Source: Alphaproteobacteria bacterium
GTDB lineage: Bacteria > Pseudomonadota > Alphaproteobacteria > Rhodobacterales > Rhodobacteraceae
Assembly: GCA_030424645.1 (NCBI GenBank)
Contig: JAUHWP010000019.1
Coordinates: 1-36,628, forward strand
DNA length: 36,628 nt
Reading direction: 5' to 3'
Shown here: piece by piece, positions 1-36,628 of the stretch
Position numbering within the stretch: position 1 is the stretch's first letter
Layout: each line of letters starts with the position of its first letter
Notes under the pieces: model-generated
What the model was told of the DNA's origin: nothing
Seen by the model: the letters and a program-made list of their open reading frames with translations, nothing else
Databases searched by the model: none
Program-made: the position numbers and the translations under genes

Positions 1-354
1 CCAGCGGCGGCGCTGATCAATGATGGCTTCCCGCTGGCTATGACGATCCCGAACGAAGGCTCTTACGGCTTTGTCTATACCTACAACGTCGCCAACAACG
101 CGCCGAACGCGGACAACGCCTATACCTTCCTGGATGCGATCCTTGCCTCGCCCGAGATCGGCGCGGCGATGACCAAGGCGTCGGGCTTCATTTCGACCTA
201 CAAGGATGCGTCGCAGCACCTGAACGAGCTTGAAAAGAAATCGACCTCTTTCCCGGAAGAGCAACTGGCGAACCTGCAGTTCTTCCGCGCCGAGGCGAAC
301 GAGATGAAATACGGGCTGGTCGATCCCGCCGTCGAAGCCATCAAGGCCGCCTGA
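1..354 (+). CDS. Polyamine-type ABC transporter substrate-binding protein, C-terminal part (5' end outside window)
   Basis: The frame is open from the first base and ends at TGA 352-354, so only about the last 117 residues are present. The tail resembles the C-terminal lobe of PotD/PotF-like periplasmic binding proteins (for example the PNEGSYGFVYTYNVANNA stretch, followed by the helical end). These proteins bind a polyamine or similar cation and deliver it to the inner-membrane permeases. Two PotB/PotC-type permeases and a PotA-type ATPase follow on the same strand, which supports the assignment. The ligand cannot be read from this fragment. An internal ATG at position 40 is not the true start, because the conserved fold continues upstream of it. 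Confidence 0.85.
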   Translation, partial: PAAALINDGFPLAMTIPNEGSYGFVYTYNVANNAPNADNAYTFLDAILASPEIGAAMTKASGFISTYKDASQHLNELEKKSTSFPEEQLANLQFFRAEANEMKYGLVDPAVEAIKAA

Positions 355-376
355 CCCGTTTCCTGGGAAATCTGTT

Positions 377-401
377 CCTGTCCCGCATTGTGCGGGGCAG
401 G
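377..401 (+). terminator. Intercistronic hairpin after the binding-protein gene
   Basis: Arms 377-387 (CCTGTCCCGCA) and 391-401 (TGCGGGGCAGG) pair over 11 positions with one G-T pair and a 3-base loop. There is no T-run after it. It lies 22 bases after the stop of the binding-protein gene and before the permease. Such hairpins in ABC operons often protect or partly terminate the transcript so that more binding protein than permease is made. That role is inferred. Confidence 0.5.
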
Positions 402-466
402 GGCCCTGACCTTCGAAAGACCATCGAATGACCTATGACGCATCCTCACAGCGGGGCGAGCGAGCC

Positions 467-1414
467 ATGACGAACGAGACTTCAGGCCGGACATTCTGGG
501 GCCGCCTGGTTGGATGGGGGCCGTATCATACGCTGATGCGGCTGGCGACAGCCTCGCCCCGCCGCCAGTTCGTGATCCTGGCCGCCTTTCCGATCCTCTG
601 GGTGCTGACCCAGCACCTTGGCCCGATGTTGCAGATGTTGCGGGTTTCGCTGACCGATGCCTATCCGGTTGCGCCCGGTGTCGAACAGCATTTCACGCTT
701 GAGAATTACGCCCGCTTCTTCGGGGACAGTATTTTCTGGATGCCGTTCTTCCGAACCTTGGCCTTTGCCGGGGTGTTCACCTTTTGCACCCTGATCCTGA
801 CCTATCCGGTGGCTTATTTTCTGGCCCGCCATGTCAGTCGCAAGAACCAGATGCTGTTCCTGCTGCTTCTGCTGATCCCGTTCTGGGTGGGGGAAATCGT
901 GCGCACCTATGCGATCATGATCCTGTTGGGCAACACGGGCGCTGTGAACCTTGTCCTGAAATGGCTGGGCCTGATCGACCGGCCCATTCCCTTCATGTAT
1001 ACCAGCTTCTCGATGGGCGTGGGGATCGTCTATCTGACCGCGCTCTATATGCTACTGCCGCTTTACTCGGCGCTCGAAAAACTGCCGCAAAGCATGAACG
1101 AGGCCGCCGCCGACCTGGGCGCAGGGGCATGGACGCGGTTCCGCCGCGTGTCGCTGCCCTTGACCATCGAGGGCATCTCGTCCGGCTGCACGCTGGTCTT
1201 CCTGATCTCGACCGGGTTCTATGCGACGCCGGTTCTGCTGGGCGGGCCATCGACCACGGTGTTCTCCGAAACCATCGCGGGGTTCTTCCACGTGGCGGGC
1301 GATGAATGGCCAACCGGCGCGGCCTTTGCCACGATCATGTTCATGGCGGCCCTTGTCATCACCGCAACATTCCAAAAGCTTATGAATTCGCTGCGGAAAG
1401 GAGAGAGCAAATGA
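467..1414 (+). CDS. ABC transporter permease, PotB-type (polyamine family)
   Basis: About 315 residues with roughly six hydrophobic membrane segments and the binding-protein-dependent permease (EAA) loop near residue 215 (EAAADLGAGAWTRFRRVSLP), the contact site for the ATPase. It forms the inner-membrane channel with the next permease. I chose ATG 467 because GGGGCGAG lies six bases upstream. ATG 428 is in frame and would add 13 residues; it is preceded by a weaker GAAAGA. The stop overlaps the next start (ATGA, 1411-1414), so the two permeases are translationally coupled. Substrate specificity is inferred from family resemblance only. Confidence 0.9.
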   Translation: MTNETSGRTFWGRLVGWGPYHTLMRLATASPRRQFVILAAFPILWVLTQHLGPMLQMLRVSLTDAYPVAPGVEQHFTLENYARFFGDSIFWMPFFRTLAFAGVFTFCTLILTYPVAYFLARHVSRKNQMLFLLLLLIPFWVGEIVRTYAIMILLGNTGAVNLVLKWLGLIDRPIPFMYTSFSMGVGIVYLTALYMLLPLYSALEKLPQSMNEAAADLGAGAWTRFRRVSLPLTIEGISSGCTLVFLISTGFYATPVLLGGPSTTVFSETIAGFFHVAGDEWPTGAAFATIMFMAALVITATFQKLMNSLRKGESK

Positions 1415-2214
1415 ATGATCGCCCCGAACTGTTCCGCGGCAACCGGATATTCCTGAGCTGCATCTATTGGGCCTTCGTGCTTTACGTCTTCGTGCCGCTG
1501 TTCCTGATGATCCTGATGGGCTTCAAGGATTCCAAGTTCATCGGTTTCCCGATCCGGTCATGGACCCTGGACTGGTATACCGGTGTCTTTGCCGATGCCG
1601 AGGTGATCTCGACCTTCGGGTATTCGCTTGCCATCGCCGTGCTGTCGACGCTGATCTCGGTTCTGGTCGGCACATGGATTGCGGTGCTGCTTGAGGGGCG
1701 CAAGTTCCTTGGTCGCACCGCCATGTTCGGCATGACGGTGTTGCCCGCGCTGGTGCCGGGCATCATCTCGGCGATCGCGTTCCGTATCTATGCCCGCTAC
1801 CTGGGGATCGAGCCGGGCATGGGGGCCATTGTCTGGGCGCACGCCGTCCACAACGTGCCCTTCGTGGTGCTGGTGGTGATGGCGCGCCTGTCGACCCTGC
1901 CGAAAAGCCAGATCGAGGCCGCCCGCGATCTGGGGGCTGATCCGCTGGTGTCCTTCATCCGCATTACGCTGCCTTATCTGGTGCCCGCCATTCTTGGCGC
2001 GTCGATCTTCTGCCTGCTTTTGTCGTTCGACGATTTCGTCCGCTCGTTCTTCCTGGGCGGGTATGAACCGACGCTGCCGGTCCTGATCTTCGCCAAACTC
2101 CGGTCGGGCATGAGCCCGGAAATCAATGCCATCGCAACTGTTGCGCTGATCCTGACGGCCGCCATCGGCATCTGGGCCGAGCGTTTCACCCGCCGCATGA
2201 ACAAGGAAAGCTGA
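1411..2214 (+). CDS. ABC transporter permease, PotC-type (polyamine family)
   Basis: 267 residues with six predicted membrane spans and an EAA-type loop (EAARDLGADPLVSFIRITLP) facing the cytoplasm. This is the second half of the heterodimeric channel. ATG 1411 has a strong AAAGGAGAG ribosome site just upstream and overlaps the preceding stop; in-frame codons further upstream (from 1306) lie inside the neighbouring gene and are not used. Only a few bases separate it from the ATPase gene, so the three cytoplasmic-side genes form one operon with the binding protein. Confidence 0.92.
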   Translation: MNDRPELFRGNRIFLSCIYWAFVLYVFVPLFLMILMGFKDSKFIGFPIRSWTLDWYTGVFADAEVISTFGYSLAIAVLSTLISVLVGTWIAVLLEGRKFLGRTAMFGMTVLPALVPGIISAIAFRIYARYLGIEPGMGAIVWAHAVHNVPFVVLVVMARLSTLPKSQIEAARDLGADPLVSFIRITLPYLVPAILGASIFCLLLSFDDFVRSFFLGGYEPTLPVLIFAKLRSGMSPEINAIATVALILTAAIGIWAERFTRRMNKES

Positions 2215-2217
2215 GCC

Positions 2218-3303
2218 ATGACAAACCAGACACCTCTTGTCCGCATCGAAGGGCTGTCCAAGCATTTCGGCAAGACCGTTGCACTGGACAACCTGACATT
2301 GGACATCGCACAGGGCGAGTTCGTGACCTTCCTTGGCCCGTCCGGCTGCGGCAAGTCGACGACGCTGCGCATCCTTGGGGGTTTCGAACGCCCGACCACG
2401 GGTCGCGTGATCCTTGACGGTGAAGATGTGACCAACCAGCCCCCCGAGAAGCGCCATGTGAACATGGTGTTTCAGGACTATGCGCTGTTTCCGCATATGA
2501 CCGTGGCGCAGAACGTGGCCTTCGGGTTGGAGCTGAAAGGCATGGGCAAGGCCGACATCAAGCGTCGCCTGACCGAGATCCTGTCGTTCCTGGAGCTTGA
2601 CGCCTTTGGGGATCGCTATCCGGTGCAATTGTCAGGGGGGCAGCGGCAGCGCGTGGCGCTGGCCCGGGCGCTGGCGCCGGACCCGGCATTGCTGTTGCTG
2701 GACGAACCCTTGGGCGCGCTTGACGCCAAGCTGCGTGGTCAGGTCCAACAAGAGCTGAAGTCGATCCAGCGCCGCACCAACAAGACCTTCTTCTTCGTGA
2801 CCCACGATCAGGAAGAGGCGCTGACCATGTCTGATCGGATTGTGGTGATGAACCAAGGTCGGGTCGAACAGGATGGCACGCCGGAAGAACTGTATTTCCG
2901 CCCCGCCAGCCGCTTCGTGGCCGAATTCATCGGAGAAACGAACCTGCTGTCCGGCCGGATGCGCGGAACCGACGGCGACAAGGTGGTGATGGATTGGGAA
3001 GGCACGACCCTTATGGGCAAGGCGCCTGATACCCTGCCGGGCGAGGGCCAACCGATCACGGCCTCGGTGCGGCTTGAGAAACTCGGCTTCCATGCCGAAC
3101 GCCCGCAGACCGGTAACGCGGTGCAGGGGCGCGTGGTGGGCAAGACCTTCCTTGGCTCGCGAATGGCGATGCAGATCGCCGTGGGTGATCGGGGCGACGC
3201 GCTGCTGAAGGCCTATGTGGATGCGGAAACCGGCCAGTCGGTCGGCAGCGATCCGGTCTGGATCGGCTGGGAGGCAGACAACATGGCGGTGCTGAACGAC
3301 TGA
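2218..3303 (+). CDS. ABC transporter ATP-binding protein, PotA-type
   Basis: 361 residues. The ATPase domain has Walker A at about 40-48 (GPSGCGKST), the Q-loop Gln near 86, the signature LSGGQ at 138-142, Walker B at 158-164 (LLLLDEP) and the switch His near 196. The C-terminal third is a TOBE_2-type regulatory domain, as in PotA/spermidine importers. It powers uptake through the two permeases encoded just upstream. All catalytic motifs are intact. It is the last gene of the operon and is followed by a strong hairpin. Confidence 0.93.
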   Translation: MTNQTPLVRIEGLSKHFGKTVALDNLTLDIAQGEFVTFLGPSGCGKSTTLRILGGFERPTTGRVILDGEDVTNQPPEKRHVNMVFQDYALFPHMTVAQNVAFGLELKGMGKADIKRRLTEILSFLELDAFGDRYPVQLSGGQRQRVALARALAPDPALLLLDEPLGALDAKLRGQVQQELKSIQRRTNKTFFFVTHDQEEALTMSDRIVVMNQGRVEQDGTPEELYFRPASRFVAEFIGETNLLSGRMRGTDGDKVVMDWEGTTLMGKAPDTLPGEGQPITASVRLEKLGFHAERPQTGNAVQGRVVGKTFLGSRMAMQIAVGDRGDALLKAYVDAETGQSVGSDPVWIGWEADNMAVLND

Positions 3304-3368
3304 CCCCCTGCGCGGGCAGGCCACCGGCGCCGGTTCTGAGCGGTCCATAGGTGTCGCCATTTGTTGAC

Positions 3369-3408
3369 GGGCTTTGGACCCTGCCGTGCATGACAGGGTC
3401 CAAAGCCC
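3369..3408. terminator. Bidirectional terminator hairpin between convergent genes
   Basis: Perfect 15-bp inverted repeat: GGGCTTTGGACCCTG at 3369-3383 and its exact complement at 3394-3408, with a 10-base loop. It sits between the end of the polyamine-type operon (plus strand) and the end of the DUF1127 gene (minus strand), so it can stop transcription from both sides. No long T-run follows on either strand. Confidence 0.75.
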
Positions 3409-3416
3409 GCGGGGTT

Positions 3417-3590
3417 TCACGGCCTGTCAACCTCGCTTCGCGCCTGCCATTCCTTTAACAATATCCGAAGGTCGGTGCGTGTCAGTCCGATGTCATCCAA
3501 CCACCGGTCATCCTTGCGCGACAACATCCAGCGCATGGATTGCCTGCGTTCACGAAGTGCGCACCAGCGTTTCCAGTATTGCCAAAACAT
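3417..3590 (-). CDS. DUF1127 (YjiS-like) small protein
   Basis: 57 residues from ATG 3590. The C-terminal half has the DUF1127 pattern (RWLDDIGLTRTDLRILL). DUF1127 proteins are small, basic and common in alphaproteobacteria; some are linked to RNA turnover, phosphate and stress responses, but no role is fixed for this one. The frame can be extended to a TTG at 3647, giving 76 residues. I prefer ATG 3590 because an AGGTGGAG-like site precedes it, the length fits the family, and the TTG would lie inside an FNR-like palindrome that is more likely promoter DNA. Confidence 0.75.
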   Translation of the reverse strand: MFWQYWKRWCALRERRQSMRWMLSRKDDRWLDDIGLTRTDLRILLKEWQARSEVDRP

Positions 3591-3633
3591 GCTCCACCTG
3601 CCTTTCTGGTCCGTCGACAGGCTTCGGTATTTA

Positions 3634-3647
3634 TTGACATCAATCAA
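3634..3647. promoter_or_regulatory. Candidate FNR/Dnr-type box in a divergent promoter region
   Basis: TTGACATCAATCAA matches TTGAT-N4-ATCAA with one mismatch (C at the fifth base) and fits the looser TTG-N8-CAA rule of Crp/Fnr-family sites. It lies midway between the divergent starts of DUF1127 (3590) and LysR (3696). Its left part also reads as a sigma70 -35 box (TTGACA 3634-3639) with TAGTAA at 3656-3661 as a possible -10 for the LysR gene, so the match could be chance. Confidence 0.4.
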
Positions 3648-3695
3648 ACGAATAGTAGTAATGGGTGGTATGTGTTCCGCTAATAGGTATCAGGC

Positions 3696-4565
3696 ATGCT
3701 TCCACCCCTCGACAGCGATCTGATGCGCGGCTTTCTGGCGGTCGCGGATGCCGGGTCTGTCACCCGTGCGGCGGACCAGCTTGGGCGCACTCAGTCAGCC
3801 ATTTCCATGCAGATCCGCAAGCTGGAGGACTGTCTTGGCCAAGACATCTTCATCCGCGAGGCGCGCGGCGTTCGTCTGACCGAAAGGGGCAAACAGCTTC
3901 TGCCCTATGCCCGGCGGGTTGTTGGCCTTCTGGATGAGGCGGCAACCGCCCTGCGTGAAAAGCCGCTGTCCGGTCCGGTACGCGTCGGGATCCCTGACGA
4001 GTATGTGCAAGGTATCCTGCCTGCGGTCCTTGCCTCGTTTTCGCAGCGCCATCCCGAAACGCAGGTCACAATACGCTGCGATTTCAGCGCGCCGCAGCTT
4101 GCCGCATTGAAAGCCGACAAGATCGACCTTGCGGTGGTTTACGAAGGCCACAGCGAAGATGGGGCCGAGGTTCTGGCCGTTGACCCGACGGTCTGGGTCA
4201 CTTCGGTGGCCCATGCCCAACATCTGCGCAGCCCATTGCCGATATCAGTTTACTTCAGCTCGGACTGGTGCCGCGATTACGCGCTTCATTCGCTGAAGCA
4301 GATCGGGATCGACCACTATCTTGCATTTGAATGCGATACGTCGGCCAGCATGCGCAGCGCGGTCATCAACGGCATTGCCATTGCGCCCCTGGCCCGAAGC
4401 TCGATCCCGCCCGGATGTCGGGAACTGACCGCGGAAGATGGGTTCATCACAATCGACAATGCGCGGGTTGTGTTGCATCGCAATCCCGCAGGCACGTCGC
4501 CGACGATTGACGCGATGGTCACAACGCTTCGTGACGCGTTCTGCCCGCTGGCCGGAACCTCCTGA
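3696..4565 (+). CDS. LysR-family transcriptional regulator
   Basis: 289 residues. An N-terminal winged helix-turn-helix (about residues 7-65, including GSVTRAADQLGRTQSAISMQ) binds DNA, and the rest is a LysR-type effector-binding domain (from about residue 90, VRVGIPDEY). It stands alone, divergent from the DUF1127 gene. LysR proteins usually act on the divergent gene or on themselves, but nothing here identifies an effector. The sequence AATAGGTATCA just before the start (3682-3692) recurs upstream of the next regulator gene. Confidence 0.9.
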   Translation: MLPPLDSDLMRGFLAVADAGSVTRAADQLGRTQSAISMQIRKLEDCLGQDIFIREARGVRLTERGKQLLPYARRVVGLLDEAATALREKPLSGPVRVGIPDEYVQGILPAVLASFSQRHPETQVTIRCDFSAPQLAALKADKIDLAVVYEGHSEDGAEVLAVDPTVWVTSVAHAQHLRSPLPISVYFSSDWCRDYALHSLKQIGIDHYLAFECDTSASMRSAVINGIAIAPLARSSIPPGCRELTAEDGFITIDNARVVLHRNPAGTSPTIDAMVTTLRDAFCPLAGTS

Positions 4566-4617
4566 GATTTGCGCCCGGAGGATTTGACCTTGAGTCTCAT
4601 GCTGCATCTGTTAAATA

Positions 4618-4632
4618 GGTATCATAGATACC
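4618..4632. promoter_or_regulatory. Palindromic operator candidate upstream of nsrR-cco operon
   Basis: GGTATC-ATA-GATACC is a perfect 6-bp inverted repeat with a 3-base centre, 21 bases before ATG 4654. Some further flanking positions also match. Its place suggests an operator for the Rrf2-family protein encoded next (autoregulation and control of the oxidase operon). It is not the classic enterobacterial NsrR consensus, so the binding protein is an inference. Confidence 0.45.
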
Positions 4633-4653
4633 AATATAGGAATGCGGAACCAC

Positions 4654-5070
4654 ATGAACCTCACCTCTTTCACCGACTATGGGCTTCGCATGCTGATGCG
4701 GATGGCAAGCGCCCCGGGGCAGGCATTCTCGACAGCTGATCTGGCCGAAGAATTCAAGCTGTCGCGCAACCACCTGGCCAAGATCATGCAGCGGCTGGCG
4801 CAAGGCGGCATCGTCGAGACCCGGCGCGGGGTGAATGGCGGGGCCGTCCTGCGGTGCAGTCCTGCCGAGATCCGGCTTGGGGATGTGGTGCGACTGCTCG
4901 AACAGGGGCAGTCGCTGGTCGAATGTTTCCGCCCGGAAGGGGGGGAGTGCACGATCGAGGGCTGTTGCCGACTGAAGTCCCGCCTGCGGAAAGCGGAAAG
5001 CCGGTTCATCGAAGATCTGAACCAATCGACGCTTGCCGATATCGCCCTTCCCCAACGGGTGGCGGCGTGA
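4654..5070 (+). CDS. nsrR: NsrR-like Rrf2-family Fe-S transcriptional regulator (nitric oxide sensor)
   Basis: 138 residues. The N-terminus MNLTSFTDYGLR is typical of NsrR, followed by a winged helix with LSRNHLAKIMQRLA. Cluster-ligand cysteines are Cys91, Cys99 and Cys105 (spacing C-x7-C-x5-C, as in the Bacillus-type NsrR), with an extra Cys104. NsrR holds an Fe-S cluster that reacts with NO and then releases its DNA targets. I chose ATG 4654; ATG 4642 is in frame but adds four residues that the family lacks. The oxidase gene ccoN begins 19 bases downstream, so this regulator probably heads the operon. Other Rrf2 proteins (IscR, RirA) are less likely from the N-terminal motif and cysteine spacing. 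Confidence 0.82.
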   Translation: MNLTSFTDYGLRMLMRMASAPGQAFSTADLAEEFKLSRNHLAKIMQRLAQGGIVETRRGVNGGAVLRCSPAEIRLGDVVRLLEQGQSLVECFRPEGGECTIEGCCRLKSRLRKAESRFIEDLNQSTLADIALPQRVAA

Positions 5071-5089
5071 TGAGGAAAGGCGGGACAGG

Positions 5090-6715
5090 ATGACATCGAC
5101 GCTTACCGTTTCCGAACGTCATGTCGGCTTGTTGCTGTCGATCCTGCTTGCCTTGATGGGTTTCGCCATGGCGGCAGCGGCGCGTCACGGTGTGATGGCT
5201 GTGCACGGGTTCATGGCGGTGGGGCTTGGAATGGCTTTGGCGTTCGTGCTTGGCGGTGCGCTTTACGATCCCGAGCCATCGGCGGATCGGCTGCGCCGCT
5301 ACTACGACGCGCCGACCCGGTTCGGGATCGTCATGACCCTGATCTGGGCGATGATCGGCATGGGGGTCGGCGTCTGGGTTGCGGCGCTGCTTTATTGGCC
5401 CGAGGGAACACCGCTTTGGCCCGCCACCAGTTTCGGCAGGCTGCGCCCGGTGCACACGACGGGCATCATCTTTGGATTCGGAGGCAATGCCCTGATCGCC
5501 ACCTCGTTCCATGTTCTGCAACGCACATCGCGCGCGCGGCTGGCGGGCAGCATCAGCCCATGGATCGTGCTGATCGGGTTCAACCTGTTCTGTGCCTGGG
5601 CCGTCACCGGCTATCTGATGGGATCGACCCAATCCAAGGAATACGCCGAGGCCGAATGGTATGCCGATCTTTGGCTGGTGGTGGTCTGGGTGACATATTT
5701 CATCCTGTATATCCGCACACTTGCCCGAAGGGCCGAGCCGCATATCTATGTCGCCAACTGGTATTACATGGCCTTCATTCTGGTGGTGGCGATGCTGCAT
5801 ATCGTCAACAACCTGGCCCTTCCCGTGCGCTGGACAACGGCAGAAAGTTTCCCCATCTGGTCGGGGGTGCAGGATGCGATGGTGCAATGGTGGTATGGCC
5901 ATAACGCGGTTGCCTTCTTCCTGACCGCCGGGTTCCTTGGGATGCTCTATTACTTCCTGCCGGTGCGGTCTGGACGGCCGATCTGGTCGTATCGCCTGTC
6001 CATCGTCAGCTTCTGGGGCATCACCTTCTTCTATATCTGGGTCGGGTCGCACCACTTGCATTACACGGCGCTGCCTTACTGGGCGCAGACGCTGGGCATG
6101 ACCTTTTCGGTGATGTTGCTGGTGCCAAGCTGGGCGTCGGCGGGCAATGCCATCGCCACGCTGAACGGGGCGTGGCACAAGGTGCGCGATGACGCGACGC
6201 TGCGTTTCATGTTCGTCGCCGCTGTGTTTTACGGGCTGTCCACGTTCGAAGGCTCGTTCCTTGCCATTCGCCCGGTCAACTCGCTCAGCCACTATACCGA
6301 CTGGACCGTGGGCCATGTTCATTCCGGCACGCTTGGCTGGGTGGCGATGATCGTTTTTGGCGCGATCTATACGCTGGTTCCACAACTTAACGGCAAAACC
6401 GAAATGGCATCACCCCGCGCCGTTGAATGGCATTTCTGGCTCGCCGTGGCGGGGACGCTGATTTACGTCGTGTCGATGTGGAACGCCGGCATCACGCAGG
6501 GCCTCATGTGGCGGGCCTATGACGCGAACGGCGCGCTGTCCTACAGCTTTGTACAGTCGGTCGAGGCGATGGCCCCCTTCTATCTGCTGCGCACCATTGG
6601 CGGGGCGCTGTTCCTGACCGGGGCTGTTGTCTGCGCGTGGAACTGCCGCGCCACGATGCGCGGTGCGGCGGGTCATGCCACCGACCGCCCCCTTGTCGCG
6701 CAACCGGCGGAGTGA
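5090..6715 (+). CDS. ccoN: cbb3-type cytochrome c oxidase subunit I (CcoN)
   Basis: 541 residues, about 12-14 membrane spans. It is the catalytic subunit that reduces oxygen to water at a haem b3-CuB centre. Visible ligands: His122 (PVHTTGIIFGFGGNA, low-spin haem), CuB ligands His271 (WWYGHNAVAF) and His321-His322, the cross-linked tyrosine equivalent Tyr315 (FYIW, six residues before the HH pair), and His409/His411 (TVGHVHSG). Start ATG 5090 follows GGACAGG; an in-frame codon at 5033 lies inside nsrR and is rejected. The catalytic residues look intact. The position directly behind nsrR and the lack of ccoGHI suggest a second, specialised copy rather than the housekeeping cbb3. Confidence 0.93.
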   Translation: MTSTLTVSERHVGLLLSILLALMGFAMAAAARHGVMAVHGFMAVGLGMALAFVLGGALYDPEPSADRLRRYYDAPTRFGIVMTLIWAMIGMGVGVWVAALLYWPEGTPLWPATSFGRLRPVHTTGIIFGFGGNALIATSFHVLQRTSRARLAGSISPWIVLIGFNLFCAWAVTGYLMGSTQSKEYAEAEWYADLWLVVVWVTYFILYIRTLARRAEPHIYVANWYYMAFILVVAMLHIVNNLALPVRWTTAESFPIWSGVQDAMVQWWYGHNAVAFFLTAGFLGMLYYFLPVRSGRPIWSYRLSIVSFWGITFFYIWVGSHHLHYTALPYWAQTLGMTFSVMLLVPSWASAGNAIATLNGAWHKVRDDATLRFMFVAAVFYGLSTFEGSFLAIRPVNSLSHYTDWTVGHVHSGTLGWVAMIVFGAIYTLVPQLNGKTEMASPRAVEWHFWLAVAGTLIYVVSMWNAGITQGLMWRAYDANGALSYSFVQSVEAMAPFYLLRTIGGALFLTGAVVCAWNCRATMRGAAGHATDRPLVAQPAE

Positions 6716-6719
6716 CCCC

Positions 6720-7448
6720 ATGTTGAGACTGCATTACAATCTGGAAAAAATCTCGATGGGGCTTGTGGCGGCGATCATCGTGGCGGCATCTATCGGTGGT
6801 CTTGTCGAAATTGCGCCGTTGTTCACCATCGACGAAACGGTCGAGCTTCCCGATGACCTGCGCCCCCATACGCCGCTGGAACTTGCCGGGCGCGAGATCT
6901 ATATCCGCGAAGGGTGCTATGCCTGCCACAGCCAGATGGTGCGCAGCCTGGCCGATGAGCTGGACCGCTATGGCCCCTATTCCCTGGCAGCGGAAAGCGC
7001 ATATGACCACCCGATGCTCTGGGGGTCGAAACGGACCGGGCCAGACCTTGCGCGGCTGGGCGGCAAGTATTCGGACGATTGGCATGTGGCGCACCTGATC
7101 GACCCGCGCAGCGTGGTCCCGGCTTCGATCATGCCGTCCTATCCCTGGCTGACACGTCCGCTTGATACTGATCTGTTGTCTGACTCGCTGGCCACGCTGG
7201 CCCGGCTTGGCGTGCCTTATGACCAGGGTATGATTGCAGCGGTAGAAGCCGATGCGCTGGCGCAAAGCCGCCCCGACAGCGATGTGGTGGACGGGTTTCA
7301 GGAGCGATACGGAGAGCAGCCCGCCATTCGCGCCTTCGACGGAAACCCGTCGCGGCTGACCGAAATGGACGCAGTGGTGGCCTATCTCCAATCGCTGGGA
7401 ACATTGACGGATGCGCCCTATCGGATCCTGGCGGAGGGCAGCCAATGA
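6720..7448 (+). CDS. ccoO: cbb3-type cytochrome c oxidase subunit II (CcoO), monohaem cytochrome c
   Basis: 242 residues, the usual CcoO length. One N-terminal membrane anchor (about residues 12-33) is followed by a periplasmic domain with a haem c site CYACH (Cys66, Cys69, His70) and a likely axial Met in ASIMPSYPWL. It passes electrons to CcoN. ATG 6720 comes right after the ccoN stop; the longer in-frame reading from 6627 overlaps ccoN and is not used. The stop overlaps ccoQ (ATGA, 7445-7448). Confidence 0.94.
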   Translation: MLRLHYNLEKISMGLVAAIIVAASIGGLVEIAPLFTIDETVELPDDLRPHTPLELAGREIYIREGCYACHSQMVRSLADELDRYGPYSLAAESAYDHPMLWGSKRTGPDLARLGGKYSDDWHVAHLIDPRSVVPASIMPSYPWLTRPLDTDLLSDSLATLARLGVPYDQGMIAAVEADALAQSRPDSDVVDGFQERYGEQPAIRAFDGNPSRLTEMDAVVAYLQSLGTLTDAPYRILAEGSQ

Positions 7449-7609
7449 CACATGACACCCTTGTCTATCTGTCCAAGACGGTTGGCCTGATCTGGTTGAT
7501 GGGGTTCTTTCTGATCGTCGTCATCCGCGCCTACAGCCCTTCGCGGCGAAAGGCGTATGACGCGGCCGCCCGGTCCGTGTTGCAAGACAAGGGTGACGGA
7601 GATGAGTAA
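7445..7609 (+). CDS. ccoQ: cbb3-type cytochrome c oxidase subunit CcoQ
   Basis: 54 residues, starting MTHDTLVYLSK. One membrane span (about residues 13-27, GLIWLMGFFLIVVI) is followed by a charged tail with SPSRRKAYDAAA, the usual CcoQ layout. CcoQ is a small non-catalytic subunit that stabilises the complex. It overlaps the ccoO stop by four bases, and its own stop lies inside the beginning of ccoP (ATG 7602), so all four subunits are translationally linked. Confidence 0.85.
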   Translation: MTHDTLVYLSKTVGLIWLMGFFLIVVIRAYSPSRRKAYDAAARSVLQDKGDGDE

Positions 7610-8513
7610 CCCGACCGATCCAAGGCAACTGCCGGGCGCTGACCCGCATACGGGCAATCGCCAGGTCGATCCGGTCACCGGATACGACACGACGGGGCAT
7701 GACTGGGGCGGCATCACCGAGCTGAATACCGCGTTTCCGAAGATCGTCATCTGGGCGCTGGTGCTGACCTTCCTGTATTCGGTGGTGGCCTGGATTTTGC
7801 TGCCAGCCTGGCCGACAGGGCGCGATTACACGCGCGGGCTTCTGGGGTTGGATCAGGGCACACAAGCGGTCGAGGGCTATCGCAAACTCAACGATGGCCG
7901 GAAGGATTGGCTGTCGCGGTTTGCGGGCGACGATCTTGCAGCCTTGCAGTCCGATTCAGATTTGATGGCAACGGCAATGCCCGCCGCCGCGCGCCTGTTT
8001 GCGGATAACTGCGCGGCCTGCCACGGCACGACCGGACAGGGCGGGCCGGGTTTTCCGGTGCTTTCGGACGGGACATGGTTGTGGAGCGGCGATGCGGACG
8101 AAATCGCCACGACAATTCGCCACGGCATCAACGCTGACGACCCCGATACCCGCTTTGCGGAAATGCCTGTCTTTGACTGGCTTGAAGGGGCGGAGCGGAC
8201 GGCTCTGGCGCAGTTTGTTTCGGATTTGCCGAACGGGCCTGCGGATTTCGAAAGCCCCGTCGGCACGCTTTTCATCGACAATTGCAGTTCCTGCCATGGC
8301 GACACCGGCGACGGCGGTCTTGGGATCGGCGCGCCATCACTCACGGACACGGTGGCGATCTATGGTCAGGATGCGGAAACGGTGATGGAAACCTTGCTGA
8401 AAGGACGTCGAGGCGTGATGCCCGCATGGTCGGGTCGCATGTCGGATGCCGAAATCAACCTTCTGACCCTTTACGTCGCACATCTTGGTCAACCGGGCGG
8501 GGTGGCGCAATGA
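7602..8513 (+). CDS. ccoP: cbb3-type cytochrome c oxidase subunit III (CcoP), dihaem cytochrome c
   Basis: 303 residues. The N-terminal part has the CcoP signature (TTGHDWGGITELNTAFP) and one membrane span (about 47-68). Two cytochrome c domains follow, with CAACH (Cys137, Cys140, His141) and CSSCH (Cys228, Cys231, His232) and candidate axial methionines (RFAEMPVF near 188 and RGVMPAW later). It takes electrons from soluble cytochromes or the bc1 complex. ATG 7602 overlaps the ccoQ end by eight bases; the reading from 7557 is an extension inside ccoQ. The stop overlaps the next small gene (ATGA). Confidence 0.95.
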   Translation: MSNPTDPRQLPGADPHTGNRQVDPVTGYDTTGHDWGGITELNTAFPKIVIWALVLTFLYSVVAWILLPAWPTGRDYTRGLLGLDQGTQAVEGYRKLNDGRKDWLSRFAGDDLAALQSDSDLMATAMPAAARLFADNCAACHGTTGQGGPGFPVLSDGTWLWSGDADEIATTIRHGINADDPDTRFAEMPVFDWLEGAERTALAQFVSDLPNGPADFESPVGTLFIDNCSSCHGDTGDGGLGIGAPSLTDTVAIYGQDAETVMETLLKGRRGVMPAWSGRMSDAEINLLTLYVAHLGQPGGVAQ

Positions 8514-8668
8514 CGCCGCGTGTTCAGAAACGGTTGGCGGTCGGGGCCGCGCTGACCGTTGTCGCCCTGTTTGCCGGGGCGAACCTGCACCTGTTGACGG
8601 TTGCCCTGCAATCCCAGCCCGAGTGCCGGGAGGCCGCGGATCTGATCCCGGCCAAACGGGCCTGCTGA
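8510..8668 (+). CDS. Small membrane protein of the oxidase operon, unknown function
   Basis: 52 residues. A short basic N-terminus (TPRVQKR) leads into one hydrophobic helix (about 9-33) and a tail with two cysteines (SQPECREAADLIP and a C-terminal RAC). It begins within the ccoP stop (ATGA), so it is made with the oxidase. I recognise no family. CcoH would be much longer, so it is not that. It could be an assembly or stabilising factor; the paired cysteines in the likely periplasmic tail would suit a redox or copper role, but this is a guess. Confidence 0.7.
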   Translation: MTPRVQKRLAVGAALTVVALFAGANLHLLTVALQSQPECREAADLIPAKRAC

Positions 8669-8681
8669 GAAGGAGAACGGG

Positions 8682-9479
8682 ATGCTGGAACCACTACCGA
8701 CCCTTCGCCGCCCGAAACGGACCGAGTCGCCATATGCACGCCACCTGCCGATGTCGGCCGCCCAGGGCTGGCTGGCAAAAGGGTGGCGGGACGTGCGGAT
8801 GGCACCGGCATCCAGCCTGGCCTATGGCTTGTTTCTGACCCTGATCTCGTACGCCGTTCTGTGGATACTCCATGCAAGCCATATGCTGTATCTGGCGCTG
8901 CCCGCGATTTCGGGCTTTCTGATCGTTGGACCCTTTCTGGCGATCGGCCTGTACGAAAAAAGCCGCAAACAGGCGGCAGGCGACGGGGTTACGCTTTCCG
9001 AGATCCTTGCCTTTCGGCCCGCCTCGGGTGGGCAGCTGGCCTATGCGGGGCTGTTGCTTGGTCTGCTTGTCCTTTTCTGGCTTCGTGCCGCGGACCTGCT
9101 GTATGCCCTGTTTTTCGGCCTTACTCCTTTCCCGGGCGCAGAGGAGGCGTTGACCAATGCGTTGACGACGCCCCGGGGATGGGCGCTGATCGCGACGGGC
9201 ACCTTGGTGGGCGGGCTGTTCGCAGCCTTTGCCTTCGCGATCAGCGTCTTTTCGATTCCGATGCTGGTGTCGCGCAGGACCGATGCGCTGACCGCCATGG
9301 GTCTGAGTTTTGTCATGACGGTGCAGAATCTGCGCCTCATGCTGGTCTGGGGTCTGTTCGTCGCCCTGGGATTGGGCCTGTCGGTCGTGACCGGCCTGAT
9401 TGGGCTGATCGTCCTGTTCCCTGTTCTGGGTCATGGCACATGGCACGCCTGTCAGGCGATCGTGGAGGGTGAAGATTGA
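8682..9479 (+). CDS. DUF2189 integral membrane protein
   Basis: 265 residues with about six hydrophobic spans. The start of the membrane region (GWRDVRMAPASSLAYGLFLT) and the LVGPF-like loop (FLIVGPFLAIGLYEKSR) fit the DUF2189 family of predicted membrane proteins, which has no assigned biochemical role. ATG 8682 has an AAGGAGAACGG ribosome site. Its stop overlaps ccoS (TTGA, 9476-9479). DUF2189 proteins often sit near cytochrome oxidase genes as far as I recall, which suits a role in oxidase assembly or membrane organisation. Confidence 0.8.
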   Translation: MLEPLPTLRRPKRTESPYARHLPMSAAQGWLAKGWRDVRMAPASSLAYGLFLTLISYAVLWILHASHMLYLALPAISGFLIVGPFLAIGLYEKSRKQAAGDGVTLSEILAFRPASGGQLAYAGLLLGLLVLFWLRAADLLYALFFGLTPFPGAEEALTNALTTPRGWALIATGTLVGGLFAAFAFAISVFSIPMLVSRRTDALTAMGLSFVMTVQNLRLMLVWGLFVALGLGLSVVTGLIGLIVLFPVLGHGTWHACQAIVEGED

Positions 9480-9676
9480 GCCTTCTGCTTCTCATACCGC
9501 TTTCGATCGGACTTGGCCTGTTGGGGCTGTGCGCCTTCCTTTGGGCGCTCAGGACCGGACAGTTCGATGATCCCGATGGTGCCGCATGGCGCGTCATTCC
9601 CCCTGAATACCCACTTGAAACGGAAGGAAAGAACGATGACAACCTGGCTCCCAACGCTCAAGACCGCAACGCCTGA
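9476..9676 (+). CDS. ccoS: cbb3-type oxidase maturation protein CcoS
   Basis: 66 residues. One N-terminal membrane span is followed by the family motif FLWALRTGQFDDPDGAAWR, diagnostic for CcoS. CcoS is needed to insert haem b and copper into CcoN. The start is TTG 9476, overlapping the DUF2189 stop by four bases; no ATG is available before the conserved helix. The C-terminal tail is somewhat long and overlaps the following HTHP gene by 41 bases. Its presence without ccoG, ccoH and ccoI implies that those factors come from another locus. Confidence 0.9.
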   Translation: MSLLLLIPLSIGLGLLGLCAFLWALRTGQFDDPDGAAWRVIPPEYPLETEGKNDDNLAPNAQDRNA

Positions 9677-9869
9677 AGAGGGGTATGACCTTGCTGTCAA
9701 ACTCGCACGCGTTGCCGTGAAGCTGACCCAGCCCGACGCAGGGGTGCGCGACCGGTTGCGACCGGAATATGCCGAGGATTCCGACGCCCTGATTGCTGTC
9801 AGTCAGGTGGTGGCGACCCATTTCGCCACTGTCGCGGCTGCAAACGGATATTGGCGGGACAATACATGA
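9636..9869 (+). CDS. Hexameric tyrosine-coordinated haem protein (HTHP)
   Basis: 77 residues. The sequence (WLPTLKTATPEEGYDLAVKL, then RDRLRPEYAEDSDALIAVSQ) matches what I know of HTHP, first described from the marine roseobacter Silicibacter pomeroyi. HTHP is a small protein that forms hexamers with one haem per subunit bound by a tyrosine, and it shows peroxidase and catalase activity. The candidate haem ligand here is Tyr45. ATG 9636 has a strong GGAAGGAAAG site and lies within the end of ccoS. Its place in an NsrR-headed oxidase operon suggests a role in peroxide or NO stress at the oxidase; that link is inferred. Confidence 0.82.
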   Translation: MTTWLPTLKTATPEEGYDLAVKLARVAVKLTQPDAGVRDRLRPEYAEDSDALIAVSQVVATHFATVAAANGYWRDNT

Positions 9870-10141
9870 GCGACGTTGAACGAAACGGGGACCGGTTCAT
9901 CGTGGACGCCATGGTGCTGGCCGACGCGTTTGGCCTGTCCCCCGAAGAAACACGGACCCGGATGCAGGGCGGTCAGATCGCGTCGCTTTGCGAACAGGGT
10001 CAGGACAAGGACGCGGGGCGTTGGCGATTGACATTTCGCCACCAGGGCCGCGCGCTGCGCCTGACCGTGGATGCCGATGGTAAGATCATAAGCAAGAGCA
10101 CTTACCCGGTGGGTCATCAGAACACGGTCGCAGAGGCGTGA
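9866..10141 (+). CDS. Small conserved protein, probably DUF6522
   Basis: 91 residues, soluble, starting at ATG 9866 inside the HTHP stop (ATGA). It has an N-terminal segment that looks like a short helical reader (FIVDAMVLADAFGLSPEETR) and a C-terminal part with RWRLTFRHQGRALRLTVDAD. I think this is the DUF6522 family, which lacks an assigned function, but I cannot confirm it. A single cysteine (SLCEQG) is present. Coupling to HTHP suggests that the two proteins act together. Confidence 0.65.
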   Translation: MSDVERNGDRFIVDAMVLADAFGLSPEETRTRMQGGQIASLCEQGQDKDAGRWRLTFRHQGRALRLTVDADGKIISKSTYPVGHQNTVAEA

Positions 10142-10152
10142 TCGCAGGCGAT

Positions 10153-10195
10153 ACTGCGTGATGAATATGATCGCAACGTCCGGCAATCACGCAGT
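10153..10195. repeat. 10-bp inverted repeat after the oxidase operon
   Basis: ACTGCGTGAT (10153-10162) and its exact complement ATCACGCAGT (10186-10195) are separated by 23 bases, starting 12 bases after the stop of the last operon gene. It could be a weak terminator stem or a protein-binding dyad. There is no T-run, so classical intrinsic termination is not supported. Confidence 0.4.
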
Positions 10196-10240
10196 CCCCG
10201 GTCATCTGGCGCCTTTGGCCTTGTGAAAACCGCACCGATC

Positions 10241-10268
10241 GCCCATCTTCGAACTCTCGAAGACGGGC
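10241..10268. promoter_or_regulatory. Near-perfect 28-base dyad before the HTH/substrate-binding regulator
   Basis: Arms GCCCATCTTCGA (10241-10252) and TCGAAGACGGGC (10257-10268) pair at 11 of 12 positions around a 4-base loop. The dyad ends six bases before ATG 10275 and includes part of the ribosome-binding region. It could be an autoregulatory operator or an RNA hairpin that limits translation. Nothing in the sequence separates the two options. Confidence 0.5.
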
Positions 10269-10274
10269 AAGGTG

Positions 10275-11156
10275 ATGCCACAAGACCACAAACGCGATGT
10301 TCCGAGTTATTTGACCACCAAAGAGGTGGCAGAGCTGCTGCGCGTGAAGGAACGCAAGGTCTATGACCTTGCCGCCGCGGGCGAAATTCCGCATCGGCGC
10401 ATCACGGGCAAGCTGATCTTTCCAAGGGCCGAGTTGCTGGGCTGGATCAACGGGGATGACGCCCCCGTGACGGGTGCGCGCCCTGCGGTGCTGACCGGGT
10501 CGCATGATCCGCTGCTGGAATGGGCGGTGCGCGAAAGCGGATCGGGGCTGGCCACGCTGTTCAACGGCAGCCGTGCCGGGCTTGACTGTTTCGGCGATGG
10601 GCAGGCCGCGCTGACCGGGCTGCACATTCCCGGCGGGACGGATTGGAATGTGGATATCGTGGCGGCGCAGGGGATACCCAACTGCGTTCTGATTTCATGG
10701 GCCAAGCGCGCGCGGGGGCTGGTTCTGTCACCGGACACCGCCGACACCATCACGGGTATGGCCGATCTGAAGGGCAAGCGTGTCGTGCAGCGCCAGCCCG
10801 GTGCCGGAGGGGCGACGTTTTTCGAAGGCATGCTGAAGCGTGAAGGGGTTGATCCCTGCGACCTGCAAATGGTTGGCGGCCTAGCCTATACCGAACACGA
10901 GGCCGCGGCCTCGGTCGCTGCGGGAGAGGCGGACGCCGCCACGGGGATCGAGGCGATGGCCCGCCAGTTCAGCCTTGGTTTCCTGCCTTTGACCGAAGAG
11001 CGGTTTGACCTTCTGATCGACCGGCACAGCTATTTCACGCCGCCGGTGCAGGCCCTTCTGGCCTTTGCCCGCACGCCTGCCTGTCATGAAAAGGCGGCGC
11101 AGATGGGCGGCTATGATCTGGAGGAGCTGGGCGTGGTGCGCTGGTTGCCGGACTGA
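10275..11156 (+). CDS. One-component regulator: excisionase-type HTH plus periplasmic-binding-protein-like domain
   Basis: 293 residues. Residues about 10-60 are a MerR-superfamily/excisionase helix-turn-helix (YLTTKEVAELLRVKERKVYD, then KLIFPRAELLGWI). The rest is a PBP-like domain of the type found in molybdate/tungstate-responsive regulators (for example GADAATGIEAM-like and LKGKRVVQRQPGAGG segments). No signal peptide is present, so it senses its ligand in the cytoplasm. It is convergent with the tupBCA tungstate importer and close to formate dehydrogenase, so tungstate, molybdate or a pterin cofactor are plausible ligands. A GTG at 10272 is also possible; ATG 10275 sits better behind GGGCAAGG. 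Confidence 0.82.
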   Translation: MPQDHKRDVPSYLTTKEVAELLRVKERKVYDLAAAGEIPHRRITGKLIFPRAELLGWINGDDAPVTGARPAVLTGSHDPLLEWAVRESGSGLATLFNGSRAGLDCFGDGQAALTGLHIPGGTDWNVDIVAAQGIPNCVLISWAKRARGLVLSPDTADTITGMADLKGKRVVQRQPGAGGATFFEGMLKREGVDPCDLQMVGGLAYTEHEAAASVAAGEADAATGIEAMARQFSLGFLPLTEERFDLLIDRHSYFTPPVQALLAFARTPACHEKAAQMGGYDLEELGVVRWLPD

Positions 11157-11213
11157 CCATCGGACCGGACGCGCCGCCAGAGGGGTGCGCCCGGTTGTCA
11201 GGTTGGGGTCAGG

Positions 11214-12038
11214 TCACTGGGCGTTCGGGAAGAACAGTTGCTGGCCATCCACTTTGTAGGAGGCAATTGCCTCTTGCCCTTCGTCCGACAGGACCCAATC
11301 GACGAATTGTTGCCCCAGGTCGGCTTTCACATTGGGGTGTTTTTCCGGGTTCACCAGGATGATGCCATACTGGTTGAACATCTTTTCATCACCCTCGATG
11401 GCGATCTGGTAATCCCCCTTGTTGCCGAAGCTGATCCAGGTGGCGCGGTCGGTCATGATATAGGCGCCCATGCCGGTGCCCGTATTCAGGGTGGCGCCCA
11501 TGCCCGAACCGGTCTCGCGATACCAGCCGCCCGAAGCTGCGCCCACATCGACACCGGCTTCGGCCCAAAGCCCCAGTTCGGCCTTGTGGGTGCCGCTGTC
11601 GTCCCCGCGCGAGGCAAAGGGTGCTTCGGTCTCGGCAATCATGGTCAGCGCGGCAACGGCATCCGACATGCCAGCCACACCCGCAGGGTCTGCGGGCGGG
11701 CCGACAATGACGAAGTCGTTATACATGACGTCGCTGCGGCTGACGCCCTGACCGTCGGCGACGAACTTCTCTTCCGCCGGTTTCGCGTGGACAAACAGCA
11801 CATCGCCATCCCCATTGGCGGCGTTCTTGATCGCCTGACCGGTTCCCACGGCAACCACGCGCACCTCGATCCCCGTTTTGTCGGTGAATATCGGCAGGAT
11901 GTGGTCGAACAATCCCGAATTCTGGGTCGAGGTGGTGGATTGCACAACGATGAAATCCTCTTGTGCCGCGGCGGGACCTGCGAGGCCGAGGGCCAGAAGG
12001 CCAGCGGCGGCAAAGCCAAGGAAACTGCGTCTGAACAT
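11214..12038 (-). CDS. tupA: Tungstate ABC transporter substrate-binding protein TupA
   Basis: 274 residues. The mature part begins with the TupA pattern (VVQSTTSTQNSGLFDHILP, then GTGQAIKNAANGDGDVLFVH). TupA binds tungstate with very high affinity in the periplasm; ModA-type molybdate proteins differ in these motifs. The signal peptide ends near AAAQED and carries FRRSFLG, a possible twin-arginine motif. ATG 12038 is preceded by AGGAG seven bases away; ATG 12044 is too close to that site. It is the last gene of the tup operon on this strand, 31 bases after tupC. Confidence 0.9.
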   Translation of the reverse strand: MFRRSFLGFAAAGLLALGLAGPAAAQEDFIVVQSTTSTQNSGLFDHILPIFTDKTGIEVRVVAVGTGQAIKNAANGDGDVLFVHAKPAEEKFVADGQGVSRSDVMYNDFVIVGPPADPAGVAGMSDAVAALTMIAETEAPFASRGDDSGTHKAELGLWAEAGVDVGAASGGWYRETGSGMGATLNTGTGMGAYIMTDRATWISFGNKGDYQIAIEGDEKMFNQYGIILVNPEKHPNVKADLGQQFVDWVLSDEGQEAIASYKVDGQQLFFPNAQ

Positions 12039-12069
12039 GATCATACTCCTATCATGATTGGTGTTTTTG

Positions 12070-12864
12070 TCAGGGGGTTGCAGGAACGAACAGGCGACCG
12101 CCAAGCCATGCCCGCGCAGCCTGGGATCGCGGGTTGTCCAGCACTTGTGCAACCGGTCCGGTTTCGACCACCCGTCCGCCATGCAGGAAGACCAGATCGT
12201 CGCCCAGCCTGCGGGCCTGGCCCGCGTCATGCGTGACCACGATAATCGTCGTGCCGGTTTCACGCGCGTCTTCGATCATCTGTTCGATGGCCTGGGTCGA
12301 CGCGGGGTCGAGGCTGGCGGTCGGTTCATCCAGAAACAGCATACGCGGCGCGCAGACCAGGGCGCGCGCCATTGCAAGGCGCTGTTGTTCGCCACCCGAC
12401 AGGACGCGGGCGGGCTTGTCCTTCAACGCATCAAGGCGTGCCAGCGCAATCGCCTCGGTTTCGCGGGTCTTGCGTTCGGCGCCGCGCAGGCCGCGCACCG
12501 ACAGCGCAAAGCGCAGGTTCGCCATCACCGAGCGACGCAGCATCACCGGACGCTGGAACACCATGGCCTGTTGCTGTCGCGCCGCGGCGTCCAGGGGACG
12601 TTCCTGCCATCGGACTTCGCCGCCGGTTGGGGTGATCAATCCGTGCAGAAGGCGCAGCAGCAGGCTTTTACCGCTGCCGTTGGCCCCCATGATCACGGTG
12701 CAGCGGCCCGGGTGGATATGCAGGTCGATCCCGTCGATCAGCCTTTGCCCGCCTGCGTCAAAACACAGGCCGCGCGCTGTCATCAGCGGCGCCGGGCCCA
12801 CCGCCCCGGTGCGCGCCAGCGGGGCGCGCTTTCGTTCGGATATGTTTACGACCGCCTCAGACAT
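12070..12864 (-). CDS. tupC: Tungstate ABC transporter ATP-binding protein TupC
   Basis: 264 residues. It has Walker A (GANGSGKS, about 60-67), signature LSGGEQQRLAMA, Walker B MLFLDEPTASLD and a switch histidine in VVTHD. It energises tungstate uptake together with TupB. The N-terminus carries about 25 extra basic and flexible residues before the core. Its start overlaps the tupB stop by eight bases (12857-12864), so expression is coupled. All catalytic motifs look intact. Confidence 0.9.
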   Translation of the reverse strand: MSEAVVNISERKRAPLARTGAVGPAPLMTARGLCFDAGGQRLIDGIDLHIHPGRCTVIMGANGSGKSLLLRLLHGLITPTGGEVRWQERPLDAAARQQQAMVFQRPVMLRRSVMANLRFALSVRGLRGAERKTRETEAIALARLDALKDKPARVLSGGEQQRLAMARALVCAPRMLFLDEPTASLDPASTQAIEQMIEDARETGTTIIVVTHDAGQARRLGDDLVFLHGGRVVETGPVAQVLDNPRSQAARAWLGGRLFVPATP

Positions 12865-13564
12865 AGGCTGCCCGCGCCGCCGTGCCGCGAATGGCCATCA
12901 AGAGGCCGTTCACGATCACCGCGATGGTCAGAAGGATCATTCCCAGCGCCAGCGCCAGTTGCAGGTTGCCCTTCGAGGTTTCCAGCGCAATCGTTGTCGT
13001 CATCACGCGGGTGACGTGATTGATGTTGCCGCCGACGATGATGACTGCGCCCACCTCGGCCACGGCGCGGCCGAACCCGGCCAGTGCCACGGTCAGAAGG
13101 CTGTATCGCGCATCCCAAAGCAGCGCCAGCACCCGGTCAAGTGGGCCGACACCCAGCGATGTGAACTGTTCGGAATATTCGTTGTAAAGGTCTTCGATCA
13201 CCTGCCGGCTCAGCGCGGCGACGATGGGCGTGACAAGGATGGTTTGGGCGATCACCATCGCCGTGGGGGAGTAAAGCAACCCCAGCACGCCCAGGGGCCC
13301 GGCGGCAGACAGCATCAGATAGACCAGAAGGCCGACGACGACGGGTGGCAGGCCCATCATGGTATTCATCACCACGATCACACCCGCGCGCAGGGGGAAA
13401 CGGAAAGCCCCGACCGTGGCACCCAGCGGAAAGCCGATCAGGCAGGCCACGGCCACCGCCGACAATGTCACTCGCAGGGACAGCACGATGATCTCGATCA
13501 CATCGGGATCCCCGGACAGGATCAGGCCCAATGCCTCGGCCATGATTGCTGAAAAGCTCTCCAT
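12857..13564 (-). CDS. tupB: Tungstate ABC transporter permease TupB
   Basis: 235 residues with about five or six membrane spans. The cytoplasmic loop near residues 140-170 (SLGVGPLDRVLALLWDARYS, then GRAVAEVGAVIIVGGN) is typical of TupB/WtpB-type permeases. It begins at ATG 13564 behind GGGAAGGA. It is the first tup gene and lies on the same strand as the DUF6505 gene 136 bases upstream, so read-through from the Fe-S accessory operon is possible. A dyad covers the region just before the start. Confidence 0.9.
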   Translation of the reverse strand: MESFSAIMAEALGLILSGDPDVIEIIVLSLRVTLSAVAVACLIGFPLGATVGAFRFPLRAGVIVVMNTMMGLPPVVVGLLVYLMLSAAGPLGVLGLLYSPTAMVIAQTILVTPIVAALSRQVIEDLYNEYSEQFTSLGVGPLDRVLALLWDARYSLLTVALAGFGRAVAEVGAVIIVGGNINHVTRVMTTTIALETSKGNLQLALALGMILLTIAVIVNGLLMAIRGTAARAAYV

Positions 13565-13566
13565 TC

Positions 13567-13600
13567 GTGTATTCCTTCCCGTCGCAGGGAAATTTTACAC
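13567..13600. promoter_or_regulatory. 34-base interrupted dyad in the tupB leader
   Basis: On the plus strand the element reads GTGTA-N4-TTCCC-N6-GGGAA-N4-TACAC, with equal spacing on both sides. It starts three bases upstream of the tupB ATG and covers its ribosome site. In RNA the inner arms would form a short hairpin around the Shine-Dalgarno sequence. It may be the operator of a tungstate-responsive regulator or a translational control hairpin. A second small stem (CCTGT/ACAGG, 13622-13636) lies just upstream. Confidence 0.5.
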
Positions 13601-13700
13601 AAGAACGCACAATAATCTATCCCTGTTTCCGACAGGTCGGGGGAAGGCGCCGACGCCGGAGCCTGTTGAAGTCTGAAAAGGTCGGGAAAAGGCGGACGCG

Positions 13701-14198
13701 TCAGGCCCCGGATTTGTCCGGGCTGGCAGGGGTGGCGTGGATGGCGAATTGCTCCAACCCGGCATCCCGCGCTTCGATCACGCGATAGGTTTCGCGCACG
13801 CCAGCCTGGGTCAACGCGCGGGCGACGGTCAGCAGGGTGTTGGCCGCGTGTTCGTCGCACAGGTCAGCCATCTGCGAAAGCTCCTCCAGCGCGACATGGC
13901 GTGCCACCTCGGCCGAGGGGGCGCCGTAGATGTCAACGAAATGCTGCGCCAGTCGGTCGGCCAGCATGTCATGTTCGGCAGGCTCGATCCGGGTGACGGC
14001 AACGAAGGTGACGCGGCCAAAGGTCTCGCACCCCAGCCAGCCATTGGCGAAGGCCTGCCGCGCCTTGCCTGCCAGGTCGGCCTCGCCCCAGTTCGAGAAC
14101 TCGAACCCGCCCGATATGCACCATTCGCCGGTGCGGGCCGGGTTGTGAAAAACGCGGGTGTCGCTTTCGTCGAAATGGATCGCGCGGGCAAGTTTCAT
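13701..14198 (-). CDS. DUF6505-like conserved protein of the formate dehydrogenase locus
   Basis: 165 residues, soluble, no clear catalytic motif. It starts MKLARAIHFDESDTRVFH and contains a conserved-looking GEWCISGGFEFSNW stretch. I associate it with the DUF6505 family seen next to formate dehydrogenase genes in Rhodobacterales; the name is from memory. It overlaps the preceding ligase-like gene by four bases (ATGA) and is the last gene of the Mrp/multi-ferredoxin operon. Two short cysteine-containing spots (EWCIS, ADLCDEH) are present. The function is unknown. Confidence 0.7.
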   Translation of the reverse strand: MKLARAIHFDESDTRVFHNPARTGEWCISGGFEFSNWGEADLAGKARQAFANGWLGCETFGRVTFVAVTRIEPAEHDMLADRLAQHFVDIYGAPSAEVARHVALEELSQMADLCDEHAANTLLTVARALTQAGVRETYRVIEARDAGLEQFAIHATPASPDKSGA

Positions 14199-14899
14199 GC
14201 GGGCTCCGTCATCAGGGCGGTCAGGGGGATCAGACGGGATTTATCGCCGGATTTCAACAGGAGTCCAAGGTTTTCATCCAGCCCGATGAAGGTGCCGTGC
14301 TGCCCTGCGACCGTCAGTTCGGTATCGCGCCCATGTGCCACGCCCAGCCAGTTGGCGTGCAGGCGGGCGGTGCCATCCTCGGCCCAGTCGTTCAGGGCGA
14401 CAAGGGTGTGGCGCACCCATGCTTCAAGCAATGGCTGCGCGTCCACATCGCCACAGCCTTCGGCATAAAGTGCGGTCGTGTCGGGTGTATGCCCCATCTC
14501 GTCCGAGGGCGGCCACAGGTCCAGCGACAGCCCGACGACCAGCCAGTCGGGCACCGCATCCGGGTCACGCCCGGACCCCGCGACGGTCAGCGTGCCACAC
14601 AGCCCGCCATTTACGTAAACCCCGCCGTCCCAGCCCAGATGCACCGCAACTTCGGGTGGGGCCAGGGCGCCCAGGGCGTTCTGGACCCCCAACCCGCAGA
14701 GGGGCAACATGCAGATGGCCTGTCGCAGCGGCACTTCGGGTGCAAACACGATGGCCGCGCGCAGGCGGTCATGGGCCAGGTCATAGGTCACAAGCCCGGC
14801 ATCGCACACCCCGTCTGCCTGCGCACAGGCCAGCGCGAACGGATCCGCGCCAGCGGCATCAAGACCGGAGAACAGCGGGGGAAAGACCGGCTGCGTCAT
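14195..14899 (-). CDS. Biotin/lipoate A/B protein ligase-family protein, probably catalytically altered
   Basis: 234 residues with the general layout of the BPL/LplA/LipB fold followed by a C-terminal DUF4444-like domain (about 185-234). The central segment (WDGGVYVNGGLCGTLTV) aligns with the ligase motif that normally carries the catalytic lysine before GxL, but here that position is Leu. The glycine/arginine-rich nucleotide loop is also not visible. It may therefore bind a ligand or a partner protein instead of attaching biotin or lipoate. It is coupled by ATGA overlaps to mrp upstream and DUF6505 downstream. Confidence 0.75.
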   Translation of the reverse strand: MTQPVFPPLFSGLDAAGADPFALACAQADGVCDAGLVTYDLAHDRLRAAIVFAPEVPLRQAICMLPLCGLGVQNALGALAPPEVAVHLGWDGGVYVNGGLCGTLTVAGSGRDPDAVPDWLVVGLSLDLWPPSDEMGHTPDTTALYAEGCGDVDAQPLLEAWVRHTLVALNDWAEDGTARLHANWLGVAHGRDTELTVAGQHGTFIGLDENLGLLLKSGDKSRLIPLTALMTEPA

Positions 14900-15963
14900 G
14901 CGTGCCCGGCTGCGATCAGCTTTTGCGCCACCTCGCGGAACGCCGCCGCCTGCAGGCTGTCCGGCCTTGAGACAACGATCGGCGCACCGCCATCCGCTGC
15001 CGTCCGAATATCGAGGTGCAGGGGAATTTCCGCCAGCAACGGCACGCCCAGCCTGGCGGCCTCGTCGGCAACGCCACCGTGGCCGAACGTGTGTTCCTCG
15101 TGCCCGCAGTTCGAGCAGATATGCGTCGACATGTTCTCGATCATGCCGATGATGGTGGTGCCCAGTTGATTGAACATATCAATCCCCTTGCGGGCATCCA
15201 GAAGCGCCACATCCTGTGGGGTGGACACGACGATTGCCCCGTCAAGCTGCGCTTTTTGCGCCAGCGTCATCTGCACATCGCCGGTGCCGGGTGGCAGATC
15301 GACGATCAGCACATCCAAAGCGCCCCATTGCACTTGCGTCAGCATTTGCTGCAGCGCACCCATCAACATCGGTCCGCGCCAGACCACGGCCTGATCGTCA
15401 TTCGTCATCAGCCCGATCGACATCATCGTGACGCCATAGTTGCGCATCGGCAGGATCGTCTTGCCATCGGGCGAGGACGGGCGCCCCGACACCCCCAGCA
15501 TACGCGGCTGCGAGGGGCCATAGACATCGGCGTCAAGCAGCCCGACCCGCCGCCCTTCGGCGGCCAGCGCGCAGGCAAGGTTGGCCGAGATCGTGGATTT
15601 GCCCACGCCGCCTTTGCCGGACGCGATGGCGATGATCCGGTCGACGCCCGGCACTTTCTGCGGCCCCGCGGGTTCGGTGCGCCGCCCCGTCCCCAGATCG
15701 GGCGGGGCAGGGGGTGCGCTATGCGCGGTCATCACGACCGACAGCGAGGTGACACCGGGCAGGGCGCCGATTTTTGCCTCGGCCTCGTCCTTTACCTTGG
15801 CATAGGCGGCGGTGTGGCTGCCGGTGGCCTCGATCACGAAGCGCACGGCACCGTCCCCGACGGTCAGCGCCTTGATCACGCCGGCCTCGACCAATGGCGC
15901 ACCGCTGACCGGGTCGGCCAGCGTGTTCAGCGCGGCCAGAACGTCGTCACGACCAAGCGTCAT
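14896..15963 (-). CDS. mrp: Mrp/ApbC-type Fe-S cluster carrier P-loop ATPase
   Basis: 355 residues. The N-terminal 80 residues are a MIP18/DUF59-like domain. The ParA/MinD-type ATPase follows, with the deviant Walker A SGKGGVGKST (about 115-124), VDLPPGTGD near 221-229, and the cluster-binding pair Cys283-x2-Cys286 (ICSNCG). Mrp proteins form dimers that hold a bridging 4Fe-4S cluster and pass it to target proteins. Here the obvious clients are the multi-ferredoxin protein encoded upstream in the same operon and the divergently encoded formate dehydrogenase. A housekeeping copy may exist elsewhere. Confidence 0.93.
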   Translation of the reverse strand: MTLGRDDVLAALNTLADPVSGAPLVEAGVIKALTVGDGAVRFVIEATGSHTAAYAKVKDEAEAKIGALPGVTSLSVVMTAHSAPPAPPDLGTGRRTEPAGPQKVPGVDRIIAIASGKGGVGKSTISANLACALAAEGRRVGLLDADVYGPSQPRMLGVSGRPSSPDGKTILPMRNYGVTMMSIGLMTNDDQAVVWRGPMLMGALQQMLTQVQWGALDVLIVDLPPGTGDVQMTLAQKAQLDGAIVVSTPQDVALLDARKGIDMFNQLGTTIIGMIENMSTHICSNCGHEEHTFGHGGVADEAARLGVPLLAEIPLHLDIRTAADGGAPIVVSRPDSLQAAAFREVAQKLIAAGHA

Positions 15964-15969
15964 ATCGGC

Positions 15970-16158
15970 TCAGCCTTTGATCGTGCCGGTCACGATGTGT
16001 TCAAGATCGACACCGTCGATGGTCAGGACCACGCGGGCTTCGTATTGTTTCCCTTCGGTGCCGTCGGTCTTGCGAAATGCCTCTTCAATGGCCTGTTGCG
16101 AGGTGACGCCGACCTGTTTGAGGAACTTGCGCATGGACATGTTGAAATCGTCGCTCAT
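15970..16158 (-). CDS. DUF6494-like small protein
   Basis: 62 residues, starting MSDDFNMSMRKFLKQVGVTS behind AAGGAGAAG. It resembles a helical N-terminal half (KFLKQVGVTSQQAIEEA) and a beta-rich C-terminal half (YEARVVLTIDGVDLEHIV). I believe it belongs to DUF6494, known from formate dehydrogenase loci of alphaproteobacteria, with no assigned role. It lies between the multi-ferredoxin gene and mrp with short gaps on both sides, so it is part of the same operon. Confidence 0.72.
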   Translation of the reverse strand: MSDDFNMSMRKFLKQVGVTSQQAIEEAFRKTDGTEGKQYEARVVLTIDGVDLEHIVTGTIKG

Positions 16159-16179
16159 ATTTCTTCTCCTTGACTGCGA

Positions 16180-18135
16180 TCAGTGATCTTTGCGTTTTGA
16201 CAGATAATCATCGGTGGTGCGCACGCGCGGGCGTTCACCCATCGACATCGGGTTGTCCTGCGCCTGAAACTGCGCCTTCACGCGGCAATTGTCGCACATC
16301 TGGATCATCCGCAGGGCATCGGGGTTGGCAAACATCGCGTGATTGCCCGCAAGCTTTTCGGTGATGCGTTCGATGGTTGATCTGACGCCGAACAGGCTGC
16401 CGCATTCGATGCAGGCGAAGGGCTCTTCTTCGTTCAGAACGGTCTGCGACAGCGCAGCATCGGTCAGGTTCAGCCGTGGCTGTAAGGTGATCGCGTCTTC
16501 CGGGCAGACATGGGCGCACAACCCGCATTGCAGGCAGGCATCTTCCTGAAACCGCAGCTGGGGTTTGTCTGGATTGTCCACCAGTGCCCCGGACGGGCAG
16601 AGCGAGGCGCAGGCCAGGCACAGGGTGCAGGCATCCGTATCCACGATCACCGCGCCATAGGGCGCGTGGTCGGGCAGGGGGATCGTTTCGGCACCGGGAT
16701 GCAGGGTTCTGGCGGCCAGCCGTGCGACCTGCCGGCGTGACCCTTGCGGCAGGATCGGTGCTTCGGTCCGGTCGGTGGGCGCGGGGCGGTCGAACAGGTG
16801 GTCGGACAGCGTGTCCGGGTCGGTGATGTCCAACAGCGTCACCCCATCGCCGCCGCCCATCGCAGCGGCCAGATCGGCCTGGGCTTGCAACACGTCGCGG
16901 TCGCTGTTCGGGGCCAAGAGGATATCGACCGTGGCAAAACCACCCGCCAGGGCGGCCAGCATCTCGGCATGGCCGAACATCGCCAGGGCGTCGACCTGCA
17001 TGGGGATCACATGGGCGGGCAGGCCGTTGCCGAAGCGGGCGGCAAGGCGGATCATCTCGGCCCCGTGGGTGTCGTGAACCAGAAGTGCCGCGCCGCGCCC
17101 ACCGGCTTTGCGATAGGTCGAGGCCAGCGTCCCGATGCGGTGAAACACGTGATCGACAGGTGGCGCGTCATAGCTGATCGCGCCGGACGGGCAAACCGCC
17201 GAGCACGCGCCGCACCCGGCGCAGATCAAGGGATCGACGCTGACATGATCGCCCGCAGGCAGGATGGCACCGGTCGGACAGACATTCAGACAGTTGGAAC
17301 AGGCAGGCTGTTCCGCGCGGGAATGGGCGCAAAGCGGTTCCTGCAACCGGATGTGAAGCGGCTTTTCGAAAACGCCGACAATCTGGCTGGCGGCAAGCAC
17401 GGCATCGGCCACCGCAGGCAGGCTGTCGGGGTCGGCGCGCAGATAACCGTCGCGTTTGCCGGGGGCGGGAAACAGCGGGGTGCCGCCCGACAGGTCAAGG
17501 ATCACGTCGCAGGCCGATTGTGCACCATCGCGCGGGTCGGTCAGGGATGGCGTGCCGCGCCCGCCGGGCACGACCTGCTGAAACGCGTCGATACGGATCG
17601 AAAACCGGCCCAGTGTGCCAGACACATGGCCAAGCCGCCCCACGCATATATCAAACGACGACGTGACGGAAAGATCGCCTGCGTCAGGCACAAGGACCGT
17701 CACCGCCAGGATATCGGCCAGTTTTTCGGCGGCATCGAAGGCGGGGCCGGTTGCGCCGATGATCAGGCAGACACCGTCCGATGTCACATCGACCGTTTTG
17801 GGTGCGGGTGACGGGCGGGTGGCGTCCGCGATCAGCGCGGCCATCTTGGGCGTTGTGTCGCTGCGGTCCGCTGTCCACCCTGCGCGGTCGCGTATGTCGA
17901 CGAAATCGGGCGCAGGCACGCCAAGGTCTTCGGCCAGATCCGCAAAGCGCGCGGCCTCCTGCTGGCAGGCGATCATCACCTCGCCCCCAGCCAGTGCCTT
18001 GGCCGCGCGGTCGATCTGCCCGTCGCACATCGAGGTATAGAGGGCCGAGCAGGCAAGCCCCGTCGCCGCGCCAAGCGCGTCGGCGTCTATTGCTTGTGTG
18101 CCAAGGCAATCGCAGATCAGCAGAGTCTTCGTCAT
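16180..18135 (-). CDS. Multi-cluster 4Fe-4S ferredoxin-type protein (651 residues)
   Basis: The N-terminal 260 residues look like a Rossmann-type or nucleotide-binding region (LLICDCLGTQ, CLIIGATGPAF). Four ferredoxin motifs follow: about 279-286 (CSNCLNVCP, perhaps with Cys269), 305-315 (CAGCGACSAVCP), 503-513 (CTLCLACASLCP) and 534-544 (CLQCGLCAHVCP). Two CxxC pairs at 575-578 and 614-617 near the C-terminus may form a metal site. It is cytoplasmic, having no signal or spans. It heads the operon divergent from formate dehydrogenase, so it may carry electrons for, or supply clusters to, that enzyme. Similar proteins are annotated only as 4Fe-4S binding proteins. Confidence 0.88.
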   Translation of the reverse strand: MTKTLLICDCLGTQAIDADALGAATGLACSALYTSMCDGQIDRAAKALAGGEVMIACQQEAARFADLAEDLGVPAPDFVDIRDRAGWTADRSDTTPKMAALIADATRPSPAPKTVDVTSDGVCLIIGATGPAFDAAEKLADILAVTVLVPDAGDLSVTSSFDICVGRLGHVSGTLGRFSIRIDAFQQVVPGGRGTPSLTDPRDGAQSACDVILDLSGGTPLFPAPGKRDGYLRADPDSLPAVADAVLAASQIVGVFEKPLHIRLQEPLCAHSRAEQPACSNCLNVCPTGAILPAGDHVSVDPLICAGCGACSAVCPSGAISYDAPPVDHVFHRIGTLASTYRKAGGRGAALLVHDTHGAEMIRLAARFGNGLPAHVIPMQVDALAMFGHAEMLAALAGGFATVDILLAPNSDRDVLQAQADLAAAMGGGDGVTLLDITDPDTLSDHLFDRPAPTDRTEAPILPQGSRRQVARLAARTLHPGAETIPLPDHAPYGAVIVDTDACTLCLACASLCPSGALVDNPDKPQLRFQEDACLQCGLCAHVCPEDAITLQPRLNLTDAALSQTVLNEEEPFACIECGSLFGVRSTIERITEKLAGNHAMFANPDALRMIQMCDNCRVKAQFQAQDNPMSMGERPRVRTTDDYLSKRKDH

Positions 18136-18303
18136 CTCGCCCCCTCACTCAGCATAGGTAGGACGGAACGCGGCGGGATGAAAGCCAGTCTTTGGAAATT
18201 CGCAATCAACTCTTGGCCATGTCCGGTTGCCACCCCTTTCTTTTCGCGCGCGTGCGGCTAGACTGAAGGTGGAATTGAACCGTCGCAGCCAGCAGGTGCC
18301 AGC

Positions 18304-18867
18304 TTGTCCTTCGTCTTTCCCAATTCGCAAACGATCCCGCTTGGCGTCGTGATTCGCAAGTCGCCCGGCGTGACCCGGTGGGCGCAATGGACCTGGCGTG
18401 CGGTGGACATGGTGCCGGGGGCGGGGCCTGCATGCTGGACCGTATTGCGACAGGAAGGGCAGGTGACGGATTACCTGGCGGCGACCGTTCCGCTTCAGCT
18501 CTATCCTTCAGATACGGAGGCGTATGTTCACGAGCTGCAGGCGCGTGTGCCGTCGATCTATGTCGTGCTCAGACCCGACCCGGCGCGGCCCGATACCCCT
18601 TGGGCCGTCTCGCTGGCTACCGCTTCACCTTACGAAGCGCAGGACTACTGCGACTCGGATGAAGCCCTGGTGGAAAAGCTGCCGATGCCAGAGGGGATGC
18701 GGGCGTGGATCGCGGATTTCGTGGAACAGCACCATGTCGAAGAGGCATTCGTGAAGCGCAAGCGCAGGAACATGAAGGTGGATGGCGCCGAGGACGGTAT
18801 CGGTGATGCGCGCATCGTGCAGGACAGCGATGTCTATCGCTCGCCCCGCCGCGGGGGGGTGTCGTGA
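18304..18867 (+). CDS. DUF3305 protein of the formate dehydrogenase operon
   Basis: 187 residues, soluble. The start region (IPLGVVIRKSPGVTRWAQWT) is the DUF3305 hallmark. This family is found next to formate dehydrogenase and TorD genes and is thought to help assembly; its biochemistry is unknown. I accept the TTG start at 18304 because the conserved region begins about ten residues in and no ATG or GTG lies just upstream; a weak AGGTG precedes it. It is the first plus-strand gene after the divergent promoter region and overlaps the next gene (GTGATG). Confidence 0.82.
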   Translation: MSFVFPNSQTIPLGVVIRKSPGVTRWAQWTWRAVDMVPGAGPACWTVLRQEGQVTDYLAATVPLQLYPSDTEAYVHELQARVPSIYVVLRPDPARPDTPWAVSLATASPYEAQDYCDSDEALVEKLPMPEGMRAWIADFVEQHHVEEAFVKRKRRNMKVDGAEDGIGDARIVQDSDVYRSPRRGGVS

Positions 18868-19466
18868 TGGGCAGGACGCCGACATTCTGGGATCGTCGCC
18901 GCGCCGCCGTTCAGGCCGAAGCCAATGCCGAGGCGCAAGCCGCGCTTGACGAGCAACAACAACAGGCGCTGGCCGAAAAAAGCGATGATGACATCCTGGC
19001 CGAACTGGGTCTGCCAGACCCCGACACGCTGACCCAGGGCGATGATTTCACCGCCTTCATGGCGAAGGCCGTGCCGGAACACATCCGCAAACGCGCGCTA
19101 CGCAAGCTGTGGCGCAGCAACCCGGTGCTGGCATGTGTTGACGGATTGAACGATTACGACGATGATTACCTGACGGGCAGCTATGGTAACGGGGCGATTG
19201 CGACCAGCTATCAGGTTGGCAAGGGGCTTCTGGCACATGTGCTGGACACCGGGCAGGGTGAAGATCGGATGGCCGATGCACCCGCGCCGCAGACCCAAAC
19301 GTCACTGCTTGATGAGGGTGACGAACCGGCCCGCACCAGTGACCAGATCGCACAGGTCGATTGGTCAGGAACGGACAGGCCCGAGACCGCGGCGGAGGGG
19401 CAGGCAGAGCCTGTTCCGCAAAAGCCGCGCAGGATGGTGTTCAACTTCGACGGAAACGACACATGA
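18867..19466 (+). CDS. DUF3306 protein of the formate dehydrogenase operon
   Basis: 199 residues from ATG 18867; GTG 18864 is equally in frame and adds one residue. The N-terminus (FWDRRRAAV) and the middle (AVPEHIRKRALRKLWRSNPV) fit DUF3306, a family paired with DUF3305. The rest is acidic and low in complexity, with alanine/glutamate-rich stretches, and ends RRMVFNFDGNDT. There is no membrane span. The stop overlaps the TorD-like gene by four bases. It is probably an accessory or regulatory protein for formate dehydrogenase maturation. Confidence 0.82.
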   Translation: MGRTPTFWDRRRAAVQAEANAEAQAALDEQQQQALAEKSDDDILAELGLPDPDTLTQGDDFTAFMAKAVPEHIRKRALRKLWRSNPVLACVDGLNDYDDDYLTGSYGNGAIATSYQVGKGLLAHVLDTGQGEDRMADAPAPQTQTSLLDEGDEPARTSDQIAQVDWSGTDRPETAAEGQAEPVPQKPRRMVFNFDGNDT

Positions 19467-20071
19467 CCCTGACAGAACCATATCCCGTGATCCTGGACGA
19501 GGACCGCCTGCGCGCGGACTTGTACAACTATCTCGGTCTGATGCTGGCAGGTCCACCGGACGAGATGTTGCTTGCACAGACCGCGGGGCTGACCGGTGAC
19601 GGGTCTCCGCTGGGTCAGGCGATAGAGGGGCTGGCGCGGGTGGCGAAGGTCACCAAGCCCAAGGCGGCGCAACGGGAATTCGATGCGCTGTTCATCGGGT
19701 TGGGTCGGGGCGAGCTCTTGCCCTATGCCAGCTATTACATGACCGGTTTCCTGAACGAAAAGCCACTGGCCAAACTGCGCGCGGACATGGTGGCGCTTGG
19801 CATCACGCGGGCGCCCAACACGTTCGAACCCGAAGACAACATCGCGTCATTGCTGGAAATGATGGGCGGCATGATTGTCGGGCGTTTCGGCCCGGCCGCC
19901 GACCTGTCGCGCCAACGGGCGTTTTACAACACGCATATCGGCCCGTGGGCGCCGCATTTCTTCACCGATCTGCAAGCTGCGAAAGGGTCGGTTCTGTATG
20001 CGTCGGTCGGGGCCGTGGGGGCGGCGTTCATGGAGATTGAACAGGAAGCATTTCGCATGATGGCGGGCTGA
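19463..20071 (+). CDS. TorD-family molecular chaperone for molybdo/tungsto-enzyme maturation
   Basis: 202 residues, all-helical. It has the TorD/DmsD-type layout, including the central EFDALFIGLGRGELLPYASYY region where the family has a conserved ExxRLF-like patch and P-Y-x-S. TorD proteins hold the catalytic subunit and its Tat signal until the pterin cofactor is inserted. The likely client is the Tat-dependent formate dehydrogenase alpha subunit encoded downstream. ATG 19463 overlaps the DUF3306 stop (ATGA); the reading from 19361 is an overlap artefact. Confidence 0.88.
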   Translation: MTLTEPYPVILDEDRLRADLYNYLGLMLAGPPDEMLLAQTAGLTGDGSPLGQAIEGLARVAKVTKPKAAQREFDALFIGLGRGELLPYASYYMTGFLNEKPLAKLRADMVALGITRAPNTFEPEDNIASLLEMMGGMIVGRFGPAADLSRQRAFYNTHIGPWAPHFFTDLQAAKGSVLYASVGAVGAAFMEIEQEAFRMMAG

Positions 20072-20133
20072 TCGCCTGCCGATGATTGGGCGGCATGGGC
20101 CGTCACAGGTTACGGGAGAAAGGGAGCATTCGA

Positions 20134-20331
20134 ATGACGGACAAGAAACAGGGCACGACGACCCGCCGCAATTTCCTGAAGATCGCCGGGACGGCCGTGC
20201 CGGGCGCCGTGGCTGCGGCTGCAACCGCAGGCACAGCCGCAGAGGCCGAACCGGCTCAGGTCGATCTGTCATCGCAGGTGATGCAGGACACCGAACACAC
20301 CCGCGCCTATCTGAAAAGCACCCGCTTTTAA
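20134..20331 (+). CDS. Small Tat-signal protein of formate dehydrogenase loci (formate_TAT type)
   Basis: 65 residues. A twin-arginine signal (TRRNFLKIAGTAVPG, about residues 9-23) leads into an alanine-rich stretch and a short tail ending AYLKSTRF. This fits the 'formate dehydrogenase region TAT target' family, which has no proven role but always lies before the alpha subunit gene. A possible role is as an exported subunit or escort. ATG 20134 follows AGAAAGGGAG. It contains no cysteine in the mature part. Confidence 0.85.
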   Translation: MTDKKQGTTTRRNFLKIAGTAVPGAVAAAATAGTAAEAEPAQVDLSSQVMQDTEHTRAYLKSTRF

Positions 20332-20412
20332 GGTCGCGACACCCGCCCATGCATGGCTTGGACGGGCAAACCACATTGATACCAAGCTACCTGCTGTGCA
20401 GGGCCAGGGAGA

Positions 20413-23298
20413 ATGATGATGCTTAGAAGAAAGACAGATGGAAGCGTGCGCCGAAGCGCGACGCCAGGCGCCGCCCGCACTGCCACCACCGTTGACCGTC
20501 GCAGCTTCCTGCGCGGATCGGGGCTGGCCATCGGGGGGCTGGCCGCCGTTGCCGCCACGGGGGGCACGGTCACACAGGCCACGGCCCAGACGGCAGCGGA
20601 GCAGGCAATCGAGATCAGGAAATCGGTCTGCACCCACTGCTCGGTCGGTTGCACGGTGATCGCCGAGGTCGACAACGGCGTCTGGACGGGGCAGGAGCCC
20701 GGTTTCGACAGCCCGTTCAACCTGGGTTCACATTGTGCCAAGGGCGCTTCGGTTCGCGAACACGCCCATGGCGAACGGCGTCTGAAATACCCGATGAAGA
20801 AAGAAAACGGCGAATGGGTTCGCCTGAGTTGGGAACAGGCGATCAACGAAATCGGCGACGGCATGATGAAGATCCGCGATGAAAGCGGGCCGGATTCCGT
20901 TTATTGGCTGGGTTCGGCCAAGCACAGCAACGAACAGGCCTATCTGTTCCGCAAGTTCGCGGCCTATTGGGGCACGAACAACGTGGATCACCAGGCGCGG
21001 ATTTGCCACTCGACCACGGTGGCGGGTGTGGCGAACACATGGGGCTACGGCGCCATGACCAACAGCTACAACGACATTCACAACTCGAAAGCCATCTTCC
21101 TGATTGGTTCGAACCCGGCCGAGGCACATCCGGTGTCGCTGCTGCACCTCTTGAAAGCCAAGGAAGAAAACAACGCGCCGATGATCGTCTGCGATCCGCG
21201 GTTTACCCGCACCGCAGCCCATGCCGACGAATACGTGCGCTTTCGCCCGGGGTCTGATGTGGCGCTGATCTGGGGTATCCTGTGGCATATCTTTGAAAAC
21301 AAATGGGAAGATGCCGAGTTTATCCGCACCCGTGTCTGGGGCATGGACCAGATCCGTGACGAGGTGAAGCAATGGACCCCCGACGAGGTCGAGCGCGTCA
21401 CCGGCACCCCCGGCGAACAGCTTGAACGCGTGGCGCGGACACTGGCCAACAATCGCCCGGGCACCGTGATCTGGTGCATGGGCGGCACCCAGCACACCAA
21501 CGGGAACAACAACACCCGTGCCTATTGCGTCCTTCAGCTGGCCCTTGGAAACATGGGACGTGCCGGAGGTGGCACCAACATCTTCCGGGGCCACGACAAC
21601 GTGCAGGGTGCCACGGATCTTGGCGTTCTGGCTGACACCCTGCCGGGCTATTACGGCCTGGCGGACGGGGCCTGGGCCCATTGGGCGCGCGTTTGGGAGG
21701 AAGACCTGGATTGGCTGCAAGGCCGGTTCTCGGACGCGACCTTCGGCGATACGAAGATGATGAACCTGACCGGCATTCCCGTCAGCCGCTGGATCGACGG
21801 TGTGCTTGAGGACAAGGCCAACCTGGACCAGCCCGACAACACGCGTGCGATGGTTCTGTGGGGCCATGCGCCGAACTCGCAAACCCGGCTGAAGGAAATG
21901 AAAACCGCGATGGAGCGGTTGGACATGCTGGTCGTGGTCGATCCGTATCCGACGGTTTCGGCGGTGCTGCAAGACCGTAGCGACGGTGTCTATCTGCTGC
22001 CGGCGGCCACGCAGTTCGAAACGCGCGGATCGGTGACGGCCTCGAACCGGTCGCTTCAGTGGCGCGAACAGATCATGGCACCGCTGTTTGAATCGCTGCC
22101 GGACCACACGATCATGGCGATGTTTGCCGAAAAGTTTGGCTTCCATGACCGCCTGTTCCGCAATATCGCGATCGACGAGGGCGGTGAACCGAATGTCGAG
22201 GACATCACCCGCGAGTTTAACCGCGGCATGTGGACCATCGGCTATACCGGTCAAAGCCCCGAGCGTCTGAAGATGCACATGGCCAACCAGCACACGTTCG
22301 ACAAGACGACGCTGCGCGCCAATGGCGGCCCGGCGGATGGTGATTTCTACGGGATGCCGTGGCCCTGCTGGGGCACGCCCGAGATGAACCACCCCGGCAC
22401 TGCGGTGCTTTATGACATGTCGATGCCGGTGGCCGAAGGGGGCCTGACCTTCCGTGCCCGTTTCGGGGTGGAACGCGACGGTGACAACCTGTTGGCCGAA
22501 GGCGTGTATTCCAGGGATTCCGAGATCGAGGACGGATATCCCGAGTTTACCATGCAGATGCTGATGGATCTGGGCTGGGACGGCGATCTGACGGCCGAGG
22601 AACGCAGCGCCATCGACGCGGTGGCCGGACCTGCGACCAACTGGAAGACCGACCTGTCGGGCGGGATCCAGCGGGTGGCGATCGCGCATGGCTGCGCACC
22701 CTTCGGGAATGCCAAGGCCCGCGCCGTGGTCTGGACCTTCCCCGACCCCGTGCCGCTGCACCGCGAGCCGCTTTATACCAATCGCCGCGATCTTGTGGCG
22801 GATTATCCGACCTACGAGGACAAGAAGTTCTGGCGCGTGCCGACGATGTACAGCTCGATCCAGACCAACGATTTCTCGCAGGACTATCCGATCATCCTGA
22901 CCTCGGGGCGGCTGGTCGAATACGAAGGCGGGGGCGACGAAACCCGGTCCAACCCCTGGCTTGCGGAGTTGCAGCAGGACATGTTCGTTGAAATCAACCC
23001 GCGCGATGCCAACAACCTTGGCGTTCGTGACGGCGAACAGGTCTGGGTCGAGGGGCCGGAAGGCGCCAAGGTCAAGGTGATGGCGATGCTGACGGAACGT
23101 GTGGGGGTCGGCGTGGCCTTCATGCCCTTCCATTTCGGCGGCCATTTCGAAGGCGAGGATTTGCGCGACAAATATCCCGAGGGGGCCGACCCCTATGTTC
23201 TGGGGGAATCCAGCAACACCGCGCAAACCTATGGCTATGACAGCGTGACCCAGATGCAAGAGACCAAAGCGACTCTTTGCAAAATCTGGGCAGCATAA
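20413..23298 (+). CDS. fdhA: Formate dehydrogenase, catalytic alpha subunit (bis-MGD, Tat-exported)
   Basis: 961 residues from ATG 20413. It oxidises formate to CO2. A Tat signal (DRRSFLRGSGLAIGG, about 28-42) indicates export to the periplasm. The 4Fe-4S site uses Cys73, Cys76, Cys80 and Cys108, with Lys110 next to it. The active-site residue is Cys198, not selenocysteine, followed by the formate dehydrogenase His199 (ARICHS). The C-terminal part is a molydopterin dinucleotide-binding domain. Three ATGs in a row (20413, 20416, 20419) could start it; the ribosome site GGGAG suits 20419 best. The metal may be Mo or W; nearby tupBCA hints at W. Confidence 0.93.
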   Translation: MMMLRRKTDGSVRRSATPGAARTATTVDRRSFLRGSGLAIGGLAAVAATGGTVTQATAQTAAEQAIEIRKSVCTHCSVGCTVIAEVDNGVWTGQEPGFDSPFNLGSHCAKGASVREHAHGERRLKYPMKKENGEWVRLSWEQAINEIGDGMMKIRDESGPDSVYWLGSAKHSNEQAYLFRKFAAYWGTNNVDHQARICHSTTVAGVANTWGYGAMTNSYNDIHNSKAIFLIGSNPAEAHPVSLLHLLKAKEENNAPMIVCDPRFTRTAAHADEYVRFRPGSDVALIWGILWHIFENKWEDAEFIRTRVWGMDQIRDEVKQWTPDEVERVTGTPGEQLERVARTLANNRPGTVIWCMGGTQHTNGNNNTRAYCVLQLALGNMGRAGGGTNIFRGHDNVQGATDLGVLADTLPGYYGLADGAWAHWARVWEEDLDWLQGRFSDATFGDTKMMNLTGIPVSRWIDGVLEDKANLDQPDNTRAMVLWGHAPNSQTRLKEMKTAMERLDMLVVVDPYPTVSAVLQDRSDGVYLLPAATQFETRGSVTASNRSLQWREQIMAPLFESLPDHTIMAMFAEKFGFHDRLFRNIAIDEGGEPNVEDITREFNRGMWTIGYTGQSPERLKMHMANQHTFDKTTLRANGGPADGDFYGMPWPCWGTPEMNHPGTAVLYDMSMPVAEGGLTFRARFGVERDGDNLLAEGVYSRDSEIEDGYPEFTMQMLMDLGWDGDLTAEERSAIDAVAGPATNWKTDLSGGIQRVAIAHGCAPFGNAKARAVVWTFPDPVPLHREPLYTNRRDLVADYPTYEDKKFWRVPTMYSSIQTNDFSQDYPIILTSGRLVEYEGGGDETRSNPWLAELQQDMFVEINPRDANNLGVRDGEQVWVEGPEGAKVKVMAMLTERVGVGVAFMPFHFGGHFEGEDLRDKYPEGADPYVLGESSNTAQTYGYDSVTQMQETKATLCKIWAA

Positions 23299-23312
23299 GA
23301 AGGAGACCGATC

Positions 23313-23933
23313 ATGGCGAGAGCAAAGTTCCTGTGTGACGCTGAACGCTGCATCGAATGCAACGCCTGTGTGACGGCGTGTAAAAACGAACACGAGGTTC
23401 CGTGGGGCATCAACCGCCGCCGTGTTGTCACGATCAATGACGGGCAGCCGGGCGAACGCTCGATCTCGGTCGCGTGTATGCATTGTTCGGATGCGCCCTG
23501 CATGGCGGTTTGTCCGGTGGATTGTTTCTATCAGACCGCCGATGGCATCGTGCTGCACTCGAAGGATCTGTGCATTGGCTGCGGGTATTGCTTCTATGCG
23601 TGCCCGTTCGGGGCGCCGCAATATCCGCAGGCCGGCAATTTCGGATCGCGCGGCAAGATGGACAAATGCACCTTCTGCGCCGGTGGTCCGGAGGAAAACC
23701 ATTCGACCGCCGAGTTCGCCAAATACGGCCGCAACCGGATCGCCGAGGGCAAGCTGCCCATTTGCGCCGAGATGTGTTCGACAAAGGCGCTGCTGGCGGG
23801 CGATGGCGACACCGTGTCCGAAATCTATCGCGAGCGGATTGTCGCCCGCGGGTTCGGTGCCGGGGCCTGGGGCTGGGGCACGGCCTATGGCCAGAAGGGC
23901 CAGGCGGGGCCGCGGCTGGGGTCCGGCGGCTGA
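23313..23933 (+). CDS. fdhB: Formate dehydrogenase iron-sulfur beta subunit
   Basis: 206 residues with four cysteine-rich blocks for four 4Fe-4S clusters: CIECNACVTAC, CMHCSDAPCMAVCP, CIGCGYCFYACP, and CTFC with CAEMC later. It relays electrons from FdhA to the cytochrome b subunit. It has no signal and no membrane anchor, so it is probably exported together with FdhA by the Tat system. ATG 23313 follows AAGAAGGAG, 14 bases after the fdhA stop. The reading from 23277 overlaps fdhA and is not used. Confidence 0.93.
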   Translation: MARAKFLCDAERCIECNACVTACKNEHEVPWGINRRRVVTINDGQPGERSISVACMHCSDAPCMAVCPVDCFYQTADGIVLHSKDLCIGCGYCFYACPFGAPQYPQAGNFGSRGKMDKCTFCAGGPEENHSTAEFAKYGRNRIAEGKLPICAEMCSTKALLAGDGDTVSEIYRERIVARGFGAGAWGWGTAYGQKGQAGPRLGSGG

Positions 23934-23959
23934 CCCTGCGCCTGTTCCCCGCGACAAAC

Positions 23960-23983
23960 GGGCGGCCCCGGTTCGGGCCGCCC
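23960..23983 (+). terminator. Intercistronic hairpin between beta and gamma formate dehydrogenase genes
   Basis: GGGCGGCCC (23960-23968) and GGGCCGCCC (23975-23983) form a perfect 9-bp stem with a 6-base loop, in the 87-base gap before the gamma subunit. There is no T-run. It may lower the amount of membrane subunit relative to the soluble subunits or stabilise the upstream mRNA. Confidence 0.5.
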
Positions 23984-24020
23984 AACCTATCTTGTGTGAT
24001 ATGACCTGAGGATCGCCCGG

Positions 24021-25205
24021 ATGTTTCGCCTGCTCGCTGTTCTTGCCCTGATTTTCGGCTTGCTGACGCCCGTCATGGCGCAACAGCCCGTGGACAATCC
24101 GCGCGCCGAAACCGGCGGGGCACAGACGCTGGAAGATATCCTGCGCCGTCAGGCTCAGCAAAAGGTGGATGATGAATTCCGCCGTCAGGCGACCGGCAGC
24201 CCGGATGCCGCCGCCGCCATCACCGCGCCGCTTGGCACGCTTGGCGGGCAATCCGACCCGGATCTTTGGCGCGCGCTGCGCTTTGACACGGCGGACATCT
24301 CGACCCAATCGCGCGGACCGGCCGTCAAGACACTGATCCAGGACCGGGGCATGTGGTGGCTGAAGGTCCGCGAAGGCCCGCTGTTGACCTATGGCGCGGG
24401 GCTTTTGGGGGTCACGCTGGTTCTGTTGGCGCTGTTTTATCTGATCCGCGGGCGTATCCGCATCGATGGCGAGAAGACGGGCCGCACGATCACGCGCTTT
24501 TCCGATGTCGAACGCTTCGGCCACTGGTTGCTGGCGGGCTCTTTCCTGACCCTTGGCATCACCGGCCTGATTTCCCTGTTCGGGCGCAAGGTGCTGATCC
24601 CGGCCTTCGGGCACGAGGCGTTTTCGACCCTGGCGATCGGCACCAAGTGGGTGCACAACAACATCTCGTGGGCGTTCATGATCGCGCTGGTGATCGTCTT
24701 TGTCTTTTGGGTGGTGCATAACCTCCCTGACCGCACCGATTTCAAATGGTTGGCACAAGGGGGTGGGCTGTTTGGCGGCGGGCATCCCCCGGCCAAGAAG
24801 TTCAACGCCGGGCAAAAGCTGATTTTCTGGTCGACGATCGTTTTGGGCGCGTCGATTTCGGTATCGGGTCTGTCATTGCTGTTTCCGTTCGAGTTCAACC
24901 TTTTCGGGGCGACGTTCGCGGTGTTGAACGATCTGGGCGTGCCGGGGTGGTTCGGGCAGGATGCCTTGCCCACCTCACTGACGCCGCAGGAAGAAATGCA
25001 ATACGCCCAGTTGTGGCACGCCATCGTCAGCTTCGTGTTGCTGGCCATCATCCTGGCACATATCTATATCGGCTCGGTCGGGATGGAGGGTGCGTTTGAC
25101 GCCATGGGCAGCGGCGAGGTCGAAGAACAATGGGCCCGCGAACACCACAGCCTGTGGGTGGACGAGGTGCGCAACGCCGAAATCCGGCAAGGTAAGGAGG
25201 CGTAG
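24021..25205 (+). CDS. fdhC: Formate dehydrogenase cytochrome b gamma subunit
   Basis: 394 residues. A signal peptide (about 1-20) is followed by a long hydrophilic region (to about 120) and then about four or five membrane spans. Histidines suited to haem b ligation lie in RFGHWLLAGSF, KWVHNNISWAF and LWHAIVSFVLL/LAHIYIGSVGM. The C-terminal signature HIYIGSVGMEGAFDAM is typical. It anchors the alpha-beta dimer on the periplasmic face and passes electrons to quinone. The N-terminal region is longer than in FdnI-type subunits, as usual for FdoI-like proteins of alphaproteobacteria. Confidence 0.9.
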   Translation: MFRLLAVLALIFGLLTPVMAQQPVDNPRAETGGAQTLEDILRRQAQQKVDDEFRRQATGSPDAAAAITAPLGTLGGQSDPDLWRALRFDTADISTQSRGPAVKTLIQDRGMWWLKVREGPLLTYGAGLLGVTLVLLALFYLIRGRIRIDGEKTGRTITRFSDVERFGHWLLAGSFLTLGITGLISLFGRKVLIPAFGHEAFSTLAIGTKWVHNNISWAFMIALVIVFVFWVVHNLPDRTDFKWLAQGGGLFGGGHPPAKKFNAGQKLIFWSTIVLGASISVSGLSLLFPFEFNLFGATFAVLNDLGVPGWFGQDALPTSLTPQEEMQYAQLWHAIVSFVLLAIILAHIYIGSVGMEGAFDAMGSGEVEEQWAREHHSLWVDEVRNAEIRQGKEA

Positions 25206-25206
25206 G

Positions 25207-25338
25207 ATGAAAGCATTCCTGTCTGCACTGGCCGCATTGGTCATTATCACGATTGGCGCGAACCGGATCCTTGTGCACAGCGGCTTTTCGGCCTCGGCGG
25301 TGTCGGCGTCATCAGGAAACGTGCGGCTTCACGACTGA
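25207..25338 (+). CDS. 43-residue small membrane or exported protein after fdhC
   Basis: The frame runs from ATG 25207 to TGA 25336-25338, one base after the fdhC stop, behind a strong AAGGAGG site. The protein starts MKAFLSALAALVIITIGANR, one hydrophobic helix, then a short polar tail ending GNVRLHD. I know no family for it. The strong ribosome site and tight spacing make it a real gene, perhaps a small subunit or assembly factor of the formate dehydrogenase complex. Confidence 0.72.
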   Translation: MKAFLSALAALVIITIGANRILVHSGFSASAVSASSGNVRLHD

Positions 25339-25473
25339 GGCGGGTGGCCTGAAGCTGGTCGCAATAACCGTTGCTTGGGGCTTTGCCGGGACCGGGGCTG
25401 AGAGGCGTTGAGGTGTTGTTTTTTGCGCGCACCGCGCCAACATGGACCTGTTGCAGCGAAGAAGGATACTCAC

Positions 25474-27267
25474 ATGATACGCATTCTGCTTTCGTCAGTG
25501 GCCCTCGCGGCGTGTTTCCTGACCCCGTCCATCGCGCAAGAGGCTGCGGATGACGTAGCGCCGGAAACCGGTGGCGGATTGTCGTCGTTCGACAGGTTGT
25601 CCGACGCGGCGCAGGCCGCGCAGGCTGCGAAAGAGGCAGGCAGCCCCACAAGCGCGGAAAACTGGATGGTGGCCGCGGCCAACCCGCTGGCGGTCGAAGC
25701 CGGGGCCGATGTCTTGCGTGACGGGGGCACGGCAGCGGATGCCATGGTTGCGGTTCAGGCCGTGCTGGGGCTGGTCGAGCCACAATCGTCGGGCCTGGGG
25801 GGCGGGGCGTTTCTGGTCTGGTACGACGCGGATACCGGCAAGGTGACGACGCTGGATGGCCGCGAAACCGCGCCGCTGGCCGTCACGCCGACCTTGTTTC
25901 AGACTGCGGATGGCGAACCGATGGGGTTCTGGGATGCGGTGGTCGGGGGCCGGTCGGTCGGCACGCCGGGCACCCCGATGCTGATGGAAGAGGCCCATGC
26001 GCGTTGGGGACGTGCCGAGTGGGGCGGGCTGTTTGCGCCCGCCATTTCACTTGCCGAGGATGGGTTCACCGTATCCGCGCGGATGGCCGGTGCCATCGCG
26101 GACGGGGCCGACCGGCTTCGGACCTTCACCGGAACGGCCAGCTACTTCTTCCCCGATGGAGACGCCTTGCAGGCTGGCGATACGCTGGTGAATGACGATT
26201 ATGCCAACACGCTTCGGCTGATCGCCGCCCATGGCAGCGACGTTTTCTATTCCGGCCCGATTGCTGACGATATTGTCGCGACGGTGCGCACGGCGGCCGG
26301 AAATCCGGGTGTGCTGAGCCGTGCCGACCTTGCAAACTATCGGGTGATCGAACGTGATCCGGTCTGTGTGACCTATCGTGCCCATGAGGTTTGTGGCATG
26401 GGTCCGCCATCATCCGGTGCCCTGACCGTCGGGCAAATCCTTGGCATGTTGGACCGGTACGACCTTGCCGCGATGGGGCCGGACAGTGCCGAGGCATGGC
26501 GCCTGATCGGCGATGCCTCGCGGTTGGCGTTTGCGGATCGCGGGCTTTACATGGCGGACAGTGATTTCGTGCCCATGCCCACGGCTGGCCTGACGGCAGA
26601 CGCCTATCTGGACGAGCGTGCGGCGCTTCTTCGCGGTGATGACGCCTTGCCCGAGGTCTCGGCCGGCTCGCCCGAGTGGGATCATGCGATGCTTTGGGCC
26701 GAGGACGAGTCGCTGGAGCTGCCGTCAACCTCGCATATCTCGATCGTCGATCAATATGGCAACGCGCTGTCGATGACGACAACCATCGAAAACGGCTTTG
26801 GCTCGCGCCTGATGGTCCGGGGGTTCCTTCTGAACAACGAGCTGACCGATTTCTCGTTCCGCACCCATCAGGACGGACGGCCGATTGCCAACCGTGTCGA
26901 ACCGGGCAAGCGGCCCCGATCCTCGATGGCGCCGACCATCGTCCTGGAAGACGGAAAACCCAGCCTTGTGATCGGTTCGCCCGGTGGAAGCCGGATCATC
27001 GGTTACGTGGCGCAGGCCATCATTGCCCATCTGGATTGGGGCATGGATGTGCAGCAGGCGGTGTCGATGCCGCATCTGGTCAACCGCTTCGGAACCTATG
27101 ATCTTGAGGAAGGCACGGAGGCCGAGCGCTTCGAAAGCGCGTTGGCGGATATGGGTTTTGAAATCAACAAGAGCGATCTGAACTCCGGCCTACATGCCAT
27201 CCAGGTGTCCGAGGGTCTGCGCGGTGGGGCCGATCCCAGACGTGAAGGGATTGCGCTTGGGGAATAG
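25474..27267 (+). CDS. ggt: Gamma-glutamyltransferase (glutathione hydrolase)
   Basis: 597 residues. It has a signal peptide (cleavage likely near PSIAQ) and the Ntn-hydrolase features of the family: the autocatalytic-cleavage and catalytic Thr near residue 419 (STSHISIVD) and the SPGGSRII loop. It removes the gamma-glutamyl group from glutathione in the periplasm. ATG 25474 follows GAAGGA. A 135-base gap separates it from the formate dehydrogenase operon, so it may have its own promoter; a link through glutathione-dependent formaldehyde oxidation, which yields formate, is possible but unproven. Its TAG stop lies in a tandem repeat. Confidence 0.92.
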   Translation: MIRILLSSVALAACFLTPSIAQEAADDVAPETGGGLSSFDRLSDAAQAAQAAKEAGSPTSAENWMVAAANPLAVEAGADVLRDGGTAADAMVAVQAVLGLVEPQSSGLGGGAFLVWYDADTGKVTTLDGRETAPLAVTPTLFQTADGEPMGFWDAVVGGRSVGTPGTPMLMEEAHARWGRAEWGGLFAPAISLAEDGFTVSARMAGAIADGADRLRTFTGTASYFFPDGDALQAGDTLVNDDYANTLRLIAAHGSDVFYSGPIADDIVATVRTAAGNPGVLSRADLANYRVIERDPVCVTYRAHEVCGMGPPSSGALTVGQILGMLDRYDLAAMGPDSAEAWRLIGDASRLAFADRGLYMADSDFVPMPTAGLTADAYLDERAALLRGDDALPEVSAGSPEWDHAMLWAEDESLELPSTSHISIVDQYGNALSMTTTIENGFGSRLMVRGFLLNNELTDFSFRTHQDGRPIANRVEPGKRPRSSMAPTIVLEDGKPSLVIGSPGGSRIIGYVAQAIIAHLDWGMDVQQAVSMPHLVNRFGTYDLEEGTEAERFESALADMGFEINKSDLNSGLHAIQVSEGLRGGADPRREGIALGE

Positions 27268-27294
27268 GTTGTGGGAATAGGCTTGGGGAACAGG
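27256..27294. repeat. Three tandem 13-bp repeats over the ggt stop codon
   Basis: CTTGGGGAATAGG (27256-27268), TTGTGGGAATAGG (27269-27281) and CTTGGGGAACAGG (27282-27294) follow with an exact 13-base period. The ggt stop TAG is inside the first copy, and the third copy is part of the left arm of the next hairpin. The copies look like slippage or duplication of the terminator arm. Confidence 0.7.
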
Positions 27295-27325
27295 TAAGAC
27301 CAGCGCGGCGTTACCCGTTCCCAAG
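27282..27325. terminator. Bidirectional terminator between ggt and the sugar operon
   Basis: CTTGGGGAACAGGTAA (27282-27297) pairs with TTACCCGTTCCCAAG (27311-27325) with one bulged base and one mismatch. The right arm contains the TAA stop of the minus-strand oxidoreductase. It separates convergent genes and should work for both strands. Confidence 0.6.
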
Positions 27326-28336
27326 GAATACCGGCGCGCCGGTGCGGATGCTTTCGTCGGCGGCAAGGCAGATTTCCAGCGATTGCACGGCATCGGTCAT
27401 GTGGCGGGTCAGGTCACGGTCCTGGGTGATCGCGCGCAGCACAAAGGCCTGTTCGGCATCGCAAAGCGCCTGGTGGCCCGGTTCGTCGGCAAGGGTGATG
27501 CGTTCGTCGCCGTCGGGACGATGAACCAACAGCGTCCCGACTTTCGTATGGCCGTCGATTTCCGCGCTGTCGGTTGCTTCGGCATCGACAATGCTGACCG
27601 ACCCGTTCGGGCCGACGACATCTTTCACGAAATAAGCGGTCTCGGACATCATCGGGCCCCAGCCTGCCTCGTACCAGCCGACCGAACCATCGGCGAAGCG
27701 GACCTGCAACTGGCCGTAATTATACATGTCCTGCGGAATTTCGTCCGACAGGCGCAACCCGATCCCCTGCACCTGCACGGGGGCCGCGTCCGTGATCTGG
27801 CACATGACATCGACGTAGTGGACACCGCAATCCACAAGCGGCGAGGTGGATTGCATCAGCGCGCGATGGGTATCCCATTCACTGCCGGTGCTTTGCTGGT
27901 TCAGGTTCATGCGAAAGACAAAGGGGCCACCCAGCGCGCGGGCCTCGGCGATGAAGCGCTGCCATGACGGGTGGTGGCGCAGGATATAGCCCACGACAAG
28001 CTTGCGGTTCAGGCGCTGCGCGGTTTCGGTCACGGCACGCGCATCGGCAACGGTGGTGGCAAGGGGTTTTTCCACGAACACATGGGCACCTGCCTCAAGT
28101 GCGGCGATGGCAAGCGGGGCGTGGCTGTCGGAATAGGTGGCCAGCACCACGAGATCCGGGTTCAGGGCAAGGGCGCCTTCGGCGGAATGCAGGAACGGGT
28201 ATCCCTGCAATGCCGCGGGCAGGGGGCAGGGCGAACGATTGGCAAGCGCCACGATCTTGACCCCCGGAAGTTCGTGCAGGGCCAGCGCGTGTGAGCGGCC
28301 CATGTTGCCCATCCCGATGACGACGGCGCGGATCAT
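27311..28336 (-). CDS. Gfo/Idh/MocA-family oxidoreductase (third downstream copy)
   Basis: 341 residues. The N-terminal Rossmann fold has GMGNMGRSHA (8-17) for NAD(P), and the conserved EKP triplet is at about 89-91 (VFVEKPLATT). The C-terminal domain is the usual alpha/beta substrate-binding half (GVHYVDVM). Members oxidise or epimerise sugars and cyclitols. Start ATG 28336 has an AAGGAGG site. It is the last gene of the sugar operon on this strand, 81 bases from the previous gene, so it may be transcribed with it. The substrate cannot be read from the sequence. Confidence 0.9.
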   Translation of the reverse strand: MIRAVVIGMGNMGRSHALALHELPGVKIVALANRSPCPLPAALQGYPFLHSAEGALALNPDLVVLATYSDSHAPLAIAALEAGAHVFVEKPLATTVADARAVTETAQRLNRKLVVGYILRHHPSWQRFIAEARALGGPFVFRMNLNQQSTGSEWDTHRALMQSTSPLVDCGVHYVDVMCQITDAAPVQVQGIGLRLSDEIPQDMYNYGQLQVRFADGSVGWYEAGWGPMMSETAYFVKDVVGPNGSVSIVDAEATDSAEIDGHTKVGTLLVHRPDGDERITLADEPGHQALCDAEQAFVLRAITQDRDLTRHMTDAVQSLEICLAADESIRTGAPVFLGNG

Positions 28337-28417
28337 GGTAACCTCCTTCTTGTTGTGCCGGAAAGCATGGCGGGACCCGTTGATGGTCGCAAGCCATGCG
28401 CCCTGGGCGGTGTTGTG

Positions 28418-29443
28418 TCAAAGCCCGCGTATCGTGCCAATGTCGACCTCCTGTCCGGTTTTTCGGGCCGCGACGGCGGCGAAGGTCAGGGCAAGCGCGG
28501 CAAGGTTGCCTTGGGCGCCGTTCAGGGGCTCGCGGTCATCTTCGATGGCGCACATCAGCTCTGCCATCGTGCCGCGGAAGCCGTCATTGAACCATTGGCC
28601 CTTGAGCGGCGGGATGGTCGTGCCGTCATCCGTGGTCAGGGTCACGCGCTGGGTGTTGAGGTCGGGACCGGTGCTGTGCAGGCTGCCCTGCGATCCGGTG
28701 ACGAAGGTCGTATCGTGGGGGCCGTGGCGGGTGAAGCCGTCGAAGGCAAGGCTTGCCTGTCCGCCATCCAGCCGGATCAGCGCCTGCGCCAGAAGCGGCG
28801 TTCTGTTCGCCTGCCCCGCCGCCTGTGTCGCGCTGGCCATGACCGACCTGACCCTGTCGCCCGCAAGCGAGGTGACAAAATCGAACCAGTGAATCCCGAA
28901 ATCATAGAGGATCAGATCGTCAAGATCGTCGAAAGGGGTGTTGGCGGTCCAGCTGTGGTCCCAGTGGACACGGGCATGGATCGACGACAGCGTTCCGATT
29001 TTGCCGCTCTGCACGGCCTCGCGCATATACTGGAAATGGGGGGCCCAACGGCCGTTCTGGTTCACCGCGAGCCTGACATCCCGGTCTGCCGCCAGCGCCA
29101 CCAGCTTTTCGCCGGTGTCCAGATCGCTGACGAAGGGTTTCTGGCTCAGCACATGCTTGCCTGCTTTCAATGCGGCCTCGACGATCGGGGTGCGGTGTTC
29201 GGGGTGCAGGGTGATATCCACGATGTCGATGGCCGGGTCGGCAAGGATCTGCTGCCAGTGGTCTTCGACGCGGGCCGTGGGGGCGAAGGCGTCGCGCCTG
29301 GCTTCGGCGGTGGAACGTGTGCGGTTCCACAGGGCGGCGACGTGCCAGCCTTCGGTCCTATAGGCTTTCAGGTGACTGTCCGAGATACCGCCGGTGCCGA
29401 TGACACCGATCTGCCAGTCCTGACGTGTCGGGCGGGGGATCAT
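28418..29443 (-). CDS. Gfo/Idh/MocA-family oxidoreductase (second downstream copy)
   Basis: 341 residues. It has an N-terminal Rossmann motif (GVIGTGGISDSHLKAY) and the EKP-equivalent triplet as QKP (LSQKPFVSDL), a Glu-to-Gln change seen in some subfamilies. The C-terminal part has DFGIHWFDFVTSL, the usual catalytic-face region. ATG 29443 overlaps the stop of the gene before it (ATGA), so the two are coupled; the reading from 29746 lies inside that gene. It may act on the same sugar at a different oxidation step. Confidence 0.9.
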   Translation of the reverse strand: MIPRPTRQDWQIGVIGTGGISDSHLKAYRTEGWHVAALWNRTRSTAEARRDAFAPTARVEDHWQQILADPAIDIVDITLHPEHRTPIVEAALKAGKHVLSQKPFVSDLDTGEKLVALAADRDVRLAVNQNGRWAPHFQYMREAVQSGKIGTLSSIHARVHWDHSWTANTPFDDLDDLILYDFGIHWFDFVTSLAGDRVRSVMASATQAAGQANRTPLLAQALIRLDGGQASLAFDGFTRHGPHDTTFVTGSQGSLHSTGPDLNTQRVTLTTDDGTTIPPLKGQWFNDGFRGTMAELMCAIEDDREPLNGAQGNLAALALTFAAVAARKTGQEVDIGTIRGL

Positions 29444-30513
29444 GGCAGCAGCGCCAGTGTGCGTTTTTCCTGCGCGGATCGGGCGGCCGTATCCACGATG
29501 CGTTGCGCCGTAAGGCACAGTGCGGGGTCCAGCGGGCCGGCAACCGGTTCGCCCCGGGCAAGGCAGCCCAGCACATATTCGATACCGTTGGTCTGGCCTG
29601 CGGGCAGCGGATCGACGGCGATCTTGTGCTGCGCGGGGCGGTTGCGCGTTTGCACGGTCAGATGCGTCGCATAGTCGGGCGAGGCGATGGTGCCGTCCGA
29701 CCCGACAAAGGTGAAGCCGCAGGTGGGCTGGGGCTGATGGGTCCACGGGTCGGTGAACGTGCCCCAGCGGGTTTCCATGCGCGAAAGCCCGGTGTCATAG
29801 CGCAGGACGGCCACGGCGTGTTGGTCCACCTCGATACCGGGCACGTGGTCCACGGTGCAGGTGACTTCGACCGGGGCCTTGCCGTTCATGTACCAGGTTC
29901 CCAGGGTGGCGCCGTAGCCCAGATAATCCAGCAAGGCTCCACCGCCCGAGGCCTTCTTGTACCACCAGGCATCGGGTTTCTGGCGTTCCACCTCTTCCGG
30001 GCTTATCTCTTCCTTGTCGGCCCCATGATACAGCGGGCCGCGATTGCCGTCGTAAAAATGCACCTCGCGCAGCGCACCGATCAGGCCGTCGTCGATCAGG
30101 CGTTTGGCGGTGACATGGCTTTCCACCCAGCGCAGCGGCCAGTTGATGGCAAGCTGTTTGCCGGTGTCGTTCATCGCGGTGATCATGCGGCGGGCGTCAT
30201 CGGCATTCGCGGCGAAGGGTTTTTCGACGAAGATGTGCATCCCGCACGGGGCCAGCTGCTCGGTCATGGTGGCATGATCCGCAGGTGCCGCGCACAGCAG
30301 CGCCATGTCATAGGGACCGGCGGCAAGGCAGGCCCCGAGATCGGTGAAGACGCGATCTTCAGGGATGCCGAATTTCGTGACCGCGTCCTGCATCCTGGCG
30401 CGGTCGGGGTCGTAAAGCGCGGCGATCTCGGCATTCGGGTGATCATGCACCATCCGCAGAAGGTCGCCCATATGCATGTGGTCGAAACTGATACCGGCGA
30501 TGCGAAACGTCAT
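29440..30513 (-). CDS. Gfo/Idh/MocA-family oxidoreductase (first downstream copy)
   Basis: 357 residues from ATG 30513, with AGGAAG eight bases upstream; ATG 30540 is in frame but would start inside the permease gene. The N-terminal region begins MTFRIAGISFDHMHMGDLL, a slightly unusual Rossmann loop without the standard GxGxxG, which could alter cofactor binding. The EKP triplet is present (FVEKPFAAN), and the C-terminal domain has GGGALLDYLGYGATL. It comes one base after the permease stop and overlaps the next oxidoreductase, so it is in the same operon. Confidence 0.88.
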   Translation of the reverse strand: MTFRIAGISFDHMHMGDLLRMVHDHPNAEIAALYDPDRARMQDAVTKFGIPEDRVFTDLGACLAAGPYDMALLCAAPADHATMTEQLAPCGMHIFVEKPFAANADDARRMITAMNDTGKQLAINWPLRWVESHVTAKRLIDDGLIGALREVHFYDGNRGPLYHGADKEEISPEEVERQKPDAWWYKKASGGGALLDYLGYGATLGTWYMNGKAPVEVTCTVDHVPGIEVDQHAVAVLRYDTGLSRMETRWGTFTDPWTHQPQPTCGFTFVGSDGTIASPDYATHLTVQTRNRPAQHKIAVDPLPAGQTNGIEYVLGCLARGEPVAGPLDPALCLTAQRIVDTAARSAQEKRTLALLP

Positions 30514-30514
30514 G

Positions 30515-31522
30515 TTATCTGCTTCCTGTAATGCGGACATAAAGTGCCGTTACGGCAAGGATGATAAGCCCGAACAGCGCGGTGCGGGCCCCTTCGGGCA
30601 TTTGCAGCAGGGTCAGCATGGTATCCAGCACGCGCAGGATCAACGCGCCGACAATGGCCCCGGCATAGCTTCCGCGCCCTCCGAAGATCGAGGTGCCCCC
30701 GATGACGGCAGCCGCCGCCGAAGGCAGCAGCAGCGGGTTGGCAAGGCTGAGCGACGGTTGCCGGATCATGCCAAGGTAAAGAAGCCCGGCGACGGCGGCG
30801 ATCAGGCCCGACAGGGCATAGAGCGCAAGATAGACCTGCCAGCCCCGCACGCCCGACAACCGCGCGGCGTTTTCGTTCGAGCCGAGCGCGAACAGCAGGC
30901 GCCCGAACCCGGTGTGGCGCATGAGCCAGAGAATGAAGGCGGCAAACGGGATGAAAACGAAAAGCCCGTTGGGCATTCCCAGGGTGCGCCCGGTGCCGAG
31001 CCATGACAGAAAGGTCGGGATCTCGGTTCCGGCATTGATGACCAGCCGCTGATAGACCTGCAGGCAGCCCGTTGCGATCAGCCCTGTTCCCAGCGTCATG
31101 ATCAGCGGGTGGACCCGCACAATGCCCACGCCGAAGCCATTGACAAGCCCGGTCGTGACCCCGCAGAGCAGGGCGATCAGAACCGCCGGTGTCGTTCCCA
31201 GCGACCCGGCCAGCGTGGCGCAGACGAAGGCGGCAACCGTTGCGATGATGCCGACCGACAGGTCGATCCCGGCGGTAAGCATCGTCAGCACCTGACAGGC
31301 CGCGAGCATCGCCAGCGGGATTGCGAACTTGATCAGGTTGCCAAGCCAGAACGTGCTGATGATCCCGTCACGCCCGGCGCGGAACGGGGTGACGATGCCG
31401 GGGCGCATGATTTCCAGCGCGGCGACCAGCACCAGCAGAAACACGACAAGCGGGATCATCGGGTTCTGGGCAAGATGGCGGCCTGCACGGGTGAAGACCG
31501 GGTCGGAGGTCACGTTGCTCAT
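30515..31522 (-). CDS. Sugar ABC transporter permease, RbsC-type (second copy)
   Basis: 335 residues with about eight to ten membrane spans and the family motifs ILTAGIDLSVG-like (TMLTAGIDLSVGIIATV) and VIGGTSIFGGRGSYAGAIVG. It pairs with the other permease to form the channel of an RbsABC-type importer for pentoses, hexoses or cyclitols. Start ATG 31522 overlaps the stop of the previous permease (ATGA). Confidence 0.92.
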   Translation of the reverse strand: MSNVTSDPVFTRAGRHLAQNPMIPLVVFLLVLVAALEIMRPGIVTPFRAGRDGIISTFWLGNLIKFAIPLAMLAACQVLTMLTAGIDLSVGIIATVAAFVCATLAGSLGTTPAVLIALLCGVTTGLVNGFGVGIVRVHPLIMTLGTGLIATGCLQVYQRLVINAGTEIPTFLSWLGTGRTLGMPNGLFVFIPFAAFILWLMRHTGFGRLLFALGSNENAARLSGVRGWQVYLALYALSGLIAAVAGLLYLGMIRQPSLSLANPLLLPSAAAAVIGGTSIFGGRGSYAGAIVGALILRVLDTMLTLLQMPEGARTALFGLIILAVTALYVRITGSR

Positions 31523-32457
31523 CGTTGGGCTCCTTTCATGGTCAGGGCGGTGCCCAGCATCACGACGCCCACCATGATGACGCCCTCGACGATGGTTGTT
31601 ACATTCGGGTCCACCGCCATCAGGGTCAGGATGGTTCGGATGATGCGCAGGATGAACACCGCGATGACGGGGCCAAGAAGCCCGCCCTTGCCACCGCCAA
31701 GCACGACGCCCCCCAGAACCACCGCGGCCACCGCGGCCAGAAGATAGGGTCCGGGCACCGGTTCACCGATGCCGGTCAGGGCCGCAAGCGACAGGCCGCC
31801 AAACGCGCAGAACAGGCCGCAGAGTGCATAGGCGATGACCCTGGTGCGCCCGACCGAGACACCAGAGCGGAACGCGGCCCGTTCGTCCGACCCCACCGCA
31901 TAGATGCTGAGCCCCAGTTTCGTGCCCCGCAAGGGCGCCCAGATCAGGGCGGTGACGATGGCGATGATCAGCAGTGCCTTGGGCAGCCATGAAAACAGGA
32001 AAAAGCCGCGGATCGCCGCTTCGAGCCAATCTGCGGTGGCCCCGCCCGGTGTGGACAGGATCAGCAGCGCGACCCCTTCCCAGACGAACAGCATGGCCAG
32101 CGTGACCACGATGTCGGGCACCTTGGTCAGCACGATCAGGGCGCCATTGATCGCCCCCATTGCGGCGCCGACGACCAGCACGATCAAGAGCGCGGGAATA
32201 CCCGCCATTCGCTCCATCAGGACAGCGGCGGTGACGGCGCAGACCGCCATCATCGAGGCGACGGAAAGGTCGATCCCGCCCACGATCACGACGATGGCCA
32301 TTCCTGCGGTGGCAAAGGCGAAAGGCAGCGCCGCGCGGGCAAGGGATTCAAGCCCCGGTGCCCCGAAACCGGGCTGGATCGCTTTCGTGATCGCCAACAG
32401 GACGGCAAGCAGAAGCGCAAGGCTGATCACCCAGGCATTGTTGCGGATCAGGGTCAT
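31519..32457 (-). CDS. Sugar ABC transporter permease, RbsC-type (first copy)
   Basis: 312 residues with about eight to ten membrane spans. It has the same motifs as its neighbour (IVGGIDLSVASMMAV and VVLGGVVLGGGKGGLLGPV). Two different permeases suggest a heterodimeric channel. It overlaps the ATPase stop by four bases (ATGA). It appears full length and intact. Confidence 0.92.
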   Translation of the reverse strand: MTLIRNNAWVISLALLLAVLLAITKAIQPGFGAPGLESLARAALPFAFATAGMAIVVIVGGIDLSVASMMAVCAVTAAVLMERMAGIPALLIVLVVGAAMGAINGALIVLTKVPDIVVTLAMLFVWEGVALLILSTPGGATADWLEAAIRGFFLFSWLPKALLIIAIVTALIWAPLRGTKLGLSIYAVGSDERAAFRSGVSVGRTRVIAYALCGLFCAFGGLSLAALTGIGEPVPGPYLLAAVAAVVLGGVVLGGGKGGLLGPVIAVFILRIIRTILTLMAVDPNVTTIVEGVIMVGVVMLGTALTMKGAQR

Positions 32458-33926
32458 GCTGCCTCCGTCAGGCCATAGGCCGCCCGCATCAGGGTCTGTT
32501 CGTCGGCATCGGCGGCGTCGATCATGTCCACCACCCGCCCGTTGAAGATGACGATGCAGCGATCGCAGGCCAGCGGAATTTCTTCCAGTTCCGAGGTATA
32601 CATCAGGATGGCGGCCCCTTGTCCGGCCAGTTCCCGCACCAGCGGATAGATCTGGCGCTTGGTGCGCACGTCGATGCCGCGGGTCGGATCGAACAGAAGA
32701 AGGGTTTCAACCCCTTTAGCGATCCAGCGCCCGATCGTGACCTTTTGCTGGTTGCCGCCCGACAGGCGCTGCACCTCGCCCTGTGCGCGGGTGTCGATCT
32801 GAAGTTTCTCGATGGCGTAATCCACCCGTTCCTTTTCGTATCGGCGCTTCAGCGGTCCCCAGTTTGCGATCCGGGCGGCGAAGGGCAGGGCGATATTTTC
32901 CCGCACCGACCGTTGCGACAGAAGCGCATCGGCGCGGTTGCCCGGCACATAGGTGATCCCTTCTGCGATCGCGTCGGCGGGGTGATTGAAGCCGACCGGC
33001 CGATCATCCACGGCAAGCGTGCCTGCGGTCGGGGCGGCGAAACCGGCCAGCACGTCGAACAGTTCGTCCTGCCCCTGTCCTTCAAGGGCGACGACGCCCA
33101 GCACCTCGCCGGGATAGAGGTCGAAGGACACATCGGTCAGCTTTGGCGCGGCGGCGACAGACTGCACGCTGAGCCGTGGCGTGCCCGTATTCAGGCGCGC
33201 AGCCCCGGCCTTGCGTTTGCCAAGGTCGATTTTCGCGCCCAGCATCAGTTCGACGGCGCGATCTTCCACGCCCGGTTCGATGGGCAGTTCCCCGACCGTC
33301 CGGCCATCGCGCAGGATGGTAGCGCTGTCGCACAGGGTCGAGATTTCGGTGAACCGGTGCGAGACATAGATGACGCCCATCCCGGCATCGGCACGGGCAC
33401 GCACGGTTTTCAGCACGTTTTCAACCAGGTTCGTGGGCAGGGCGGCCGTCATTTCGTCCAGCAGCAGCACGTCCGGTTCGGCCGCCAGGGCGCGGGCTAG
33501 GTCAAGGATGCGCAAGGTGGCAAGCGGCAGGTCGGCGATCATGTCGGTCAGTCGCAGGTTTTCGATGCCCAACTCGTCAAGCCAGGCGCGAAACGGGGCG
33601 ACCGGTGTGTCGCCGAGCTTGAGGTTGTCGGCGACGCTGAGATCGGGGATCAGGGACGGTTCCTGATAGACCGGGACAAGGCCCGAACGCCGCGCCTCGG
33701 CCGGTGAGCCGACGCGGGCCTCTTGCCCGCGGATCAGCACCCGGCCCGCCGTGGGCTTCAGGGCGCCGGTCAGGATCTTGACGAATGTGGACTTGCCCGC
33801 GCCATTGGCCCCCATAAGGGCCACGACCTGACCTTCGGACAGGCTCAGCTTTGCATCGGTCAGCGCCTTGACGGCGCCAAAGCTCTTGGCGACCCCGGTC
33901 GCATCAAGAAGGGGAGTGTCGGACAT
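32454..33926 (-). CDS. Sugar ABC transporter ATP-binding protein, RbsA-type (double ATPase)
   Basis: 490 residues from ATG 33926; a GTG at 33968 is in frame but overlaps an intergenic hairpin. The first ATPase half has Walker A GANGAGKST (39-47) and Walker B VLLLDEMTAAL, but its signature region reads ADLPLATLRI instead of LSxGQQQ. The second half has the degenerate Walker A expected in this family (VVALEGQGQDELFDVL), an intact signature LSGGNQQKV and LLLFDPTRGIDV. So only one composite ATP site is expected to be active, as in RbsA relatives. It powers the two permeases encoded next. Confidence 0.92.
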   Translation of the reverse strand: MSDTPLLDATGVAKSFGAVKALTDAKLSLSEGQVVALMGANGAGKSTFVKILTGALKPTAGRVLIRGQEARVGSPAEARRSGLVPVYQEPSLIPDLSVADNLKLGDTPVAPFRAWLDELGIENLRLTDMIADLPLATLRILDLARALAAEPDVLLLDEMTAALPTNLVENVLKTVRARADAGMGVIYVSHRFTEISTLCDSATILRDGRTVGELPIEPGVEDRAVELMLGAKIDLGKRKAGAARLNTGTPRLSVQSVAAAPKLTDVSFDLYPGEVLGVVALEGQGQDELFDVLAGFAAPTAGTLAVDDRPVGFNHPADAIAEGITYVPGNRADALLSQRSVRENIALPFAARIANWGPLKRRYEKERVDYAIEKLQIDTRAQGEVQRLSGGNQQKVTIGRWIAKGVETLLLFDPTRGIDVRTKRQIYPLVRELAGQGAAILMYTSELEEIPLACDRCIVIFNGRVVDMIDAADADEQTLMRAAYGLTEAA

Positions 33927-33957
33927 CGGACCCAGCTTTGAAGGAAAGGGAAGGGAA

Positions 33958-33982
33958 GCCCCCGGCACATCCCGCCGGGGGC
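33958..33982 (-). terminator. Hairpin between sugar-binding protein and ATPase genes
   Basis: GCCCCCGGC (33958-33966) and GCCGGGGGC (33974-33982) form a perfect 9-bp stem with a 7-base loop. On the minus strand it is followed by a pyrimidine-rich stretch. It lies 20 bases after the binding-protein stop and probably limits read-through into the ATPase gene or protects the binding-protein mRNA. Confidence 0.55.
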
Positions 33983-34001
33983 CTGGGTTTCATGCAAGCC
34001 G

Positions 34002-35021
34002 TCAGCCCCCTGACGGCCCTTCGCACGCGATGATCTGTTCCATCGAGTAATCGGTGAAGCCCGGGATGCTGACCGATACCGGCCATTCGGGGTCGAGATC
34101 GGGATTCTGGGCGTTGGCAATGGTCGCGCGGCCCTCATCGGTGGTGTTTTCCCACAGGACCGGGTCCACCAGCACAGTGTGGCTGTCAGGTGCGTTGCCG
34201 TTCAGAATGTCCACCGCCAGCGCGATCCCCGCACCGCCGACCGAGCCGGGGTTGGTCACGGCGGCACCTTCGAAGCCGTCGACCGTCGACAGATATTGCA
34301 CGAAGCCCGCGTTATCCGCGCCCACGATGGGCACCAGCGGCGCGCTGGATTCGGTGAAGGCATCGACGATCACGTTGTCGATCCCGCTGGTCCAGACGCC
34401 ATCGAAGGGAATGCCGGTGGCCAGGAAGTCGAACATCTGCTGCTTGCCCTGATCCTGTTGCCAGCCGGTGAAGACCTCGTGCACCACATTGATGCCGGGA
34501 TGTTCGGCCAGCGCCCGCTTGAAGCCGTTGTCGCGGTCGGTATCGGCCGACACGCCGGCGATGCCGCGCATGTAAACCACATCGCCCGAGCCGCCGAGCT
34601 GTTCGAACAGCCATTTGGCACCCAGATAGGCGTATTCTTCCTGGTTGTTGGACAGGATATAGGCCCCGTCGGCGGTCACGCCCGCGTCCACGGCCACGAC
34701 CACGATGCCTTGGGCCATGGCGTTTTCCAGTGCCGAATTCAGGGCATCCGGGTTCGACGGGTTAAGGACGATGGCATCGACACCAGCTTCGATCAGGTTG
34801 TTCAGGTCTTCAAGCTGGCCCGCGCTGTCGGTGTTGCGATGGGCAACGATGATGTTGGTTACGTCCGGCTCTACAAGGGCCTGCGCACGCATGGCACAGA
34901 TCATCTGTTCGCGCCAGCCGTTGCCTTGCACGGTGTTCGACACGCCGATCGTGTAGTCTTCGGCGAACGCCCCTGACGCCATGATGGTCAGGGCGGCCGT
35001 TGTTGTGAAAAGGGTCTTCAT
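34002..35021 (-). CDS. Sugar ABC transporter substrate-binding protein (periplasmic type 1)
   Basis: 339 residues. A signal peptide (about 1-20, ending GAFA) is followed by a two-lobed type 1 periplasmic binding fold, with DYTIGVSNTVQGNGWREQM, the AIVLNPSNPDALN loop, and GVDAIV-type strands of RbsB-like proteins. It binds the sugar and delivers it to the two permeases. ATG 35021 follows GGGAGGAA. The specific sugar cannot be told from the sequence. It is the most strongly expressed member in such operons, in line with the hairpin after it. Confidence 0.93.
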   Translation of the reverse strand: MKTLFTTTAALTIMASGAFAEDYTIGVSNTVQGNGWREQMICAMRAQALVEPDVTNIIVAHRNTDSAGQLEDLNNLIEAGVDAIVLNPSNPDALNSALENAMAQGIVVVAVDAGVTADGAYILSNNQEEYAYLGAKWLFEQLGGSGDVVYMRGIAGVSADTDRDNGFKRALAEHPGINVVHEVFTGWQQDQGKQQMFDFLATGIPFDGVWTSGIDNVIVDAFTESSAPLVPIVGADNAGFVQYLSTVDGFEGAAVTNPGSVGGAGIALAVDILNGNAPDSHTVLVDPVLWENTTDEGRATIANAQNPDLDPEWPVSVSIPGFTDYSMEQIIACEGPSGG

Positions 35022-35064
35022 GGTATTCCTCCCAAAGGTTGTGTGATGCGGCTTCGCGCCGTTC

Positions 35065-35979
35065 TTATTTAATGAATGGTGTCAGGACATCGCGGGCCAG
35101 TGCAAAGCCGCGCTTCACCTTTTCGTCGGTGCCTTCAAAAAGTCGGTCTTCGTGTTCGATGATGACCGCGCCATCGTAACCGGCCCGATAAAGGGCGGAA
35201 AAGAAGGACGGCCAATCGACATCGCCCAGCCCGCACAGGCGGGGGATCTGCCAGCCCATGCCCAGTGACATGACACCGCGTTCATACAGCTTGTCGCGGT
35301 CGATCATCACGTCCTTGGCATGGACATGGGCCATGTGCGGGCCAAATTCGTTGATAAAGCGGGTCTGGTCGATGAATTGCCAGATCAGGTGCGAAGGATC
35401 GAAATTCATTCCGACGCTGTCGCCCCATTCTTCGAAGATGCGCCGCCATATCCGGGGGCTGTAGGCGATGTTGTGGCCGCCGGGCCATTCGTCGTCGGAA
35501 AAGATCATCGGGCAGTTTTCAAAACACAGTCGGACGCCTGCGTCTTCGGCGTGCTTGACGATGGGGGCGAAAACCTGCTGGGCGCGGGTCCAGTTCTTGT
35601 CCACGGTCAGGGCGCGATCCCCGCCAAGGAAGGTGTTCACGACCCCGACACCCATGGTGCCGGCGGCGGTGATGACTTTCTTCAGATGTCCGATCACCTC
35701 GTCCCGGTGGTTGACATCAGCGTGAAGCGGGTTGGGATAGTAGCCAAGACCGCTGATGTCGATCCCGCGTTCGGCAAGGCCGCCCGTGATATCCTCGCCC
35801 TGCGTTTTCGTCAGCCCGTCCACGTCGATATGCGATGTCCCGGCATAGCGGCGTTTCTCGCCGCCCGCGGCGGGCCAGCAGGCGACTTCGAAGGCGGAAA
35901 ACCCGTTTGCACCGGCCCAGTCGGCCACCTGCATCAGCGGCGTGTCCTCGAACGGGGCGGTGAGCAATCCCAGTTTCAC
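35065..35979 (-). CDS. Sugar phosphate isomerase/epimerase-type TIM-barrel protein
   Basis: 304 residues of the AP endonuclease 2-like TIM-barrel family. Likely metal ligands are visible in LCFENCPM (Glu), MNFDPSHL (Asp, His), HVHAKDVM (His, Asp) and VIIEHED (Glu). Members isomerise or epimerise sugars, hydrolyse keto-sugars or eliminate from inositol derivatives. The start is GTG 35979, overlapping the stop of the preceding oxidoreductase (GTGA). Its pairing with several Gfo/Idh/MocA enzymes points to oxidation followed by isomerisation or elimination of the imported sugar. Confidence 0.9.
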   Translation of the reverse strand: MKLGLLTAPFEDTPLMQVADWAGANGFSAFEVACWPAAGGEKRRYAGTSHIDVDGLTKTQGEDITGGLAERGIDISGLGYYPNPLHADVNHRDEVIGHLKKVITAAGTMGVGVVNTFLGGDRALTVDKNWTRAQQVFAPIVKHAEDAGVRLCFENCPMIFSDDEWPGGHNIAYSPRIWRRIFEEWGDSVGMNFDPSHLIWQFIDQTRFINEFGPHMAHVHAKDVMIDRDKLYERGVMSLGMGWQIPRLCGLGDVDWPSFFSALYRAGYDGAVIIEHEDRLFEGTDEKVKRGFALARDVLTPFIK

Positions 35980-36628
35980 GTCAGTTCCCCCTGAATTTCG
36001 TCAAGTGTCACCCAGCGTTCTTCGCGCGCCGAACGCAGGACGGCCTCGCAGAACAGCATTTCATCATGGCCATCGGCAAAGGTGGCCCAGGTGGCTTCGG
36101 CGCTGCGCGCCCCCTTGGCGATGTCTGCATAGACAGCGTTGAAGAAGGCGAAGAAACTGTCTGCGAAGCCTTCCACATGGCCGGGTGGCAAGGTGGCGGC
36201 GGCGGTGCCGGTTTCGTTCATCAGGGTGAAATCACGCATGAGCGTTTCGTTGGCACGGCCCCTGTGGCCGACAAAAAGGTGATCCGGTGTTTCACTGTCC
36301 CACGCGATCGAGGCGTCGGCCCCGGCCACGTCCCAGGCAAGCGAGTTCTTGCGTCCGCGGTTGATCTGGCTAGTGCTCATCACCCCGCGCGCGCCGTTCG
36401 GATAGCGGATCAGGATCATCGCGGCGTCGTCGGTATCGACGCTGATCGGCCGGGTGCCGCCCGTCGCCGCCGAGAAGGTTTCGACCGGCCCGGTGGGTTT
36501 CTGCCGTTCCGGCAGAAAGGTGATGAGCTCTGCCATCACCGCCTGGGGTTTCAGCCCGGTGATGAAGCTGGTCAGGTCCACCCAATGGGTGCCGATATCA
36601 CCGACCGAGCGCAACGCGCCGCCTTTTT
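35976..36628 (-). CDS. Gfo/Idh/MocA-family oxidoreductase, C-terminal part (5' end outside window)
   Basis: The minus-strand frame is open to the window edge, so the N-terminal Rossmann part is missing; about 217 residues remain. The visible part starts KGGALRSVGDIGTHWVDL, the typical beginning of the substrate-binding domain with the catalytic GTHW histidine. It ends ERWVTLDEIQGELT. A TTG at 36614 is an internal codon, not a start. The stop overlaps the TIM-barrel gene by four bases (GTGA). It is a fourth member of this enzyme family in one operon. Confidence 0.85.
   Translation of the reverse strand, partial: KGGALRSVGDIGTHWVDLTSFITGLKPQAVMAELITFLPERQKPTGPVETFSAATGGTRPISVDTDDAAMILIRYPNGARGVMSTSQINRGRKNSLAWDVAGADASIAWDSETPDHLFVGHRGRANETLMRDFTLMNETGTAAATLPPGHVEGFADSFFAFFNAVYADIAKGARSAEATWATFADGHDEMLFCEAVLRSAREERWVTLDEIQGELT

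Follow-up and report, generated by a model that had tools for sequence, protein, structure and literature searches.

A cbb3 oxidase operon with HTHP and DUF6522 genes under predicted NsrR-type control in Rhodobacteraceae

A putative NO-response operon

The window analysed here, a 36,628-nucleotide stretch of a Rhodobacteraceae genome, carries what is probably a nitric oxide (NO) response operon, in which a second cbb3 oxidase, a hexameric tyrosine-coordinated haem protein (HTHP) and a DUF6522 protein are encoded under NsrR-type control. From sequence comparison we regard control by NO through an NsrR-type regulator as very probable, and give even chances to a role as an NO-tolerant oxidase. 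Gene content, cluster residues, operator conservation and co-occurrence are read directly from the sequence.

The operon occupies positions 4654-10141 of the forward strand. The gene of the putative NsrR-type repressor, rrf2 (4654..5070; an alternative start is the ATG at 4642), is followed by ccoN for the catalytic subunit (5090..6715; COX1, 3.3e-106), ccoO for the mono-haem c subunit (6720..7448; FixO, 1e-83), ccoQ (7445..7609; FixQ, 9.9e-15), ccoP for the di-haem c subunit (7602..8513; Cytochrome_CBB3, 5.4e-22, and FixP_N), and genes for a 52-aa membrane protein (8510..8668) and a DUF2189 membrane protein (8682..9479; Pfam, 1.5e-36). The assembly gene ccoS, with a TTG start (9476..9676; FixS, 3.2e-18), HTHP (9636..9869; PF11534, 6.8e-39) and DUF6522 (9866..10141; PF20132, 3.3e-35) complete the series. 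All ten frames are open and nine of the ten proteins pass a curated Pfam cut-off, in agreement with the gene set and order given in an earlier note on this DNA, whose 19-base spacing between rrf2 and ccoN was also reproduced. Its description of nearly all junctions as stop-start overlaps holds for six of nine (overlaps of 4, 8, 4, 4, 41 and 4 bases), the other three being gaps of 19, 4 and 13 bases. Consensus scans for a promoter and for a terminator found none.

Other genera and named plasmids have this gene order too, which makes it more than a chance arrangement. In a family sample of 46 HTHP loci, window included (two of 48 rows, the G368 fragment and the sub-threshold C105, were left out), the regulator, a full-length ccoN and HTHP lie on one strand in 11, with single genes undetected in some of these (ccoS in L069; DUF6522 after HTHP in L054 and L064). 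Five regions were read among 26 plasmid records with HTHP; the module is present in three, two of them with one gene fewer in the annotation, and absent from two. The search for a conserved gene order that the earlier note had proposed thus shows that the operon is not unique to its host. In a second arrangement, five loci have the same operator between a DUF6522 gene and a divergent globin-DUF488-..-ccoS-ccoNOP-DUF2189 series, and in four Rhizobiales-type loci (L139, L143, L153 and L166) Rrf2 immediately precedes an oxidase of the same type, with weaker sites of 19.6-24.8 bits. LysR, FNR, FdhA and TupA matches below 40% identity are not shown in our neighbour tables, nor, in one table, are those of CcoG.

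An NsrR-type regulator and its predicted operator

The first protein of the operon has the Rrf2 fold (PF02082, 2.4e-34), and its closest solved structure is Streptomyces coelicolor NsrR (5n07, 1.3e-17). Its residues D8, C91, C99 and C105 align with D8, C93, C99 and C105 of 5n07, which we take to be the ligands of a [4Fe-4S] cluster, and are kept in 65 of 67 Rrf2 rows. The three cysteines singled out by the earlier note are borne out by this alignment, and D8 joins them. The NsrR model is the top-scoring NCBIfam equivalog (113.7 bits) and the RirA model also matches (95.4 bits), with no equivalog reaching its own cut-off; since the NsrR cut-off of 182 is missed, we call the protein NsrR-type rather than NsrR. 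The draft host genome (91.6% complete) has only one other Rrf2 protein above cut-off, whose gene precedes a cysteine-desulfurase-like frame and which looks IscR-like.

The predicted operator (4617..4635, forward strand) contains the palindrome GGTATC-ATA-GATACC (4618-4632), which lies 21 bp ahead of the rrf2 start codon (ATG, 4654) and is conserved upstream of the NsrR-type regulator in relatives. Its core, GTAT-N5-ATAC, fits the published GYAT-N5-ATRC core, while the outer bases depart from the NsrR consensus gATGyAT-N5-ATrCATc, as given in the accessible text of PMC1274295. The interval described by the earlier note starts exactly where the palindrome does (4618); the palindrome is itself unmentioned there. 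With up to three mismatches, the 3.24 Mb host genome has two palindrome sites, and none for the reversed pattern. The second site is a perfect copy on another contig, in front of a globin-hemerythrin-DUF488 operon, which relatives often carry divergently beside the module. No FNR-type box is among those listed for positions 4001-5200 of the window.

We trained a matrix on 26 sites upstream of Rrf2 genes, omitting two of 28 rows (that of L056 and the second Rrf2 of L047); the window's copy, at 29.1 bits, is the second weakest among them. Scanning 3.0 Mb of fetched loci, with L114 dropped from the count, gave 71 merged sites of at least 14 bits and none in the reversed sequence. Sixty-five of the 71 lie within 450 bp of the start of an Rrf2, globin, hemerythrin, NnrS, DUF6522 or HTHP gene, a proportion that is biased because these same genes, or for 17 loci (L112-L128) the operator pattern itself, had been used to gather the loci. 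Among CcoN loci outside the training sample, the 3 kb upstream contain a site in 13 of 14 from the oxidase's own clade (L136 and training locus L051 come from one organism), in 10 of 63 from the rest of the DUF2189 clade (one of these ten, L114, was originally fetched by pattern) and in none of 19 canonical loci.

The loose 15-base core is unspecific: a module gene adjoins five of the 17 places fetched (L112, L113, L114, L115 and L122), a figure that refers to those places, as other one-mismatch matches exist (for instance 19 strand hits in G356, and G000:C204:33620). The match GGCATTTCAAATACC in L117-L120 was rejected as an operator, lying inside a frame read by eye as valyl-tRNA synthetase; so were that of L116, which resembles these valS-like coding sites, and those of L121 and L123-L128, where no module gene adjoins the site.

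A distinct oxidase clade

CcoN, CcoO and CcoP each score above their NCBIfam cut-offs (TIGR00780, TIGR00781 and TIGR00782). In a 107-row alignment, H122, H271, Y315, H321, H322, H409 and H411 of CcoN, presumably the metal ligands and cross-linked tyrosine known from P. stutzeri, are near-invariant, which agrees with the complete ccoNOQP set with intact ligands described earlier. In the CcoN tree, the oxidase falls within a distinct cbb3 clade linked to DUF2189. This tree comes from a quick search with SH-aLRT support only, after removal of identical rows (110 to 107), and has flagged long branches, including L031_CcoN1 and L187.

DUF2189 lies beside 81 of 83 clade loci, and ccoG or ccoH was found beside none (0 of 24 in the oxidase's own clade, 0 of 59 in the wider DUF2189 clade). 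The absence of ccoGHI, stated in the earlier note, is real for the operon itself but unremarkable in view of these counts, and the host has ccoGHIS at another locus. This canonical locus, ccoNOQP-GHIS on contig C5, adjoins an FNR-type gene (named from sequence); it has FNR-type boxes and no NsrR-type operator.

An Rrf2, globin, hemerythrin or NnrS gene is found within 7 kb in 23 of 24 own-clade loci as against 0 of 19 canonical ones, and, among loci with at least 6 kb on each side, in 10 of 11 against 0 of 15 (Fisher p 2e-6). These counts omit L114, L187, L225, L226 and the host's canonical row, L031; the L114 locus, with globin and DUF6522, went uncounted because its identical twin L219 had already been removed as a duplicate. 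Does NO control extend to the whole DUF2189 clade? It appears not to be universal, since 32 of the 59 loci of the wider clade have none of these four genes nearby and a full FNR-type box lies upstream in three of 60 named loci (L167, L171 and L178).

Three serines of CcoN distinguish the clade from canonical oxidases: Ser320, just before His321-His322, and Ser389 are each Ser in 87 of 87 clade rows and Pro in 20 of 20 canonical rows, while Ser307 is Ser in 84 of 87 and His in 20 of 20. Given that part of the clade is under predicted NsrR-type control and that these changes near the active site are fixed, we tentatively raise the possibility that the clade is NO-specialised, either as an oxidase that tolerates NO or as a de facto NO reductase, and that HTHP and DUF6522 form a new NO- or nitroxyl-handling pair. 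As to the idea that the oxidase stands in for NO reductase, a norB gene was matched in 5 of 15 oxidase-bearing versus 8 of 12 oxidase-less Rrf2-HTHP genomes (Fisher p 0.13; the match in G150 is partial).

HTHP, DUF6522 and the small membrane protein

Tyr45 and Arg25 of HTHP align with the solved protein 2oyy (8.4e-32), which, with the Pfam match, upholds the assignment and Tyr45 as candidate ligand. The probable DUF6522 protein is likewise recognised, at 120 bits for a Pfam cut-off of 25. Structural models of DUF6522 (pLDDT 82) and DUF2189 (pLDDT 84) gave no significant fold match, with best E-values of 0.07 and 0.25, respectively. The 52-aa protein, a conserved small partner without Pfam match, has an ANxHL...SQPxC motif and a C-terminal Cys, with relatives at the same place in 34 named loci; a regular expression finds the motif in 57 of 85, a scan that misses copies detected by BLAST.

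In 9 of the 46 HTHP loci, the regulator is followed by HTHP and DUF6522 without any oxidase gene; in two more (L037 and L078) oxidase remnants accompany them. Five HTHP loci have an operator-like site with no intact Rrf2 called, and neither operator nor Rrf2 is found in 18 of 46 loci of the family sample, or in 9 of 11 in the genus. Since some loci keep the pair under the operator although their oxidase genes are missing or damaged, the proposal that HTHP guards or serves the oxidase is weak.

Proposed model and alternative explanations

How the operon senses NO, is repressed and is induced, and what each enzyme does, we infer from these comparisons. The NsrR-type [4Fe-4S] protein encoded first would repress its own operon through the palindrome at 4618-4632; NO would destroy the cluster and lift repression, so that the second cbb3-type oxidase and the soluble HTHP/DUF6522 pair are made. 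The same regulator would control the globin-hemerythrin (RIC-like)-DUF488 operon in trans. The oxidase would most likely sustain electron flow to O2 under NO inhibition of the aa3 oxidases and the FNR-linked cbb3, and may also reduce some NO, while globin, hemerythrin, HTHP and DUF6522 could serve NO removal or damage repair. Two proposals of the earlier note are supported at the level of comparison: NO-responsive NsrR-type control, through structure match, residues, operator and neighbours, and an oxidase distinct from the FNR-linked one, through its separate clade and an operator instead of FNR boxes.

The regulator could instead sense iron or Fe-S status, like IscR or RirA, so that a shortage of iron, or oxidative damage, would induce the oxidase. 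Fold and cysteines are common to Rrf2 proteins, the RirA model matches and no equivalog reaches its cut-off, but NsrR leads both the equivalogs and the solved structures, the genes adjoining the operator encode globin, hemerythrin and NnrS, and the host has its separate IscR-like protein, which leaves this explanation quite improbable. It is also conceivable, if unlikely, that the NO response consists of HTHP, DUF6522 and the globin genes, and that the oxidase genes were picked up behind the regulator as a passenger playing no part in NO physiology. The nine loci lacking any oxidase gene fit such a history, as do the remnants in L028, L037 and L078, which suggest repeated loss, and the transposases adjoining the plasmid-borne module; however, oxidases of this clade also sit under the operator in the second gene order, and the four Rhizobiales-type loci have Rrf2 directly before the oxidase, albeit with weaker sites.

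The earlier note also envisaged induction by peroxide, with HTHP as a catalase or peroxidase guarding the oxidase. HTHP does electrocatalyse peroxide reduction (PMC4813847, accessible text), but no peroxide regulator or enzyme was recognised among the recurrent neighbour clusters that were named, and HTHP occurs under the operator without the oxidase; we consider this very unlikely. Hardly credible is a link to the formate dehydrogenase (fdh) cluster, which lies with a tungstate-type ABC transporter at 10272-25205 and whose formate electrons might feed the oxidase. A regulator and a minus-strand transporter intervene, and the HTH-PBP gene directly downstream (10272) adjoins the operon outside the host only in L028, of the same genus, among the loci compared, FdhA being about 10 kb away and beyond most of the flanks compared.

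Comparison with known systems

The preferred reading, NO control by an NsrR-type repressor, shares with the NsrR regulons of PMC1274295 the Rrf2 repressor and the GYAT-N5-ATRC palindrome core. In the accessible text of that survey, NsrR targets include hemerythrin-type dnrN/ytfE and nnrS; the window differs by a whole cbb3 oxidase, HTHP and DUF6522, and by its outer operator bases. The same 2005 text reports an alphaproteobacterial nsrR orthologue only in R. capsulatus E1F1, and Paracoccus denitrificans is named among bacteria with NsrR control in the accessible part of PMC12774639 (2026).

Canonical ccoNOQP-ccoGHIS operons are under FNR, as with FnrL of Dinoroseobacter shibae (PMC5398030, accessible text). 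The operon studied here encodes the same enzyme family and subunits, with near-invariant metal-ligand His and Tyr, but its CcoN is 54% identical and falls in a separate clade, DUF2189 and the 52-aa protein stand in for ccoG/H, and an NsrR-type operator replaces FNR boxes. The third fixNOQP copies of rhizobia (fixN3 of Sinorhizobium meliloti) possibly belong, we presume, to the same DUF2189 clade. The one such copy in our dataset is L170 of S. fredii, for which we claim no NsrR link.

The HTHP of Ruegeria pomeroyi, source organism of 2oyy (PMC4813847), is of the same family, with Tyr45 and Arg25 aligned, but its megaplasmid gene lies among MarR, MOSC and redoxin genes and lacks the operator. 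The word 'physiological' is absent from the accessible text of that paper. In searches of the openly available literature, no title or abstract opening pairs NsrR with DUF2189-type cbb3, HTHP or DUF6522, and no full text contains 'DUF6522', or 'DUF2189' plus 'cbb3'.

Our analysis would place two orphans, HTHP and DUF6522, in a predicted NO regulon and gives HTHP a testable role, which would be a physiological one should the NO-/nitroxyl-handling pair prove true. A further prediction is that NO, and not oxygen, acts as the switch for a group of alphaproteobacterial cbb3 oxidases. Both predictions can be tested in Thioclava nitratireducens 25B10_4, whose plasmid locus (L237), annotated gene by gene, has the complete same operon with an operator of 35.2 bits and, divergently, globin-hemerythrin and DUF488 genes.

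The operon and its host genome

All ten genes of the run described in the earlier note were borne out, from rrf2 through ccoNOQP, a gene for a 52-residue protein, DUF2189 and ccoS to HTHP (the hexameric tyrosine-coordinated haem protein) and DUF6522 (window 4654-10141), with successive gaps of 19, 4, -4, -8, -4, 13, -4, -41 and -4 bases. To this we add a palindrome, GGTATC-ATA-GATACC (4618-4632), 21 bp 5' of the rrf2 ATG. Nine of the ten products have Pfam names. The 52-residue protein (8510-8668) matched no Pfam family; it is a small membrane protein conserved across DUF2189-type cbb3 operons. Visual inspection showed a signature (ANxHL...SQPxC plus a C-terminal cysteine) in most of the 34 named loci, and the protein may represent a new small subunit or assembly factor. 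Predicted models of DUF6522 and DUF2189 had no significant match to solved structures.

The host draft (3.24 Mb, 208 contigs, 91.6% complete), of which the window is contig C193, also encodes an aa3-type oxidase (C202) and a canonical ccoNOQP-ccoGHIS set adjoining an FNR-type gene (C5), the types being read from sequence, and a NorB-type gene apparently split across C53 and C181. The two CcoN proteins, from the window and from C5, share 54% identity. Window 10272-25205 holds an HTH-PBP regulator, a tungstate-type ABC transporter and a formate dehydrogenase cluster that includes DUF6505, biotin/lipoate-ligase-like, Mrp-like, DUF3305 and DUF3306 genes.

The regulator and its predicted operator

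The solved structure closest to the window's Rrf2 protein is NsrR of S. coelicolor (5n07, 1.3e-17), in which D8, C93, C99 and C105 align with D8, C91, C99 and C105 of the query. These four residues are kept in 65 of the 67 Rrf2 proteins encoded by the fetched loci, the exceptions being a truncated copy (L039) and L223. Among NCBIfam equivalogs the NsrR model scores best, yet its 113.7 bits lie below the cut-off of 182, which is why we write 'NsrR-type'. A single further Rrf2 protein above cut-off was found in the host (C180), 5' of a cysteine-desulfurase-like frame.

Upstream of Rrf2 genes in relatives the consensus is TTAATAGGTATTGTAAATACCAATT. Allowing up to three mismatches, the 19-base pattern occurs twice in the host, in the window (three mismatches) and, perfectly, on C143, and the reversed pattern nowhere. 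The C143 site precedes an operon for a bacterial globin, a hemerythrin-domain protein (RIC/DnrN-like) and DUF488. In many relatives this set, or part of it, diverges from rrf2 around one common operator (as at L047, L129 and Thioclava L237); in the window's genome a single divergent locus thus seems to have been split in two, each half retaining a site.

A matrix built from 26 sites was run over 3.0 Mb of fetched loci and gave 71 merged sites, against none in the reversed sequence; 65 of the 71 adjoin a module gene (Rrf2, globin, hemerythrin, NnrS, DUF6522 or HTHP), a figure biased because the loci were picked by module genes, and 17 by the operator pattern. Only five of those 17 lie beside a module gene. 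Out of sample, 13 of 14 loci of the window's oxidase clade have a site within 3 kb 5' of ccoN (one of the 14, L136, comes from the organism that supplied training locus L051), against 10 of 63 elsewhere in the DUF2189 clade and none of 19 canonical loci. The host's canonical locus has FNR-type boxes and no operator match; our scan of window 4001-5200 found no FNR-type box. Elsewhere, a 36-bit site (L137, 18407-18431) stands 5' of an oxidoreductase-like frame, a possible further regulon member; a hemerythrin-like match follows roughly 1 kb on.

A separate clade of cbb3 oxidases

In a quick-method tree of 107 CcoN rows, DUF2189-linked proteins split from canonical ones (SH-aLRT 100), and 24 rows form an HTHP-operon group (SH-aLRT 99). 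DUF2189 adjoins the oxidase in 81 of 83 counted clade loci, ccoG and ccoH in none; outside the HTHP group ccoI does so in 46 of 59 loci, inside it in 0 of 24. Since these genes are missing nearby, the window's enzyme presumably relies on the ccoGHIS genes of the canonical locus. Between the clades, 33 CcoN positions differ (at least 90% of each clade; window 5090-6715), 22 of them within residues 285-392. Ser320, before the His321-His322 pair, is present in 87/87 clade rows, with proline in 20/20 canonical ones.

Rrf2, globin, hemerythrin or NnrS genes occur within 7 kb in 23 of 24 HTHP-group loci, 27 of 59 other clade loci and 0 of 19 canonical loci. A second gene order (L215, L216, L219, L220, L222) has DUF6522 on one side of a single operator and globin-DUF488-..-ccoS-ccoNOP-DUF2189 on the other. 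NO control does not extend to every oxidase of the DUF2189 clade, because 32 of 59 loci lack such neighbours and 3 of 60 named loci have an FNR-type box.

HTHP with and without the oxidase

With one genome sampled per genus of the family, HTHP turned up in 44 of 345; a class-wide sample of 385 yielded 6 HTHP-bearing genomes, counting the window's own. Among 46 family loci examined (out of 48 rows), Rrf2 and HTHP accompany a full-length ccoN in 11, broken or partial oxidase genes in three (L035, with ccoN split and the remaining genes present; L037, with ccoS alone; L078, with pieces of ccoN and DUF2189, plus ccoS) and no oxidase gene in nine; five have an operator-like site with no intact Rrf2 call, and 18 have neither. 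All 23 Rrf2-bearing loci have an operator site, weak (18.4 bits) at L056, where Rrf2 is only 37% alike. DUF6522 lies directly 3' of HTHP in 21 of these 23, in 2 of the 5 site-only loci and in 1 of the 18 with neither. Within the genus, 10 of 20 other genomes gave an HTHP match, and none of 11 loci examined has the oxidase. HTHP and DUF6522 can thus stand without it. NO control does not extend to every HTHP either, since 18/46 family and 9/11 genus loci have neither operator nor Rrf2.

One locus of the same genus (L028, genome G006) resembles the window downstream, with matching HTH-PBP and tupA-like genes; it keeps an intact-looking rrf2, DUF6522, pieces of ccoN and HTHP, and looks like a case of oxidase loss. 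At L072 and L073, an operator-like site stands 357-413 bp 5' of HTHP, and the protein has a signal-like N-terminal leader, possibly making it periplasmic.

Three of five HTHP regions examined on named plasmids carry the module: Thioclava nitratireducens (site of 35.2 bits), Roseibium aggregatum (43.2 bits, no ccoS annotated) and Roseinatronobacter sp. S2 (35.0 bits, no DUF6522 annotated); those of Ruegeria pomeroyi and Hoeflea do not. On the Roseinatronobacter plasmid (L240), nosZ-nosD-nosL share the stretch with the module, transposases lying in between.

Proposed role and comparison with known systems

We propose that NO would attack the cluster of the Rrf2 repressor, freeing the operator, so that oxidase, HTHP and DUF6522 would be made, along with globin and hemerythrin, in trans in the window's genome. 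Passages of a review describe cbb3 oxidase as able to reduce NO and nitrite (PMC8780969). We consider an NO-tolerant back-up oxidase the likeliest role; NO consumption would be either a side activity or the main one. norB was matched in 5 of 15 oxidase-bearing versus 8 of 12 oxidase-less genomes (p 0.13).

We found no description of this combination in the open-access literature, covered as titles, abstract starts and passages. NsrR regulons, cbb3 oxidases and HTHP are already known, and the predicted operator core, GTAT-N5-ATAC, fits the NsrR consensus gATGyAT-N5-ATrCATc of Rodionov and colleagues (PMC1274295), although the outer bases differ. What appears to be new is the combination of NsrR-type control, cbb3 oxidase and HTHP recurring under one operator.
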